This document shows, piece by piece, positions 1-64,000 of a stretch of DNA of 64,000 nt. A program made the position numbers and the translations under genes. Source of the stretch: Lujinxingiaceae bacterium (GTDB lineage: Bacteria > Myxococcota_A > Bradymonadia > Bradymonadales > Bradymonadaceae); NCBI GenBank assembly GCA_013697635.1, contig JACCWM010000186.1:1-64000 (forward strand), in the 5' to 3' direction. Position 1 is the stretch's first letter, and each line of letters opens with the position of its first letter. The notes under the pieces were generated by a model. That model saw nothing but the letters and a program-made list of their open reading frames with translations, was not told the DNA's origin and ran no database searches.

Positions 1-2769
1 GTGGTGGTGGTGGGGGTGGGTGTGGCCGGCGTAGTGGATGAGGTCGGCGTGGCGGATCGCGTCGTCGGTCCAGTGGTCGACGCGGGTGGGGGTGAGGCCG
101 TGGTGGGTGAGGAGCTCGTGGAGCCAGCGGGCTTCCTGGTCGGCCTGGGGGAGGGCGTCGCTGGTGTGGTCGTGAGGGTGCCAAATGGCGGCGGTCTTGG
201 GTGGGTGGGGGACGGCCTGGGGGTGCATGGCGAGCTGGGCTAAAGTCAGCGTGAAGTCGATGGCGAAGCGGTTGACGAGGGGGGTGAGGTCGGGGGTGAG
301 GCAGGCCTGGAAGGGGACGTGGACGAGGTCGGCGCCAGGGGCGAGGGTGAGGTGGCGAAGGGTCTTGCGGGTGAGGTAGCGCGCTTCGAGCGGGGCGAAG
401 AAGAGCTCGTAGAGGCGGACGAGGTCGCGGGTGAGCTGGCGAGCGTGGACGCGGGAGCCGGCGCCTCGGCTGCCGCAAACGCGTTCGAGCACGCGTTGGA
501 CGCGCTGTGCTTCGCTAGGGCTCCAGGGCTGTTCGAGGCAGTCGACGTGGCCGTCGTGGGCGACGAAGATGAGGAAGTGGTCGGCGTTGGGGTCGGGCAG
601 GAAGTACTCGATGGCGAGGCGGTCGGGGCCGAGGCGGTCGAGGACGTCTTGGGTGCGCACGAGCTGGGGCGTGGCAAAGGGGTGGGCGCGGACGAGCTCC
701 ATGTACTTTTCGAGGACGCGGTGGGAGGCGTTGGCGTCGCCCGGGCGCATGTGCATCGCGGGGTGGAACGCGCCGGGGCCGGCGGTGGCCGAGCCTGTGG
801 CGTTTTGCAGGGCGTCGTCGAGCTCGGGTGTGGTGCCGCGGCGCTCGTAGAGCAGACGAAGAAAGTCGCCGCTCTTGACCTCGAAGACGGTGGTTAGGGC
901 GGCGGCGACGTCGCCCTGGTGCAGGTGCAGGTAGGCCTGACGAGCGCCGATGTGGCGGCTGCTGGCGAGCAGGTCGAGGCGCTGGTCTTCGTCGTCGAGG
1001 AAGGTGGCCAGGGCCAGGACGAGCTGCAGGGCCTTTCGGGCGTGGCGGATCGCGCGGTGAGGGTCTTCTTCGACGATGGCGAGCGTGTCGAGGACCTCGG
1101 CTTCGCTGATGACACGGCCGGCGCGGGCGAAGTTTTTGGCCGCCCGCTCGTAGTGGCGGATCGCGCGGGGCCGATCGCCTCGGCGCAGATAGCACTCACC
1201 GCGCTGGTAATCGATCGCGGCGCTGTAGGCTGGATGGTACTCGACCTGTGGTTCGAGCTCATCGGCCAGGCGCAGCGTGGCCTCGTCGTCTTCGAGCATT
1301 GAGGTCGAGACGAGCAGGTTGACCGATGCGAGCACCCACATGTTGCGGTGGTGGGCGTTTTGGAAGTGCTGGCGAGCGAGCGCGAAGGAGGCAACCGATG
1401 CGGCGAACTCGTCGCATTGCATTTCGACGTAGCCGATCGAGAAGTGAACGGTGCCGACCTCGATCTCGCCGAGTGGTGACGTGGCGAGCAGGGCTTTTGC
1501 TTCTTCGATGGCGTCGTGGGCGAACTCCCAGTGACGGGCGTTCGCGGCCATGCTGGCCAAGGCGGCGATGGTGTGGACTCGCTGACGAGGGGATGCCTCA
1601 TCTTCGATTGAATCGAGCAGCCTGGCGAGGATCTCCAGGGCGCGTTGGTTTGCGCCGCGCAGGCTCCAGAGCACGGCCTCGGCGCGGCCGCGTATCATGA
1701 GCATGTCGGGATTCTCGAGCGCTTCGATCTCCTCGTGAGTTGGTAGGACGTATGCCGCGTCGGCCTGGTTGCCTTCGTTCATCAGCGCGATGGCGAGGGT
1801 GACGCGTGCCGTCGTGTGTAAATGAGGTTCGATGTCGGGATCTTCGAGTGCGTATTCGTAGTGAAGGCGCGCTCGCTCGTTCTCTCCGAGCTCGACGAGA
1901 ATATCGGCGAGTGCGACGTGAACCGCGCTTCGTGCTTCGGGATCGAGGTCGTCGCGTAAGATCTCTTCGTAGCATTCGGCGACGAAGGGCATGTCATGGT
2001 TGACCATGAGTATGGCGACTTCGTCGAGAACTTGGGCGTAACGCGGGCCGTCGATCCCGCATTGTCGGCGCGCGTGTATGAGTAGATCATGAGCGTGTAC
2101 GCCATGACCCTTGTCGCTAAGGACTCTGGCAAGCTGGCAGGCGCTGCTCCACAAGTCATTGCGCTCGTTGTCGGCTAACGCGGCTGCGTTCTCAAGCTCA
2201 GTGGCGAGCCTGAGCAGTAGGCGTTGGCCGCCCGCTTCCGACTCATTCAAACGCTTCGATTGCGTGGGGATCTGCGAGAGCTCGTAAAAGGCCCAAGTCG
2301 CACGAAAGAGGTCGTTGGTCGCCTCAAAGCTGGCGAGTGCTTCGCGAAAGAGGGGCTCGGCCTGCTCAAGTTGGTCGAGGTCGAGGTGAACTCGGGCTTC
2401 GAGGAAAACGACCTGAACACGCAAGTCGTCGATGCCGGCCTCGTCGCAAAGTACGTGCGCTTGCTGCAGGCACTTTAGCGCGTCGTGAGGCACCCTGGCG
2501 TGTTTTAGCAACTGGGCGCTACGCAATCTGGCGAGCACGGCCGTGCGGCCTGTGCATTCGGGGTGGGCGAGGGCCTGGCTAAGGGTGATGCAGGCGTCTT
2601 CATCCTCGTCGAGGCGAAAGAGCGCGTAGGCGCGAAGTACGAGCGCGTGGGCGGATTGCCGTTCGTCTGGCGCGAGCGTGTCGAGCAAGGCCAGCGACTG
2701 CTCAAAGGCAGGGCGGTCGTTTCGCCATTGTAGAGCATCGACCGTGGATAGGATGTCTTCGCTGCTCAT
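1..2769 (-). CDS. Helical-repeat (TPR-like) protein with C-terminal CHAT protease domain, partial
   Basis: The minus-strand frame from the ATG at 2769 is open to base 1 (923 codons, no stop), so the C-terminus lies outside the window. Most of the protein is Ala/Leu/Glu-rich helical repeats of TPR type, for example paired helices around codons 20-110 and 330-600. From about codon 720 it changes to a CHAT-like alpha/beta fold with a YFLPDP strand and a conserved HYAGH at codons 912-916. In CHAT proteases this His is one of the catalytic pair; the Cys would lie beyond the window. CHAT domains are caspase-family peptidases, often the effector of bacterial conflict systems. The gene starts 11 bases after the preceding gene and is third in a sigma-like operon. 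Codon use and third-position GC fit a real gene. Family call is confident; substrate unknown. Confidence 0.85.
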   Translation of the reverse strand, partial: MSSEDILSTVDALQWRNDRPAFEQSLALLDTLAPDERQSAHALVLRAYALFRLDEDEDACITLSQALAHPECTGRTAVLARLRSAQLLKHARVPHDALKCLQQAHVLCDEAGIDDLRVQVVFLEARVHLDLDQLEQAEPLFREALASFEATNDLFRATWAFYELSQIPTQSKRLNESEAGGQRLLLRLATELENAAALADNERNDLWSSACQLARVLSDKGHGVHAHDLLIHARRQCGIDGPRYAQVLDEVAILMVNHDMPFVAECYEEILRDDLDPEARSAVHVALADILVELGENERARLHYEYALEDPDIEPHLHTTARVTLAIALMNEGNQADAAYVLPTHEEIEALENPDMLMIRGRAEAVLWSLRGANQRALEILARLLDSIEDEASPRQRVHTIAALASMAANARHWEFAHDAIEEAKALLATSPLGEIEVGTVHFSIGYVEMQCDEFAASVASFALARQHFQNAHHRNMWVLASVNLLVSTSMLEDDEATLRLADELEPQVEYHPAYSAAIDYQRGECYLRRGDRPRAIRHYERAAKNFARAGRVISEAEVLDTLAIVEEDPHRAIRHARKALQLVLALATFLDDEDQRLDLLASSRHIGARQAYLHLHQGDVAAALTTVFEVKSGDFLRLLYERRGTTPELDDALQNATGSATAGPGAFHPAMHMRPGDANASHRVLEKYMELVRAHPFATPQLVRTQDVLDRLGPDRLAIEYFLPDPNADHFLIFVAHDGHVDCLEQPWSPSEAQRVQRVLERVCGSRGAGSRVHARQLTRDLVRLYELFFAPLEARYLTRKTLRHLTLAPGADLVHVPFQACLTPDLTPLVNRFAIDFTLTLAQLAMHPQAVPHPPKTAAIWHPHDHTSDALPQADQEARWLHELLTHHGLTPTRVDHWTDDAIRHADLIHYAGHTHPHHHH

Positions 2770-2780
2770 GGGCTGGCGGC

Positions 2781-3857
2781 TCAGAAGTCAAAAGTGGTCG
2801 AGACGTCGTTGGCGAAGATCTCGATGCGCTGAGTTGCGTCGTAGTCCGGCTGGAGCGCGGGGCTCTGGAGCAGGCCCTGGGCGTCGGTTTGACCGGCCCA
2901 GACGAGCTCGAAGCCGTCGTGGGACTTCTGGGACCAGCGCACGTCCAGATGTTCGAACTCGTCGCCGGTCTCGGTCTGAGCGTAGCCGTCGAGCATCATG
3001 CCGGTGGGGCCGCAGGAGAGGCAAAGCGTCGCGGTGACCGTGCCGCAGGCGATTGTGAACTCGTGGAGCAGCATTGCGGCGTCCACATCGTTCTGGCGCA
3101 TCATGGGATCGGCGCCGAAGTCGAGCACGGGGAAGGCGCAGCGCAGCTCGAAGTCGGGCAGCGCGGGTTGGATCCATTGGGCGGCGGCTTCACAAAAGCG
3201 GGTAAAGAGCTCGTGCAGGCCCGATGGGAGCGCGTCGGCGGTCTTGGCCGCACGAGCGGTCGGGTGTGCGAGGGTCGCGTCAAGGAGCGCTTGGCGGGCC
3301 AGCTTGCGAGGGTCGTCGTCGATGAGGATGCGGGCGCCGGTCAAGTAACGAAGCTCCATGCCGTCGGCAAGCTCGGCCTCCCACTCGATGACGGGTGCAT
3401 CGTCGATCATGTCGTGTCCGATCGCCTTAGGTCGCGGGCTATGGGACTGGGCGGTGAGCGCGGTCAGCGCGTCGGCGACGGTCGAAGATAGGGTGTCGAT
3501 GTATTCGACGAGCTCGTCTGTGTGCACGCTCATCGGGCGCCAGATGCAAACGACGAGAGCGGCGCCGGTGGGCGACTCAAAGGCGTCGAGGACGAGGTCG
3601 TCGGTGGCGGCGAGCCATGGGTGGTCGTGGACGAGGTAGCCGTCGCAGTGCGTTGCGAGCAGTTCGCAGGCGGCGACGTAGAACAGGGCCGGCAACGAGG
3701 CGCCTCGTTGTGCAACATGCCAGAGCTGGCCGGGGGCCGGGGTTTGAGCGGGCGGCGCATGCGGCCTTTGCTCGCCGCGATCGCTGAGCGTTTGCTGGTC
3801 TTCGCGTAGCGCGTCGATGAATTGGTTTGTCAGATCTACGAGCCGTTTGTGGTTCAT
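2781..3857 (-). CDS. Unknown protein between sigma-like and CHAT genes
   Basis: This encodes a 358-residue soluble protein with no signal peptide or membrane segment. I do not recognise its family. It has a short acidic and proline-rich linker near residues 25-45, then alternating strand/helix sequence. The ATG at 3857 overlaps the stop of the upstream sigma-like gene as ATGA, so translation is probably coupled, and the CHAT gene follows 11 bases after its stop. Position between a transcription regulator and a CHAT protease suggests an adaptor or sensor for the protease, but that is context only. It does not carry the DLPxxVQ motif of the neighbouring AAA cluster. Confidence 0.75.
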   Translation of the reverse strand: MNHKRLVDLTNQFIDALREDQQTLSDRGEQRPHAPPAQTPAPGQLWHVAQRGASLPALFYVAACELLATHCDGYLVHDHPWLAATDDLVLDAFESPTGAALVVCIWRPMSVHTDELVEYIDTLSSTVADALTALTAQSHSPRPKAIGHDMIDDAPVIEWEAELADGMELRYLTGARILIDDDPRKLARQALLDATLAHPTARAAKTADALPSGLHELFTRFCEAAAQWIQPALPDFELRCAFPVLDFGADPMMRQNDVDAAMLLHEFTIACGTVTATLCLSCGPTGMMLDGYAQTETGDEFEHLDVRWSQKSHDGFELVWAGQTDAQGLLQSPALQPDYDATQRIEIFANDVSTTFDF

Positions 3858-4897
3858 GTAGCGTCTCCGACGGTGGCAGGGGCCTTGCTCTCATTGGTGT
3901 GGAACGCGTCAGCTCGGAGGATGTCCAAAATGCGCTCGAGGGCGAAGCCAGCTTCTGACTCGCAAAGTTGGTGGTGCTTCACCCAGTCGCCAAAGAGCGT
4001 GTTGAACGCGGTGTACTCATTGCCCACGGTGCCGTGGGAGATGTCGAGATGCTCGGCGATCTGGCGCGCGGACGGCTCGGCAGCCGAGAAGCGGTGAGCG
4101 CATACCAGGCGGGCGCGTTCGGATAGCCCGTCGATGAAGTGAGCCGCGATCGCGTTGATCTCCGAGTCGGGTGTTCGCGACACCTCGCCGGCTAAGTCGA
4201 GTGCATCGTCGCCGGGCGCGATGCGCGAGCAAACTGGCGGCGGTCGCAGGCTCGACCAACACAGGTCGCAGAGCTCGGCCAATGTGAGCGCTCGGTTCGC
4301 GCGCTCGAGGATTACAATCAGATGGGCCTCGAGGTTGGCCGGTTTGACGATTTCGGGGCAGCGATTGTCGCTTCCGGAGTCGAGCACCGATTCGAGCGCC
4401 GGTAGCGCGGCGCGCAGCACGTCGAGATCGAGCTGGCCGTCGGTGGTCGTGACCGGTGAGCGTGCGGTGAGCGATAAGCGCTTGCTGTGGCAGGTGAAGG
4501 CCGGGTTGTCGCGCATGACTTTGTGGATCTTCCTCCAGAGATGACGGCGCATCGGCGCTTCCTCGTGGCCGTGGCGCAGCTTGTCGTTGCGGTCGAGGAA
4601 GCGTCGCAGATCGAAGCCTACCGCGCCCCAATGCTTAACGGAGGCGGCGGCGAGCGCGCGGGGATTTTTGATCAGATAGGCGCAGTAGTCTTGCGCGAGG
4701 TCGGCGAGGCGCTCGTCGAGCGCGCTGCCTCGCAAGCCGCGCATTTGCGGATGGCCGGCCAAGGAGCGCAATGTCTGCAGCAGCCGGTCATAGGCTAGCT
4801 TTAGGTGCGGCTGCTCGCCATGGCGAAGGCTGTCGGCGAAGGTCTGCGGCGTGAGCTCCGCCTGAGATGGCGAACTTTTTCGAAACGTGTGTGTCAC
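3854..4897 (-). CDS. Sigma-70 region-4-like regulatory protein
   Basis: The 347-residue protein starts at GTG 4897, chosen because GAGG lies four bases upstream; the same frame extends further without a ribosome site. The C-terminal third (about residues 250-300) reads as a sigma-70 region 4 helix-turn-helix: an LSERARLV helix, then SARQIAEHLDIS and GTVGNE, which resembles the promoter -35-recognition helices of ECF sigma factors. The N-terminal 200 residues are not recognisable as region 2, so core polymerase binding is uncertain. It is the first gene of the operon that ends in the CHAT protease and is coupled by a 4-base overlap to the next gene. A role as dedicated transcription regulator of the CHAT module is likely but inferred. 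Confidence 0.7.
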   Translation of the reverse strand: MTHTFRKSSPSQAELTPQTFADSLRHGEQPHLKLAYDRLLQTLRSLAGHPQMRGLRGSALDERLADLAQDYCAYLIKNPRALAAASVKHWGAVGFDLRRFLDRNDKLRHGHEEAPMRRHLWRKIHKVMRDNPAFTCHSKRLSLTARSPVTTTDGQLDLDVLRAALPALESVLDSGSDNRCPEIVKPANLEAHLIVILERANRALTLAELCDLCWSSLRPPPVCSRIAPGDDALDLAGEVSRTPDSEINAIAAHFIDGLSERARLVCAHRFSAAEPSARQIAEHLDISHGTVGNEYTAFNTLFGDWVKHHQLCESEAGFALERILDILRADAFHTNESKAPATVGDAT

Positions 4898-5009
4898 GCG
4901 TCCTCTCCCGTGTACGCGCTGTGAATTTTGAAACGCAGCGCAGTATGGCCGAGGAGAGGGTGTGTGGCAATCGTGGACAGGGGCGTTCATTGATCGTGTT
5001 GCATAGGAA

Positions 5010-6017
5010 TCAACTATCGGCCAGCGCACGCTGGCGTACATCCTCGGGAAGCTCGGAGAGCTCGACGGTGCGTCGCGTGGTCTGGATGTCGGGGGGCTCG
5101 CCGTAGTCGTAGTTTCCGATGTCGCGTTTGGCGCGTTTGACGTGGTCGATCTGGGTGGCGAAGTCGGCGAGTGTGAGGTGCTGGCGGTCGCCGGTGCGGC
5201 GCACGGCGGCCGTGGCGGCGGCGATCAGGGCGTTTTGCATCTCGCCGCCTGAGAGGCCCTCGGCGAGTTCGGCGAGCTGGTCGGGGTCGACGTCGGGGGC
5301 GCAGGGCAGCTCGGGGATGAGGTAGAGCTGCCAGAGCCGCTTGCGGCTGGCGAGGTCGGGCAGGGGGAAGTGGATGTGGCCGAGGATGCGGCGCACGAAG
5401 GCGCCGTCGTAGTTTCTGGCGAGGTTGGTGGCGAAGACGACGACGCCGTCGAAGCCTTCGAGCTCTTTGAGCATGACGCTGCGGGCCTGGTTGACGCCGT
5501 AGTCGGCGGACTGGCGGATGTCGGTCAGGCGCTTGCTCAGGATCGTGTCGGCCTCGTCGAAGAAGAGCACGGCGTTGTCTTCGCGGGCGGCCTGGAAGGC
5601 CGCGACGATGTTCTTGGCGGTTTCGCCGACGAACTTCGACTCGAGCTCGGCGTAGTTGACGTCGAGGATCGGGCGATTGAGGTGGTTGGCGATGGCCTCG
5701 GCGCAGAAGGTCTTTCCGGTGCCGGGTGGGCCGTACAAATTGATCGCCATGCGCCGGCCGCCTGGGGCGATCTTTTGAAGGTTCCAGTCTTCGAAGAGCA
5801 CCTTCTGGTAGCGCAGCTTGTCGAGCAGGATCTCGAGTTGCTCGCGGGTCTGGGCGGGGACGATGAGGTGATCGAGGCTGAATCGGGCAGCGCGGGCGAC
5901 GAAGGTTTCGCGTGTGGGAAGTGGTTGTGGTGGAGGCTCGGCAGGGGCCGCCGCAACGGCGGGCGTCATGTCGGGGATGGCGGATGACGACTTGATCTGG
6001 GTCCAGGCGGTGCCCAT
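5010..6017 (-). CDS. Single-domain AAA ATPase with C-terminal DLP-type motif
   Basis: This is a 335-residue AAA ATPase of the FtsH/Cdc48 class. Visible motifs are Walker A GPPGTGKT at about residues 95-102, Walker B FFDEAD at about 151-156, sensor 1 in FATNLARN and an arginine-finger segment FVRRI. There is no protease domain and no membrane segment. The start ATG at 6017 has GAGGA six bases upstream; a longer reading frame to 6743 has no such site and runs across two other genes. The last 20 residues contain TRRTVELSELPEDVRQR, a version of the motif near the C-terminus of the four preceding small proteins. It lies eight bases after the last of them. Probable role: remodelling or extracting those membrane partners; partner specificity is inferred. 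Confidence 0.88.
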   Translation of the reverse strand: MGTAWTQIKSSSAIPDMTPAVAAAPAEPPPQPLPTRETFVARAARFSLDHLIVPAQTREQLEILLDKLRYQKVLFEDWNLQKIAPGGRRMAINLYGPPGTGKTFCAEAIANHLNRPILDVNYAELESKFVGETAKNIVAAFQAAREDNAVLFFDEADTILSKRLTDIRQSADYGVNQARSVMLKELEGFDGVVVFATNLARNYDGAFVRRILGHIHFPLPDLASRKRLWQLYLIPELPCAPDVDPDQLAELAEGLSGGEMQNALIAAATAAVRRTGDRQHLTLADFATQIDHVKRAKRDIGNYDYGEPPDIQTTRRTVELSELPEDVRQRALADS

Positions 6018-6025
6018 GGTTTTCC

Positions 6026-6379
6026 TCAGGCTGAAAGGGACATAGAGAGTTGTTCGGTGACGTCGATCACGACGCGATCTTTGCGGGCGAGCTGCTTTTG
6101 AACGTCGTCGGGCAAGTCGTCGTAAGCGACGGTCTCGTTGCGAACGATCTCGAGCTCGTCGCTGTAGTCGTGCACGCGGATGCCGAGTTGCTTTCGGACC
6201 CCGCCGCGCAGGCGCACCAGGATGCAGAAGGCCTGGGCAAAGGTGTTGAATTCGTGGTCGTTGAGCCAGTCGGCGACGGCCTGGGTGTCTTCGTCGCTCA
6301 TGAAGACGAAGCCGAAGGCCGAGCCCAGGAGCACGCCACCAAAGAGCCACCACAAGATGGCGGGGATTGCAGGTAACAT
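6026..6379 (-). CDS. Small membrane protein of DLPxxVQ cluster (117 aa)
   Basis: The 117-residue protein has an N-terminal hydrophobic helix (about residues 4-26, LWWLFGGVLLG) predicted to anchor it in the inner membrane, followed by a short soluble domain. Near the C-terminus it carries VAYDDLPDDVQKQLAR, matching the motif shared across this operon. GAGG lies seven bases before the ATG at 6379. It is the last small gene before the AAA ATPase, separated by eight bases. No known family is recognised; the shared motif and operon position argue that it works with the ATPase. Confidence 0.75.
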   Translation of the reverse strand: MLPAIPAILWWLFGGVLLGSAFGFVFMSDEDTQAVADWLNDHEFNTFAQAFCILVRLRGGVRKQLGIRVHDYSDELEIVRNETVAYDDLPDDVQKQLARKDRVVIDVTEQLSMSLSA

Positions 6380-6387
6380 CGGCGACC

Positions 6388-6843
6388 TCAGGCGGCGGCG
6401 GAGCCGGGTTCATGGAATTCGGGATGCCAGGGTACGTGCAGGCGCGTTTCACCGCGCAGGAACGCCTGCTGCACTGGCGAGGGAAGATCGTCGAGCGCCA
6501 GGCGTCGGCGCACGTTGAGCAGGGAGTCGCCGTCTTTCTCGATACGGATTTCGAGGAAGTAGCCGGCGTGCTGGCGTTCGAACTCCAGAAAGACGAAGTC
6601 GATGTGACGATCGTAGGCCGTGGTGAAGTCTTCGGGAGCGTTGCGTGAGGTGAGCAGGCTCGCGATCTCGGCGCGCGGGCGGCGAAGCCGGGCCTCGAGC
6701 CAGGCGGCGACCTCGCCCACGACGAAGGTGTCGAGCTGGCCACGCACGGCGCGCTCGGCGCCTCGGCCCATGCGCCAGATCAGCGCGACGCCGACGAGCG
6801 TGACGAGTCCGGCCGCGAGCCAGAATGTGGGAATGATTTCCAT
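6388..6843 (-). CDS. Small membrane protein of DLPxxVQ cluster (151 aa)
   Basis: I start this protein at the ATG at 6843 because CGGAGAA lies eight bases upstream and it puts the hydrophobic helix (about residues 5-26) at the N-terminus, as in the neighbouring proteins. A GTG at 6909 overlapping the previous stop (GTGA) is an alternative. After the helix come an amphipathic region and a mixed domain, then VRRRLALDDLPSPVQQAFLR, clearly the same motif as in the 161-residue protein encoded just upstream. A proline/histidine-rich tail ends the protein. No known family recognised. Confidence 0.75.
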   Translation of the reverse strand: MEIIPTFWLAAGLVTLVGVALIWRMGRGAERAVRGQLDTFVVGEVAAWLEARLRRPRAEIASLLTSRNAPEDFTTAYDRHIDFVFLEFERQHAGYFLEIRIEKDGDSLLNVRRRLALDDLPSPVQQAFLRGETRLHVPWHPEFHEPGSAAA

Positions 6844-6905
6844 GGGTCGATTCTCCGTTGGGCGTTTCGAGAGTGGGTATCGTCGGTTGTGCATGCTCGA
6901 AGTCC

Positions 6906-7391
6906 TCACACCGTCATCGCCAATTCCAGACTGGCCTGCTCGATCTGTTCGTCCTGCTCGGCCGTGATGTCGTATTCGCGCGCCGCCTCACCGCGTAAGA
7001 AGGAGGACTGAACGTCGGCGGGCAGATCGTCGAGCATCACGGTGCGGCGGGTCTCGACGATCTCGACCTTGTCTTCGGCGAGCTTCTCGCGCAGATAGGA
7101 TGTGACCGTGACGAGATAGTTTTGGGCGACGCGTTCGAAGTTCTCGACCATCTTGAGCAGCCGCGGGCGCAGCTTGCGCCAGGCCTGCACGGCGGCCTTG
7201 CGTACGGCCATGACGGCATTGTTGAGTACGACGAAGGCCTCGCGCACTAGCGGGGCGATCGTGGGCAGGTGTTGGTCGCACCAGGGGAAGAGCGACTCCT
7301 GAGCCCAGCCGATGATGTGTTCCCAGAAGACGACGACAGAGGCCAGCGCGAGGCCGAGGCCGGCAAAGATCGTGATGGTGATAGGGTCCAT
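6906..7391 (-). CDS. Small membrane protein of DLPxxVQ cluster (161 aa)
   Basis: The 161-residue protein starts with a hydrophobic helix (about residues 4-27), continues with a long amphipathic helical stretch (about 45-110, possible coiled coil), and then has TRRTVMLDDLPADVQSSFLR near residue 125. AAGGAG lies six bases upstream of the ATG. Its stop overlaps a possible GTG start of the next gene. The stalk-like helices suggest a membrane-anchored assembly subunit. The family is unknown to me; the motif links it to the AAA ATPase downstream. Confidence 0.78.
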   Translation of the reverse strand: MDPITITIFAGLGLALASVVVFWEHIIGWAQESLFPWCDQHLPTIAPLVREAFVVLNNAVMAVRKAAVQAWRKLRPRLLKMVENFERVAQNYLVTVTSYLREKLAEDKVEIVETRRTVMLDDLPADVQSSFLRGEAAREYDITAEQDEQIEQASLELAMTV

Positions 7392-7418
7392 GAGGTGCTC
7401 CTTGTGCTCGAGGCTTTT

Positions 7419-7991
7419 TTAGAGGATGGCAAACTTCATCTCGGTTTCTTTGTTGAAGAGGAACGCCTCGTTGACCGCCTGCGGCAGGTCCTCGAGCGTG
7501 ACCTGGCGCCTGGCCTCGAGCGCCTTGATCGGCGCGTCGCCCTGGCGCAAATAAGCCTGACAGACGCGCCAGTACTGTTTGCGATCTTCGAGCTGGTAGG
7601 AGCAGTGCAGCACGATATGCCAGGGCTTGAGCCGCGCGTTGGTCGCAACGCTTCGCTCCCATTGAGCGCGGGTCATCGGCTGGTCGTCCTCGATCCGCCA
7701 CATGATCCACTCGACCACGTGCTGCTCCTCGAGCGGCACCTCGGTGGCGATCAGCTTGGCGAGCTCGTGGTAGGTGTCGGTGCGAATTTGCCGCTCGAGC
7801 GGCGCGCCCATGTTAGCCGCAAAGCTCGTCAGAGGATCGAGCAGTCCCCGAAGGCGCTGGGCCCATTGCTCGGGGTTGCTCTCGACATCGGTGAGCAGGT
7901 CACGTTCGGGCTTGGAGAGGAGCTCAGAGAATTCGCGCAGCGCGCGTTGGATGCTCTCGGGGAGCACCCGGCGATTGTTGGTGGGTATCAT
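7419..7991 (-). CDS. Soluble first protein of DLPxxVQ cluster (190 aa)
   Basis: This is the first gene of the cluster in transcription order. It encodes 190 residues with no membrane segment, a strong GGAGG site before the ATG at 7991, and a mostly helical N-terminal half. The C-terminal part holds ARRQVTLEDLPQAVNEAFLF, a version of the shared motif. The next gene follows after 27 bases. No family recognised. Because the other small proteins have an N-terminal membrane helix and this one does not, it may be the cytosolic component that the ATPase or the membrane subunits recognise (inference). Confidence 0.75.
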   Translation of the reverse strand: MIPTNNRRVLPESIQRALREFSELLSKPERDLLTDVESNPEQWAQRLRGLLDPLTSFAANMGAPLERQIRTDTYHELAKLIATEVPLEEQHVVEWIMWRIEDDQPMTRAQWERSVATNARLKPWHIVLHCSYQLEDRKQYWRVCQAYLRQGDAPIKALEARRQVTLEDLPQAVNEAFLFNKETEMKFAIL

Positions 7992-8267
7992 GCGGCCTCC
8001 AGGGTTGAGTGGGTCGGGGATGAATCACATCGTCTCGACTGGAGGGGAAGGCGGTAGGTGCGGGGGTGTCCAAAAGTTTCTTGAGCGCGAAGGGTTTCGG
8101 GCGCTGAGTGGTGCATAGCGACACATGGGCGTCGTTCGGGGGCAGCCATACGACGATTGAGCTAGACTTTGAGAATGTCGCGCTAGAGAAGTCTGGAGGA
8201 CGGTCGTGTTCGCCCTCAAAACCAAGGCGTAGTGCTATGAACACACCCGGGAGGTGCCATAAAACCC

Positions 8268-8560
8268 GTGATTGATCTGGTTGCTTCTGGCGAAAAACTA
8301 GAGGTCACCGATGCCCGAAAGACAACTCATAAGAGAGCGCAGTGAGGTCATTTTCTCCCTGCGAAAAGGGGCGGTCGGGCCCGCGATGCGCACATTCATA
8401 TCGGGCAGCAGGAGGGCTTTGAGCGCCGTTCAGGGCTCGGTGCAAAAGCTCGCCGTTGGGGAAACCTTTGTCGTGAAATCTGGGGAGGCCCATACCTTTC
8501 ACAACACGAGCCAGACCGAGGTTTTTGAGAGCTTCGGAAGCTGTGAGGACGGCTTGTCTC
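8268..8560 (+). pseudogene. Cupin-domain protein remnant with at least two frameshifts
   Basis: Three pieces in different frames add up to a single-domain cupin. An N-terminal part begins at GTG 8268 (IDLVASGEKLEVTDARK), another reads VIFSLRKGAVGPA, a third HIHIGQQEGFE, and the last AVQGSVQKLAVGETF followed by SGEAHTFHNTS. HIH and the later PxxHTFxN-type segment are the two metal-binding cupin motifs. The frames change between these blocks, so no intact protein can be made. It sits in a run of decayed genes at 8-11 kb. Confidence 0.7.
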
Positions 8561-8635
8561 CGAAGGGCCGATCGAAGAAGCTGCGCCGACCGCGATCGAA
8601 GTCGCGAGACCGGGTAACGCTTATGGGTCGCATCC

Positions 8636-8717
8636 AGCGAGAAGGTCGGGTGCCATGAGGAGCGAGAAGGTCGGGTGCCATGAGGTGGCGACGTCCGCCA
8701 TGAGGTGGCGACGTCCG
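8636..8717. repeat. Two consecutive tandem duplications (25 bp x2, 20 bp x2)
   Basis: A 25-base unit beginning AGCGAGAAGGTCGG occurs exactly twice back to back at 8636-8660 and 8661-8685. A 20-base unit beginning CCATGAGGTGGCG occurs twice at 8678-8697 and 8698-8717, overlapping the end of the first pair. Both pairs are perfect, so they are recent. Confidence 0.9.
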
Positions 8718-8725
8718 CGACGGCC

Positions 8726-8847
8726 GTGCCGGCACGGACGGGGTGAGGCGATGGCCAGGTGGTTGATGGACGTCCACACCCTGGGTTTAGCCAGGGGAGA
8801 GCGTCCATTAACCACCCTTCGTCGCCTCACCACGTCGATTCCGGCAC
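8726..8847. repeat. Long imperfect palindrome (about 122 bp)
   Basis: Nested arms pair around a centre near 8787: GTGCCGG with CCGGCAC at the ends, GTGAGGCGA with TCGCCTCAC, a 15-base arm (8758-8772) with 8802-8816 with one mismatch, and CCCTGG with CCAGGG at the tip. No coding sequence spans it. It could be a strong terminator-like or cruciform structure, or a small non-autonomous mobile element remnant. No target-site duplication is obvious. Confidence 0.75.
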
Positions 8848-8964
8848 CAATCGTGCCGCAAAACCGCGTCAAGTCGGCACATGTTTTTGGGCAAACAGCG
8901 GAATGAAAAGATTGTGATCAAGAGACAGCCTCATGACTCGCGTACTTAGTTTCTGTGCGCGTTT

Positions 8965-9006
8965 CTGGCGCTGGCAGCCAGGCTGCCAGCCTGGCTGCCC
9001 GGGCAG
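8965..9006. repeat. Dispersed GC-rich repeat, copy 1
   Basis: The sequence TGGCGCTGGCAGCC with following CCTGGCTGCCCGGG recurs at 10684-10709, where a 12-base internal segment is absent, and its CTGGCTGCCCG core recurs as a tandem array at 49836. This copy lies just after the TetR gene's stop and can fold into a GGCAGCC/GGCTGCC hairpin, so it may double as a terminator. Confidence 0.65.
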
Positions 9007-9039
9007 CTCACACCGCGCGAGAATCTGCGGGCGCATGAG

Positions 9040-9708
9040 CTACTCTGGCTCGAGCAGGCTTGCGCGCAAGTCCCGGTAGACCTGCCTGGCGAGGTCTTCG
9101 GCGAAGGCCTCCAACGGGTGGATGGTGGTCCATTTGTGGTATTTGAAGCGCACCACTGCCAGCACGAGGCTGTAACACTGGACCAAGAAGGCGTCGGTGC
9201 GGCGTGCGGGATCGATACCCGGCAGCAGCCGGCCGCAGGTGCGATCTTCGCGCAAACGCGTGACGAGCGCGTCTCGAAGCGGGCGCAAAAGCTCGGTGGC
9301 AAGCGCGCGGCGCGAGGGGTCCTGGAGTCTGCTGAACATCCAGTGGTAGACGAGCACCATGGTGTCGACGTCATCGATATAATGGCGGAAAAAACCTCGG
9401 AGCAAGGCCACCATGGCCTCGGCTCCACCAAGCGCGTCGTCAATCATTGCCAGGAAGTGACGCTGGTCCTGGCGGGCGACGGCGATAGCGAGCTCAAAAA
9501 GGATGTCCTCCTTGCCATCGAAGTAGTAGTAGAGCGTTGCCTCGCTCACATCGAGGGCCTCGGCCACATGGGACAAGGAAAATGGCTCGAGACCCGACTC
9601 GCGAAATACCTGCTGCGCCGCGTCGACGATCTCCTGGCGGCGAGCCTGGCGCTTCTTCTCGAGGCGAGCCTTTCGGCGAGCGTCTTTTGTGGGCTCTTCG
9701 AGGGTCAT
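9040..9708 (-). CDS. TetR/AcrR family transcriptional regulator
   Basis: The 222-residue protein has a classic N-terminal TetR helix-turn-helix at about residues 25-70: EIVDAAQQVFRESG, then SLSHVAEALDVSEATLYYYF and KEDIL. The C-terminal ligand-binding half is helical, with no clue to the ligand. Its ATG at 9708 overlaps the stop of a truncated upstream TetR-like frame (9705-10073) as ATGA, so the two were once co-transcribed. It is the only intact gene in the 8-11 kb decayed zone. Confidence 0.92.
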   Translation of the reverse strand: MTLEEPTKDARRKARLEKKRQARRQEIVDAAQQVFRESGLEPFSLSHVAEALDVSEATLYYYFDGKEDILFELAIAVARQDQRHFLAMIDDALGGAEAMVALLRGFFRHYIDDVDTMVLVYHWMFSRLQDPSRRALATELLRPLRDALVTRLREDRTCGRLLPGIDPARRTDAFLVQCYSLVLAVVRFKYHKWTTIHPLEAFAEDLARQVYRDLRASLLEPE

Positions 9709-10073
9709 GGTTTCTCTCCCTCGCCGAGCCGGCTTCCTCGAAGGACCGACGCACAGATCTCGTCGACCAACTCCGCGGGGGACCAGGGCAGGTCCCAGCC
9801 GTATTCGTTGAATCGATCGAAGACGGCTTCAATGGCGTCGGCCTGGGCGAAGACGACGTTGCCCCGAAGGCGTGGCATGACTTCGGGAGGTAGGAGACCT
9901 CGAGCGCGGTCTCCTTCGAGCATTTTTTCCATTAACTCGAAGACCGGGCGCAGGAGCGCGTAGCCTCTTTCGAAGCCGTCACGGTGGATGTTCGGATCCA
10001 AGAAGTCCTGCATGTAGGCGACGAGCTTTACGAAGTCCGCGCTCGTCCTGGCGCGGGTTTGCAACACGGCCAC
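9705..10073 (-). pseudogene. C-terminal half of a second TetR-like regulator, 5' end lost
   Basis: The 122 codons resemble the ligand-binding C-terminal domain of a TetR protein (VFELMEKMLEGDRARGLL, then VVFAQADAIEAVFDRF). There is no helix-turn-helix upstream. The coding sequence ends exactly where a truncated glutathione S-transferase begins on the opposite strand, so both N-terminal halves were probably removed by one deletion near 10075. The GTG at 10073 is only the first possible start. Confidence 0.6.
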
Positions 10074-10075
10074 GA

Positions 10076-10597
10076 GAGCGTTGGATCCCGGACTCGTCGA
10101 ACATCTTGGTCTACCTCGAGGAGAAGTGGCCCGAGCGCTCGATCTATCCCTCCGATCCCGTCGATCGACAGCGATGCGCGCTGCTCGAGGATTGGGCTGA
10201 CGAATCGTTGACCGGTCCAGCCCACTGGGCAGTCTGGTGCAGGGGCGACGATGCCCCGCAAAAGCTTCTTGGCCAGATAGCCGACGAGCACCCCACCAGT
10301 GGCTCGCGGCTGCAGCTCGCGATCAAGTCACGCATGCTGCCTATGATCTTCAACATGCTCGTTGCTAAACGCCGCGGCGGGCCCGAGGCAACAGCCCGCT
10401 ATTTTGAGAGTCAGCTCGACATGCTCGCCGGGCTGCTCGCGCACCAGCCCTTTCTTTTTGGCGACGAGCCGACGGCGGCCGACTTCGCCGTCGTAGGCCA
10501 GCTCGCCAACGGCCTGGATTTTCCAGGCGGAAAGGCCGTGCTCGAGCGCGAGCATCTGACCCGAATGGTCCGCGCCCTGCTTGCCTACATCCAATGA
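10076..10597 (+). pseudogene. Glutathione S-transferase lacking its thioredoxin-fold N-terminus
   Basis: Reading in frame from about 10076, the sequence RWIPDSSNILVYLEEKWPER matches the end of a GST thioredoxin domain (PDS binds the gamma-glutamyl group), followed by a complete all-helical GST C-domain with FLFGDEPTAADFAV. The first 50-60 residues of a GST are missing. The sequence upstream encodes the opposite-strand TetR-like fragment instead. It is probably not expressed as a working enzyme. Confidence 0.75.
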
Positions 10598-10683
10598 CAA
10601 TGGCGTTTTTACTGGGGGCAAGATTCCCGGCACGCCGCCCTCGTTTTCGATTCCGACGAACTTGACGTCCGACGAGGCGACCG

Positions 10684-10709
10684 TGGCGCTGGCAGCCTGG
10701 CTGCCCGGG
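10684..10709. repeat. Dispersed GC-rich repeat, copy 2
   Basis: TGGCGCTGGCAGCCTGGCTG is the same element as 8965-9006 without the 12-base internal segment. It lies in the 255-base stretch between the GST remnant and the DUF421 remnant, where I see no gene. Confidence 0.65.
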
Positions 10710-10852
10710 GGCTTTTGCTCACTCGCTCGAGTGGTTAGCTTTGGCGTGTGACCGATCGACCAGGCGCACGGTGCTATCTGTGGGCCCAAATCGCCGGTAA
10801 ATACCGGCTTGCTCACACGCCCTGGGTCAACCATTCCTGGAGGGCTGGGGCC

Positions 10853-11294
10853 TCAGGGAAGCCGACCTTGCACGTTCTCCAAGATCGCATCGGCCGGGCC
10901 CTTGTCCTGGCCCAATATGCTCAACTCGGCGTTAGTCTCGAGAACGACGGCGAAGATCTCATCGGGGGATGTGTAGCCCTGGGCCCGAAGCGCCGCGATG
11001 ATCTCCTCACGCGAGACCCGCTCCTTTCGCATGGCCCCCTCGAGAAATTGGCCCCGGTAGAGCAGCATCGTCGGCATGGCCTTGATCGCTGACTCAAATC
11101 CCTCCGAGCGCTGCGCAAGTTTGGTGACCACCCACTGCAAGCCGAGCAGCACCGCGATCGCCGTCAATCCCTCGGCCAGCGGCACCTCTTTGACGAGGAT
11201 CACCGTCGCGACCATTGAGCCCAGCGCCGATTAGAGCCGCATAAACGAGCAAGGCCTCGCGCAGCACTCTCCAATCTAAGCGCTCGAGGCGCAT
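10853..11294 (-). pseudogene. DUF421 (YetF-like) membrane protein with internal deletion
   Basis: The C-terminal part (11215 to 10853) reads MVATVILVKEVPL, then a hydrophobic helix and the soluble DUF421 segment with GQFLEGAMRKERVSREEI. The N-terminal helix (LDWRVLREALLVYAALIGA) is present just upstream but in another frame. The roughly 25 residues that usually join these parts are absent at about 11220-11230. This is an internal deletion plus frame change, so the gene is inactive. Confidence 0.65.
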
Positions 11295-11414
11295 CTGCCC
11301 GGGCCTTTAACCCTCCCCACCCGAAGGGAACCGAAGCGAAGGGGGCTCGCATTTTTTCTCACACCTCGCAGGTGCGATCTGCGCCAAAGCCGATGGCCTT
11401 GGGCTGGCCGGTGT

Positions 11415-12569
11415 TCATGCCGTCGAGCTCCTCTCGGGCGGCTCGGTCGGAGTATCCGTGACGCTGAGATAGAGGCGAAACGTGGTGCCCTGCTCGGGTT
11501 TGCTGTCCACCTCGACGTAGCCCTCTCCCTGTTGGACGAGGCCGTAGATGGTGGACAGCCCGAGGCCGGTTCCCTTGCTGCCCTTGGTCGTAAAAAAGGG
11601 TTCGAAGATGCGGCTGACGGTTTTCTCGTCCATGCCGTGGCCGTTGTCGCGCACGGTAAGCACGGCGTAAATTCCTGGCATCAGATCGGACGGGGCATCG
11701 CCCGCGGGGCCCTCGCAATGCAGCGCGTCGGTCTTAATGCTGAGCTTGCCGCCGGCGGGCATGGCGTCCTGAGCGTTAAGCAGCAGGTTCATGATCACCT
11801 GGGTGAGCTGTGTCTCTTCGGCCTGTACGGTGGGAACGTCGCGCCCGAGGCGGACTTTGAGCTCGATATCGGAGCGTAGCACGCCGCGCAGCAGGCCTTC
11901 GACCTCACTCACGGCGTCGTTGAGGTTTGTGGCCTTGATTTGGCCCAGGCCATGTTTGCTGAAGTTTGCCAACTGGGCGGTGATCGAGGCGCCGCGATTG
12001 ACCGCGACTTCGATCTTCTCCAAGTGTGCTTGGACCGCGTCGTCGGGGGCGAGCTCCTGTCTCGACAGCTCGCAGTAGCTCCTAATAATCGTCAGCACGC
12101 TATTGAAGTCGTGGGCGACGCCACCGGCGAGTTGACCGACGGCGCGCAACTTCTCGAAGCGCAGGAGTTGGTCCTCGAGCTTTTTGCGCTCGGTGATGTC
12201 GACCACCATGACGACGACATGACTGAACTGTGCGTCGGTGTCGACGATGGCCATGCGCACCGGGTTTCCCCAGACAACGTGCCCGTCCTTGTGAAAGTAG
12301 CGCGTCTGCATCTCGAAGCTGCGCACTTTTCCCTCGACCAGCTCATGGAATTTGCGCTGAAACGCCTTGAACGTCCTGGCATCGGTCAGATCGGCGAAGG
12401 ACATCGCTTTGAGTTCATCCTCGCTGTAGCCCAGAAACTCCTGCATGGCCTCGTTTGCTTCCAATACGCTATTGTCGCGGTCGACGATCGTCATGCCAAT
12501 GGGCGCCGCGTCGAAGAACGTCCAGAAGCGTTCTTCATGCTTTTTTTTGAGTTGAGAAGAGCGAGTCAC
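11415..12569 (-). CDS. PAS-domain sensor histidine kinase
   Basis: The 384-residue cytosolic kinase has a PAS domain at about residues 15-125 ending in the typical DITERKKLEDQL linker, a HisKA domain with phospho-acceptor His153 (GVAHDFNSVLT) and an ATP-binding HATPase_c domain with MNLLLNAQDAM, DNGHGM, FEPFFTTK and GTGLGL. There are no membrane segments, so it senses an internal signal or partner. No receiver domain or response regulator lies beside it, making it an orphan kinase typical of the NtrB-like subfamily in myxobacteria. Confidence 0.92.
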   Translation of the reverse strand: MTRSSQLKKKHEERFWTFFDAAPIGMTIVDRDNSVLEANEAMQEFLGYSEDELKAMSFADLTDARTFKAFQRKFHELVEGKVRSFEMQTRYFHKDGHVVWGNPVRMAIVDTDAQFSHVVVMVVDITERKKLEDQLLRFEKLRAVGQLAGGVAHDFNSVLTIIRSYCELSRQELAPDDAVQAHLEKIEVAVNRGASITAQLANFSKHGLGQIKATNLNDAVSEVEGLLRGVLRSDIELKVRLGRDVPTVQAEETQLTQVIMNLLLNAQDAMPAGGKLSIKTDALHCEGPAGDAPSDLMPGIYAVLTVRDNGHGMDEKTVSRIFEPFFTTKGSKGTGLGLSTIYGLVQQGEGYVEVDSKPEQGTTFRLYLSVTDTPTEPPERSSTA

Positions 12570-13008
12570 ACCAAATACTCCAGTCGGGCTTCAGCGCAAG
12601 AATGCGCGAGCAAAGGTCAGGCCGCTTGCTGATTCAATACGGCGATCGCTGATTCAATACGGCGATCAACGGTCGTAGAACGCGTGAAAACCCCTTTTTT
12701 ATTTCAGCGGCTTGTTGGGTTTTGGGTTGGCCGGGCAGAGCGCTGCCGTGGTCGTCGTCGCGGCAACGTCACCTCGGCGCAGGCTACGCCTACGACCCGT
12801 TCTCTGGCGCCCACGGGCCCATACTGGGGCGGGTAGATCGGGCCGTGCAAAAGCGCATTCAAGCGATGAAGAGCAATCTTCGCGCAAGTGGCGCCTGACT
12901 TGGACGAAGCCCAGATCCTTGCAGCAGCTGTGGAATGTGGTTTAACGCTCGTGAATTACCGTGTAAGTAATGCCTAACGACAATGACCCCACACAGGCGA
13001 GAGGAACG
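12570..13008. other. Intergenic region between kinase and transaldolase
   Basis: This 439-base stretch contains a perfect 20-base tandem duplication (12628-12667, GCTGATTCAATACGGCGATC). It also holds an unassigned open plus-strand frame ending at about 12897, which includes GYAYDPFSGAHGPI and KRIQAMKSNLRASGA. That frame has no start or ribosome site and may be a gene remnant. Divergent promoters for the kinase and transaldolase should also lie here; none is clear. Confidence 0.4.
12628..12667. repeat. 20-bp perfect tandem duplication
   Basis: GCTGATTCAATACGGCGATC occurs at 12628-12647 and again directly at 12648-12667. It lies upstream of the histidine kinase start. Confidence 0.9.
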
Positions 13009-13992
13009 ATGAGCAATTTTTTGGAGCAGTTGAAAGAGTTTACGGTGGTCGTGGCCGATACGGGCGACATCGACGCGATCGAGGCGTTCACGCCGCGCGA
13101 TGCGACGACCAATCCCTCTTTGATCAAGGCCGCAGCCGCCATGGAGCGCTACGACTCGGTAGTCGAGGCCGCGCTCAATCAGGCGCGCGCCGAGACCGGC
13201 GCCGACGCTGCGGCGCGTGAGGTCGTCGACGCGGCGATCGACCGGCTTGCTGTGGAGTTTGGCCAGCGCATCCTCAAGATCATTCCGGGGCGCGTCTCGA
13301 CCGAAGTCGACGCTCGCCTCTCGTTTGACACCGAGGCGACGATCGCCAAAGCCCATCGGATCATCGCGCTGTACGCCGAGCAGAGCGTTGGCAAGGAGCG
13401 CATCCTGATCAAGATCGCGTCGACCTGGGAGGGAATTCAGGCCGCCGAGCAGCTCGAGCGCGAGGGCATTCACTGCAACCTGACGCTGCTCTTCGGGCTG
13501 CACCAGGCGATCGCCTGTGCCGAGGCCAAGGTCACGCTGATCTCGCCGTTCGTGGGGCGGATTTTGGATTGGTACAAGAAAGACACCGGGCGCGATGCTT
13601 ATCCCGCCGATGAAGATCCGGGCGTGGTTTCGGTGACCAACATCTACAACTACTACAAGAAATTTGGCCATGCGACCGAGGTCATGGGCGCGAGCTTTCG
13701 CAACATGGGCGAGATTTGCGAGCTCGCCGGCTGCGATCTGTTGACCATCGCGCCGGCCTTGCTCAAGGAGCTTCAGGAAACCACCGGTGAGCTGCCTCGC
13801 AAGCTCGACCCGAAGGCGGCGAGCTCGCTCGCGATCGAGCGCATCGCCATGGACCGCGCACGCTTTGATGCGATGCACGCCGAAGATCGCATGGCGACGG
13901 ACAAGTTGGCCGAGGGCATCGAGAGCTTTGCCGCCGCTCAGATCTCACTCGAGCAGATGCTCGAGGCGCGCCTTGCGACACTGGTTGGCTAG
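13009..13992 (+). CDS. tal: Transaldolase
   Basis: The 327-residue class I transaldolase (TalB type) transfers a dihydroxyacetone unit between sedoheptulose-7-phosphate and glyceraldehyde-3-phosphate in the pentose phosphate pathway. It shows the N-terminal DATTNPSL signature, the Schiff-base lysine K135 in [12 protein letters not shown], and the CNLTLLF and [11 protein letters not shown] motifs. The ATG at 13009 has GAGAGGAA just upstream and gives the usual family length; an ATG 39 bases earlier lacks a site. The erythrose-4-phosphate it makes feeds the aroF-initiated pathway 3 kb downstream, but the genes are not in one operon. Confidence 0.97.
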
Positions 13993-13999
13993 CCAGGTC

Positions 14000-14626
14000 T
14001 CACTCGGGGGCCACAGCCCGCCGATCCTCGATGGCGCTGAGCGCTTCGTTTATCGCCCTTGGAAATCCGGCATGCTCATCGATCCAGCGGCGCCCAAGCA
14101 GCGCCTGCAGCGGAGCGATGGCCTGCTCGTCTCCCACCCGGGCGAGCGCCTCAATCGCGGCAAACTGCACCGCGTGGTCGCGATCGCCCAGCGCGCGCAC
14201 CAGCGTCCTGACCGATCGGGGCTCAGCGTGCCCTTCGAGCAGATGAACCGCGGCCCAGCGCTCGCCACCGGTCTTGCCCTTTCGGTAGGCGGCCGACGCC
14301 AGGACCACGATGCGCTCGGTGTGTTGGGGATCGTCGATACTCTTCATCGCCCACAACAAGAAGATGAAGCGCTGCAGCCCGCGCGCCTCGACCTCATCCA
14401 AGAACGCCTGAGGGTTCAAGGTGGTCAGACGGCCAAAGGCCCGGGTTAGCGCGTCCATGAAGTCGTCAGGATGCACGTCTTCGGGCGCCAATAGCGTACC
14501 CAGCTCCAGTCGCTCGAGCAGGCGTAACAGGGCCAACTCGCCGGCTTGGGCCAGGCTGTCAATGATCGCGTCGTCTCGGCCAAGCGCGTCGATCAAAGCG
14601 TCGATCGGCATCGTCGTATCGCTCAC
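14000..14626 (-). CDS. HEAT-repeat-like protein
   Basis: The 208-residue soluble protein has a C-terminal half that reads as HEAT-like helical repeats (VRTLVRALGDRDHAVQFAAI, then EALARVGDEQAIAPLQALLG). The GTG at 14626 is favoured because GGAG lies six bases upstream; an internal ATG 15 bases later is possible. It converges with transaldolase, with only seven bases between the stops, and lies 40 bases downstream of the lipoprotein gene on the same strand. Such repeats usually mediate protein contacts; no specific function can be given. Confidence 0.75.
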   Translation of the reverse strand: MSDTTMPIDALIDALGRDDAIIDSLAQAGELALLRLLERLELGTLLAPEDVHPDDFMDALTRAFGRLTTLNPQAFLDEVEARGLQRFIFLLWAMKSIDDPQHTERIVVLASAAYRKGKTGGERWAAVHLLEGHAEPRSVRTLVRALGDRDHAVQFAAIEALARVGDEQAIAPLQALLGRRWIDEHAGFPRAINEALSAIEDRRAVAPE

Positions 14627-14665
14627 TGCAGTCTCCGTTCGCTGCGGTCAACTGAGCATCAAAGC

Positions 14666-16120
14666 TCACTGCGGCGCCCAGTAGGCGTGAAAGACCTCGG
14701 TTCGAAGTGGCTGGGTGCCCGGAAAGGTCGTGCGGTAGAGCAGATGGGGGTGGCCGCTCTCCGGGTGGAATCGGATGCTCGCTGGCGATTGGTCGCGCAG
14801 ATCGGCGGTGTCCGGGCTGATGTTTCGGGCATCGGAGAAGGGTTTTGTGCCGTCGGTCCAGGTCACGAAGATGCCCGGGATGTTGTTCTCGTTGAAGCGG
14901 TGAAAGGCGACGATGATCAGGCCGTTGGCGTCGACGCCGATGGCGGGCACGTGTTCGCGCTCGGTGTCGGTGTTGGAGACCGAGACCGACCTCGAAAAAG
15001 CGCCATTCTCGACGCGTTGGTAGTAAATCTCACCACAGCTCTGGGTGGTGTCGGGGCTGCAAAGCGGCGAGCCGGCCCAGGCGACGTGCAAGGTGGTGCC
15101 GTCCGGGTCAAGCGCCAGGCTGGGCGCGGCCGCATAGCGCCCGGTTCCAGGTGCGGGTTGGGATTGCTGCCAACTGCCCGAAGCGTCGGTTGCATAGACC
15201 AGCGTCGGGGCCAGCGCGTTGCCACAGCTTGCGACGATATGCAGATGGCCGTTGGCGTCGAATACGGCGTCATGGTTGAGGCAGCCCGGGCTGGCCCAGT
15301 CAATGGCCAGCTCGGGGCCCTGGGGCGCGCTCGCGTCGGTGAAGCGAAGCACATGGATCTGGCTTGGCCCGCGCACGTCGGCGCCGGTGAGAGATTGGGA
15401 TTGGTAGGCCACCGCGAAGCCGCCCGACGGTGCGGCATTGATGACCGGGTGGAAGTCGCGACGCGGCACGCCCTGGGCCAACACCGTGGTCAGATCGACG
15501 TTCGCGCTAAAACCTGCGCCCTCGTTTTTGGAGTAGTAGACGGTCTGGTTGCCGAAGGGATAGCCGCTGAGCGCGAGATGCACGACGTCGTCGACGACGC
15601 TCAGCGATGGGTAGGTCATCTGCGCGGCCGCGGCGACCGTGTGGGGCTCAATCGCCCAGCTCGTGCCCGTGCGCTTGGCCACCCAGATGTCGTCGTCGCT
15701 TGGCGCCTGGGAATCGGGGTTGCGCCTCGACCACGCCACCCAGGCCGTGCCGTCGGACAAAAACGCGAGCTGCTGGCTGCCGCTGAATGTGTTCTCGCTC
15801 TGCGAGACGTTTTCGCGGTGCCAGGTGCCCTCGCTCAAATCATACGGGGGCACAACGACCACGTCGGGCTCGTCGGCAACGTCGGCAACGTCGTTGGCAG
15901 CGTCGAGCACATCGGCGTCTGGTGCGGGTGAAACGTCGAGGGGCGTTTGGACGATGTCGTCAGCCGACGTATCGTCGGGCGCCTCAACGTCTTCGGGGCT
16001 CGAGGCATCGGACTGCACTGCGACGTCCTCGTCAAGCGCGGCATCGCCTCCAGGCTCGTCGGTTGAGCATGCGATGAGCGAGAGGCTCGCGATCAAGATG
16101 ACGATGGTGTGTTTGTTCAT
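14666..16120 (-). CDS. Lipoprotein with beta-propeller-like (sialidase-type) repeats
   Basis: The 484-residue protein has a signal peptide ending in the lipobox LIAC (Cys18), then an Asp/Ala/Val/Pro-rich linker to about residue 95. The rest has repeated strand patterns with Asp-box-like pieces (FLSDGTAWVAW, VFDANGHLHI, LDPDGTTLHVAW, FHPESGHPHLLY) typical of BNR/sialidase-type propellers. No catalytic sialidase arginine triad is obvious, so it is better called a propeller-fold surface lipoprotein. It starts 18 bases after pheA on the same strand and may be co-transcribed with it by chance. Confidence 0.8.
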   Translation of the reverse strand: MNKHTIVILIASLSLIACSTDEPGGDAALDEDVAVQSDASSPEDVEAPDDTSADDIVQTPLDVSPAPDADVLDAANDVADVADEPDVVVVPPYDLSEGTWHRENVSQSENTFSGSQQLAFLSDGTAWVAWSRRNPDSQAPSDDDIWVAKRTGTSWAIEPHTVAAAAQMTYPSLSVVDDVVHLALSGYPFGNQTVYYSKNEGAGFSANVDLTTVLAQGVPRRDFHPVINAAPSGGFAVAYQSQSLTGADVRGPSQIHVLRFTDASAPQGPELAIDWASPGCLNHDAVFDANGHLHIVASCGNALAPTLVYATDASGSWQQSQPAPGTGRYAAAPSLALDPDGTTLHVAWAGSPLCSPDTTQSCGEIYYQRVENGAFSRSVSVSNTDTEREHVPAIGVDANGLIIVAFHRFNENNIPGIFVTWTDGTKPFSDARNISPDTADLRDQSPASIRFHPESGHPHLLYRTTFPGTQPLRTEVFHAYWAPQ

Positions 16121-16138
16121 GGTAAACGGCCTTGTTTA

Positions 16139-17023
16139 CTAGGGGATGTCCGAGGAGCGCACGTGGCGCGGATAAGAGCCCAGAACGCGCATCATGGGCG
16201 CGATCTCCTCGAGGTGGCGAAGGGCCTTTTGGGCGCGCTCGTCGTCGACGTTTCCGGCAAAATCAAGATAGAAGAGGTACTGGAAGCGCTGGCCGCGAAG
16301 GGGCCGACTCTCCAGCTTGGTGAGATCGATGTCGCGCAGCGCGAAGACCGACAGGGCCTTGAAGAGCGCGCTGGGTTGGTCGTTGAGCGAGAAGACGATC
16401 GAGGTCTTCGCCGCCGTGGTCGCCGCCGGGATCTGGGGCGTGCGCGCCAGGATGATGAAGCGCGTGTAGTTTTGGGGATCGTCTTCGATGCCGGCCGCGA
16501 GGATCTCGAGCTCGTAGACCTCGGCTGCGCGCCGGCTAGCGATCGCGGCCACGCCGCGAAGCTGCTCGTGGCGCACGAGCCTCGCGCTGCCGGCGGTGTC
16601 CTGGCTTGCTCGCCAGCGAAGCTTGAGGTCGCGCAGATAATGCTCGCACTGGGAGAGCGCCTGCGGGTGGCTCAAGACCTCCTCGATCATCTCCAGGGAC
16701 TGACCGGGCAGCGCCATCAAGTGGTGGCGCACGCGAAACTCATGCTCGCCCACGATATGAACGTCGTGGCGCAGCATCAGATCGTAGTTGCGGTGGATGC
16801 TGCCCGCGAGCGAGTTTTCGATCGGCAGCACGGCGCGATCGACCTGGCCGCGCTCGAGGGCCTCGAAGACCAGCTCGAAGGATTCGCAGGGCACGGGCTC
16901 GACTTGCTCGCCAAGTGAGGCAAATGCTGCGCCTTCCGAATAGGCGCCGGGCTCGCCCTGGTAGGCAACGCGCCACGGCGAAGGGCTGGATTGTGCGTCT
17001 TGGGAGTCGTTGGCCTTGCTCAT
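16139..17023 (-). CDS. pheA: Prephenate dehydratase with ACT domain
   Basis: The 294-residue monofunctional enzyme converts prephenate to phenylpyruvate in phenylalanine synthesis. The dehydratase domain shows YQGEPGAYSE, LPIENSLAG and the catalytic NYTRF motif. The C-terminal ACT domain has the phenylalanine-binding ESRP motif (KLESRPLRG), so allosteric inhibition by Phe is expected. There is no chorismate mutase domain; that activity is fused to the TyrA protein at 23.5-24.6 kb. The ATG at 17023 is chosen because the residues before it are not conserved in the family. It is transcribed away from aroF. Confidence 0.95.
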   Translation of the reverse strand: MSKANDSQDAQSSPSPWRVAYQGEPGAYSEGAAFASLGEQVEPVPCESFELVFEALERGQVDRAVLPIENSLAGSIHRNYDLMLRHDVHIVGEHEFRVRHHLMALPGQSLEMIEEVLSHPQALSQCEHYLRDLKLRWRASQDTAGSARLVRHEQLRGVAAIASRRAAEVYELEILAAGIEDDPQNYTRFIILARTPQIPAATTAAKTSIVFSLNDQPSALFKALSVFALRDIDLTKLESRPLRGQRFQYLFYLDFAGNVDDERAQKALRHLEEIAPMMRVLGSYPRHVRSSDIP

Positions 17024-17190
17024 AGTCTTCAGGTACCTGTTCGGGGCCGGATTGGAAAGCGCAAATTTCACTATGATTTCATGGTCATGCCCGCTATGTT
17101 AGCCAGCCGTTTTGCTTCGTTTTGGTTCAGGCGCATATGGATGCGCCTCGGAGCAGATGTGCAACTCATGCAGTATTTGAGGCTCCTCCC

Positions 17191-18203
<1,013 letters not shown>

Positions 18204-18207
<4 letters not shown>

Positions 18208-20444
18208 CGGTCACCGAGAGCCTGATCGTGCGCGTGCCGAGCTTTGCGGCGCTCGCGCTGCCCGAGGACGCCGTGGTCGTGGCCGACGCCGGCCTGCCTC
18301 GGGCCTGGCTCGAGGCGCTTGGCGATCCCATCCTGGTCGAGGCCGGCGAGTCGCTCAAGCGGCTGGCATCAATCGAACAGCTCGCCGAACAGGTGCTCGC
18401 GCGCCGATCGACGCGGCCATTGACGCTTGTGGCCGTGGGCGGCGGCTCGGTGGGCGACGCCGTGGGATTTCTGGCGAGCGTCTTGTGGCGCGGCGTCGAG
18501 CTTTGGCACGTGCCCACCACGCTGTTGGCGATGGTCGACTCTGCCCACGGTGGCAAGACGGCCGTCAACCTCGGGCACGCCAAAAACCAGCTTGGCACCT
18601 TTTATTCGGCCAGCCGCGTCGTGCTCGTCGACCAGGCGCTGGCCACGCTGCCCCTCGAGCAGCGCCGCGACGGCCTGGCCGAGCTCGTCAAGGGCCTGTG
18701 GCTCGGTGACGCCGACGCGCTCGCCATGCTCGATGCCGAGGGCGGCGTCGATGCGCTGGCCGCCGCGCCCTTTGAGGTGGCCGGCGAGCGACTCATGGCC
18801 TTGTTGCAGCGCGCGATCGACGTCAAGCTCGCGATCGTCGAGCGCGACATGTTCGAGACCAAGGGCATTCGCACCTTCCTCAATTTCGGCCACACCGTGG
18901 GCCACACCGTCGAGCTCTTGACCGGCGTCTCGCACGGCCAGGCGGTGTGCTGGGGCCTGCTGTCGGCGAGCTTCTTGTCGGGCGCGCACATGGGTCTCGA
19001 CGTCCAGCAGACCGCGCGGCTTCGACGCCACGTTTATGCGCTTTTGACGCCGGCACAGGCGATCGCCTCACTCACCGACCGCGAGCGCTTTGCGGCAGGC
19101 ATCGCGCGCGACAAAAAGCGCATCAACGCCGATCTGCGCTCGATATGCCTGCGCGCGCCCGGCGAGCCTTTTGTGACGCGCGAAGTCTCGCCTGAGGACT
19201 GGTTCGAGGCGTTTCGTGAGGCCGTCGAGTGGTTTGAGTCAACGCCGGCGCTCGTCGAGCGGCGCGCAAATCACGTTGCCAGCCTCTCGATCGCTGCGAG
19301 CAAGTCCGAGATGAATCGCGCGCTGGTCATCGAGCATCTGCGCCCGGGCCAAACGGCGATCGAAGGCCACAGCACAGCCGACGACGTCGTCTGGCTCAAG
19401 AGCTGTCTCAAGGCGCTGCGAGAAAACGACGGCCCGGCGCAGATTTATTGCGGCGAGGGCGGCACGACCTTTCGCTTTCTGGTGGCAGTGAGCGCTGCGC
19501 GAGCTGGCGAGACCCTGCTTTTGGCCTCCGCACGCCTGCTTGAGCGCCCGCATACCCCACTCTATGATGCGCTGCGCGCGGCTGGCGCGAGCATTGAGCC
19601 CGTCGTGGTCGACGGCGTGCCGGGTGTGCGTGTTGTGGGTTGGGCGAGCTGGCCCGAGCGCGTGGAGGTCTCGGCCGCAGGTTCGTCGCAGTACCCCACA
19701 GCGCTGGCGCTGCTTGCCGCGAGCGGTGCGAGCTTTGTGCTCGCGCTTGGCGGCACCGGTGAGATGGCGAGCGAGCCGTATTTTGAGATGACGCTCGATT
19801 TGTTGCGGCGCGCAGGCGTCAACGTTCAAAGAGAGGACGGCGGCTGGCGATTTGGCCCGACGCCGCAGTTGAGCACAGCGTGTACGTTGTCGGCCGAGGC
19901 CGATGCGAGCAGCGCCGCGGTCTGGGCGATGGGCCGCCTGGTCGGCGTCGAGGCCGCGATCGCGCGCGCGCCCGTGCTGGGCCGCCAGCCCGACGCCCGC
20001 GCTGCAAGCCTTGCCGCAAGCCTTGGCCAGGCGGATCGCGATGGCCTCGAGAGGCTCGTCATCGAGCTGAGCGAGGCGCCCGATCTGGCGCCAGTGCTCG
20101 TCGCCGTGGCAAGCCAGCTCGATTGTGCGCTCGAGATCGTCGGCGCCGCCCACCTGCGCCACAAGGAGTCCGACCGCATCGGCGATCTGGTGACAGCCTT
20201 TGAGCGCGTCGGCGTGCGCATCGAGGCGCGCGAGGACGGTATTTTTGTTCCGCCCGGCCGCCAGCGCGCCCAAGACGGCGCGCTCTTTGAGACTTTTGGC
20301 GACCATCGCCTCGCCATGGCCGGCCTGCTCATGAGCGCGAGCGGCGCCTCGCTTCTAATCGAGCGGCCGATGGTCGTCGCCAAGTCCTATCCCGACTTCT
20401 GGCACCACGTGCGAAGCCTGGGGTGGAGCGTCGTGCCGCGATGA
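18204..20444 (+). CDS. aroBA: Fused 3-dehydroquinate synthase - EPSP synthase (AroB-AroA)
   Basis: The 746-residue fusion carries two complete shikimate enzymes. Residues 1 to about 335 are dehydroquinate synthase: GGGSVGDAVGF, PTTLLAMVDS, GGKTAVNLG, and the zinc ligands in AELVKG, NFGHTVGH (about 229) and SHGQAV. Residues about 350-746 are EPSP synthase: SKSEMNRA (about 365), GEGGTTFRFL, ERPHTPLYDAL, SSQYPTAL, EADASSA, LRHKESDRI, FGDHRLAM and VAKSYPDF. All key residues I can check are present in both halves, so both should be active. AroB-AroA is the domain order at the N-terminus of eukaryotic AROM. It overlaps both neighbours by four bases. Confidence 0.95.
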
Positions 20445-22297
20445 CCACGGGCAGTCTCAACATCTACATCATGGGCCACCGCGCCAGCGGCAAGACGAGC
20501 ACTGCCCGGCTTGCTGGCAAGGTGCTTGGCCTCGAGGTGATCGATCTCGACGCCGAGATCGAGGCCAGAGCGGGCCAAAGCTGTGCCGAGATCATCGCCG
20601 CCAGCGAGCCGCGCTTTCGCGCGCTCGAGCGCAAGGTGTTGGCCACGATCGTCGCGAAACCGTGCCAGCCAGCCCGGATCATCGTGCTCGGTGGTGGGTT
20701 TCATCCGCTTCCCACGGACGGTGCGTGCATCTGGTTGTACCGCGACGGCTGGGAGCCTGTGGCCCGCGAGGCGCGCCACAGGCTTCGCCCCGACGTGGAT
20801 TTCGAGGCCGAGCTCGCCTGGATGATCGACGAGCGCGAGCCGCGCTTTGAGCAGGCCGCCGACCTTCGCCTCGATGTCTCACGCGGGCGAAGGATCGAGC
20901 GTGTAGCCGAGGATCTGGCGACCTGGATTGGCTGGTTGCTCGAGTTGCAAAGCTCGCCGATTGCCCGGCGCACATGGGTCGTTGCCGCAGGCCTCGACCA
21001 GCTTGCGGGCGCCGTGCGCGCGGCCAGGCTCTTCGGGCTTGCCGGCGTCGAGGTACGAAGCGATCTGGTTGACGCTGCTCAAGCCCAGGCGCCTGGCGTG
21101 GCCGTGATGGCGAGCTTGCGAACCCCGCAGCCCGACTGGCTCGCTGCGATGGGCGCGTCGGCGGCCTTTGACATCGATATCGCGCATCTCGACGCCGTTA
21201 ACGCGGCCAACACGCTGGCATCGATGCCGCCGCGCCCGCTCATTTTGTCGTCGCATCCGGCAAACGCCGACATCCAGACCTGCGAGCGCCTGCTTGCGGG
21301 CGCCGAGAGCTTTGCGCAAGCCTATCCGGCCTGGGCCGAGCACATCACGCTCAAGTGGGCGCCGGTCGTCTCGAACTACAGCGAGCTGCTCGCGGCCCTC
21401 GACGCGACCGACAGGCTGCGCGAGCGCGGCCGGCCCGTGACCTTTTTACCGCAAGGCGCGCGCTTTGCCTGGTGTCGCCCGCCGCTTGCGGTGCAAAACG
21501 CCACAAACTACGTGCCCGTGGGTCTTGCCCCGCACAGGCGTCGTTTCACGAGCAATGCCGTGCAGACCCCGCTCGATTTCCAGGCCTGGCTCGTGCACAT
21601 GAGCGGCCCCGTACCAACGCACTTTCAGGGCCTGATCGGAGACCCGGTCGACGCCAGCCAGGGCGATGTGTGGCACCGGCGCGCCGCCCGGCGCGAGGGC
21701 GTGGCGGCCTCGTACGTCAAGATTGCCTTTGGACGCGAGGAGTCGGCCGGCGAGCTTGCACGCCTTCTGGTGGCCTGCGAGCGCCTGTCCATCAGCGGAC
21801 TCTCGGTGACCGCGCCGCTCAAACAGACCATTGTCGAGGGACGCGCGGTCAACACGCTGCGCCTGGTGCTGGGCAGCTGGCAGGCCACCGACACCGACGA
21901 GGCCGGCATGCGCGCCACGCTTGCGGCGGCCGCAAGCCACGGCTTCGGGCCGGGCAGTGTGGCGATCATCGGCCAGGGCGGCGTCTCCGAGGCAATTTTG
22001 CGCGCGATCGACGGCTCCGATTGGAAGCTCGTCCACCACGCCAGCGGACGACTGGGCTGGAGTGAGGCGGCGCCCGAGGAGGTCACGATGGTGGTCAACG
22101 CCGTCGGCGACTCCGACTCGGCCTACGTCGGCCCACCGCGCTGCCAGGTTTGGGTCGATCTGCACTACGCCGGCGTGCGCGCGCCCGCTCCCGATATTTC
22201 ATTGCATTTCAATGGCGACACTTTTTTCGACGCCCAGGCCCACGCCCAGCGCTTGTACTGGCAAGGGGCGAACCCACAGGACGACGACCATGCATAG
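20441..22297 (+). CDS. aroKDE: Fused shikimate kinase - 3-dehydroquinate dehydratase - shikimate dehydrogenase (AroK-AroD-AroE)
   Basis: The 618-residue trifunctional protein starts at ATG 20441, overlapping the aroBA stop as ATGA. Residues 1 to about 170 are shikimate kinase (GHRASGKTS, DLDAEIE, FRALE, LGGGF). About 180-385 is type I dehydroquinate dehydratase with VEVRSD (about 203), the catalytic His in SSHP (about 270) and the Schiff-base Lys in LKWAP (about 303). About 395-618 is shikimate dehydrogenase with GLIGDPVDAS, LSVTAPLK (catalytic Lys) and VNTL...TDTDEAG. The kinase-dehydratase-dehydrogenase order is that of the C-terminal three domains of fungal AROM. The dehydrogenase NADP loop (IGQGGVSEA) is less canonical, so its activity deserves a check. 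Confidence 0.93.
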   Translation: MTTGSLNIYIMGHRASGKTSTARLAGKVLGLEVIDLDAEIEARAGQSCAEIIAASEPRFRALERKVLATIVAKPCQPARIIVLGGGFHPLPTDGACIWLYRDGWEPVAREARHRLRPDVDFEAELAWMIDEREPRFEQAADLRLDVSRGRRIERVAEDLATWIGWLLELQSSPIARRTWVVAAGLDQLAGAVRAARLFGLAGVEVRSDLVDAAQAQAPGVAVMASLRTPQPDWLAAMGASAAFDIDIAHLDAVNAANTLASMPPRPLILSSHPANADIQTCERLLAGAESFAQAYPAWAEHITLKWAPVVSNYSELLAALDATDRLRERGRPVTFLPQGARFAWCRPPLAVQNATNYVPVGLAPHRRRFTSNAVQTPLDFQAWLVHMSGPVPTHFQGLIGDPVDASQGDVWHRRAARREGVAASYVKIAFGREESAGELARLLVACERLSISGLSVTAPLKQTIVEGRAVNTLRLVLGSWQATDTDEAGMRATLAAAASHGFGPGSVAIIGQGGVSEAILRAIDGSDWKLVHHASGRLGWSEAAPEEVTMVVNAVGDSDSAYVGPPRCQVWVDLHYAGVRAPAPDISLHFNGDTFFDAQAHAQRLYWQGANPQDDDHA

Positions 22298-23336
22298 CAA
22301 CACTTTTGGCAATCTCTTGCGCTTGACGACTTTTGGCGAGTCTCACGGCGCAGCGCTTGGCGCGGTGATCGATGGCATGCCCGCCGGCGTCGCATTGACG
22401 CCCGAGCACATCGCGGCCCACCTGGCCCGGCGCAGGCCCGGCCAGTCAGCGATCACGACAGCGCGCGACGAAAAGGACGCCCCTCAAATCTTGAGCGGCG
22501 TCTTTGAGGGCAAGACCATCGGCAGCCCGATCTGTGTGGTGATCTGGAACGAGGACCAGCGCAGCCACAACTACGACCCGCTCTTTTTTCGCGCCGGCCA
22601 CGCCGACCGCACCTGGGAGGAGAAGTTTGGCCACCGCGATCACCGAGGCGGCGGCCGCGCCTCGGGCCGCGAGACGGCGGCGCGCGTCATCGGCGGCGCC
22701 GTCGCCGAGCGCATCCTGCCCGAGCAGATCTCGATCGTGGGGTTTACGCGCCAGATCGGCGAGCATCAGGCCACCAACGTGCCCGTGGGGCTCACCCGCG
22801 AGCGCGTCGACCAGCACTCCACGCGCTGCCCCGACCTGGCGGTGGCCACCCGCATCGAGGCCGAACTGCTCGAGTGCAAGGCGCTGGGCGACTCGCGAGG
22901 CGGCATCGTCGAGCTGTGGATCGACGGCTTGCCGGTCGGCCTGGGCGAGCCGGTCTTTCGCAAGATCAAGAACACCCTGGCCAACGCCATGATGAGCGTC
23001 GGCGCTGTCGTCGGCGTCACCCTTGGCGACGCCGCCAGCGACTGCACCAAATCGGGTTTCGACTTTCACTCCGGCGAGAGCGGCTACACCCCCGAGAGCG
23101 GCTACAGCCCCTCGGCCAACGGCATTCAGGGTGGCATGTCCAACGGCCAGCGCATCCGCCTGCTGGCCTACTTCAAGCCCGCGAGCACGGTGGGCGCGAT
23201 GGCCACCGAAGGCCGCCACGATCCGTGCATCGTGCCCCGCGCGGTGCCCGTGCTCGAGGCGATGGCCGCGCTTGTGATAGCCGACCATTTCTTGGAGTTT
23301 CAGCTCAATCGCGCCCAGGATTTGACGCGGCTTTGA
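22290..23336 (+). CDS. aroC: Chorismate synthase
   Basis: The 348-residue enzyme makes chorismate from EPSP using reduced FMN. It shows the family signatures GESHGAALG, RRRPGQSAITT, GHADRTWEEKFG, RDHRGGGRAS, RETAARV and NGIQGGMSNGQ, and ends with the usual RHDPCIVPRAVPV segment. The ATG at 22290 overlaps the end of aroKDE by eight bases. It is the last gene of the aro operon; hairpin-forming repeats follow directly after its stop. Confidence 0.97.
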   Translation: MHSNTFGNLLRLTTFGESHGAALGAVIDGMPAGVALTPEHIAAHLARRRPGQSAITTARDEKDAPQILSGVFEGKTIGSPICVVIWNEDQRSHNYDPLFFRAGHADRTWEEKFGHRDHRGGGRASGRETAARVIGGAVAERILPEQISIVGFTRQIGEHQATNVPVGLTRERVDQHSTRCPDLAVATRIEAELLECKALGDSRGGIVELWIDGLPVGLGEPVFRKIKNTLANAMMSVGAVVGVTLGDAASDCTKSGFDFHSGESGYTPESGYSPSANGIQGGMSNGQRIRLLAYFKPASTVGAMATEGRHDPCIVPRAVPVLEAMAALVIADHFLEFQLNRAQDLTRL

Positions 23337-23340
23337 CCCT

Positions 23341-23460
23341 CCCCACGTGGCGTGTGTGTGGGAGGGTCAAGGGCCCCACCGGCGCTCCCCACGTGGCGTG
23401 TGGGAGGGTCAAGGGCCCCACCGGCGCTAAAGCGCCACCTCCCCACAACGTGGGGAGGGG
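23341..23460. repeat. Tandem duplication and hairpin between aroC and tyrA
   Basis: A unit of 46 bases (23341-23386) is repeated as 42 bases (23387-23428), differing only by a 4-base GT-rich slip. A third part ends in the palindrome CCTCCCCACAACGTGGGGAGG (23438-23458). The stretch sits between two converging genes, so the hairpin probably serves as a bidirectional terminator. Confidence 0.8.
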
Positions 23461-24576
23461 CTAGCCTTTCATGCGCTCGGCGCGTGCGCGCAAGAATTCG
23501 CGGCGGCCTTCCATCATCGCGACGAACTCCGGCTGCGCGCCCTCGGCTATCTGGCGGCGCAGCCGGTCGACCGATTCGCTCAAGGCGTCGAGCACGTCGA
23601 TCGTGTTGGGATTGAGCGCCTGAATCTCAAAGTACAGATGGGGGTTTTCATGGGCGACCTCACCGGCCACCGCCAACTGGCGGGCAAAGGTCGTGCTCGA
23701 GACCTCGCCTAAGCGCTCGGCGCGGTGGCCGCTTCTGGCGAGCGTGTCGCCAAAGACGATGTTGATCGCGTGGGAGAGGCCGAGCACAAAGGCCATGGCG
23801 CGGTCGTGCTGTTCGAGCTCCATCTCGACGAGGGTGGCCATGGTGTCCTCGAAGAGGGCGCGGGCGGCCTCGAGGGCTGGCTTGTGGCCCAGATCGATGA
23901 GCACGACGTGGCGCCCGGACAAAAGATCGACGCCTGGGCCGAACATCGGGTGCAAGGAGGCCACGGCCACGCCGGCTTTGACCAGGCTATCGAGCCCCGG
24001 GCGCACGGGCTCCTTGAGTGAGCTTATCTCGAGCACGATCGCGCTCGGTGAGCGCAACGCGAGCGCCTCGAGGATGTCGTTTGCGGCACGCATCGGGGTG
24101 GCGACAAGCACCATGTAAAAGGCGTCGAGATCGAGCGTGGCCCAGTCGTCGACCGAGGCAAATCCCTCGACCGGGCCGCCGGGGTCGGCGATGGTGACGT
24201 GGTAACCCTGAGCGTCGAGAAAGCTCGTAAACCAGCGGCCCATCAAGCCGGCGCCGCCGATGACGAGCACCGGGCGGCCGAGGCCGCCGGCGCGCTGCAC
24301 GATTCGATCGCGCTCTTGGACGGCCAGCGAGGCGCGGATCAGCCCTTCAAAGAGCGCGGCGACGGCGCCCGGATCGATGCCAAGCTCTGTGGCAAGCGCG
24401 CGAGCGCGCTCGACGACCACCTTCTCGCGCGCATAATCGCGCGTGCCTCGCCCGCTTTGCTGTTTGGTGCGCCCGATCTCGGCGACCAGGTGTTGGCGCC
24501 GACCGACCAGGCGTACGAGCTCCTCGTCGACGCCGTTGAGCTCGTCACGCAAAGCTGTGAGTAAGTCTTCTGCCAT
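23461..24576 (-). CDS. tyrA: Chorismate mutase - prephenate dehydrogenase (T-protein type)
   Basis: The 371-residue bifunctional enzyme has an AroQ-type chorismate mutase at about residues 1-90 (LRDELNGVDEELVRLVGRR, then AREKVVVERAR) and prephenate dehydrogenase at about 100-371, with GGAGLMGRWF binding NAD and the catalytic region SLHPMFGPG plus LGLSHAIN. It makes 4-hydroxyphenylpyruvate for tyrosine. The ATG at 24576 has AAGGAG eight bases upstream. Together with pheA and the aro operon it completes Phe/Tyr precursor synthesis within 8.5 kb. It converges with aroC. Confidence 0.94.
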   Translation of the reverse strand: MAEDLLTALRDELNGVDEELVRLVGRRQHLVAEIGRTKQQSGRGTRDYAREKVVVERARALATELGIDPGAVAALFEGLIRASLAVQERDRIVQRAGGLGRPVLVIGGAGLMGRWFTSFLDAQGYHVTIADPGGPVEGFASVDDWATLDLDAFYMVLVATPMRAANDILEALALRSPSAIVLEISSLKEPVRPGLDSLVKAGVAVASLHPMFGPGVDLLSGRHVVLIDLGHKPALEAARALFEDTMATLVEMELEQHDRAMAFVLGLSHAINIVFGDTLARSGHRAERLGEVSSTTFARQLAVAGEVAHENPHLYFEIQALNPNTIDVLDALSESVDRLRRQIAEGAQPEFVAMMEGRREFLRARAERMKG

Positions 24577-24761
24577 TGTTCGCTCTCCTTGGTTCAGCGC
24601 ATTCGCACCGGGCATCGTAGTCCACCTCGACACGAATATCGCACCAAAAACACATCGATTCACCCAAACTTTGATTGCTGCGCTGGGCTGCGCTCAGAAA
24701 TTGTGTCATTAATGGAAAGGTGTCGATTCTGTACTTCAATCACTTTCAAGGAGTTTACAAG

Positions 24762-25244
24762 ATGAAAAAGTTCACGTTCGCATTGATGTTGGTCATGCTC
24801 TTCGCCGTGGCATGTGACAAGGCCGAAGCCCCCGCCGAGGCGACAGCCGAGCAGCCCACAGCAGAAAAACAGGCCGAGCTCGTCGAAGTCTCGGCTGAGG
24901 GCTCGACCTTCGCACCGGCCATCGAGAAGGCCAGCATCCCGCAAGGTAGCTGGATTTGCGACATGGGCACCGTCCACTATGCGCGCACCGAGCAGGGCGA
25001 CGGCACCTGCCCGCTTTGCAAGATGAAGCTCGTGCAATACAGCGCCCCGGGTGCGGCCACCGTCGCCGCCGGTGAGAAGGCCGGCTGTGACTGCGCTGGC
25101 TGTGCAGAGAAGATGGCCAAAGCCGATGGCGAGCACAACTGTGGCGAAGGCGGCTGCGAGGGCTGCGAGCACGGCGCCAAGAAGGCCGAGGGCGAAGGCG
25201 CCGCCGACCACGATCACGATGACCATCACGGTCACGCGCATTGA
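24762..25244 (+). CDS. Heavy-metal-binding lipoprotein, Cys- and His-rich
   Basis: The 160-residue protein has a signal peptide with lipobox LFAVAC (Cys18) and an AAGGAG site 14 bases before the start region. Residues about 67-100 form a heavy-metal-binding domain: WICDMG...HY...CPLCKMKL is the YHS/HMBD-like CxM...CPxCxM pattern. It is followed by CDCAGC, a Cys/Gly-rich stretch (CGEGGCEGCEHG) and a His/Asp-rich tail (DHDHDDHHGHAH). It probably binds copper, zinc or nickel in the periplasm. It stands alone, with its own terminator, between tyrA and the large conflict-like operon. Confidence 0.85.
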   Translation: MKKFTFALMLVMLFAVACDKAEAPAEATAEQPTAEKQAELVEVSAEGSTFAPAIEKASIPQGSWICDMGTVHYARTEQGDGTCPLCKMKLVQYSAPGAATVAAGEKAGCDCAGCAEKMAKADGEHNCGEGGCEGCEHGAKKAEGEGAADHDHDDHHGHAH

Positions 25245-25280
25245 TCTGATCGTGTTTGGTTGTTGAATCACGCAAAATGA

Positions 25281-25314
25281 AGCCCATCGCAGAGTCCTGC
25301 GATGGGCTTTTTTT
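25281..25314 (+). terminator. Rho-independent terminator after metal-binding lipoprotein
   Basis: AGCCCATCGCA pairs with TGCGATGGGCT around a short loop and is followed by a run of seven T. It lies 37 bases after the lipoprotein stop and separates it from the next operon. Confidence 0.9.
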
Positions 25315-25414
25315 GTCCGCCCGTGGCCATGGACACACCCCGGTCTGCCCGCTACACTCTCTGCCAAGCACTGACTTATCAAACCAGGGACGTGATTGCT
25401 GCCGGAGCTGCTCG

Positions 25415-25852
25415 ATGAATCAAGCACCAGAACCCGACCAGACCGAAATCCGATGGACCGAGCATCTTCCCAAGATCGTCGGCGTGGTCTTAGTCGCCTA
25501 TTTGTTGCTTCTGCTCGCTGTGCCGGCCGTGCGCGGTATATTTTTGCGCAATATCTTACCCAACGGGGTCTATTCGGCCGATTGGGTTGCCTGGCACGCC
25601 GGCGAGAGCGCCTCCGAGAACAACTGTCACTATCAGGTGCGCGGCTCGCTTGGTAACAGCATCGCAATTCTGACTTGTCGCCCCGTGGCCGGTGGCGTCG
25701 TCGTGGCCGGCGCCAAGCCCGCTAATTCGGACGAAGTCGAGGATGACTTTTACACGTGTGGCACCGGGATAATGGCGCGGGAGAAGATGTTGGCAAGGGA
25801 ACAAGCCAATAAACGCTATGGAGGCCTTGGTCGATGGTTGATCCGCGACTGA
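25415..25852 (+). CDS. Single-pass membrane protein at head of ternary-system operon
   Basis: The 145-residue protein has one hydrophobic helix at about residues 22-42 (VGVVLVAYLLLLLAVPAV) and then a domain likely outside the cytoplasm with two or three cysteines (NNCHYQV, ILTCRPV, FYTCGTG). The ATG at 25415 has GGAG seven bases upstream. It overlaps the radical-SAM gene by 19 bases and so probably belongs to the same operon. I do not recognise the family. Confidence 0.7.
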   Translation: MNQAPEPDQTEIRWTEHLPKIVGVVLVAYLLLLLAVPAVRGIFLRNILPNGVYSADWVAWHAGESASENNCHYQVRGSLGNSIAILTCRPVAGGVVVAGAKPANSDEVEDDFYTCGTGIMAREKMLAREQANKRYGGLGRWLIRD

Positions 25853-26481
25853 CCAGCCTTCATGCACGCGCCAGCATCGTCAACACGGCCGCACGCATTC
25901 CATGCACACAAGCCGAAGGACCGGGGAGCCGCTTTGCCCTCTGGGTTCAGGGCTGTCCGTTGCGTTGTCCGGGATGCTGCAATCCCCACATGCTCGAGGA
26001 CCGGGCCGCCGAGTCGGTCACGGTGGCCGCTCTGTTGGCTGAGATCGCCGAGCAAGCCAATCGAATCGAGGGCGTGACCTTTCTGGGTGGTGAACCATTC
26101 TTTCAGGCCGGGGCGCTGGCCGAGCTTGCGCGAGGCGTGCAGGCGATGGGTCAAAGCGTGATGGTCTTCTCCGGGCATACGCTGACTCGACTTCGGGGCG
26201 CAGACAACGCCGATTACGACGCCTTGCTCGTCCACACCGACCTGCTCGTCGATGGCCCCTACCTCGAGCGCTTGCGCGTCACCGACCGTCGCTGGATCGG
26301 CTCGTCCAACCAGCGCACGCATTTTTTGAGCGAGCGCTACCGCCACCTCGAACAAGGCCCTACGAGCTGGGACACCGGCGCAAATACGGTTGAGCTTCGC
26401 CTCGTCGGCGGCACGCTCACGGTCAATGGCTTTCCCGAGCCGGGTGTGTTGCGCCTGTCCGGTCGCCGGGATGTGCCATGA
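25834..26481 (+). CDS. Radical-SAM activating-enzyme-like protein (NrdG/4Fe-4S single-cluster type)
   Basis: The 215-residue protein has the radical-SAM cluster motif CX3CX2C at Cys41, Cys45 and Cys48 (QGCPLRCPGC), followed by the GGEPF motif near residue 85 that contacts SAM. Short size and layout resemble NrdG and other glycyl-radical-activating enzymes or the Fer4_12 family. No glycyl-radical enzyme gene is nearby. Instead it is coupled by an ATGA overlap to the next gene of the FtsH-MoxR-vWA operon. It may modify a component of that system, which would be unusual; this is inference. Confidence 0.85.
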   Translation: MVDPRLTSLHARASIVNTAARIPCTQAEGPGSRFALWVQGCPLRCPGCCNPHMLEDRAAESVTVAALLAEIAEQANRIEGVTFLGGEPFFQAGALAELARGVQAMGQSVMVFSGHTLTRLRGADNADYDALLVHTDLLVDGPYLERLRVTDRRWIGSSNQRTHFLSERYRHLEQGPTSWDTGANTVELRLVGGTLTVNGFPEPGVLRLSGRRDVP

Positions 26482-27557
26482 GCCAGGTCGAGTCCGAGCG
26501 CAACAAACACGCGATCATGGCCAATCGCGAGTTGGTGCCATTTGCGATGGCCATGCTCGCCGGCGACGTGGTGCGCGGCACGGGCACCGGTCGCCATTTG
26601 CCCGTTGGCGAGCCCGACGCGCTCACGCTAGAAGCCGTCGAGGCGCTCGTGCGCATGATCCCGCGCGGTGTGCTCGGCCAGCTTGTGCGCCTTGGCGGCT
26701 GGCGCGCCTGTGCGACGATCGTCGACGGCCGCGAGCAATGCCTGAGGCTTGGCAACGTGCGAAACCGTCGCAACGTCGAGCTTCGCTACAGCACGCGCAG
26801 CATCGAGGCCGTCTTGATCGCGTTTAACGCGAGCGCCCTGCAATCCCTGAACGAGCGCGACTTCCAAAGGGCGCTGGCGCCCCAGCCGATGCCCAGGCGC
26901 CTGGCTGGTGACGTGCTCGTTCACCACTTTTTCGGGGACAAAGTCCTTGCCCATCACGGCTTGAACCCGCTTGTGCGCCTGTACTTCGAAGACAACGCAC
27001 TCACGCGCCTTTGCCGTTTGAGCGGCTCGCACGATGCGCTAGAGGCGGCTGTCGGCTGGTTGCTCAGCGGATCGCTCGCGCCGCTATTGCCCTGGCTGGG
27101 CAGCTATTTGAGTGAGCGCTGGCTTGGGGAGCTCGACCAGATGTGGCAAACCCATCGGCGTATGCGCAACGTGGTCACGAACTGGGCAAAAGTGTTTTGC
27201 GTCTGGCGCCAGGTGGCCGTCGAGCACGCCCAGATCCACCAGCTCACGGCGCTCGTCGAGCTTTACCAAAACCTGTTCGCCGATCCCCATGCCGAGCAAC
27301 GCTTGCGCGCGCAGTTTCAAGTTTTGACCGATGGCCACCTGTTCCAGACCCGCCACGAGCTGCGCGTGCTCTGGGCCGACGCGCTCGACGAGCTGCTCGC
27401 CATCGAGCGCGTCTACCTCGGGCTGCGCGGGCGCCACCCGGTCGAGCGCACAGCCAGCGAGCAGTTGTTCATGAAAGAGTGGGAGGCGCGCCAGATGGGG
27501 CCTGTCGCCCGGCGCGTCGACGTGTTTTCGCGCGAGCTTCGAGGAGTCGTAGGCTGA
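26478..27557 (+). CDS. Unassigned component of the FtsH-vWA-MoxR operon (359 aa)
   Basis: The 359-residue soluble protein is mostly helical. An N-terminal segment (residues about 15-60) contains GTGTGRHLPVGEPDALT, then basic and aromatic helices follow. There is no membrane segment or recognised catalytic motif. It overlaps the radical-SAM gene by four bases and is followed 19 bases later by the next component. Position matches one of the X components reported for FtsH-type ternary conflict systems, but I cannot say which. Confidence 0.7.
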   Translation: MSQVESERNKHAIMANRELVPFAMAMLAGDVVRGTGTGRHLPVGEPDALTLEAVEALVRMIPRGVLGQLVRLGGWRACATIVDGREQCLRLGNVRNRRNVELRYSTRSIEAVLIAFNASALQSLNERDFQRALAPQPMPRRLAGDVLVHHFFGDKVLAHHGLNPLVRLYFEDNALTRLCRLSGSHDALEAAVGWLLSGSLAPLLPWLGSYLSERWLGELDQMWQTHRRMRNVVTNWAKVFCVWRQVAVEHAQIHQLTALVELYQNLFADPHAEQRLRAQFQVLTDGHLFQTRHELRVLWADALDELLAIERVYLGLRGRHPVERTASEQLFMKEWEARQMGPVARRVDVFSRELRGVVG

Positions 27558-27576
27558 TGAACACCAGGGAGATTCG

Positions 27577-28125
27577 ATGAGTTACGGATACCAGATATCG
27601 CTTCGCATCCAGGAACGGATTGTGACCTCCGACGAGATCCGCCACAAGCTCGAGCTGCGCGACATCCTCGCGCGCGAGCAGATGGTGCGCCTGCTCGTCG
27701 AGGCGCTCGTCGATGTCGGCTTTGCCCGGGCCGATCAGAATACGCTGGTTCGAGACGATGGCCAGGGGCTCTTGAGCAGCGTCGATCTCGCTACGCTCGA
27801 GGTCACGACCTCGACCGACCATGAGCGTGTAATCGACGTCGAGGTCTCCCGAAGCGTGCGCACCGAGAACAACAATGCCGCCGAGGCAGGCCGCGTGCTT
27901 CGCGCCGAGGTCATGGCCGACGAGCGGCTCGCGGCCAATCGCGACCTGATTCAACGCCTCGAGGCCGGGGAATGCGCGCGCGTCGAGGAGCTCAACCGTG
28001 TGCTCGAGCGCGTCTACAGCAAGGCGCTCAAGACGCGCGCCGCTCAGCTCGGCGACGTCGTCGAGATGCACGAGGGCACCAACGCCGATGGCCAGTACGA
28101 GCTGGTCATCAAGATCGAGCTGTGA
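27577..28125 (+). CDS. Unassigned component of the FtsH-vWA-MoxR operon (182 aa)
   Basis: The 182-residue protein has N-terminal strands (YQISLRIQERIV), a helix, a middle segment with strand-rich sequence (TLEVTTSTDHERVIDVEVSR) and a C-terminal strand (YELVIKIEL) after a long helix. No known catalytic motif. A GGGAGA site precedes the ATG, and the FtsH-like gene follows 25 bases after its stop. It is likely a small regulatory or adaptor subunit of the system. Confidence 0.7.
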   Translation: MSYGYQISLRIQERIVTSDEIRHKLELRDILAREQMVRLLVEALVDVGFARADQNTLVRDDGQGLLSSVDLATLEVTTSTDHERVIDVEVSRSVRTENNNAAEAGRVLRAEVMADERLAANRDLIQRLEAGECARVEELNRVLERVYSKALKTRAAQLGDVVEMHEGTNADGQYELVIKIEL

Positions 28126-28150
28126 TTGACCACGCCAGCCAGGAACTCTT

Positions 28151-30340
28151 ATGAAGCTCGAAGTTTCCATCAGCTCGCTGCCGCTAGCGCTGACCTACGA
28201 CCAGGCCGTCGAGGCGGCCTACCGCGACGATCTCGACTGGATCGAGGAGAAGCTGCGCCAGCGCCTGAGCGTGCTCGTCGAGTGCGACAAGCAGCTCACC
28301 AACTACATCTACCTCGCGCTTCGCCGCCGCTTTCGCGCCGCACCGCTGGACCCGTCACGCAGCACTCCGTCGCTGCAACTGCTGGCCGGCCAGCCGCGCC
28401 CACCGGCGCCCGGAGAGGACGGACTGGCGCTTGCCCAACCGCTGCCACCGCTGCCCCAGCGCCTGCTCGACGAGCTGCGAGAGGTCGTCTACTCGGCCGA
28501 GAACAGCGCGATCGTCGTGTTGAGCCACCTCGACATCTTGACCACGACCACGCGCAGCGGGCTCAACGTCGAGGCGCGCGAGGCCGCCGCGATCATGTAC
28601 GAGAACCCGGACATCGTTTACCTGGGATTTCGCGATCCGGGCTTTGAGATTCCGCCGGTGATCGAGAAGGTCTTTGCGGTCAAGCACGCCGTGGTTGGTC
28701 TGGGGCGCGAGCGCTTGGCGTCGCTGGTCTTGCAGCAGGAGGCCAGAAAGCTCGGCGTGGACACCTTCAATCCCTTCGCCTTGTTCAAGTATGTCTCCGG
28801 GCTCAACGCCGTTCGCTGCCGTCAGATCTTGAGCCAACTTGCCGGGCGTATCGACTTCGACCCGGCCATGCCCGCCAGCCGCGATGCGATCTACCGCGAT
28901 ATCCGGCGCATGACCGTCGTGGGCGATCTCGAGATTCCTCAGGTCGACCTCGACCGTCACATCGGCGGCTATGACGATGTCAAGGCGCGCATCAAGACCG
29001 AGATCCTCGAGCTGCTCGCGATCAAAGAGGGCTGCACGGCCGGCGAGCAGGTTCGCGAGATCGAGGAGATCATACCCAAGGGCATGATTTTCTACGGCCC
29101 GCCCGGCACCGGCAAGACCTTCTTCGCCAAGGCGATCGCCACCGCGCTCAACGCCACGGTCAGCGTCGTCTCCGGGCCCGAGCTCAAGAGCAAGTGGGTG
29201 GGCGAGAGCGAGGAGAATTTGCGCCGCGTCTTCGCCCAGGCGCGCCGCTCGGCGCCGGCGATCATCATCTTCGACGAGCTCGACTCGTTCGCCAGCGCGC
29301 GGGGCACCTATACCGGCAGCGGCGTCGAGCACTCGATGGTCAACCAGCTGCTCACCGAGATGGACGGCTTTCGAAAAGAGGAGCTCGTCTTTGTGGTGGG
29401 CACGACGAACTTTGTCTCCTCGCTCGACCCGGCGCTGCTGCGCCCGGGGCGCTTTGAGCTGATGATCGAGATCCCCTATCCCGACGCCCCGGCGCGCCGC
29501 GCGATCGTGGACATCTACCGCAAGCAGTTCGCTTTGGAGATGTCCGAGGACATCGTCGACTACGTCGTCGAGCAGACCGCCGGCTACGTCGATGCCCAGG
29601 GCGCGCGCTACAGCGGCGACCACATCTACGCGATTTTGCGCGCGCTCAAGCGCGAGGCGCTTCGACGGGGCACCGAGCGCATGGCAGTCGGGGTTGAAGA
29701 CGTCGACCGCGCGATCGGCGATCGCCGCCAGGCGCGCCGCCCGCGCATCCAAAAAGAGGAAGAGCACACAATCGCCATCCATGAGGCCGGCCACGCCGTG
29801 GCGGCCTGGGTGCTGCCCAACTGCCCGGCCGTTCAAAAGATCACGATTGCCACTGGCGAGGACGACCACCTGGGCTACGTGCTCCAGGAGATCGCGCGCA
29901 ATCAATTCGTGCACACCCGAAGCGAGCTGCTCGACGACATCTGCGTTGCGCTCGCTGGCCGCGAGGCCGAGGCCATGGTGCTGGGCGACATCTCCTCGGG
30001 CGCCTGGGGAGATTTGCAGCGCGCGACGGCCCTGGCCCGCATGATGGTCGAGCAGTGGGGCATGGACGAGTCGCTGCCGCTTCGAAGCTATGGCGGCGGC
30101 GACGACTCCGAGGGCCGCGCGCTGGCACCGGCGACCGCCGAGCGCCTCGATATGGCGATCGGCCAACTGCTCGAGACCCAGCAAGCCCGCGCCCGACACA
30201 CGCTCGAGCAACACCGTGGCGCGCTCGACGAGCTCGTCAAGCGCCTGTTAGCCGAGAAAACACTGACCGGCGAGCACCTGCGCGAGGTGTTCGGTGAGGT
30301 TGAGTTCAAGCGCGTGAGCGCGACGGCTGAGCTAGTTTGA
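28151..30340 (+). CDS. FtsH-like AAA zinc metalloprotease of a ternary system
   Basis: The 729-residue protein has about 270 residues of its own type at the N-terminus, an AAA domain (Walker A GPPGTGKT at about 316-323, Walker B IIIFDELD, LLRPGRFE arginine-finger helix) and an M41 peptidase domain with the HEAGH zinc site at about 543-547 and the third ligand region GDISSGAWGDLQRAT. Unlike housekeeping FtsH it shows no N-terminal transmembrane pair, so it should be cytosolic or recruited by partners. Gene order with MoxR and vWA genes downstream identifies it as the protease of an FtsH ternary system rather than the cell's general FtsH. Confidence 0.93.
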   Translation: MKLEVSISSLPLALTYDQAVEAAYRDDLDWIEEKLRQRLSVLVECDKQLTNYIYLALRRRFRAAPLDPSRSTPSLQLLAGQPRPPAPGEDGLALAQPLPPLPQRLLDELREVVYSAENSAIVVLSHLDILTTTTRSGLNVEAREAAAIMYENPDIVYLGFRDPGFEIPPVIEKVFAVKHAVVGLGRERLASLVLQQEARKLGVDTFNPFALFKYVSGLNAVRCRQILSQLAGRIDFDPAMPASRDAIYRDIRRMTVVGDLEIPQVDLDRHIGGYDDVKARIKTEILELLAIKEGCTAGEQVREIEEIIPKGMIFYGPPGTGKTFFAKAIATALNATVSVVSGPELKSKWVGESEENLRRVFAQARRSAPAIIIFDELDSFASARGTYTGSGVEHSMVNQLLTEMDGFRKEELVFVVGTTNFVSSLDPALLRPGRFELMIEIPYPDAPARRAIVDIYRKQFALEMSEDIVDYVVEQTAGYVDAQGARYSGDHIYAILRALKREALRRGTERMAVGVEDVDRAIGDRRQARRPRIQKEEEHTIAIHEAGHAVAAWVLPNCPAVQKITIATGEDDHLGYVLQEIARNQFVHTRSELLDDICVALAGREAEAMVLGDISSGAWGDLQRATALARMMVEQWGMDESLPLRSYGGGDDSEGRALAPATAERLDMAIGQLLETQQARARHTLEQHRGALDELVKRLLAEKTLTGEHLREVFGEVEFKRVSATAELV

Positions 30341-30373
30341 CATGACCATCCGACCCAACGCTGAGGTACATTC

Positions 30374-30649
30374 ATGGCTCAACTGACCATCCGTCTGGTT
30401 TCCAACGCCAAGAGCGGCAAGCGCGACATCATCATCGACCACGAATCCGAGCGCGACGCGTTGCCCTTCGAGCACGAGCAGGAGCACCGCGATCTCATCG
30501 AGAAGCTGCTCGGCCAGGGGATCTTGCAGCCTGGCGAAGTCGGCGAGGTGATCATCCAGCGCATTCGCCCCGGCCAGGCCGACGCACCTGTTCCTGGCGA
30601 GCAGCCTGGCGAGCGCACGCGCACGGCTCATGGCGAGGGCGATCCGTGA
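30374..30649 (+). CDS. Small (91 aa) possible ubiquitin-like component
   Basis: The 91-residue protein begins with strand sequence AQLTIRLVSNAKSGKRDIII, continues with a helix and ends with a Gly/Pro-rich disordered tail. A small beta-grasp-like start and a flexible tail recall the YukD/ubiquitin-like proteins reported in FtsH ternary systems, but the match is by pattern only. It has a GAGGT site, and its stop overlaps the next gene's GTG start by four bases. Confidence 0.65.
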   Translation: MAQLTIRLVSNAKSGKRDIIIDHESERDALPFEHEQEHRDLIEKLLGQGILQPGEVGEVIIQRIRPGQADAPVPGEQPGERTRTAHGEGDP

Positions 30650-33549
30650 GCGTGGCACGTGTGCTTGCACCCTGGCGCGAGGAGGCAGGTCTCGACCAGG
30701 TGATCGTCATCTGGTTGCACGAGCAGGCACTATTGGCCTCGGTTGCAACGCGTTGCCTGCAGCTTGGCAACGACCGCATCCAGCTCACGCGCGTCGAGCA
30801 CGCCGGGCGCGACTGCTTTTTGCTGCGTGTTGCGGCCGCGCCCTACTACATCGTCTCGTGGTGTCTGGAGCAAGCAGGCCAGGCCGAGGTCTACTATCCG
30901 TCGCCGACCAACGCCGGGGTCTTCATCCCGTGGGGCTTTGAGCTGACCGGTGCGGCCTTGCTCAAGCGAAGCTGGTCTGACGACGAGCGCTCGCTCTTTT
31001 TGCAGCTCGACGGCACCTCACGCGCGCTGGCGACCACCGGCTGGCAGAGCGTCTACGAGCTGCTCGAGCTCGACTTTGACTGCGATCCGGCGCACTGGCA
31101 GACGCGCGAGCTTGGCCGAGCGCACTTCCAGGTCAGCGTGCGCCTCGAGGCGCGCCACGTGCCGGCGCTACCCGAGCTCTTGCTGCTGCGCGAAAGCGAG
31201 CGCGACCAGATCGAGCGCCACCTCACACTCACCCACGCCGGCGAGCTCGACGAGCTCGAGATCAGCGCCCAGCAAGACGAGGCCGGCGAGCACTTCTATC
31301 TGGTGCGCGAGAGACGACGCGGCCGAGGCTTAGCGCTCATGCAGCTTGGTGGACAGGGGTTTGCCTCCTTTGGTGGCATCGACGGCCTGCTCGTGCCGGT
31401 CGAATTGACGCTCGAGCCCAGACTTCGCCGCGACCAGTACCGCCACGTCTTCGGGCTCAAGGCCCACATGTTCACGCTGCTCCTGGCTGGCGAAGGCTCG
31501 CCTCGCCGCCTCGAGGTCGCGCGCGACAGCTTTCACCCGCTCTCGCACATCGTCGAGCATCTATCAGGCTTTGATCAGGTCACGCTCGACGACGTGATCG
31601 CCAACTCGCCGTTCGATCTGGGCCGTTACCGCCAGGCACCCTCGCGCCCCGATTTGCAAAATGCTGCTGGGCCCAAGAAGGCCGGCACAGTGGTCGGTGT
31701 GGCGCGAGCGCCGGTTGAGCCCGTTGTTGAGCCGGTCGTGGTTGCGGGCGATGCCATGCTCGACGCCGCGCCAACCGCAGCCAGCGAGTTTTTCGACACG
31801 CCGCTTGTGCCCATAGCCGACGCGCTCGAGCAGCGCGAGACCTTGCTCGAGCGGCGTATCGCGCGCCGGCTGGCAAGCGTCGAAGAGTGGCTCGAGCTCT
31901 CACAACTCAAGCTTAAGATGGGCAAGCACGTCGATGCCACGGCGGCAGCAGCCGGCGCGCTGTGGCAGCAGCGCTTTGCGCCGAACGCAACGCCTGCGCG
32001 GAACAGGGCGCTGCACCGGGCATTTATCGAGGCCGTAGAAGCTAACGCCGAGGCCAGCGCCGAGCACAAGGTCGTCGCGAACGTCTTCGCGCTCGAGGCC
32101 GACCGCCTCGATCTGGCCAGCCTGGTCCGTCTGCAGGGCGAGCTGACGCTTCACCAGGAGCTGCTCGCTGGCACTACGCTTTGGCTGGCGTGGGCGCATA
32201 TCTGGTCGATCAACGCCGACCGGCGAAGCCAGGAGGAGGTTCGCGAGCGCTTGCTCTTGCGCCTTCGCGATGGCAGCGGCGTTGTGGAGACGCCCGATTT
32301 TGTGCGTCGTCGCATCTTAAACGATCCGAACATCGACGAGGACGACGTCGACCCCAGCGACGCTGCGGGCAACGACGCCGAGTCGCAAAGCCGCCAGCGC
32401 AACATCGAGGTTGTGCGCCGCCACGTGCTGCATCTGTGCACGCCGTCGCTGCGCGCGGCATTTGTCAGCTCGCTTGCGCGCATCGAAGCCGTGCTCGGCC
32501 ACAGCGACGATGCGCGCGCCTACATCAGCGAGGCGCTGGCCTTGCTGCCAGCCCAGGGCGCCCAGGATCCAACGCCGATGGCTCACGCATGGTTGTTGCT
32601 CCAGGCCTACCTGGCGCTTGGCCAGCTTCGCGCGAGTGTGCCGGCGGAGTTGGTCGAGCGCTTCAGGCAGGCCATGGCCGGCCTCGATACCGGCGAGCTC
32701 GAGCAGCTCGAGCGCGTACAGCGCGAGACGCGCGAGCGAGGCGACCGAGCACGCGGCGGCGACCAGCCGGTGCTCGCAGCCCTTGCCCAGCGCACGCGCT
32801 CGTTTTTCGCCACCCACGCGCTCACCGATGAGCTGGCCAGCGTGCTTACGCCGCTGGCCAGCGCCGCCGATGGGGAGCTCGACTCCGGTGACGTCGCGCG
32901 CATGATGCGCGCGGCCTTTCATGAGACGTTGGCTGCGCTCGATGTGCGCTCGCGCCATACCTCGCTCGAGGTCGCTCAGCTCATCCGCCAGATCGTCGCC
33001 GTTTTGCGCATCTACCGCTGGGATCCCAACGACCAGGTCGTCCACGAGCTCGAACAGTTCGCCGGCCGGCTTGCCGCCCAACCCGACCGCAGTGAGCCTA
33101 GCCTGCTGTACTTTGCGCTGGTGCGCCTGACCACGGCGCGCGGGCTGATCGACGTCGGCCGCCGCCAGGCTGGCATCGCCCTGGCCGCAGCCACGCTTGG
33201 CTGGATGCGCGACCAGCACTTTGAGCTGCTCGATCTGATCGACCTGATCCGAAAGGAGGTGCTCGTGCTCATCGAGCTGTGCTCACCAAGCGAGCGCCTC
33301 GAGCTGTTGCGTCGATTGATGGAGACGATCGTCGCCCAGGAGGCGCTATTTTCCCAGGGCAATGCCTACGGCTCGATGCTCGAGCTGTCGGTCTTTGCGC
33401 GCGAGTTTCTCGAGATGCTCGACCTGGTGCTCGAGGCCGCCGTTGGCCACGACACGCTGGTGCAAAAGCGGCTGCAAGATTTTGAAGAGTTTGGCGAGTA
33501 CGACCTTCGCCGCAGGCTTCGCACCGACCGACCCGTCCAAGGAGCATGA
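30646..33549 (+). CDS. Large multidomain scaffold/effector of the ternary system (967 aa)
   Basis: The 967-residue protein has strand-rich domains in the first 320 residues, an Ala/Pro/Val linker at about 335-385, then a long run of helical bundles to the C-terminus, with repeated amphipathic helices. I see no protease or nuclease motif and no membrane helix. It starts at GTG 30646 (GTGA overlap with the small gene) and ends one base before the MoxR start. In this family of systems such large proteins usually carry several X-type domains and act as sensor or effector; the exact role is unknown. Confidence 0.75.
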   Translation: MSVARVLAPWREEAGLDQVIVIWLHEQALLASVATRCLQLGNDRIQLTRVEHAGRDCFLLRVAAAPYYIVSWCLEQAGQAEVYYPSPTNAGVFIPWGFELTGAALLKRSWSDDERSLFLQLDGTSRALATTGWQSVYELLELDFDCDPAHWQTRELGRAHFQVSVRLEARHVPALPELLLLRESERDQIERHLTLTHAGELDELEISAQQDEAGEHFYLVRERRRGRGLALMQLGGQGFASFGGIDGLLVPVELTLEPRLRRDQYRHVFGLKAHMFTLLLAGEGSPRRLEVARDSFHPLSHIVEHLSGFDQVTLDDVIANSPFDLGRYRQAPSRPDLQNAAGPKKAGTVVGVARAPVEPVVEPVVVAGDAMLDAAPTAASEFFDTPLVPIADALEQRETLLERRIARRLASVEEWLELSQLKLKMGKHVDATAAAAGALWQQRFAPNATPARNRALHRAFIEAVEANAEASAEHKVVANVFALEADRLDLASLVRLQGELTLHQELLAGTTLWLAWAHIWSINADRRSQEEVRERLLLRLRDGSGVVETPDFVRRRILNDPNIDEDDVDPSDAAGNDAESQSRQRNIEVVRRHVLHLCTPSLRAAFVSSLARIEAVLGHSDDARAYISEALALLPAQGAQDPTPMAHAWLLLQAYLALGQLRASVPAELVERFRQAMAGLDTGELEQLERVQRETRERGDRARGGDQPVLAALAQRTRSFFATHALTDELASVLTPLASAADGELDSGDVARMMRAAFHETLAALDVRSRHTSLEVAQLIRQIVAVLRIYRWDPNDQVVHELEQFAGRLAAQPDRSEPSLLYFALVRLTTARGLIDVGRRQAGIALAAATLGWMRDQHFELLDLIDLIRKEVLVLIELCSPSERLELLRRLMETIVAQEALFSQGNAYGSMLELSVFAREFLEMLDLVLEAAVGHDTLVQKRLQDFEEFGEYDLRRRLRTDRPVQGA

Positions 33550-33550
33550 T

Positions 33551-34555
33551 ATGACGACAACAACGCTGGATGGCTCGCCCGTCTCGGCTGATGAGGTTGA
33601 GCGGCTTCGAAAGCGCCTCAACGCGATGCGCACCGATCTGCACCGCTACTGGGTGGAGAAAAACGAGATCATCGATCTGATGACGGTCTGCGCGCTGGCC
33701 CAGGAGCCGCTGCTCTTGGTGGGCAAGCCCGGCACGGCCAAGAGCGATCTGGTGGTCAAGTTCGCCCAGGCCATGGGCCTCGATACGATGAGCCCGGACT
33801 ATTTCGAGTACATGCTCACCCAGTTCACAGAGCCCAGCGAGATCGTCGGCCCAATCGACATCAACGAGCTCAAGGAGGGCCGCTACATTCGGCGCACCGG
33901 CGGCAAGCTGCCCGAGGCGCGTCTGGTGTTTTTGGACGAGATATTCAAGGGCAACTCGGCGATCCTCAATACGCTGTTGACGATCATCAACGAGCGCAAG
34001 TTCTACCAGGACGGCAAGCCCGTGCCGGTGGCGCTGTGCATGCTCTTTGGCGCCACCAACGAGGTGCCCGAGCACACCGAGCTTGGCGCGCTCAAAGACC
34101 GCTTCGCCCTCAAGATCGAGAGCCGCAGCGTTCGAAACCATGCCTTTGACGCCCTGCTCGAAAAGGGTTTGCAAAACGATGTCTACAAGTCCCAGGGCCA
34201 GCGTCCCTGGGCCTCGCGCACGAGCATCGAGGACTTCGTGCGCCTCAAGAGCTATCTCGATCAGGTCTTTGTCAGCGAGCTCGAGGACGGTCGCCACCAC
34301 CGCGAGCGCTACTTTCCAGACCAGGTCTACCGGCTGTTCGTGCGCGTGCTCAAATCGCTCGAGCGCGAGTTTCGCTTCGAGGTCAGCGACCGCAAGGTGA
34401 TCAAGCTCTACAAGCTCATTCGCACCCGCGCCTTCTTGCTGCACGGCGGCGTGGCACAAAAGAGCGATTTGACGCTGCTGCGCTACATCGCCGACCGCCT
34501 CGATGACATGGAGCCGATGCGCGAGGCCGTCGACCGCATGTTGCAGGTCGAATAA
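33551..34555 (+). CDS. MoxR-family AAA+ ATPase
   Basis: The 334-residue AAA+ ATPase is of the MoxR/RavA type. Walker A is GKPGTAKS at residues 58-65, Walker B LVFLDEIFKGN near residue 125, followed by AILNTLLTIINERKF and a sensor-1 region with FGATNEVPE. The C-terminal helical lid is present. MoxR ATPases work with vWA partners to remodel or activate proteins; here the vWA gene starts three bases after its stop and the FtsH-like protease is in the same operon. Confidence 0.93.
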   Translation: MTTTTLDGSPVSADEVERLRKRLNAMRTDLHRYWVEKNEIIDLMTVCALAQEPLLLVGKPGTAKSDLVVKFAQAMGLDTMSPDYFEYMLTQFTEPSEIVGPIDINELKEGRYIRRTGGKLPEARLVFLDEIFKGNSAILNTLLTIINERKFYQDGKPVPVALCMLFGATNEVPEHTELGALKDRFALKIESRSVRNHAFDALLEKGLQNDVYKSQGQRPWASRTSIEDFVRLKSYLDQVFVSELEDGRHHRERYFPDQVYRLFVRVLKSLEREFRFEVSDRKVIKLYKLIRTRAFLLHGGVAQKSDLTLLRYIADRLDDMEPMREAVDRMLQVE

Positions 34556-34558
34556 GCC

Positions 34559-36097
34559 ATGGCGAGCCAAGTGATCGAGCGCGAGCTGCTCGACGACTAT
34601 CTATTCTCCAGCCTGAGCTGGTGCGCCGTCGATTGGCGAAGCGAGCCCGGCCTGCTCGGCCACGCGCTGGATTGTCTTCGCCACCTGGCGAGCTGCAGCT
34701 ACCGCAACGGGCAGGCGGGCTTTATGCACCTGCCACTGTTTTTGATCCTCGACTTGGTCGCCCTTGCCACGGCCGGCGATCGCACGTGCTTTGTCTCCGA
34801 CAGACCCGGTGGCCTGGCCCCAGGCGAGCGCGCCCTGCGGCTCGACTACGAGAACCTCGTGCTCGCAGCGATCCTGCAAGACCTCTCCTTTGGCACGGCG
34901 CGAGAGCGCATGGGGCTCGCTGCCAGCCAGGGGCCAAGCAGCGACATCGACGCGGTCTGTCGACTCGTCGAGATGCTGTTACGTCGCATCGCCCACTTCT
35001 ACCCGACCCACGTCGAGATCAACACGATCGGTCTGCGCTCGGTCAGCTTGCCCAGCGCAGCCGAAATTGGCGCCGGTCACCTCGAAGACGCCGCTGGTCG
35101 CGTGGCGGAGCGCGGCATCGATCTGGGCGCGGGTCTGCAAGAGTTCTTGAGCGCGCTGATCACCCGGATGGTCTGGACCGACCTGCTCAGTGGCGAAGAC
35201 ATCTTCGAGCTCGAGCACCGCGGCGTGCTCAACCACGAGGGCCTTCGCATCGGCTGTCGCCAGATCAACGAGGTCGCAAACCGCCTGCTCGCCGCGCAAT
35301 TGCCCAGGGTGCGCGTTTACGAGCCCGCCCACGACGCCTTTACCGACGAGCATGACGAGAGCACCTATCCGCGCGGCGGATTCTCAGGCCTGACCAACCG
35401 CGGCAGCTTTGAGAACCTCGTTCGCTCCGAGCTCGTCTACATGGAGTCGGACCAGTCGCTGAGCCTCTTCGATCTGCGCTTTGTCGAGGGCGAGCTGCTG
35501 TATTATCTGCGAAACGAGGGCATCTTGCGCCGCCGCCGTCGCCGCTTGCACGTCTACATCGACGCGAGCGCCGCGCTCTTCGCCAAGACGCCCGAGCACG
35601 AATACCCGTTCTCCACCTTGACGGCGGGGCTGGTCACCCAGCTCGTTCGCGACTGCGCACGCCAGTTCGCCGAGGAGGCCTTCGGCGCAACGATCACCTT
35701 CGTGCTGGCGGGCGCCGGTGAGCTGCACGCCGAGCGTGTGCGCGAGGAGAGCCGACTGCTCGCGCTGGTCTTGCGCGAGGAGATCCACAAGGGCATAGCC
35801 GGCGTCGCCTGCGTGGACGCGCTCGACTTCGAAGCCCTCGAACAAGAGCGCGCCTTGAGCGTCGCGCTGGTCGTCTCGCTTGACCCCGAGCAGGGGCGCG
35901 GCTTGCTCGCTGGCCTGGAGGGCGTGCGGGACAGACGCCGTGGTTTGTCGGTGCAGCTGCTCGAGATCGGGCCACAGACGTTGGATGTCAGCGGGCTGCA
36001 CCTTGGGCTGGCAGGTGTCAGCTTTGCCGACGTCAGCGCACTGCGCGCTCGCCTGTATGCGCGGCTGTTGGGTGCCACTGCCCACGGTACAGTCTAG
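34559..36097 (+). CDS. vWA-like protein with degenerate metal site
   Basis: The 512-residue protein has a helical N-terminal region of about 300 residues and a von Willebrand A-like domain from about residue 325. The first metal-site strand reads VYIDASAAL; canonical MIDAS is DxSxS, so the second Ser is replaced by Ala. The domain continues with strands such as ITFVLAG and ALVVSLDPEQ. Such degenerate vWA domains are usual in these ternary systems and may bind partners without metal. It is the last gene of the nine-gene operon. Confidence 0.82.
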   Translation: MASQVIERELLDDYLFSSLSWCAVDWRSEPGLLGHALDCLRHLASCSYRNGQAGFMHLPLFLILDLVALATAGDRTCFVSDRPGGLAPGERALRLDYENLVLAAILQDLSFGTARERMGLAASQGPSSDIDAVCRLVEMLLRRIAHFYPTHVEINTIGLRSVSLPSAAEIGAGHLEDAAGRVAERGIDLGAGLQEFLSALITRMVWTDLLSGEDIFELEHRGVLNHEGLRIGCRQINEVANRLLAAQLPRVRVYEPAHDAFTDEHDESTYPRGGFSGLTNRGSFENLVRSELVYMESDQSLSLFDLRFVEGELLYYLRNEGILRRRRRRLHVYIDASAALFAKTPEHEYPFSTLTAGLVTQLVRDCARQFAEEAFGATITFVLAGAGELHAERVREESRLLALVLREEIHKGIAGVACVDALDFEALEQERALSVALVVSLDPEQGRGLLAGLEGVRDRRRGLSVQLLEIGPQTLDVSGLHLGLAGVSFADVSALRARLYARLLGATAHGTV

Positions 36098-36151
36098 ACG
36101 TCATATCTTCACCTCGCGTTGCGCGCCGTTGGGCGGCGGCTATTGGGGGCC

Positions 36152-36186
36152 TTGCTGGCGCAGCCTCAGCTTGGCTTTGCGGCCCT
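36152..36186. repeat. 35-bp imperfect direct repeat, left copy
   Basis: This segment matches 41948-41982 in 32 of 35 bases and in the same orientation. The two copies bracket about 5.8 kb with lower-GC accessory genes, so it could be the left end of an integrated island. It may instead be a remnant of a gene ending in a similar basic tail. Confidence 0.6.
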
Positions 36187-36484
36187 CGCTGCCTCTTGCG
36201 CCGCGAGGGCGTTTCAATCCGAAACGCACTCCCAAAATCCGTTTTGCCCTTCCCCCCGGTGCGAGACATCTGGAAAACTTGTTTGGCGCTCGCCGCCAGT
36301 GCTTCACCCTCTGAAACATCTTTTGGAAGCTCGCGGCCGCCGAGCGTACATATCGAAAACATTTCGGGAGGTCTCGGCCACAGGCGCGATCGGTCGCAAA
36401 AGTTTCGCGACCATTCTGGGGGTGCGGCGCACCTCCAGACAAGAAAACGAAGCGTCATGTTCCGAATTTGTCGCTCGAAACAGG

Positions 36485-36523
36485 TTTTCCATTTGTGCGA
36501 GCGCGGCGCGCTCGCCTGGGAAA
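36485..36523. repeat. Perfect GC-rich hairpin in palindromic block array
   Basis: The inner arms GCGAGCGCG and CGCGCTCGC pair fully. The outer arms TTTTCCA and TGGGAAA pair with one G-T step. It is the clearest member of a series of degenerate A/T-bordered palindromic blocks upstream (about 36200-36480). Confidence 0.7.
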
Positions 36524-36610
36524 GATTTTGGAGGGATGTTGTTCGGTGCGAGGGCTCGCCGGCCGGCCATGCCCGTGGTTGTGGCCGGTCGGCGAGCTCG
36601 TGACCGTGCT

Positions 36611-37402
36611 TTATGCGTCGTCGAGGGCGGGTTCCGCGAGGAACGGGGTGTTTTGGGGGTCGCCGAACTCCATGTCGACGGGTTCGGGCAGGCCGGCGCG
36701 TCGGCGGTTGGTGAGGCGGACACGGTCGGCGAGGTCGTCGCGCTCGATCAGGCGGAAGAGACCCTCGACGGCGGTGGTGAGTGCCTGGTAGGTGCGCCAG
36801 GACGAGGCGCGGATCTGGTCGCGGCGTGCTCGGGCGAGTTGGTCCTCGCGCACCTCGCGGCCAACGCCTTCGAGGGCCTCCTCGAGCTGCTTGTTCATCG
36901 TGCGCAGCTCGGCGGCCATCGCCTTGGTGTCGAAGATGGGCATGCCGGGGTGGGGGGTCTGGGTCAACTCGCGCTTTTCGAGGCGCATGGCGACGTTCTC
37001 GGCGTAGGGCACGAGGCGGTGGGGGGTGGTGGGCACCTGGTCGCTCAGGCCGAAGGTGGCGAGCACCGCGTTGCCGTAGCTCGCCTGAAGGCCATTGCGG
37101 TAGGCGCGAACGCGCTCGACCTTGGTGCCGAACACGTCGTCGCGCAGCGCGCGGGCTTCTTCGGTCTCGAGCTCGTCGAGCGCAAAGGCCATGTCGGCTG
37201 CGCGCTCCTCGCCCATCTTGCGCACCAGCGTGCGCCCGACCGCCGAGAAGAGCTCGCTCACCGTCACCCGCTCGAGTGGCTTGTCCTCATAGATCACCCG
37301 GACCACCTCGCCGGCCATCGGCACGAGGTGGTGGTCGATGGCATCCACGACATTTTGAATGATTCGCTCACGGTCCACAGTCGTCTTCGAAACACTGGTC
37401 AT
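36611..37402 (-). CDS. Unknown protein (263 aa)
   Basis: The 263-residue soluble, helical, highly charged protein has no membrane segment and no recognised domain. The ATG at 37402 is well supported by AAAGGAG six bases upstream, and a sigma-70-like promoter can be placed at 37517-37545. It contains a coiled-coil-like stretch at about residues 155-185 (MAAELRTMNKQLEEALEG). It points towards the vWA gene across the 513-base repeat region. Codon use is like the host genome, so it may be a resident gene rather than part of the island. Function unknown. Confidence 0.75.
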   Translation of the reverse strand: MTSVSKTTVDRERIIQNVVDAIDHHLVPMAGEVVRVIYEDKPLERVTVSELFSAVGRTLVRKMGEERAADMAFALDELETEEARALRDDVFGTKVERVRAYRNGLQASYGNAVLATFGLSDQVPTTPHRLVPYAENVAMRLEKRELTQTPHPGMPIFDTKAMAAELRTMNKQLEEALEGVGREVREDQLARARRDQIRASSWRTYQALTTAVEGLFRLIERDDLADRVRLTNRRRAGLPEPVDMEFGDPQNTPFLAEPALDDA

Positions 37403-37516
37403 CACTGGCTCCTTTGGGTGCCAAGCACACATACATCCAAGACGTACGGCGCGGATTGGGTTGACCAGAGTCGCCTCTCACTGCCTGGGCTCCTCCGTTG
37501 TTGATGCGATAAACCC

Positions 37517-37545
37517 AACTTAGCGGGTGAGATCGCGCGCTGCAA
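37517..37545 (-). promoter_or_regulatory. Candidate sigma-70 promoter for unknown gene
   Basis: On the minus strand TTGCAG (37545-37540) and TAAGTT (37522-37517) are separated by 17 bases, about 115 bases upstream of the well-supported start at 37402. Confidence 0.35.
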
Positions 37546-37608
37546 GCCGTTTTTTTCAGCGATCTGAACATCCGACGTTTTTTCCTGCGTCGTGGTGGTG
37601 ACGCCAGG

Positions 37609-37815
37609 CTATTCGACTTCGGCAGGGGCCTGGTCGTCGGCCGGGGCGGCGTCGGTCCCGGATACGAGGGTGACCCCGTCTTGACGGTAGTCGGCCTTGA
37701 GGCGGTCGAAGGTCGCGATGGGAGCGTCGCGCTCGCGGGTGAGCTGGCGGATCAGGTTTCGCTTTGTGCGAACCAGCGTTCGGCCGTGGATGCGGTCGCA
37801 GCGAAGGTCAGATCC
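37609..37815 (-). pseudogene. 3' remnant of an unidentified gene
   Basis: About 66 codons on the minus strand end at TAG 37611-37609 and show strongly GC-biased third positions like real host genes. The encoded tail reads RTKRNLIRQLTRERDAPIAT, then FDRLKADYRQDGVTLVSG and an Ala/Pro/Asp-rich end. Upstream of about 37815 the frame breaks down with no start codon, so the 5' part is missing. Family not recognised. It is probably a host gene cut by insertion or deletion at the island edge. Confidence 0.5.
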
Positions 37816-37956
37816 CCTGAGGGGGCTGGGGTGCCGGCGCGCGCAACCGGCTCGTATCGCTCGCTTACGGCAAGACCGTCATACTTATTGCGCGTAGTGC
37901 CCATCAGTGGCTAATAGGGCTGAGTCTTTAGACGATAGGATGACAGAGAGAATGCG

Positions 37957-38484
37957 ATGACCAGTTTCAAAGTGAAGAAAATCCAGACTCCGCTGTTCGG
38001 CGTGGTCGAGGCAACAAACAAAGATCCTTGGCACCAAGCCTTCTCGAATTCCGGCACGACAACGAACATCGAGTTAGATGACGATGCACTCGATTTCATC
38101 GCAGACGAACTTGAGCGGGACGCGGAGTGTCTCGCGAAGGACGCCGAGAGGTACGTTCGAGGACTGTACCGCGCGAAGACCCGCGGTATGGGGGGATCTC
38201 AGCTCGGTGACTTCGGAGAGGTGCTCGCACTCTTGCTAAATCTTGGAGACTGCCGCGAAGTCTTCCGCGTCGTTTCCTGGCAGCGGGGACAAGGGCAGCC
38301 GATCAAGGGCTCACGGTTTCCGCAGCCAGACTTCCTTGTCAAACAGGCGGGCAGCCTGTGTGCTCTCGAAGTCAAGTCGACAGAAGCGTTCAAATTCGTT
38401 GACCTGAGAGACACACCGAAGAAATGGACCCAGCTTAAACCATGTGGGGCGGTCGCTAAGTGTAGGTCAGAAGCACTTCTGTGA
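37957..38484 (+). CDS. Possible PD-(D/E)XK nuclease-like protein, 3' end probably lost
   Basis: The 175-codon frame has GDFGEVLALLL near residue 85 and PDFLVKQAGSLCALEVKST at about residues 125-143, a D...ExK pattern of the restriction-endonuclease fold. The sequence after about residue 160 (KPCGAVAKCRSEALL) looks unrelated and overlaps by 29 bases the 3' end of the converging nuclease gene, so the original C-terminus was likely replaced at about 38440. GC content is lower than in the flanks. A substrate cannot be given. Confidence 0.5.
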   Translation: MTSFKVKKIQTPLFGVVEATNKDPWHQAFSNSGTTTNIELDDDALDFIADELERDAECLAKDAERYVRGLYRAKTRGMGGSQLGDFGEVLALLLNLGDCREVFRVVSWQRGQGQPIKGSRFPQPDFLVKQAGSLCALEVKSTEAFKFVDLRDTPKKWTQLKPCGAVAKCRSEALL

Positions 38485-39376
38485 AGCTGCCGCCACGGAC
38501 GGCGCGGCGTATCTGTTTCCCATCAATTAGGACGACGAGCGTGGCCTCCTTTGAATCGCGCAACATCTCCTTGGTCACAGTGCTTGCGAACCCATTCCAT
38601 GAGACCAAGAATCCCAACCCGCAACGAGCGCTACGGTTCTTCAGCTTCTGCTGAAAAAGTACAAGCTCGTCCTTGCCGCACTTCGATGACCAGTTTTTGC
38701 ACTCGACCAGAAGCATCGCTGTCTCACGCTTGAGCCGAGCATCATCGCTGTTGTTCAGGATCGTGATGTCGATCTCTTCCGTCTGCGTGCGCAGACGCCC
38801 GTTGCTTCTCAGCCCATCGATCTGCTCGAACAGCCTGGCAACGAGCTCTTCGAGGCTCTTCCCCTTGTCGTCAGATGTCTTCGCGGTACTGACTGCGTCG
38901 AGTAGTGCATCCAGTGTCTGCTCACCCCAGCCCTCGATCCGGCGCGCCGCGGCCTCGACCATCTGCCCAGTGGCAAGAGCGATGGAGTCAGCCTCTTCCT
39001 CCAACAAGCGTTGTAATGCGGTCGCCACTTCATAGGCGTCACGCGCCGAGCGCTTGGGCAGGCCTCGAATAGTATAGTGGAGGGAGACATACGCACCGTC
39101 GTCATTCGAGTGCTCTAGTTCAACATCGCTGTGAGTTGACGCGCGTCGCTCGACTGCGCGGCGCACCAGCGATGCGTAATGCTCCAAGTTGAGAGGCAAG
39201 TACCAGTACTTTCGAGTCCACAAGAACTCGATGGTGGCGACCACTTCTTCGCCTTCACGTTGGAGGAATCCATCCCAGTCGACGTGTATAACACCATCGC
39301 GGAGTTCGCCCACGCCGACACGGACTCCCTCGGGGATTTCGGCGACGGGAATTTTGGCGAGGTCTGCCTTCTCCAC
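38456..39376 (-). CDS. Mrr-like restriction endonuclease
   Basis: The 306-residue protein has a C-terminal Mrr/PD-(D/E)XK domain at about residues 165-280: GKSLEELVARLFEQI, then EEIDITIL and MLLVECKNWSS, which supply the Glu, Asp and ExK residues. Its N-terminal 150 residues are of unknown type and may bind DNA or a partner. GTG 39376 is chosen because GAGGAG lies nine bases upstream and an in-frame stop precedes it. It is the last gene of a compact minus-strand cassette with the GTPase gene at its head, so it is a plausible effector nuclease. Confidence 0.75.
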   Translation of the reverse strand: MEKADLAKIPVAEIPEGVRVGVGELRDGVIHVDWDGFLQREGEEVVATIEFLWTRKYWYLPLNLEHYASLVRRAVERRASTHSDVELEHSNDDGAYVSLHYTIRGLPKRSARDAYEVATALQRLLEEEADSIALATGQMVEAAARRIEGWGEQTLDALLDAVSTAKTSDDKGKSLEELVARLFEQIDGLRSNGRLRTQTEEIDITILNNSDDARLKRETAMLLVECKNWSSKCGKDELVLFQQKLKNRSARCGLGFLVSWNGFASTVTKEMLRDSKEATLVVLIDGKQIRRAVRGGSFTEVLLTYT

Positions 39377-39401
39377 AAAGACAGGCTCCTCGTCGTCTCC
39401 G

Positions 39402-39490
39402 TTATCCTTCTTTGACGATTAGGACCTTGGCGTCAGCGAACTTGGTGTGATGACAGATTGCATTGAACGGCACTTCAATTGTTGGGGCGC
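39402..39490 (-). other. Short open frame between small island genes
   Basis: An open frame of 29 codons reads DGAPTIEVPFNAICHHTK, then FADAKVLIVKEG and a stop just before the Mrr-like gene. It has no ATG (a GTG lies inside), so it may be a fragment or a non-canonical small gene. Confidence 0.25.
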
Positions 39491-39493
39491 CAT

Positions 39494-39889
39494 CTAACTA
39501 TCGTCCTCAACCTTGCGGCGGATCCGAACCACGAGATTACGAACGACCATGTCGTCCTGCGAGGCACCGATCAACTCTGCGACCTGCGCCTCCATTGTAG
39601 CCCCTTCTATCAAGTCTGTATCCGAGGACAGTACCGACACCAGAGCATCGAACCCACGACGAGGTTGTTCTGTGAGCATGCACTTAACCACTCTGCGGTG
39701 AATTTCCTTCAGTCTGTTCTGTGTGAACCTATCCGTAACAGCGCCGCCAAAGGAGTGTGCGACCCGTTCAGCAAGGTCGTCTCGTCCTTTCAACATTGCT
39801 TTCAACCCGTCGGCGACGACCCGAGCGGTTCCAAGCGGGCCGGTCAGCTCTAGAGCGTAGGCATCGCCCTCAACCAACGCGCGCTGCAC
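39494..39889 (-). CDS. Unknown small island protein (131 aa)
   Basis: This helical 131-residue protein is not recognised. The frame is open upstream past GTG 39889 through TPSNQTKVDDAA and could begin earlier with a rare start (CTG), overlapping the preceding gene's end; no good ribosome site decides this. It lies in the cassette between the membrane protein and the Mrr-like nuclease and may be an adaptor. Confidence 0.55.
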   Translation of the reverse strand: MQRALVEGDAYALELTGPLGTARVVADGLKAMLKGRDDLAERVAHSFGGAVTDRFTQNRLKEIHRRVVKCMLTEQPRRGFDALVSVLSSDTDLIEGATMEAQVAELIGASQDDMVVRNLVVRIRRKVEDDS

Positions 39890-39924
39890 GGCGGCGTCAT
39901 CTACCTTGGTTTGGTTAGATGGCG

Positions 39925-40527
39925 TTATGTAACTTCCTGGCTCGCGAGCCAGATCAGTAACAGGATCAGGAACAGGGCCGCTCCTGCTATCATTAATAAA
40001 CGTCGAGAGATTCGCTTGGGGGCGCGCGACTTTTTTTTTTGAATTACTTGATGTTCCAAGGCGACTATGACTGGATTGTCTCCAGACAGCATGACCGATT
40101 TAAGCCGTGTCCGGGCCGCAGCGAGAAGATCCACGTCAGGATCATCGTTTCCGGCAAATGCGGATCTCCAGTCGGGCCCGAACGCCCGCACGACCTCAGA
40201 GCCCCATCCCGCTGGAACTTCAAGTGACGCAGTGTCGTCGTGTTCAGGCGAATGAAACCAGACCAGGAAATGAGCGACCGATCGTCCCGCCTCATCCTTG
40301 GCATCGACATCCTGAAATGCTGTTGCTATGAATGGATATTTTTTTCCGTTTGTGTGTAAGATGCCACCGATGTTTTTCGGATGGATGCTGGGTGTAATCC
40401 CGGAAAAAATTCCCTCGTGAAAATCGTACCACCATTCGATGACGGGAAGATTGGGGCGCAGAACAAAGCTGTAGTCCCATTTGTGCCCACGAGTCCGCCA
40501 CAGCAAACAGTCGAGATCGATTCTCAT
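39925..40527 (-). CDS. C-terminally anchored membrane protein of the GTPase cassette (200 aa)
   Basis: The 200-residue protein is soluble for about 175 residues and ends with a basic stretch (KKKSRAPKRISRR) and one hydrophobic helix (LLMIAGAALFLILLLIWLA), a tail-anchor layout with the bulk in the cytoplasm. The ATG at 40527 has GGGAGGT eight bases upstream. It lies 13 bases after the GTPase gene's stop. Family not recognised; the tryptophan-rich soluble part (RPNLPVIEWWYDFHEG) is probably the partner-binding domain. Confidence 0.65.
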   Translation of the reverse strand: MRIDLDCLLWRTRGHKWDYSFVLRPNLPVIEWWYDFHEGIFSGITPSIHPKNIGGILHTNGKKYPFIATAFQDVDAKDEAGRSVAHFLVWFHSPEHDDTASLEVPAGWGSEVVRAFGPDWRSAFAGNDDPDVDLLAAARTRLKSVMLSGDNPVIVALEHQVIQKKKSRAPKRISRRLLMIAGAALFLILLLIWLASQEVT

Positions 40528-40540
40528 TGAACGCACCTCC

Positions 40541-41636
40541 CTAATTCTGGTTCCTGAAGAATGCTTTTTGTGCATGAGGAGAGGCGAGTTCAGCACGCAT
40601 TGCAGCTGCCGATGCCTCTAGCACTTGTCCGCGCTTTGCGGCAGCTGCCTGCATTCCACGGAAGTACTCTGACCCTTTGTTCAACCCGTCCTTAAGTGCC
40701 AGCGCCTTCAAGAGTTGTGTGAGAACCTTGTATTTGGGCGGGAGGAAATCATCGAGCTTGTCTACAAAATCGACAATCGCCGCGAGGCGCTCCATGATCG
40801 CCCTGAGGTACCCGAAACCCTCTCCCTTCGCAGCCTTGTTCGCGAGTTCGGAGAGTACCGAGACCAGCGCTATGGGCGCGACCAACTGCAATCCGATGAA
40901 TTGATGAGCATCGACCACGCGCTCTCCGTCACCTTGAACTGACGAAAGTAGCAGGTACTGACTTCCAAATGATGGTGAATTGACTGCTTTAGCGACGCCT
41001 TCAAGTTGGTCTACTGCACCCCTCACAATTTCCTTACAAACGACCTCAGCCGAAACTTCTGGCGGGAGCAGATCTGCCTTAGAAATTGCGATGATCCACT
41101 GACGCGGAAAGGGCTCCAAGGGTTCCCCGTTGGCGGCGAAGTCATCTGATATCCGCCGTGCCTCTGTGCGGAACTGGTCAAGTAAATGGCGTACGTAAGG
41201 CATGCCTTCTTCGACGTACTTGATTCCATCAATAAGAAGAATGCCGACGTGGCAGGTTAGCAGCTTTGCGAGTGCATTTCGGCGGTGTGCCTTTTCAGAG
41301 GGGTCCTTTGCCATACTAACCCACCAGCTACCCGGGTAGTCGTACCAAACTACACGTAAGCCAGGCTCCGGGAGCCCACTAATCTTGAAACCGAATCGGA
41401 AATCTGAGAAATGCAGCGTCCCTTCTGGAAACTCGCCTTTCTCCAATCTCCAATCGATAATAGCGGGCAAGGAGTTGATTGCCTTTCGAGCTGTCCTCTG
41501 CCTCCAGTCGATATCCGTGTGCCTCTTCGAACGAATTGCGCTGCTGGTTTCCGTAGTAGCTCGCGAGTAGGGTTGTTTTGCCTGACGCTGTTGGACCAAA
41601 CAGCGCAATGCGGATCTCTGGGACATCATTTTTCAT
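40541..41636 (-). pseudogene. P-loop GTPase broken by a 7-bp tandem duplication
   Basis: The first part (ATG 41636) encodes GPTASGKTT (P-loop) and continues to RYYRLE. The rest continues in another frame with KGEFPEGTLHFSDFRFGF, DYPGSWW (switch II DxPG) and ISKADLL (G4 motif). At the frame change the plus strand reads CTCCAATCTCCAAT (41441-41454), an exact doubling of seven bases. Removing one copy joins both parts into one GTPase of about 360 residues related to the large GTPases of bacterial conflict systems. It heads the cassette with the membrane protein and Mrr-like nuclease. It may be a dead gene, a phase-variable switch or a sequence error. Confidence 0.8.
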
Positions 41637-41941
41637 GGTAATGCTCGAAGCTCGCGGTTTGCGATGGATATGAAGCGTTTGCGACAATGAACGTCGACGA
41701 GGTCAGATTGCGCTCAAGCTACCACCGTGAAAACGTCGCCGTCAATTTAGTTGACATGTCGCATCATGACGGAAACTCAATCTCGATGCTGCGCGGAGTG
41801 CGTGTCGGTCCCTTGACACCCCGACCTCACCGGGCGACGACCGACGGGCGCAAGGCCCGCGGCTGACTAGGTGCGCCTCACGGCGCAAGAGGCCGTTGGG
41901 GCTGGTCGGTTTTTTTTGACACCCCGACCTCCCTCCGACCA
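41637..41941. other. Island right boundary region
   Basis: This stretch contains a 16-base direct repeat TTGACACCCCGACCTC (41813-41828 and 41916-41931). Between the copies is GC-rich inverted-repeat sequence ending in a run of eight T (41909-41917), likely a terminator for the SDR gene or island operon. No gene is seen. Confidence 0.55.
41813..41931. repeat. 16-bp direct repeat pair
   Basis: TTGACACCCCGACCTC is present at 41813-41828 and exactly again at 41916-41931, at the right edge of the island. Confidence 0.85.
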
Positions 41942-42766
41942 TCACCGTTGCTCGCGCAGCCTTTGCTTGGCTTTGCGGCCCTTCTCGCTCAGATAGGGTT
42001 TGAGGCGTTGGCGGATGCCGGGGAAGAGGTAGCCGACGGTGGCGAGCAAGCCGCCCAGGGCCGGGAATTCGCGCTCAACCTTGCCATCGCGTGCGCAGGC
42101 CAAGATCATTGCGGCAACGTCGTCGGCGGAACACATCTTTTGGCTGAAGACGATGTCTTCAACCTCGTCGAGTTCATCCATGATGAAGCTCGTATCGATG
42201 GGACCAGGGCTGACGACACTGACGGTAATACCGCTGTCTTTTAGCTCTTGAGCCATCGCGTAAGTGAAGGCACGCAGGCCGAACTTGGTCGCCGAGTAGG
42301 TGGCGGCGCGGTCGAGCGGCACTTTTCCAGCCAGGCTCGCAACGTTGACGACAAAGCCTGCACTGCTTTCGCGAAGGTACGGTAAGGCCATGCACGTGAG
42401 GACGAGCGGGGCGCGCAGGTTTACGTCGACCATCGTCGCGATCTCGTCAACGCTTCGCTCCTCGAGTGGCCCACGAAAGTGAGCCCCGGCGTTGTTGACC
42501 ACACCGTCAAGGCCGCCGAAATGCTCGACGGTTGTTGCCAGAGCGTCACGCATGGCATTGGCGTCGCATACGTCGGCGGGCAAGATCAGCGCGCGCTTCA
42601 ATCCGGCCGCTGCTTCCTCGAGCGGGCCGGCGCGGCGCGCGATGAGCGCGACGTTGGCACCAGCCGCGTGAAAGGCGTGAGCGGTCGCGCGGCCAACGCC
42701 AAGAGAGGCGCCCGTGATCAAGACGGTGCGCCCGCGAAATTGCGAATCGGAGGAAGATGTCGCCAT
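41942..42766 (-). CDS. Short-chain dehydrogenase/reductase
   Basis: The 274-residue classical SDR has GASLGVGRA binding NAD(P), NNAG near residue 95, and the catalytic Ser (NVASLAG), Tyr and Lys (YSATKFG). The PGPID motif follows. The C-terminal tail is basic (SEKGRKAKQRLREQR) and its DNA is the right copy of the 35-base repeat. The ATG at 42766 has AAGGAG nine bases upstream. Substrate not predictable. It is transcribed away from the P-type ATPase. Confidence 0.93.
   Translation of the reverse strand: MATSSSDSQFRGRTVLITGASLGVGRATAHAFHAAGANVALIARRAGPLEEAAAGLKRALILPADVCDANAMRDALATTVEHFGGLDGVVNNAGAHFRGPLEERSVDEIATMVDVNLRAPLVLTCMALPYLRESSAGFVVNVASLAGKVPLDRAATYSATKFGLRAFTYAMAQELKDSGITVSVVSPGPIDTSFIMDELDEVEDIVFSQKMCSADDVAAMILACARDGKVEREFPALGGLLATVGYLFPGIRQRLKPYLSEKGRKAKQRLREQR
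41948..41982. repeat. 35-bp imperfect direct repeat, right copy (3' end of SDR gene)
   Basis: This copy lies inside the last codons of the SDR gene, as integration sites often do in gene 3' ends, and matches 36152-36186 in 32 of 35 positions. Confidence 0.6.
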
Positions 42767-42818
42767 CGATGAGACTCCTTTGGGCTGCCAGATCGGGTCT
42801 TTCTGATGGGTGGTGGCG

Positions 42819-42846
42819 TTGACCGGCACGATCGAGCGCTTATTGT
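42819..42846 (+). promoter_or_regulatory. Candidate promoter of P-type ATPase gene
   Basis: TTGACC (42819-42824) and TATTGT (42841-42846) are separated by 16 bases and lie 40 bases upstream of the GTG start. They match a sigma-70-type promoter. Confidence 0.4.
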
Positions 42847-42886
42847 GGCACCTAAGGCAACTTTGCCCCATCAAAAAAGGTGCTCC

Positions 42887-44755
42887 GTGCCCGCAGAGAC
42901 CGTCGATAAGGTCGTCAGTCGCTACCGCAAGGAACTCTACATTGCGGCGTTTACACTGGCGGCGCTGGCCACGCACCTGATCTTGCGCTTCGGGTTTCGA
43001 TCAGAGGGTTACCAAGACTGGCCACTGTTCACCGTGTTGGCCGTGGGCGGCGTGCCCTTGATTTGGGACTTCCTCAGAAAGATGGTCAAGGGACAATTCG
43101 GAGCAGACTGGCTGGCCGGTATCGCCATTGTCACCTCAATCTTGCTCGGTGAATATCTGGCGGGCTCGATCGTGGTCTTGATGCTCTCGGGTGGCGAGGC
43201 GTTGGAGGGCTATGCGGCCGGCCGAGCGTCGTCTGTGCTCAGGGCGCTGGCCAATCGCATGCCGTCGGTGGCCCACCGCAAGGTTGATGGCGTGCTGGTC
43301 GATATTGCCATCGACGAGGTCGAGGTCGGCGAGCTGCTCGTCGTTTTGCCTCACGAGACGTGTCCGGTCGATGGTGAGGTCGTCGAAGGCCACGGCGTCA
43401 TGGACGAGTCGTATCTCACCGGCGAGCCTTATACGATGTCCAAGGCACCGGGCTCGGAGGTGCTCTCGGGGGCGATCAACGGGGAGTCGGCGCTCACGAT
43501 CCGGGCCTGGCGAAAGGCCGTTGACTCGCGCTATGCGCGCATCATGGAGGTCATGCGTGAGTCCCAGCAGGGACGCCCGCGCATCCGGCGGCTGGCTGAC
43601 CAGCTTGGTGCCTGGTATACGCCGCTCGCGGTAACGATTGGCCTGCTTGCGTGGCTGATCAGCGGCGATCCTGTGCGTTTTTTGGCCGTGGTCGTCGTGG
43701 CGACGCCTTGTCCGCTGCTCATTGGCATCCCGGTGGCGATTATCGGCGCCATCTCACTTTGTGCCAAGCGGGGCATCATCATCAAAGATCCGCGCGTCTT
43801 GGAGCAATGCGACCGTTGTCACACGCTGATCGTGGACAAGACTGGCACGCTGACCTCGGGACGCCCGGTGCTCACCGACGTCGTGGTTGGCCCGGGATTT
43901 GAAAAGGCCGAGATCGTGCAACTCATGGCCAGCGCCGAGCGCTACTCCAAGCACCCGCTGTCCAAGGCCGTGGTCAATGCGGCCAAGGCGCAAGGTTTGA
44001 CGCTCGAGCCAGTCTCCGAGATAAGCGAGCGCCCGGGTCAGGGGCTGACGGGAAAGGTCGGCGGTCGCACCATTCACATCACGAGCCGCAACAAGTTGGC
44101 GGCCGCCGGTCATCGCGCCTTTGAGCAGCTGCCTGCGGCCGAGGCCGGCCTTGAGTGCGTCGTACTCGTCGACGACGCCTACGGTGCAACGTGCCGCTTT
44201 CACGACGAGCCTCGCGCCGAGGGCCGCGCCTTCATTGCCCACCTGGGTCCGCGCCACGCTTTTGATCGCATCCTGCTCGTCTCGGGCGACCGTCAAAGCG
44301 AGGTCGCCTATCTGGCGGGCAAAGTCGGCATCGAGATCGTGTATGCCGAGCAGAGCCCGGAGGACAAGGTGGCGATCGTGCGAGAGGAGAACAAGCGAGG
44401 GCCCACGCTCTTTGTAGGCGACGGGATCAACGACGCGCCGGCGATGACCATGGCGACGGTGGGCGTGGCCTTTGGGCAGGCCCACGAGATCACCAGTGAG
44501 GCGGCCGGCGCCGTCATCCTGGAGCCGTCGTTGATCAAGGTCGACGAGCTGTTGCACATCAGCAAGCGCATGCGTCGCATCGCTTTGCAAAGCGCGATAG
44601 GCGGCATCAGCTTGAGCGTTGTCGGCATGGGCTTTGCGGCCTTTGGCCTGCTGCCGCCCGTGGCCGGCGCGCTGGCCCAGGAGGGCATCGATCTCCTGGC
44701 CGTGCTCAATGCCCTGCGTATGGGAGTCAAACCCAAGGTGTTGAGCGACGTCTGA
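42887..44755 (+). CDS. P1B-type metal-transporting ATPase with TPC motif
   Basis: The 622-residue pump shows about six to eight membrane helices, the actuator TGEP loop (SYLTGEPYTM), the transport motif TPCPLLIGIP (about residues 274-283), the phosphorylation site DKTGTLT (Asp317), the HP motif (YSKHPLSKAV) and GDGINDAPAM (about 511). No N-terminal metal-binding domain is present. TPC instead of CPC or SPC places it in a less characterised P1B group. The GTG at 42887 is preferred for its A/G-rich site five bases upstream. It probably exports a transition metal. Confidence 0.93.
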   Translation: MPAETVDKVVSRYRKELYIAAFTLAALATHLILRFGFRSEGYQDWPLFTVLAVGGVPLIWDFLRKMVKGQFGADWLAGIAIVTSILLGEYLAGSIVVLMLSGGEALEGYAAGRASSVLRALANRMPSVAHRKVDGVLVDIAIDEVEVGELLVVLPHETCPVDGEVVEGHGVMDESYLTGEPYTMSKAPGSEVLSGAINGESALTIRAWRKAVDSRYARIMEVMRESQQGRPRIRRLADQLGAWYTPLAVTIGLLAWLISGDPVRFLAVVVVATPCPLLIGIPVAIIGAISLCAKRGIIIKDPRVLEQCDRCHTLIVDKTGTLTSGRPVLTDVVVGPGFEKAEIVQLMASAERYSKHPLSKAVVNAAKAQGLTLEPVSEISERPGQGLTGKVGGRTIHITSRNKLAAAGHRAFEQLPAAEAGLECVVLVDDAYGATCRFHDEPRAEGRAFIAHLGPRHAFDRILLVSGDRQSEVAYLAGKVGIEIVYAEQSPEDKVAIVREENKRGPTLFVGDGINDAPAMTMATVGVAFGQAHEITSEAAGAVILEPSLIKVDELLHISKRMRRIALQSAIGGISLSVVGMGFAAFGLLPPVAGALAQEGIDLLAVLNALRMGVKPKVLSDV

Positions 44756-44860
44756 TGGCGAGCGTCGGATCGGGCGCTTGTCTGGCCGCGGGCGCGCAGC
44801 TAGTTGACGTTCGGGCGCGACCGGGAGTAGGGTCGGCCTCCCTTTAATGAGGCTGCAGAA

Positions 44861-45820
44861 ATGGCGAAAAAGACTTTGATTTGGGCGGTCGTTGGGCTGC
44901 TCTTGGCTGGCTGTGCCGCAGATCCTGACCCGGTTGTGAACAACGCGGGCAATGACGTCGTCGAGGCCGACGTCGGGCAAGACGTCGCGACGGCCGATAG
45001 CGGACACGACGTGGTCGAGCCCGATGTTCGCCTGGAAGATATCGCAAACGATGCCGACGAGCCGGACGCCGACGATACCAGCGAGCCTGCCGCTTGCCCC
45101 GAGTCGCACAGCATTACGGTGACCGAGGCGAGCCAGCTGCGCAATGTTGCAGCGTGTCGCACTATCCCGGGCTCCCTGGTCATCGAGGTCTCTTTGGGTG
45201 TGCAGAGCATCGCGCTGCCCTTGCTCGAAGATGTTGGTGAAGAGCTCGTCATACGCCTGCAGGATGCGACGACCTCGCTCGATCTCTCGGGGCTTCGAAC
45301 GATCGGCGTGGCGTTGGTCATCGATGAGAACCACGCACTTGATGAGCTCCACCTGCCGCTGCTCACAAGCGTTGGCCAGCGGCTCGCCGTGATCACGAAC
45401 AACGCGCTCACAAGCGTGCGCTTTGACGTGTTGGGCATGGTCGGCGAGGATCTGGTGAGCTTTCTGGTGCCCTCGGTCAATATCTGGAACAACGCCTTGC
45501 TCACCACGCTCGAGATGCCGGAGCTCAAAGAGGTCTTTGGCGGCATCGGGTTCAACGTGCACCAGAACCCGCGCCTCGCTACGCTCGCGCTCCCGAGCTT
45601 GGAGGCGACCAGCGAGCTGACACTTGCCAACATGTCCGCTTTACAAAGCGTGAGCTTTCCTTCTTTGACGAGCATCGGCGGGCTGCTGCTCGTGATCTCC
45701 AACTCCGCCTTGCCCACGTGCCAGGCCCAGGCCCTTGCGACGAGCGCCTCGCCAGCGAGGGTGTGCATCATGATGAATGCCTCCGACAACTGCGCCGACA
45801 ATATCTCGGGCTGCTCCTGA
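44861..45820 (+). CDS. Lipoprotein with receptor-L/LRR-like repeats
   Basis: The 319-residue protein has signal peptide MAKKTLIWAVVGLLLAGC (Cys18), an acidic linker rich in Asp/Val/Ala to about residue 80, and then about eight short repeats of L-x-L-P-x-L-x-x-V/I-G type (LPLLTSVGQRLAVI, MPELKEVFGGI, FPSLTSIGGLLLVI) as in receptor L-domains. The end is Cys-rich. It is outer-surface or periplasm anchored; ligand unknown. Confidence 0.82.
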   Translation: MAKKTLIWAVVGLLLAGCAADPDPVVNNAGNDVVEADVGQDVATADSGHDVVEPDVRLEDIANDADEPDADDTSEPAACPESHSITVTEASQLRNVAACRTIPGSLVIEVSLGVQSIALPLLEDVGEELVIRLQDATTSLDLSGLRTIGVALVIDENHALDELHLPLLTSVGQRLAVITNNALTSVRFDVLGMVGEDLVSFLVPSVNIWNNALLTTLEMPELKEVFGGIGFNVHQNPRLATLALPSLEATSELTLANMSALQSVSFPSLTSIGGLLLVISNSALPTCQAQALATSASPARVCIMMNASDNCADNISGCS

Positions 45821-45887
45821 GCGATGATGAAGCCACGAGGCGACTTTAGACCCATGTTTGAATTGATTTTCTGAAAGGTTTGGAACG

Positions 45888-48221
45888 ATGAAATGTGCTC
45901 TCAGGGGCGTTGTGCTGCTTGGTCTCTTGTTTTTGCTTGCGGCTTGCGAAGATGAAAATAACAAGGTCGTCAAGGACCAGCCGGACGCGTCGCAAACCGC
46001 CGATACGACGGATGCGACGCCCGACGAGCCGCTGCCCCAGCGCGACCCGGGACCTGCGCACGAGGGGATCTATAGCTTTGTGAACGGCTGCTACCGCATG
46101 GATGCGGCCGCGCCCACAAGCATTTCGGCGGCCTATCTGGTGTCTGCCGAAGGCGGTTCGGCCTTTGCGTTTACTGGCAGTGACGAGGCGACGGCCTCAC
46201 GCTTCTTCATGAAGGCCTCCGATCTGGGCACGTACTTGTTTTACGACGAGGACGAGCAGTTCTTCGTTGTCGAAGATGAGACGTTCTTGAGAAAGGCCGA
46301 GCTGCTCTCCGATATCTTCACGCTCGACGACAGCTATCTGCCCGGCGCTCAGTGGGAACTTGAGGTGTCCGGGCGAGACGCGACGCGCTTTCAGATGCGC
46401 CATCTGCGCTCCGGGCGCTATCTGACGACCACGGGGCTCGCTGAGAGCGTCGCTGAGGCGGCCGTCATCACCTTGTATCGCGCTGAAGGCTGCACGGCGT
46501 TTCCGGAGCTGACCCTTGACGCTGAGGGTGAGGTGGTTGCACGTCAATTCGAGGACGGCTCGCTCTTTGGCTATGTGGAGACTCACTCGCATATCATGTC
46601 GAACTTTGGTTTTGGGGGCGCCGGGATCTTTCACGGCGCGGCGTTTCATCCCCTGGGCGTCAAGCATGCCTTGCCTTCATGTGAGATGTTTCACGGCGCG
46701 GAGGGTCGCGCCGATCTCTTCGGCTTTGGCTTTGATCGAGGCGCGGACATCGATGAGGAGACGATGTTCACGTCCTTTGTGACCGGGCGCACGCCGGAGT
46801 TTTCACATCACACCGACGGATACCCGAGCTTTACAGATTGGCCAAACGCCCCGACGAGTTCCACCCATCAGACCCAGTACTACCTGTGGATCAAGCGCGC
46901 CTACCTCAGTGGTCTTCGCTTGATGGTCAACCACGCGACGAGCAATCAGATCATTTGCGAGCTCGTCTCGGGCACCAAGGCCCAACCCATTCGTTACTCG
47001 TGCAACGATATGGTGGCTGCCGACCGCTCGATCGAGGAGACTCGCCGCCTGGAGCGCTACATCGATGCTCAAGAGGGCGGCCCCGGCAAGGGGTGGTTTC
47101 GCATTGTGGAGAGCCCCGAGCAGGCCCGCGAGGTGATCAGCGAGGGCAAGTTGGCCATTGTGCTCGGGCTGGAGGTCTCAAATCTGTTCGATTGTTTTCT
47201 CGTGCCTGTCGGCGGTGGCGAGCGCTGCACGGAGCGCGAGGTGATCGAGGCCTTGGACCGCTACCATGCCAAAGGTGTGCGGGCGATCTTTCCGGTCCAC
47301 AAGTTCGACAACGCCTTTTCCGCCGGAGATGGCAGCCGCGACATCATCGAGCTTGGTAACTTTGCGCAGACCGGGCACTGGTCGAATTTTACCGATGACT
47401 GCCCGGATCAGCCGACGAATTTTGACAGGGGCAGCGTGACTTTTGGCGGGCTCAATGAGATGCGCGACGATTATCTGGCCAAGCCGCCCAACGACATGAG
47501 CAACTTTGCCGGCAATCCCAACCGCACACTCTTGACCCATGCGGAGAGGCTTCGTGCCGGGCCCCTACACGGCAATTACTGCCAGAAGGCCGGTATCACT
47601 CGCCTGGGAGAATTCCTGATCGAGGAGTTGATGAAGCGCGGCATGATTATCGAGATCGACCACCTCCCCAGGCGAGCCTATCGGCGCGCCTTCGAGATGC
47701 TCGTGGAAAAGGATTATCCGGCCGTAGGCACGCACGGAGTCCACAACGATGGCGCGCTCTATGGGCTGGGCGGCGTCTCGAAGTTCAGCTTTGGTGTGTG
47801 CAGCGATCCCGGCGTGCCGGGCGGCAGGGCCAACTCGCTTCGAGACCGCCTCGAGCTTATCAACGCCGCGGGCGCATTTCCTGCCGAGGGTTTGGGTTTG
47901 GATCTCAACGGCTTTGCCGGCGCCCCCGGACCGCGCTTTGGCGACAAGAGCCCCTGCACCGACCAGATAAATCCCGTGACCTATCCATTCCAGTCGTTCG
48001 CCGGTGACATCACCTTCACCAAGCCTCGGATCGGTGAACGCGAGCTCGAGTTCAACACCGAAGGGCTCACCCATATTGGTATGCTCCCGGAGTTTATCGC
48101 CGACGTGCGAAGCGACGGCGTCAGCGACCTTGAGCTTGAGGCGCTTTTCAAGTCCGCCGAGGGTTATCTGCGCATGTGGGAGAAGGCCGAGCGACGCGGG
48201 GCGCAGATTTTGGGCCAGTAA
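45888..48221 (+). CDS. Large lipoprotein with membrane-dipeptidase (amidohydrolase)-like domain
   Basis: The 777-residue protein has a signal peptide with Cys20 (LLAAC), an acidic linker and a small beta domain to about residue 220. From about 225 it resembles an M19-type TIM barrel: an ETHSHIM strand gives the first metal pair HxH, later VNHATSN and EIDHLPRRAYRRAFEML, GTHGVHNDGALYGLG give further His and Asp. Enzymatic activity on dipeptides or related amides is plausible but not certain, because spacing is looser than in known dipeptidases. It follows another lipoprotein gene. Confidence 0.8.
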   Translation: MKCALRGVVLLGLLFLLAACEDENNKVVKDQPDASQTADTTDATPDEPLPQRDPGPAHEGIYSFVNGCYRMDAAAPTSISAAYLVSAEGGSAFAFTGSDEATASRFFMKASDLGTYLFYDEDEQFFVVEDETFLRKAELLSDIFTLDDSYLPGAQWELEVSGRDATRFQMRHLRSGRYLTTTGLAESVAEAAVITLYRAEGCTAFPELTLDAEGEVVARQFEDGSLFGYVETHSHIMSNFGFGGAGIFHGAAFHPLGVKHALPSCEMFHGAEGRADLFGFGFDRGADIDEETMFTSFVTGRTPEFSHHTDGYPSFTDWPNAPTSSTHQTQYYLWIKRAYLSGLRLMVNHATSNQIICELVSGTKAQPIRYSCNDMVAADRSIEETRRLERYIDAQEGGPGKGWFRIVESPEQAREVISEGKLAIVLGLEVSNLFDCFLVPVGGGERCTEREVIEALDRYHAKGVRAIFPVHKFDNAFSAGDGSRDIIELGNFAQTGHWSNFTDDCPDQPTNFDRGSVTFGGLNEMRDDYLAKPPNDMSNFAGNPNRTLLTHAERLRAGPLHGNYCQKAGITRLGEFLIEELMKRGMIIEIDHLPRRAYRRAFEMLVEKDYPAVGTHGVHNDGALYGLGGVSKFSFGVCSDPGVPGGRANSLRDRLELINAAGAFPAEGLGLDLNGFAGAPGPRFGDKSPCTDQINPVTYPFQSFAGDITFTKPRIGERELEFNTEGLTHIGMLPEFIADVRSDGVSDLELEALFKSAEGYLRMWEKAERRGAQILGQ

Positions 48222-48272
48222 GGGGCCTTTGTTCAGGCACACAAGCCTTGCCGACTCCCTTGCCGGATTGCC

Positions 48273-49766
48273 ATGACCTCACAAGTTCCAGCCCAGCGCA
48301 TTCGCCCGTGCAACCAGGCCCCGGTTCGCGCTGAGGGCGCCTATGTCGTCTATTGGCGCATCGCCAACCGGCGCATTCGTTACAACTATAGCTTGCAGCG
48401 CGCGATCGAGTGGTCTCGCGAGCTTGGCAAGCCGCTGGTCATTCTTGATGCTCTTCGCTGCGACTATCCTTGGGCAAGTGAGCGCCTGCACAGCTTTTTG
48501 CTGGCCTCGATTCGCGATACGGCCGGCGCGCTCGATGGCCTGCCCGTCACGCACTATCCTTATGTCGAGCAGCGCGAAGGCGACGGCAGGGGGTTGTTGG
48601 AGGCGCTGGCTGCGTCGAGTATGACGGGCGCGGGCGCGGCGGTGGTGGTCACCGACGATTATCCGGCGTTCATGATGCCACACATGATCGCGGCCGCCGC
48701 CCACCGGCTCGCTGTGCGCCTAGAGTGCGTCGATTCCAATGGCATCTTGCCGATGCGCGATACAGAGCGTGTCTACTCACGTGCCCATGACTTTCGACGC
48801 TATATGCACGCGACGCTCGTCGAGCAGCTGGGGCAGATGCCGGCGTCCAATCCGCTCGCGGGCCTCGATCTGGTGCGCCTCAAGCGTCTGCCGCCTGCGA
48901 TCACGGCGCGCTGGACCGTGGCGACGTCCGAGCTGCTCGCTGCGCCTGCACACATACTCGCAGCCCTTCCCATCGATCACGGTGTCTTGGCCGTGGCCGG
49001 TACACCGGGCGGTGAAGCGGCGGCCGGGGCACGTCTGCGCGCGTTTCTAGACACGCGCCCGGCGAGCTATCACGCGCAGCGCAATGATCCGAGCGAGGAG
49101 ACGACCAGCGGCCTGTCGCCGTATTTGCACTTTGGCAACATCTCGGCCCACGAGATCGTTGAGGCGATCATCGCCCGTGAGGGGTGGACACCGGATCGCA
49201 TCGACCCCAAAAAGCGTGGCCAGCGCGCGGGCTGGTGGGGCATGAGCCCCGAGGCTGAGTCGTTCCTCGACCAGCTCGTCACCTGGCGCGAGGTTGGCTT
49301 CAATATGTGCGCGCTACATCCGGGCTACGATCGCTACGAATCGCTGCCCGTCTGGGCGCTGCAAACGCTTGGCGCGCACGACACCGATCCGCGCGAGCAT
49401 CGCTACACCCTCGAAGAATTCGAAGCGGGCCTCACCCATGACCCTCTCTGGAACGCCGCCCAGCAGCAGCTCGTGCAATGCGGCACGATCCACAACTACC
49501 TGCGCATGCTCTGGGGTAAGAAGATTCTGCACTGGAGCGCAAGCTCGTCCGAAGCCCTCGAGATCATGCTCGAGCTCAACAACAAGTACGCGCTCGACGG
49601 GCGCGATCCCAACTCCTATTCAGGCATCTTCTGGGTGCTCGGCCGCTACGATCGCGCCTGGGGTCCCGAGCGCGCCGTGTTCGGCAAGGTGCGCTACATG
49701 AGCTCCGAGAGCACCGCCCGAAAGTACCGCACCGCAGACTATGTACGCCGGTATACCCCGGGCTGA
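48273..49766 (+). CDS. phr: Class II CPD photolyase
   Basis: The 497-residue flavin-dependent enzyme repairs cyclobutane pyrimidine dimers with light. It carries the class II signature in the C-terminal FAD domain: NYLRMLWGKKILHW, LNNKYALDGRDPNSYSG, FWVLGRYDRAWGPER and RYMSSESTARK. The N-terminal antenna domain begins AYVVYWRIANRRIRYNYSL. Class II enzymes are typical of metazoans, plants and some bacteria including myxobacteria. It lies alone between lipoprotein and decarboxylase genes. Confidence 0.95.
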   Translation: MTSQVPAQRIRPCNQAPVRAEGAYVVYWRIANRRIRYNYSLQRAIEWSRELGKPLVILDALRCDYPWASERLHSFLLASIRDTAGALDGLPVTHYPYVEQREGDGRGLLEALAASSMTGAGAAVVVTDDYPAFMMPHMIAAAAHRLAVRLECVDSNGILPMRDTERVYSRAHDFRRYMHATLVEQLGQMPASNPLAGLDLVRLKRLPPAITARWTVATSELLAAPAHILAALPIDHGVLAVAGTPGGEAAAGARLRAFLDTRPASYHAQRNDPSEETTSGLSPYLHFGNISAHEIVEAIIAREGWTPDRIDPKKRGQRAGWWGMSPEAESFLDQLVTWREVGFNMCALHPGYDRYESLPVWALQTLGAHDTDPREHRYTLEEFEAGLTHDPLWNAAQQQLVQCGTIHNYLRMLWGKKILHWSASSSEALEIMLELNNKYALDGRDPNSYSGIFWVLGRYDRAWGPERAVFGKVRYMSSESTARKYRTADYVRRYTPG

Positions 49767-49835
49767 ACCCCCGAGGGAAACGGGGGTGGAACCGCGTTTC
49801 CGCCTGCATCCGTGCGGCAATCCAGCGTTGCAAGC

Positions 49836-49906
49836 CTGGCTGCCCGCACTGGCTGCCCGCACTGGCTGCCCGCACCTGGCTGCCCGCACCGGCTTGGCTG
49901 TCCGCA
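49836..49906. repeat. 13-bp tandem repeat array (CTGGCTGCCCGCA)
   Basis: CTGGCTGCCCGCA occurs at 49836, 49849, 49862 and 49876 (one extra base before the fourth), and a degenerate fifth unit follows to 49906. The core CTGGCTGCCCG is shared with the dispersed repeats at 8965 and 10684. It lies between the photolyase stop and the next start. Confidence 0.85.
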
Positions 49907-49959
49907 CCGGCTCAGATATAAGAAGTCTTGATGTATGTGCAAAAATAGGAGCGAGGGTC

Positions 49960-51237
49960 ATGGCAACACAGTTCAACGCTCCACCGGCATCGACCATACT
50001 CAAGCATGCGTTGGGCGAGGGTTTTCTTGGCGAGGATGCGCCCTGGGCGGTTTTTTACGATCTGGGCATGCTGGAGAGCCGCTTCGAGAGGCTGCGCGCG
50101 GCCTTTCCGGAGTCGGCGCTGCACGCGGTGGCCGTCAAGGCGGCGCCGGTTACGCGCATTCTCAAGGCGCTGGCCCGCCAGGGCGCAGGCTTTGAGGCCG
50201 CCTCCAAGGCCGAGATCCTGCTCGCGCTCGCGGCCGGCGCTTCACCGCACAAGATCGTCTTCGACTCTCCGGCCAAGACACGCCGCGAGATCGGCCGGGC
50301 GCTGGATCGGGGGCTCTACATCAATGCCGATAACCTCAGCGAGCTTGCCCGCATCGGCGAGCTTGCCGGCTCCTTTGCGAGCGGTGCGCGCGTGGGTATT
50401 CGCGTCAACCCGGGCGTCGGTGCCGGGCGCATCGCGGCGACGAGCGTGGCGACGGTCGACTCGAAATTCGGCGTCAGTCTGGACGTGCAGCGTGACGCCT
50501 TGTTCGATGCTTTTCGAGCGTATCCCTGGCTCACCGGTCTGCACGTGCACACGGGATCGCAGGGCTGTGGCCTGGAGCTGCTCACGGCTGGCGTGCGACG
50601 TGCGATGGATCTGGCTCACGAGATCGACGCGCTGCTCGGGCAACGCCGCGTGCGCGTGATCGACATCGGTGGCGGGCTCAACGTGGCCTACCGCCCCGGC
50701 GACGAGGCGCCCGATATCGCGACCTACGCTGCGCGCCTTCGCCAGGACGTGCCCGAGCTCTTTGGCGACGACTATCAGATCATCACCGAGTTTGGCCGCT
50801 GGATGCATGCGCCCTGCGGCTTTGCAGCGAGCCGCGTCGAGTACGTCAAGCCGGGGCCGAATGCCGCGGTCGCGACGATTCATTTTGGCGCCGACCTGCT
50901 CACGCGCCATACCTATCAACCGGACATCTGGCACCACGAGGTCGACGTGCACGACGCCGCTGGCGCCCTGCAAGAGGGCTTGCGCGAGCCTGTGACGATC
51001 GCCGGGCCGCTGTGCTTTGCGGCCGACGTCGTCGCCAAAGATGCCTGGCTGCCGCCGGTCTCTGAGGGCGACATCGTCGTTGTGCGCGATGTTGGCGCCT
51101 ACACGTTTGGGATGTGGTCGCGCTATTGTAGCCGCCCGTTTCCGCCGATCTTCGGCTACCGACTCGAGGCCGGTCAGCTGCGCTTCGAGGCGTTGCACGA
51201 GGGTGAATCACCGCGCGATGTCGCCGAGTTCTGGTAG
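49960..51237 (+). CDS. PLP-dependent decarboxylase (LysA/ornithine decarboxylase fold)
   Basis: The 425-residue type III PLP decarboxylase has the PLP Lys60 (AVAVKAAP), GIRVNPG, HTGSQG, IDIGGGLN and a C-terminal CFAADVVAKD with the substrate-binding Cys/Asp. The usual EPGR motif is EFGRW here and the CESxD motif is CFAAD, so it differs from standard diaminopimelate decarboxylase and may act on another substrate. The ATG at 49960 has AGGAG upstream. Confidence 0.85.
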   Translation: MATQFNAPPASTILKHALGEGFLGEDAPWAVFYDLGMLESRFERLRAAFPESALHAVAVKAAPVTRILKALARQGAGFEAASKAEILLALAAGASPHKIVFDSPAKTRREIGRALDRGLYINADNLSELARIGELAGSFASGARVGIRVNPGVGAGRIAATSVATVDSKFGVSLDVQRDALFDAFRAYPWLTGLHVHTGSQGCGLELLTAGVRRAMDLAHEIDALLGQRRVRVIDIGGGLNVAYRPGDEAPDIATYAARLRQDVPELFGDDYQIITEFGRWMHAPCGFAASRVEYVKPGPNAAVATIHFGADLLTRHTYQPDIWHHEVDVHDAAGALQEGLREPVTIAGPLCFAADVVAKDAWLPPVSEGDIVVVRDVGAYTFGMWSRYCSRPFPPIFGYRLEAGQLRFEALHEGESPRDVAEFW

Positions 51238-51343
51238 CAGCCATTGACCTCTTCGTGGCGTAACTCAGCGTTTTGAGCGGCTACGAAGACGGACATCCGT
51301 CCTTGAGCCTTGAAGGCGCAAGCACGGCTGAGTCCGATCAAAC

Positions 51344-52768
51344 CTAGATGGCGTCGCTGCTGCTGACGTCGACGCTGGGGCTGGCGTCAGGTGGCCCGAC
51401 ATCGTCGACGATGCCCGCGCACTGGCCATTGAAACAGAACAAACCTGCCTGGCAATCGCTGTCGCTTGCACACTCGCCGCCGCCGCTGCCGGTGTCGCCG
51501 CTGCCCGTGCCGGTGTCGCTGCTGCTGCCACCGTCGTCGCCGGGGCTGGCGTCAGGTGCCCCGACACCGGTGTCGTTGCCCGGGCTGGTGTCGCTGCTGC
51601 TGTTGCCACCGTCGTCGTCGCCGGGGCTGGCGTCAGGTGCCCCGACATCGTCGACGATGCCCGTGCACTGGCCATTGAAACAGAACAAACCTACCTGGCA
51701 ATCGTTGTCGCTTACACACTGGCCGCTGCCGGTGTCGCCGCTGCCCGGGCCGGTGTCGCTGCTGTTGCCACCGTCGTCGTCGCCGGGGCTGCTGGCGTCA
51801 GGTGCCCCGACACCGGTGTCGTTGCCCGAGCCGGTGTCGCTGCCGTTACCGACGTCGTTGCCCGAGCCGGTGTCGCTCCCGGCACCGACGTCGTTGCCCG
51901 AGCCGGTGTCGCTGCCGTTACCGCCGTCGGGATCTACGGTGCCAGCATCCGGAGGGTCAATGATGCTAGCATCCGGAAATCCGGGACCGATCTCGCCGTC
52001 GAATGCATCCGCGTCGGCATCGGCATCGGCGTCTGTCCAGTCGGCATCGGTGGCATCTCCGGCGTCGACATCGGGCGTCTCGCTGCCGGTGTCACCGGCA
52101 TCGGTGATTACTCCAACATCGGGAACGCTGACGTCAGGATGGGTGATGTTGTTGTTGTTGTTGTTGTTGTTGGTGTTGTTCGAAGAGCTGTCGACGGGCA
52201 CGAGTCCGAACATACTGAAATGCATCGTCGTGCCGGAGATCATCGCCGTGTCGGCGTCGTAGCGGCGCGAGGCCAGCGGCGCAACCGCCTCGCCGATGTA
52301 GGCAAGCTGGAAATGGGCCGGATTGATGTTGCTGCCGACGGTCTTGACGCTGACCTCGAGGAAGAGGCGCACCGGAGCGTTGAAGGTCAGACCGGCAGGC
52401 CCCATCACAAATGCGGAGCCGGGCAAAACTTCGGCCGGCACCAGCGCGGGATCGGCCGCCGAGATCGTGACCTCGACATCGTCGGGGATGGCGCCGGGCG
52501 GAAAGTCGAGGCGAATGCTGCCATCGGGGCTCTCGACGATGCCGCCCTCCTCGCTGCTCACCGTGGTGCGCACAAGCTCCACGTGGCCCGCGCCCTCCGG
52601 GGCAAGACACGCCGTGCCGACGCGCTCGAGGCCCGTGGCACAGGGTTGCTGCTCATCGACCCTGTCCGCTTTCTCCGGCTCACCGCAGGCCCACAGACTC
52701 GTGGCCATAATGCAGACGGCGATCAACGCGAGGTTACTTCTTCCCAAACGTGCATTTCTTGTGCGCAT
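51344..52768 (-). CDS. ZU5-like lipoprotein with duplicated Cys module and Asp/Gly/Ser linkers
   Basis: The 474-residue protein starts at ATG 52768 with a lipobox near Cys27 (SLWAC). Residues about 55-170 resemble a ZU5 domain (EEGGIVESPDGSIRLDFPPG...). A poly-Asn stretch and long linker of D/G/S/T repeats (NGSDTGSGND type) follow. Two near-identical modules CxSDxDCQxGLFCFNGQCxG (with VDDVG after) lie at about 375 and 445, each like a small disulphide knot. It should be a surface-exposed lipoprotein; the repeats may vary in number between strains. Confidence 0.82.
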   Translation of the reverse strand: MRTRNARLGRSNLALIAVCIMATSLWACGEPEKADRVDEQQPCATGLERVGTACLAPEGAGHVELVRTTVSSEEGGIVESPDGSIRLDFPPGAIPDDVEVTISAADPALVPAEVLPGSAFVMGPAGLTFNAPVRLFLEVSVKTVGSNINPAHFQLAYIGEAVAPLASRRYDADTAMISGTTMHFSMFGLVPVDSSSNNTNNNNNNNNITHPDVSVPDVGVITDAGDTGSETPDVDAGDATDADWTDADADADADAFDGEIGPGFPDASIIDPPDAGTVDPDGGNGSDTGSGNDVGAGSDTGSGNDVGNGSDTGSGNDTGVGAPDASSPGDDDGGNSSDTGPGSGDTGSGQCVSDNDCQVGLFCFNGQCTGIVDDVGAPDASPGDDDGGNSSSDTSPGNDTGVGAPDASPGDDGGSSSDTGTGSGDTGSGGGECASDSDCQAGLFCFNGQCAGIVDDVGPPDASPSVDVSSSDAI

Positions 52769-52938
52769 TTCAATCTCATCAAAGGTGTTAGTGCAAACAA
52801 TACGCGCTCGCTTAGCATCATCGAGGTCGATGGTGCCGAACATTTATGATCCCGGACAGGAGCGCTAATTCGTCATTCACCTTGCACGGACTTGTGGGTC
52901 TTGGCAACCACTTTGGCCACCTCTGGCACAACGAGTCT

Positions 52939-53655
52939 TCAGGTTTTGTTCTGACAGACCATTTGCTGCGAGTCGCCCACCGGCACGCAAACGCGGTCAT
53001 CGGCGCATGCGCCGCTCAGCTCGCAGGGCGCGTCGAGGGCGAGCGTGCCCTTGAAGACGTCGGCGCAGGGGGCGAAGTGGGCGGGCAGCTCGATCTCAAA
53101 GACGGGAGCCATCGCCGCCGCGATCGCTTGCAGATCATCGATGCTCGGGTTCTCGGATTCGAGCTTCTTTGACTGCTCGCAGGCAGAAATCGGCGTCTTG
53201 AACAGCGCGAGACACTGGCTTGCCAGTGCGCTGTCGAAGACGATCTGCTTGTTCGCGATGGCTCGAGTGGAAGCCGCCTTGTCCGACGGCGTGGTGTAGA
53301 ACATCACAGCGAGCAAGCCCTGACACTGGTTGCGGGTATAGAAGCTGTTGACGTCACCGGTGCCGGCCAGCGCTTCTTGCGCCACGGCCTCGGTCTCGGC
53401 CACGTAGGTCATATCCACCACGCCAAGGCCGATGAACATCGAGAAGACGGCCTTGATCTCCTCGTTTTTGCAGGAGTCGAAGGCCTCACAGGCCGAGGCG
53501 CTGAGGTTTTCGATGAACGAATCGGGGGTCAGGGCAGCCGACTCACTTTCTTCGGGCGCGGCGTTCACCGCAGCCGTCTTAGTTTTGTCGCAGGCGGCCA
53601 AGCCCAAGGTGAGGGCAATCAAGCATCCAACGAGCTGCAGTGGGGCTTTTTTCAT
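52939..53655 (-). CDS. Cys-containing lipoprotein, unknown
   Basis: The 238-residue protein has signal peptide with lipobox LGLAAC (Cys22), a short linker, then a helical domain with eight or so cysteines in spaced pairs (SACEAFDSCKN, ASQCLALF, ISACEQS, APCADVF, APCELSGACADDRVC). The ATG at 53655 has GGAG six bases upstream. The disulphide-rich fold recalls small lipoproteins common in myxobacterial genomes. It follows the very large fibronectin-like gene on the same strand and may be co-transcribed. Confidence 0.78.
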   Translation of the reverse strand: MKKAPLQLVGCLIALTLGLAACDKTKTAAVNAAPEESESAALTPDSFIENLSASACEAFDSCKNEEIKAVFSMFIGLGVVDMTYVAETEAVAQEALAGTGDVNSFYTRNQCQGLLAVMFYTTPSDKAASTRAIANKQIVFDSALASQCLALFKTPISACEQSKKLESENPSIDDLQAIAAAMAPVFEIELPAHFAPCADVFKGTLALDAPCELSGACADDRVCVPVGDSQQMVCQNKT

Positions 53656-53709
53656 GAGGTGCTCCGAGGCCATCAGCCGTCTCGTGGAGGTTTTTTTGAC
53701 AATCGTGCT

Positions 53710-56700
53710 TCAATCGGGATCGGGAGGATCGGTCGGGCACTGGCCACAGGCATCGCAGGCATCGGCGCAGCAGTCTTCTTCTTCCAGGCAGACCGTATCA
53801 CACCAGCAGCCCGAGGCTGCTTGCAGGCCGCAGATGCCATCGCAGCTAAAGGGGTCGCGCCGATGGCCGGTGTCGGTGTTGGTATAGTCGGCCGTGACGC
53901 CAGGCGCTGAGACCAGGGCTCTGTAGGTGTAGACGACCAGCGGTTCGGCCGTTGTGTCCGTGGCGTTGAACGTGGTCAACGCCAGGTCGTCAAAGTCGAC
54001 GCCGTCGATCGAGCGATGCCACAGCGGCACGGGCAGGCCCATGGTGCGATGGCCATTGACGATGCTCGAAGCCGGGCCGGGGCCGTGGGCGTTGACCGCG
54101 CGCACCCGGTAAGGAACGCTCTGGGCGGTGTGTGTGGTCGCTTGCGTGAAAGTCAGGCGCACATGAAAGCCGCTCAGCGGAACGCCGGCCGTGATGACCC
54201 CTGGATGCAGCAGGGCCTCGGGCGCCACATGGCTGTACGTGGTGTTGGCGACGGCAATCCAGCTGCCGCTGATGTCGAGCTCGTAGCCGGTGATTTGCGC
54301 CAGTCCCCGATAGCCGGTGGCGGTGGCCGCTACGCTCTGGCCGGCGGCATTGATCGCGTGCACCGTGTAGGTGTGCGTGGGGGGCGCAACGACCGTCGGT
54401 GGCGTCCACGACAAGCTGACGTGATCGGTGAGTCCGGTGCTGGCCTGCAGCGCAAAGCCGGTGGCGGTGAGCGCGGTCGGCGTGGCGCCGGAATCGTTAA
54501 ACGAGGTGGTCGTCACAGACTGGACCAGAACGCTGCCGCGATAAATCACGTACTGGGTCGCGCCCGCCGAAGCTGTCCAACTCAGGCCGACCTGCGCGAT
54601 GCTCGTTCCCTGGGTTGCCACCAAATTGGTCGGCGCCCGGGGCACGGTCAGAAAGCTGACCTGGTTGCTGTACACCGTGCCATGGCTGTTGGTGGCGTAG
54701 GCGCGCACGAAGTAGGTCGTGGAGCTGGTGAGGTTTGTGGCCAGGTGGGTGAAGCTGGTCGGGCTCGTCGCCTCGCCGAAGCTGCGACAATCCGAGCTCA
54801 GCGTTGGCATCGCCGTGGTGCTCCAGCATACGCCGTAGGCGCTGGCGCTGGGCGCACCGACGTTGGAGATTGTGCCGGACATGTTGGCCGTCGACTCGGT
54901 GATCGCGCTGACCGCCGAGAGCGTCAGTGCCGGCAAGACGCCGCGCTGGCCGGAGACGATCGCGGTGGTCACGCTGGTCGCGCCAACGGCGCTGACACGC
55001 ATCGCGTAGCGACGAACGCTGCCGTTGGCCGGGGCCGTGGTGTCCAGGTGGTCGGCGCTCGTGGCGTTGGCAAGGGTGCTAAATGTGCCTATCGCCGCCG
55101 TCGCATTGTCCGAGTACAGCCACTGGCGGCTCAGCGTGCCGCTGCCGCGATAGCCCTTATCGAAGCTTGGCGAGCTCTTGCCGCTCGGACCAACCGAGCG
55201 AACCTGGTAGGTGCGCGTGGCGCCGTTGATGCTCAATGCGCCGCTGTGCGCCAGGATGACGTGCGTGGTCGAGGTTCCGCTGCTGGCCGTCGCGCTACCC
55301 GCGCTCAGCGTGGCGCTCGGTGCGCCCGTGTCCGAATAGCTCGTCGCTGTCAAATAGCTCCAGCCCGTTTCGGCGCCATCAAAGCTGGTGTCCGTGAAGC
55401 GAATCTCGTAGCCAGTCGCAGCGTTGACCACATTCCAGCTCACAACCACGCGGTCGTTGTGGGTGCCATCGGTAGCCGAGACGTTGGCCGGTGAGGCCGG
55501 AATGGTCACCAACGTGACGTCGCTGCCGTAGACGGTGGCTGAGCCGTTCGTGGCAAAGGCGCGCGCGTAGTAGGTGGTGCCGGGCACAAGGCCCGTGGCG
55601 CCATGGGAGAAGGTGTCATGGGTGTTGGTCGGCTCCTCGGCACAGGCGCCGCCGGGGGCGTTGGATTTGGTCGGCGCCTGGGCCGTCGACCAGCAAAAAC
55701 CCTGCAACGTCGCACTGGGAGTGCCTCGGTCGTTGAAGCGGCCATGCAAGACGGCCGTACTCTGGCTGATGTTGGAGGCCGAGAGCGTCTCGACTACGGG
55801 CGCCTGAACCAGGCGATAGCCGCGATCGGCGGCCGAGTAGATGCTCAACGCCCCCTCGGCCGAGACACGCAGGCGATAGTAGCGCCCTTCACCGCTTGGC
55901 GGTGCGCTGGCGTCCAAAAACGCCAAGGTCGTTGCGCCCTCGAGGTCGCTGTAGCCCTCGGCGACATCGGCGTCAGCCGCCGAGCGTTGCCACTTGAAGT
56001 TGGCCTTGCCCACGCTGCGTCGACCGCTGGCGGGCTCCGAGGGCTCACTGGCGCCCGAGTCATTGAGCGCACGCACCCGGTAGCTGACGCTTGTGGCCGG
56101 CACGGCCTCGCCGCCGGTGATCTGGGTCAGCGAAACGGCGTCGGCCAGCGTGCCCTTGGAGGCCGCGATGGTCACGGAGCTTATCGAGGGCATCGGCGCG
56201 CTCGCGTCGATATAGTGCGTGGCTGCGTCTTCGACGTCGATCCATGTCTCGGAGTCGCCGATCTTGATCTGGTAGCCCGTGGCACCGGTGACGCCCGACC
56301 AGCTCACGCTCAGATCGCTTGAATTGACGCTTGCGACAACGTCGGTCGGGCTCTCGGGCAGGGTCAAAAACGCTACGGCCACCCCGTAGGTGGTGGCCGT
56401 GGCATTGGTCGCATAGGCGCGCACGACGTAGCGCGTCGACGAGCTGAGATCGTTGAGTGACTGGGAAAAGCTGGCCAGCGCTGCGAGCGGGCCAAAGTCA
56501 TTGCACGCGGAGTCGCCGCTGTGGGCCGGCAGCGCGCTCGTCGACGAGACGCAAAAGCCGTGGGAGGTCGGTGCCTCATTTCCAAGGTTGATCAGCTCAC
56601 CGTGCAACACCACCGAGAAGCTCGAAAGCTCGCTGACGTCCAGCGTGCGCACGCCCGGCGCATCGCAGCTCGTCTCGCCAGAGCAGCTTGCGGCGTTGTC

Positions 56701-56967
56701 CGACTCGCACACGACCTGGTCGAGATCGCAGGGCCCGCAGGGCGCGCCGATCACCTCGGAGAGCGGCTCACAACCACCGCACGCATTGGCCGAGCGGCCA
56801 TTGCAGTGGGAGGCGTCATGGGTGGCATCGAGCCCGATGTCGCCGCCCACATCGAAGACGACGTCCTTTCGATTGCCACGTTTGTCGGGCTCGCTGCACC
56901 CGACCCAAGATCCTGCGACCACCAAGCTCGCTGCCGTCAACCACCACAACCGACTGTGTACTTTCAA
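53710..56967 (-). CDS. Giant lipoprotein with three fibronectin-like repeats and C-terminal somatomedin-B-like module
   Basis: The 1085-residue protein has signal peptide and lipobox WVGC (Cys24), then a Cys-rich region (to about 105). Three large repeats each contain a block such as STAVLHGRFNDRGTPSATLQ with GFCWST and TTYYVRAYATN, followed by fibronectin-III-like strands ending in YxIRxxD or SYRVRALN. The C-terminal 50 residues have Cys spacing of somatomedin-B type (SCDGIC...CWCDTVCLEEEDCC...C). Such modules are mostly known from animal extracellular proteins. Surface adhesion or predator-prey contact is plausible but inferred. Confidence 0.85.
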   Translation of the reverse strand: MKVHSRLWWLTAASLVVAGSWVGCSEPDKRGNRKDVVFDVGGDIGLDATHDASHCNGRSANACGGCEPLSEVIGAPCGPCDLDQVVCESDNAASCSGETSCDAPGVRTLDVSELSSFSVVLHGELINLGNEAPTSHGFCVSSTSALPAHSGDSACNDFGPLAALASFSQSLNDLSSSTRYVVRAYATNATATTYGVAVAFLTLPESPTDVVASVNSSDLSVSWSGVTGATGYQIKIGDSETWIDVEDAATHYIDASAPMPSISSVTIAASKGTLADAVSLTQITGGEAVPATSVSYRVRALNDSGASEPSEPASGRRSVGKANFKWQRSAADADVAEGYSDLEGATTLAFLDASAPPSGEGRYYRLRVSAEGALSIYSAADRGYRLVQAPVVETLSASNISQSTAVLHGRFNDRGTPSATLQGFCWSTAQAPTKSNAPGGACAEEPTNTHDTFSHGATGLVPGTTYYARAFATNGSATVYGSDVTLVTIPASPANVSATDGTHNDRVVVSWNVVNAATGYEIRFTDTSFDGAETGWSYLTATSYSDTGAPSATLSAGSATASSGTSTTHVILAHSGALSINGATRTYQVRSVGPSGKSSPSFDKGYRGSGTLSRQWLYSDNATAAIGTFSTLANATSADHLDTTAPANGSVRRYAMRVSAVGATSVTTAIVSGQRGVLPALTLSAVSAITESTANMSGTISNVGAPSASAYGVCWSTTAMPTLSSDCRSFGEATSPTSFTHLATNLTSSTTYFVRAYATNSHGTVYSNQVSFLTVPRAPTNLVATQGTSIAQVGLSWTASAGATQYVIYRGSVLVQSVTTTSFNDSGATPTALTATGFALQASTGLTDHVSLSWTPPTVVAPPTHTYTVHAINAAGQSVAATATGYRGLAQITGYELDISGSWIAVANTTYSHVAPEALLHPGVITAGVPLSGFHVRLTFTQATTHTAQSVPYRVRAVNAHGPGPASSIVNGHRTMGLPVPLWHRSIDGVDFDDLALTTFNATDTTAEPLVVYTYRALVSAPGVTADYTNTDTGHRRDPFSCDGICGLQAASGCWCDTVCLEEEDCCADACDACGQCPTDPPDPD

Positions 56968-57180
56968 GGCCGTGCTCCTGCTGCGAATTGCTAAAGGTCA
57001 ATTATTTCATTGCGATGCATTCAAATGAGAGCGAGGTGTACTTCGATTCGCACCCGTAGTCAACGCAGGCCACAAAGTGCGGGTGCGGCGGCCAAATCTG
57101 GGCGAGTGTCTCAACATCGGGCTTCGCCATTTGCTCGAGAGTGCGGTAGGAGAAGGCGCGTTTCACTCCCACAGCGAGCA

Positions 57181-58566
<1,386 letters not shown>

Positions 58567-58912
58567 GGGGTCGATGCTCAGCGACTTGCCGATAAGGGGC
58601 AAACGCTGGGGGTCAATGCTCAGCGATTTGCCTAAAACGTACAGTTGCTGGACATCGATGCTCAGCCGGCGCCCTGAAGACGTACATTCGCTGGACATCG
58701 ATGCTCAGCCGGCGCCCTGACAACGGGCAAACGCTGGTCATCGATGCTCAGCCCATGCCTGGCAACGGGCAAACGCTGGACATCGATGCTCAGCCCGTGC
58801 CTGGCAACGGGCAGACGCTGGACATCAACCCGCAGCGGGTGCCCCCAAACGCACATTTGCTGGACATCAACTCTCAGCGGGTGCCCCCAAACGGGTAAAC
58901 GCTGGGGGTCGA
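58567..58912. repeat. 42-43-bp tandem repeat array, about eight units
   Basis: Eight units of 42 or 43 bases follow the dbpA stop, each containing a core such as GGACATCGATGCTCAGCCC and AACGGGCAAACGCT. Units 4-6 are most alike; units 1-2 and 7-8 are more divergent. Unit lengths of 42 and 43 break any single reading frame, so the array is probably not coding. It spans the gap between dbpA and the convergent MORN-like gene. Confidence 0.85.
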
Positions 58913-58933
58913 TAGCCGCGGGCTGGGCGATCC

Positions 58934-59404
58934 TCAGGGATAGTTCGACACCGAGATCTGCTCGCCATCCTGATTCCAGTACACCCAGGTCGCGGTACGC
59001 TCGCCATTTTCGAATTGACCCTCGGCGGTGACCTGTCCGGTGTCGTACCACTCGGTCCATACGCCGTGCTTTTGGCCGCTCTCAAAGTATCCTTCGGCGG
59101 CGATGTGGCCGTTGACGTGCCAGCGCAAGTAGGGTCCGTGGCGGGTGCCACGGGCGGTGGTGCACCACTGCTCGGTGTCGTTTTGCTGTGGCGAGGATTG
59201 CGCCGGACAGCTCAAGGGCGGGAGCGCGCCTTGCTCGGGCTCGACGACGATCACCTGACGCTCGGGCACGTAGTGGTGGTGATGATGGTGGTGGTAGTGG
59301 CGGCTGCGGGTGCGGGGAAAATAGCCGTAAAAGACGTGAATGCCGGGGCGATGGTAGCGAATGAAGATGCGCGGTCCGACGCGGTGACGCGGCGCGGGAC
59401 GCAC
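58934..59404 (-). CDS. MORN-repeat-like protein with Arg/Pro/His-rich N-terminus, start uncertain
   Basis: From GTG 59404 the protein has 156 residues. The C-terminal 90 hold about three MORN-like repeats (RHGPYLRWHVNGHIAAEGYF, KHGVWTEWYDTGQVTAEGQF, then a third) as in YwqK-type proteins. The N-terminal part is rich in Arg, Pro and His with a run of seven His. The frame stays open upstream to about 59553, with Pro/Arg-rich sequence but no ATG, so a signal peptide may have been lost by a frameshift. Likely envelope-associated. Confidence 0.6.
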   Translation of the reverse strand: MRPAPRHRVGPRIFIRYHRPGIHVFYGYFPRTRSRHYHHHHHHHYVPERQVIVVEPEQGALPPLSCPAQSSPQQNDTEQWCTTARGTRHGPYLRWHVNGHIAAEGYFESGQKHGVWTEWYDTGQVTAEGQFENGERTATWVYWNQDGEQISVSNYP

Positions 59405-59804
59405 GTGGTGGCGAGGCCGGGGGCGAATGTGGCGATGTGGCGTCGGGCGGGCTCGGTGGCGCGGGGCGGTTTGGATGCGTGGGCGCGGGGCAGGGCGAAC
59501 CTGCTGGCGCGGGCTGGTAAAGGAGGGTCTCGGTTGATCGACGAATGCCTCGTCGAAACGCTAAGTGGGGTTTCGCTCTCGCGTCGGTTCATCGAGCGCG
59601 GCCTCATACTCAAAACGGAGTTTGGCGCCCCGGTGTTCCCCACAAGCACTTGCGTTCGCCCGGATTGAGATGTCTACTGGGCGCGCTGAAGGCGACCTTG
59701 ACCCACAGCTACATTTTGCAAAGCGGTGACCCATGAGCGAGCTCGAGCGCGCCACGATCGACGTCAACGTGCCGATTTCTTTGCCTGAACGGTCGGAGTA
59801 GGAA
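59405..59804. other. Region upstream of MORN-like and flavoprotein genes
   Basis: This 400-base stretch contains the start-less extension of the MORN-like frame (to 59553) and, on the plus strand, a short open frame at 59732-59800 encoding about 22 residues just before the flavoprotein start. No ribosome site supports the small frame strongly, and it may be non-functional. Confidence 0.4.
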
Positions 59805-61064
59805 GTGACGCAGATTTGGGACGCCGTTGTCGTCGGTGGAGGGGCCGCTGGATTCTTCGGGGCGATCACGTGCGCCGGCGAGCTGGCTGGCGCGCGCGTG
59901 CTGATATTGGAGAAGTCCAAACATGTGCTCTCCAAGGTCAAGGTCTCCGGGGGCGGGCGCTGCAACGTCACCCACCACTGCTTTGAGCCCAAGCTGATGG
60001 CCACCCACTATCCGCGCGGCCACAAGTCTTTGATCGGCCCGTTGCACCGCTTTGGCGTCGCCGAGACCGTGCAATGGTTTGGCGAGCGCGGCCTCTTGCT
60101 CAAGACCGAAGCCGACGGGCGCATGTTCCCCGTGAGCGACGACTCCCAGACGGTGATCGACTGCTTGCAGGATGCGGCCTGGTCGGCGGGCGTGCACATC
60201 AAGACCTCGACCGGCGTCAAGAGCATCGTGGTAAAAGCCGGTGCGAGCTCGCCCGTCTTTGAGATTGGGCTCGACGAGGGCAAGCCGCTCTTAGCACGCA
60301 AAGTATTGCTCGCCACCGGCGGCACCCGCGTGGGCGCCGGCGAGTGGTTGGCGCGCTCGCTGGGCCACAAGCTTCACGAAGGCGTGCCCTCGCTGTTCAC
60401 CTTCAACATCAACGATGCTCGCCTCAAGGAGCTCTCCGGGCTCTCGGCCGATCCGGTCGAGGTGCGCGTCGAGGGCGAGTCACTGGTCAACCGGGGGCCG
60501 TTGCTGATCACGCACCGGGGGATGAGCGGGCCGGCGATTCTCAAGCTCTCGGCCTGGGGCGCGCGCGAGCTGCACGCGCTGGACTATCGCTTCGACTTGA
60601 TCGTCAACTGGTTGCCAGGCCAGGATGTCGCGGCCAGCTTCGACGCGCTTCGCCAGCAGGGCGGAACCCGTCAAATATTCGCCCACTCGCCATTTGACAC
60701 GATTCCCAGGCGGCTGTGGCAAAGCCTGGTCGAGGCCGCGCGCGTGCCGTCTGGCTGCACCTGGTCCGAGCTTCGCCGCGAGGCCAAGAGCGCGCTCGTC
60801 GATCAGCTCAGCCGCGCGCGCTTCACGGTCAGCGGCAAGAGCACGAACAAGGACGAGTTCGTCACCTGCGGTGGTGTGCTCACCGACGAGGCCGACATGC
60901 GCACCATGGAGAGCCGCCGGTGCCCCGGCGTCTACTTTGCCGGCGAGCTGCTCGACATCGACGGGGTCACCGGCGGCTTTAACTTTCAAAATGCCTGGAC
61001 TACCGGTCACTTAGCCGGCATGGCCCTGGCCAAGGCGCTCGAGGCCGAGCGGCTCCCAGAATAG
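59805..61064 (+). CDS. HI0933-family (YhiN/BaiN-like) FAD-dependent oxidoreductase
   Basis: The 419-residue flavoprotein starts at GTG 59805 with GGAG nearby. It has a FAD-binding GGGAAGFFGA near the N-terminus, the family motif KVSGGGRCNVTH, GGTRVGAGEW, GMSGPAILKLSAW and the C-terminal GGVTGGFNFQNAWTTG-type motif for FAD. Homologues are annotated as aminoacetone-like or bile-acid-related oxidoreductases; function here is open. It has its own terminator-like hairpin. Confidence 0.9.
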   Translation: MTQIWDAVVVGGGAAGFFGAITCAGELAGARVLILEKSKHVLSKVKVSGGGRCNVTHHCFEPKLMATHYPRGHKSLIGPLHRFGVAETVQWFGERGLLLKTEADGRMFPVSDDSQTVIDCLQDAAWSAGVHIKTSTGVKSIVVKAGASSPVFEIGLDEGKPLLARKVLLATGGTRVGAGEWLARSLGHKLHEGVPSLFTFNINDARLKELSGLSADPVEVRVEGESLVNRGPLLITHRGMSGPAILKLSAWGARELHALDYRFDLIVNWLPGQDVAASFDALRQQGGTRQIFAHSPFDTIPRRLWQSLVEAARVPSGCTWSELRREAKSALVDQLSRARFTVSGKSTNKDEFVTCGGVLTDEADMRTMESRRCPGVYFAGELLDIDGVTGGFNFQNAWTTGHLAGMALAKALEAERLPE

Positions 61065-61065
61065 A

Positions 61066-61096
61066 AAAGGCCCAGGGAGAACTCCCTGGGCCTCTT
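61066..61096. terminator. Hairpin after flavoprotein gene
   Basis: AGGCCCAGGGA and TCCCTGGGCCT pair around GAAC, preceded by AAAA and followed by CTTT, so it can act in both directions between two converging genes. Confidence 0.85.
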
Positions 61097-61163
61097 TGGT
61101 AAATTACCCGACACGCGCACACGACGTCATCGCTGACGCCGCGCGCTCGGCCGTGGTGAGTGT

Positions 61164-63002
61164 TCAGTACGTGGCGGTGTGCGATAAAACGCCGGTGCAG
61201 CCTGCCTCGCCAGCGTTGCCCTCAGAAGAACCGCCAAGACCACCCGTACCGGCGACAGCAGCGTTGCCCGTGGTGTAGGTCACGTCAACGGGGGCCTCGG
61301 AATCGCCGACAAGGGCGAGGCCGATCGAAGAGCCGCCACAGGCGCCAGCACCGCCGCCGCCATGGCCGCCGTTGCCGCCCAGACCGCCGTTGCCACCGTT
61401 GCCGAATTCAGCAGCAGCTCGAATCTGTCCATGACCGCCAGCTTGACCTTCAGAACCCGCGCTTCCGGCTCCGCCATCACCGCCGTTTCCGGCTGCGCCG
61501 AGCAGAATCTGCGTAGTGGTCAAGCTGACAACAGAGTTGATGAGGACCACGGCGATGGCGCTGCCGCCAGCAAAGCCGTTGGTGCCAGCATTACCGGCAC
61601 AACCACCCCCGCCACCACCGCCACCACCGCCACCATCACCAGTAGGTCCGCCGCCAACCGGTGCGGTGCAAAAATCACTGCGGCCCGCGCCGCCACCACC
61701 GCCACCGTTGCCGTTTTCGCCGGTCTCGGCGGGCACGGAGGCAGCAGCCTGCCAGTTACCATCGACAAAGTAACCCTGTGCCTGGGTTCCCGCTTCGCCA
61801 CCAGCACCATGGTCTCCGGCGCCTCCATTCTGGCCCGCTACTCCATTTACTGAAGGGTTATCCACCACGCAAGTAATCGTACCGCATCGATTTGCTGCGC
61901 CGGCACCACCATCTCCATCATTTCGATCTTGGGTGCCTCCGGTTTGGCCGTTTGAACCACTTTCGCCAGTTGTACTGGCGCAAGTCGTTGCAGCGCCGCC
62001 ACGTCCGCCAAGCGAGCTACAAGCGGAAGTGCCGCCTTTTCCAGCTGTGGTACCGCTTGCATTCTCACCAGTGGCACTCGTCAGAGCGGCGGCGCCAGCC
62101 ACGCCATTTTCGCCGTGTCCTGCTTTACCGGCCACGATCTGGCTGTTCACGAATTGGAGGAGCTCGTCAGGCGAGTCGCTGACGCGCAGGGCGTAGGTCG
62201 AGGCGCCGGGGGTTGCGGAGTGGTCGGCGCCGCGGATCTCAAAGCCGCTGACGATCGTGGCGGCGTCGATGCCGGCTGCCGTGAGGGTTGCGACGTTGGT
62301 GTCGGTCTCAGTGGCGTCCGCGATGAGCACGGTGCGGCTGGTGCCAAGGCTCCAGTCCGCATCGTAGCCGCCGTAGAGCGAGATGCCGCTTGCCAGCGTG
62401 ATGCTCTCGTTGAACTCGCCGGCCGAGACCAGGATCGTGGTGCGGCCTTCGGTTGCGGCGGCGAACTCGATCGCCTTGGCAAGCGTGGCGAACGCGGCGT
62501 CGGGGGTGGTGCCCGCGGCCGCGTCGTCGCCCGTGGCGGTCACGTAGACGTTGTGCTCGGCGATGCCGTCGACGCCGTCACAGTTGGTGTCGGTGCCGTC
62601 TGGCGAATCGGGGTTGTCCTCGGTCGCGGTGAGCTCGCACTCGCAGCCGGTCGCTTCGATGCCATCGACGTCCACAAAACCTTCTTCGCAGCTGTAGACG
62701 CACGCGCCTTGGTCGCTGCAGCTGGCCTCGCTGCCGGGGCGCTCGGTGCACTCCTCGGCGGTGGCGCACTCGACGACCGGGCCGGAATCCGGGTCGGCAT
62801 CGGTGGCGGCGTCGGGCTCGGTGGTCGCGTCCTGGTCGTCGGCATCACCACCGAGGTCAAGATCGCCGACGTCCTGCTCGGTGTTGTTAGTGTTGTTGGT
62901 GTTGTTGGTGGGGACAGGTCTGGTGTCGGGATCGCTCGAGCAAGCGGTTAAAAGAGCGATGAAGATAATGGGGAGAAAGAAGGAGCATTTGTTTGGAGAC
63001 AT
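61164..63002 (-). CDS. Glycine-rich lipoprotein with beta-helix domain and PGRS-like tail
   Basis: The 612-residue protein starts at ATG 63002 with a lipobox near Cys21 (LLTAC). A linker with NNTNNT and Asp-rich runs leads to a Cys-rich segment (about 75-125) and then a parallel-beta-helix/DUF1565-like domain (NVYVTATGDDAAAGTTPDAA, TLAKAIEFAAATEGRT, SLYGGYDADW). From about 280 to 560 it is extremely rich in Gly/Ala (GGAGG, GNGGDGG), like mycobacterial PGRS tails. Likely surface-exposed and prone to length variation. Confidence 0.85.
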   Translation of the reverse strand: MSPNKCSFFLPIIFIALLTACSSDPDTRPVPTNNTNNTNNTEQDVGDLDLGGDADDQDATTEPDAATDADPDSGPVVECATAEECTERPGSEASCSDQGACVYSCEEGFVDVDGIEATGCECELTATEDNPDSPDGTDTNCDGVDGIAEHNVYVTATGDDAAAGTTPDAAFATLAKAIEFAAATEGRTTILVSAGEFNESITLASGISLYGGYDADWSLGTSRTVLIADATETDTNVATLTAAGIDAATIVSGFEIRGADHSATPGASTYALRVSDSPDELLQFVNSQIVAGKAGHGENGVAGAAALTSATGENASGTTAGKGGTSACSSLGGRGGAATTCASTTGESGSNGQTGGTQDRNDGDGGAGAANRCGTITCVVDNPSVNGVAGQNGGAGDHGAGGEAGTQAQGYFVDGNWQAAASVPAETGENGNGGGGGGAGRSDFCTAPVGGGPTGDGGGGGGGGGGGCAGNAGTNGFAGGSAIAVVLINSVVSLTTTQILLGAAGNGGDGGAGSAGSEGQAGGHGQIRAAAEFGNGGNGGLGGNGGHGGGGAGACGGSSIGLALVGDSEAPVDVTYTTGNAAVAGTGGLGGSSEGNAGEAGCTGVLSHTATY

Positions 63003-63280
63003 GACGGCTCTCGTTTTGAGGAGACACACAGTATCGGCGGACGAATAATTTTTATGTTCTGCCATAAGGAATCGACATTGTGGACCAAAGTCGATCGCTA
63101 ATCAACTAAACAGCGCAGCGCCAGTGTTCGTGTAGGCCAAAAACCATGCGGGGCAGGGCGATCAGAGACGCTTCAACGGACTAAAGTCGTGGCAAACGCG
63201 AATTAAATGGCCAGTGGCCCGCGCATGGGGCTAGGCTGCGCACGCCAGAGATTTGTTTGCCCCTGTAGAGGAACTGCCGG

Positions 63281-64000
63281 ATGAAGTTTTCCCAATGGAC
63301 CGCGCTTACAGCGAGCCTCGTCGCGCTTGGCTGCCAGAGCCCGCCGCTCATGATGGTGGACCCGAGGCTCAATGAGCCGGCGGATTCCCAGACGGCGCTC
63401 GTCGTGGGCCGAGAGTTTGCCGCAGCCGATCTCGCCATTTCTGCCGGGAGCTGGTTTCGCCACGCCGTGCTCGTTGGCGAGGAGGAGCAGCTTCGCCACG
63501 AAGCCTACATCGAGCTCTACCTGCTCGGCGTCAAGCTCTTCGACCCCGACGGCGAGCAATGCCAGCTCGTCGATCTGAACATCGGCTGCGGGCAGGTCTT
63601 GTTTGGTTGCGCCAACGAGCTCAGCCGCCAAGACGGTGAGCGCCAACAGTTCCAGCTTCAGGTGGCGCTCGGCCCAGAGCCCGAAGCTCTGGTCTTTGGC
63701 CACAACCAGGTTCTCGACGCCGATGTCGCTCAGGTCGCGCTCGAGATCGGCGAGCAGTGCCAGGATAATCCGTGTCGCAGCCGGGCAACGACGCGGCTTT
63801 TTTCAGACGATCAATGCCAGAGCCTTGTGAGCGTGCAAGCCGAAGTTGCGCTCTGTGTCGAGGAGGCCGCGGCCTGCACCCAGAGCGCCGGGCAGCTCTG
63901 CCAGGACGCCGAGAGCTGCCTCGAGGAGGCCTGCGCGCTCGGGCTCAAAGCCAGCCGTCAGGCGGCGGACTGGCCGGAGGTCGTGGCCGAGGCATCCAGG
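63281..64000 (+). CDS. Lipoprotein, partial at window end
   Basis: From ATG 63281 (GAGGAA eight bases upstream) the frame is open to base 64000 (240 codons). It has a signal peptide with lipobox LVALGC (Cys18). The sequence after it is rich in Cys and Gln/Glu (QCQLVDLNIGCGQVLFGC, QCQDNPCRSR, AAACTQSAGQLCQDAESC). No family recognised; the C-terminus is outside the window. Confidence 0.8.
   Translation, partial: MKFSQWTALTASLVALGCQSPPLMMVDPRLNEPADSQTALVVGREFAAADLAISAGSWFRHAVLVGEEEQLRHEAYIELYLLGVKLFDPDGEQCQLVDLNIGCGQVLFGCANELSRQDGERQQFQLQVALGPEPEALVFGHNQVLDADVAQVALEIGEQCQDNPCRSRATTRLFSDDQCQSLVSVQAEVALCVEEAAACTQSAGQLCQDAESCLEEACALGLKASRQAADWPEVVAEASR

Follow-up and report, generated by a model that had tools for sequence, protein, structure and literature searches.

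In the ESCRT/Vps4 systems of eukaryotes and archaea, an AAA ATPase handles several membrane-associated partners via a common C-terminal element, as reported in PMC11237479 and as generally known. In the type III-E system Craspase, the TPR-CHAT protein Csx29 cleaves Csx30, and this cleavage has been proposed to relieve the inhibition of CASP-sigma (PMC10028731). The present study compared these and other systems with an operon of a Lujinxingiaceae bacterium, located in a stretch of 64,000 nucleotides (positions 1-64,000 of contig JACCWM010000186.1, assembly GCA_013697635.1; hereafter, the window). The operon encodes four small proteins (A, B, C, and D), an AAA ATPase, and three further proteins (P6, P7, and a TPR-CHAT peptidase).

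The operon resembles ESCRT-III/Vps4 in that a classical AAA ATPase is encoded beside small membrane-associated proteins with a common C-terminal element, hereafter the tail. However, A-D had no Pfam match at E<=1 to the Snf7/PspA families, and no MIT family was found on the AAA ATPase among the best 25 of its 31 Pfam matches. Furthermore, the element in the window is a predicted folded β-β-β-α domain, and most of the partners have true transmembrane (TM) helices. The likeness to Craspase is that the genes of a TPR-CHAT protein, a sigma-like factor, and a protein without an assigned family stand together. Regarding the pairing of an ECF-like sigma factor with TPR-CHAT, the CHAT domain is clear, whereas P6 gave only a weak sigma-70 match. 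In contrast to Craspase, P7 has no family match, the module of A-D and the AAA ATPase has no counterpart, and no Cas protein or crRNA-guided effector is encoded among the genes of the operon.

Kaur et al. (2020) described NTP-dependent conflict systems that are similar in combining an NTPase with a caspase-fold peptidase and in their patchy distribution; the EACC1 system also has a membrane-anchored small partner, according to passages of that article (PMC7159879). However, those passages do not describe a C-terminal domain common to several partners in the MoxR-vWA ternary, FtsH ternary, or EACC1 systems. Compared with these systems, the AAA ATPase of the window is classical, the operon contains no MoxR-vWA pair, and A-D did not match the EACC1 TM domain. 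The ATPase is distantly related to IetA of the IetAS system (PADLOC, E about 1e-28 to 3e-36); however, its score of 94.6 bits is far below the NCBI IetA cut-off of 510, and no subtilisin-like IetS was found among the neighboring genes with Pfam or PADLOC. The next-closest AAA sequences include the ATPases of eCIS/PVC (Afp15-type) loci, at 35-40% identity, but these are longer proteins, belong to contractile-injection loci, and occupy a separate side of the AAA tree.

The preliminary description of this DNA knew of no system built in this manner, and our searches of Pfam, NCBIfam, PADLOC, PHROGs, the PDB, and the literature (subscription articles and preprints aside) likewise turned up no description of an equivalent. 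Since no family, structure, or paper found describes an AAA ATPase with tail-sharing membrane proteins, we regard this as a candidate new arrangement.

An eight-gene operon in two modules

All features of the operon are on the minus strand. The five-gene AAA cluster originally placed at 5010-7991 is present, with A, B, C, D, and the AAA gene running co-directionally from 7991 to 5010 with short gaps. However, these genes are not the whole of the operon, which continues past the AAA gene through 5041-1 with P6, P7, and TPR-CHAT on the same strand, separated by short gaps or overlapping. The operon therefore consists of eight genes in two modules, A-B-C-D-AAA and P6-P7-TPR-CHAT.

A (7419..7991, 190 aa) is soluble, with a mostly helical N terminus and a predicted β-β-β-α domain at its C terminus. 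B (6906..7391, 161 aa), C (6388..6843, 151 aa), and D (6026..6379, 117 aa) each have a single N-terminal TM helix; hydropathy thus agrees with the claim of one soluble protein and three with one membrane helix. The C reading frame is open to a GTG at 6909; however, translation more probably starts from the ATG at 6843 because the homologues likewise begin just before the TM helix. In B and D, and in C at most loci, the helix is preceded by a short, nearly neutral N-terminal end and followed by basic residues; therefore, the C termini of B, C, and D are predicted to be cytoplasmic. The small proteins were initially described as unrelated-looking, which does not appear to apply to all four: a protein of locus L070 matched both B (7e-8) and D (6e-6), and, judged from sequence, B and D appear to be paralogues along their full length. 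No toxin-like domain was found in A-D.

The AAA ATPase (5010..6017, 335 aa) is a single classical domain with a lid, and its AAA and AAA_lid_3 matches pass the Pfam cut-offs. Its best sequence matches in the PDB are p97/Cdc48. Walker A and B, sensor 1, the arginine-finger position, and an aromatic pore loop are intact in the window and are retained in nearly all relatives, which have an R as the finger residue; the Planktothrix protein (L045) is an exception in the pore loop. In the AAA tree, the protein groups with the AAA genes of other clusters, plasmids, and phages, and away from the eCIS-type ATPases. The cluster AAA genes do not form one supported clade (three label changes on the tree), and Moraxella phage Mcat5 carries a related AAA gene without visible partners.

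P6 (3854..5041, start uncertain) is a divergent sigma-70-like protein; its sigma-70 match is weak and that of a homologue has an E value of 2e-5, both below the curated cut-off. P7 (2781..3857, 358 aa) overlaps P6 by 4 bp and matched no known family. The TPR-CHAT peptidase gene (1..2769) is truncated by the start of the contig, and its CHAT domain (19-423; E 5e-12) is the sole CHAT match in the genome. The domain holds the histidine motif HYAGH, and the cysteine motif falls beyond the contig end. Both motifs (HYAGH and SGCESG) are present in the CHAT proteins of loci L054 and L055, and the Streptomyces CHAT protein has CHGF and SAACSSG at similar places. The TPR-CHAT protein of G312 is complete.

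The two modules occur both apart and together. In genomes G311, G312, and G316, the same eight genes are found in the order P6-P7-CHAT-A-B-C-D-AAA, with the two blocks swapped relative to the window. In G023, P6 and P7 precede a C14 caspase, and neither A-D nor the AAA gene is nearby. The P7 homologue therefore adjoins CHAT in the first three genomes and a C14 caspase in the last. The fact that the modules are joined in two different arrangements speaks for a functional link.

The shared C-terminal tail

The tail sequences of the window are RRQVTLEDLPQAVNEAFLF in A (7425-7526), RRTVMLDDLPADVQSSFLR in B (6963-7070), RRRLALDDLPSPVQQAFLR in C (6421-6525), NETVAYDDLPDDVQKQLAR in D (6056-6154), and RRTVELSELPEDVRQRALA in the AAA ATPase (5019-5084). 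MAFFT aligned the motif residues L, P, and V in all five products. HMMs were built from the last 80 residues of the A, B, C, and D homologues, with one family omitted each time, and full-length proteins were scored against 1750 shuffled decoys. All C proteins and most of the B proteins exceeded every decoy, as did A of four loci (the window, L038, L054, and L055) and D of three (the window, L054, and L055). The tails above the decoys include those of the window and its closest relatives in each of the four families. More distant A and B tails, including B of Streptomyces, were below significance with these HMMs, and D of L038 did not reach the decoy-beating level. In Moraxella, Comamonas, and Streptomyces, the protein at the A position lacks the LP motif, as does the Streptomyces B protein. 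The Planktothrix plasmid proteins have a different common tail of similar outline, which the profile does not detect.

A profile of the small-protein tails, from which the AAA tail was left out, was searched against the whole 6.2 Mb genome. It gave five strong matches, all in the cluster, and the next match was at E 0.07. The tails of A-D, which were in the training set, matched at E 4.6e-11 to 5e-9, and the AAA tail, which was not, matched at E 4.3e-6. We concluded that the likeness among the tails of A, B, C, D, and the AAA ATPase exceeds chance. The shared C-terminal motif of the preliminary description is therefore real, and the profile found only these five genes in the genome rather than a common domain with an independent function. 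The claim that the ATPase also carries the motif holds strongly for the window, in which the AAA tail scored 18-23 bits, above all 1750 decoys. However, the AAA tail is weak or absent at most other loci and was mostly below significance there with the leave-one-family-out HMMs. The L071 AAA protein ends in VVTVDEVAPGDLRQA, a suggestive likeness judged by eye only. We assign a negligible probability to a coincidental five-fold occurrence of LPxxV as a common helix cap: short LPxxV stretches weakly match unrelated PDB chains and PepSY_like was matched below its cut-off, but the leave-one-family-out tests, the genome-wide specificity, and the recurrence in other phyla contradict this explanation.

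The preliminary description spoke of a 25-residue motif; this motif is the last part of a C-terminal domain of 55-70 residues, for which a β-β-β-α fold is predicted with moderate confidence. AlphaFold2 placed three strands and a helix in the isolated 69-residue region of A (7422..7628) with a mean pLDDT of 79, using a trimmed alignment of six sequences, all from proteins of the window, L002, and L003. Two of the five models were poor (pLDDT 44-45), and the C terminus of full-length A was predicted with low confidence. Judging by the hydrophobic pattern (FAIL, HVPW, and IDVT), the helix should be followed by another strand, but this strand is barely formed in the model of the A domain. Foldseek identified no structural neighbor of the domain at E<=1e-3 in the PDB or BFVD, and comparisons with PDB sequences gave only chance-level LPxxVR matches. 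Membership in PepSY_like (PF11396) was considered and rejected; its best score, obtained only with B homologues of other loci, was 18.6 bits, below the gathering cut-off of 28.3.

Related clusters in other genomes

The sampling covered one phylum, plasmids, phages, and a genome-contig scan, and yielded at least 13 loci. Among the matches listed, related clusters were present at 13 loci including the window, in this phylum, Selenomonadaceae, cyanobacteria, and plasmids of Moraxella, Comamonas, and Streptomyces. Of these, G311 and G312 are almost identical and represent a single event. The genes recur together, whereas homologues that never co-occur would have spoken against the preliminary description: the AAA gene was found at all 13 loci and CHAT at five, and wherever the tail match is strong, an AAA gene adjoins it. 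Searches with the AAA sequence identified relatives in Selenomonadaceae (L002), Prochloraceae (L003), G216, G209, G311, G312, and G316 and on plasmids of Moraxella osloensis, Comamonas resistens, and a Streptomyces, and in every relative at least one B-type partner adjoins the AAA gene. The order A, B, C, D, AAA is conserved in G216, G209, and the G311/G312/G316 group, and the Streptomyces locus (L042) has the order A-B-AAA-CHAT. Matches L004-L007 (Chloroflexi) were rejected as relatives because they are eCIS ATPases without tail genes. The query P0001 matched only itself in the relatives, and no relative of P0008 was found among viral contigs.

A profile search for AAA neighborhoods had been suggested at the outset. 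With the tail as the only query, five of 379 genomes matched at E<1e-5 (G000, G209, G216, G284, and G241), and an AAA gene is adjacent in all five. G284 and G241, in which three small partners are followed by a divergent AAA gene, had been missed by the AAA search. Weak tail matches in seven genomes (E 1e-4 to 1e-3; including G251 and G430) were taken as chance.

The distribution is sporadic, with relatives in 3 of the 379 genomes of the phylum by the AAA search and on three plasmids. Sporadic, plasmid-borne distributions are common among defense or conflict systems. No known defense gene was identified beside the window copy, except for a separate conflict-type system 20 kb away. A MoxR-vWA ternary system, distinct from the operon, is located at 25.8-36.1 kb of the window.

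A possible docking mechanism and its alternatives

We tentatively propose, with slightly less than even confidence, that the tail domain serves to dock a membrane-anchored complex onto the AAA ring for remodeling by the ring, and that P6, P7, and TPR-CHAT form a response arm. The first module would be the membrane-anchored complex, with B, C, and D each inserted into the inner membrane through a single N-terminal helix, their C termini in the cytoplasm, and A in the cytosol. The β-β-β-α domain may serve as a common docking or assembly element that links the partners with one another and offers them to the AAA hexamer. Through its aromatic pore loop, the hexamer may pull on, disassemble, or reset the complex. 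A change in this module would activate the protease of the second; the activated protease may then cleave a partner, perhaps P7, such that the sigma-like factor is released or the cell is killed. The docking, remodeling, signal, outcome, and role in stress or phage defense are what we infer. The tails of the small families are mutually detectable and specific, which supports the proposal, as do the AAA gene beside the tail genes in all five genomes of the tail search, the conserved ATPase motifs, the predicted topology, the adjacency of the modules in both orders, and the sporadic distribution. The A-position proteins and the Streptomyces B protein without the LP motif, and the lack of known defense genes beside the operon apart from the system 20 kb away, count against it. 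Only the window has a clear AAA tail; homotypic docking via this tail is therefore not a general feature, and since CHAT was not seen at 8 of the 13 loci (some contigs are short), the second module appears to be optional.

A housekeeping machine for membrane maintenance, acting in envelope stress or protein insertion, rather than a conflict system is somewhat unlikely, and would be compatible with the docking mechanism. Small inner-membrane proteins with a p97-type AAA ATPase would suit such a machine, as would A-D without a toxin-like domain. However, the very sporadic distribution (3/379 by AAA), the plasmid copies, one of which is on a 10 kb plasmid, and the links to CHAT and caspase-type peptidases argue against it.

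The tail may instead be a tag for extraction or degradation, which the AAA ring recognizes before unfolding or extracting A-D, and which need not be an assembly domain. The constant presence of the AAA gene with strong tails, the aromatic pore loop, and the position of the tails at or near the C terminus are consistent with a tag. Nevertheless, we consider this unlikely: the element is predicted to be folded (β-β-β-α, pLDDT 79) rather than a loose degron, the tail of B proteins is followed by a further acidic stretch, and the ATPase of the window itself carries the element.

The domain may also hold A-D, the products of duplicated genes, together as hetero-oligomers, with the ATPase acting elsewhere on the complex and the likeness of its tail being a local matter. 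This is improbable in our view. The apparent paralogy of B and D over their length and the lack of conservation of the AAA tail outside the window are in its favor; however, the AAA tail was found with a profile built without it, and the L071 AAA protein, by eye, ends similarly.

By analogy with Csx30, which holds such a site for Csx29, the TPR-CHAT protease could recognize or cleave its partners at the tail; we consider this very unlikely. CHAT is in the same operon or directly adjacent at five loci, and that of the window is the only one in its genome. However, tails are present in G216, G209, G284, G241, L002, L003, L044, and L048, including Selenomonadaceae, Prochloraceae, and the Moraxella and Comamonas plasmids, without CHAT in the fetched stretches. 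This absence refers to those stretches, some from short contigs (L039 is 10.6 kb), and is not proven for each locus. The persistence of tails where no CHAT was seen suggests that the tail does not mainly serve as a site of cleavage by CHAT.

Returning to docking by the tail domain, it is possible, albeit doubtful, that one AAA ring manages varied membrane-anchored proteins through a common docking domain and thereby controls a caspase-like protease and a sigma-like factor, as a sensor of membrane integrity or infection. The link to CHAT and the sigma-like protein suggests a membrane sensor coupled to death or a transcriptional response. We regard the operon as a candidate for a new machine of stress response or anti-phage defense, of which the Comamonas plasmid pZM22-1 (10 kb) and the Selenomonadaceae locus provide compact versions. 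If the proposal is true, distant bacterial phyla and plasmids would carry an independently built counterpart to an ESCRT/Vps4-type task.

Related AAA genes with other neighbors

In a human gut phage contig (L041:5791-8102) and a Paraburkholderia plasmid (L046:5761-8169), a gene related to the classical AAA ATPase gene of the window is followed by one for a long coiled-coil-like protein. These proteins, of 414-421 aa, are a further partner type for the related AAA. On a Planktothrix plasmid (L045:3929-9575), five small TM-type proteins are encoded next to a related AAA gene, with a HerA-like ATPase also adjacent. Their endings are similar, being of the DxEL...VIYE type in most, and the profile of the shared C-terminal tail did not detect tails in them. 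The outline of this cluster is the same as that of the window system, in which the small tail-bearing partner genes A-D stand beside AAA.

The related AAA gene of a Lactobacillus paragasseri plasmid (L043:5902-6789) ends a gene cluster that includes a lantibiotic dehydratase-like gene, and no tail-bearing partner was seen near it. In the Moraxella phage Mcat5 record, the related AAA is the final gene (L040:8013-8843); no tail-bearing partner was visible at the start of this record.

Loci in related genomes

In genome G023 (L059:6106-10479), P6 (divergent sigma-70-like protein) and P7 are followed by a C14 caspase-type protein in place of the TPR-CHAT peptidase, and A-D/AAA are absent at this locus. 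A dynamin-family GTPase is encoded upstream of the G241 cluster copy on the opposite strand (L071:5151-6950).

Other genes in the window

Two shikimate pathway gene fusions occupy 18204-22297 (+): a DHQ synthase-EPSP synthase fusion, followed by a shikimate kinase-shikimate dehydrogenase-type domain fusion, the unmatched middle part of which may be a DHQ dehydratase. They resemble the eukaryotic AROM protein divided between two genes. An Mrr-type restriction endonuclease domain protein is encoded at 38456-39376 (-).

A conflict-type system separate from the A-D/AAA operon is located at 25834-36097 (+). It encodes a radical SAM protein, an FtsH-like AAA with an M41 peptidase, MoxR (bpMoxR match, E 3e-60), and ivWA (E 2.6e-25), the vWA component of FtsH ternary systems, and is of the type described in Kaur et al. 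2020 (PMC7159879).
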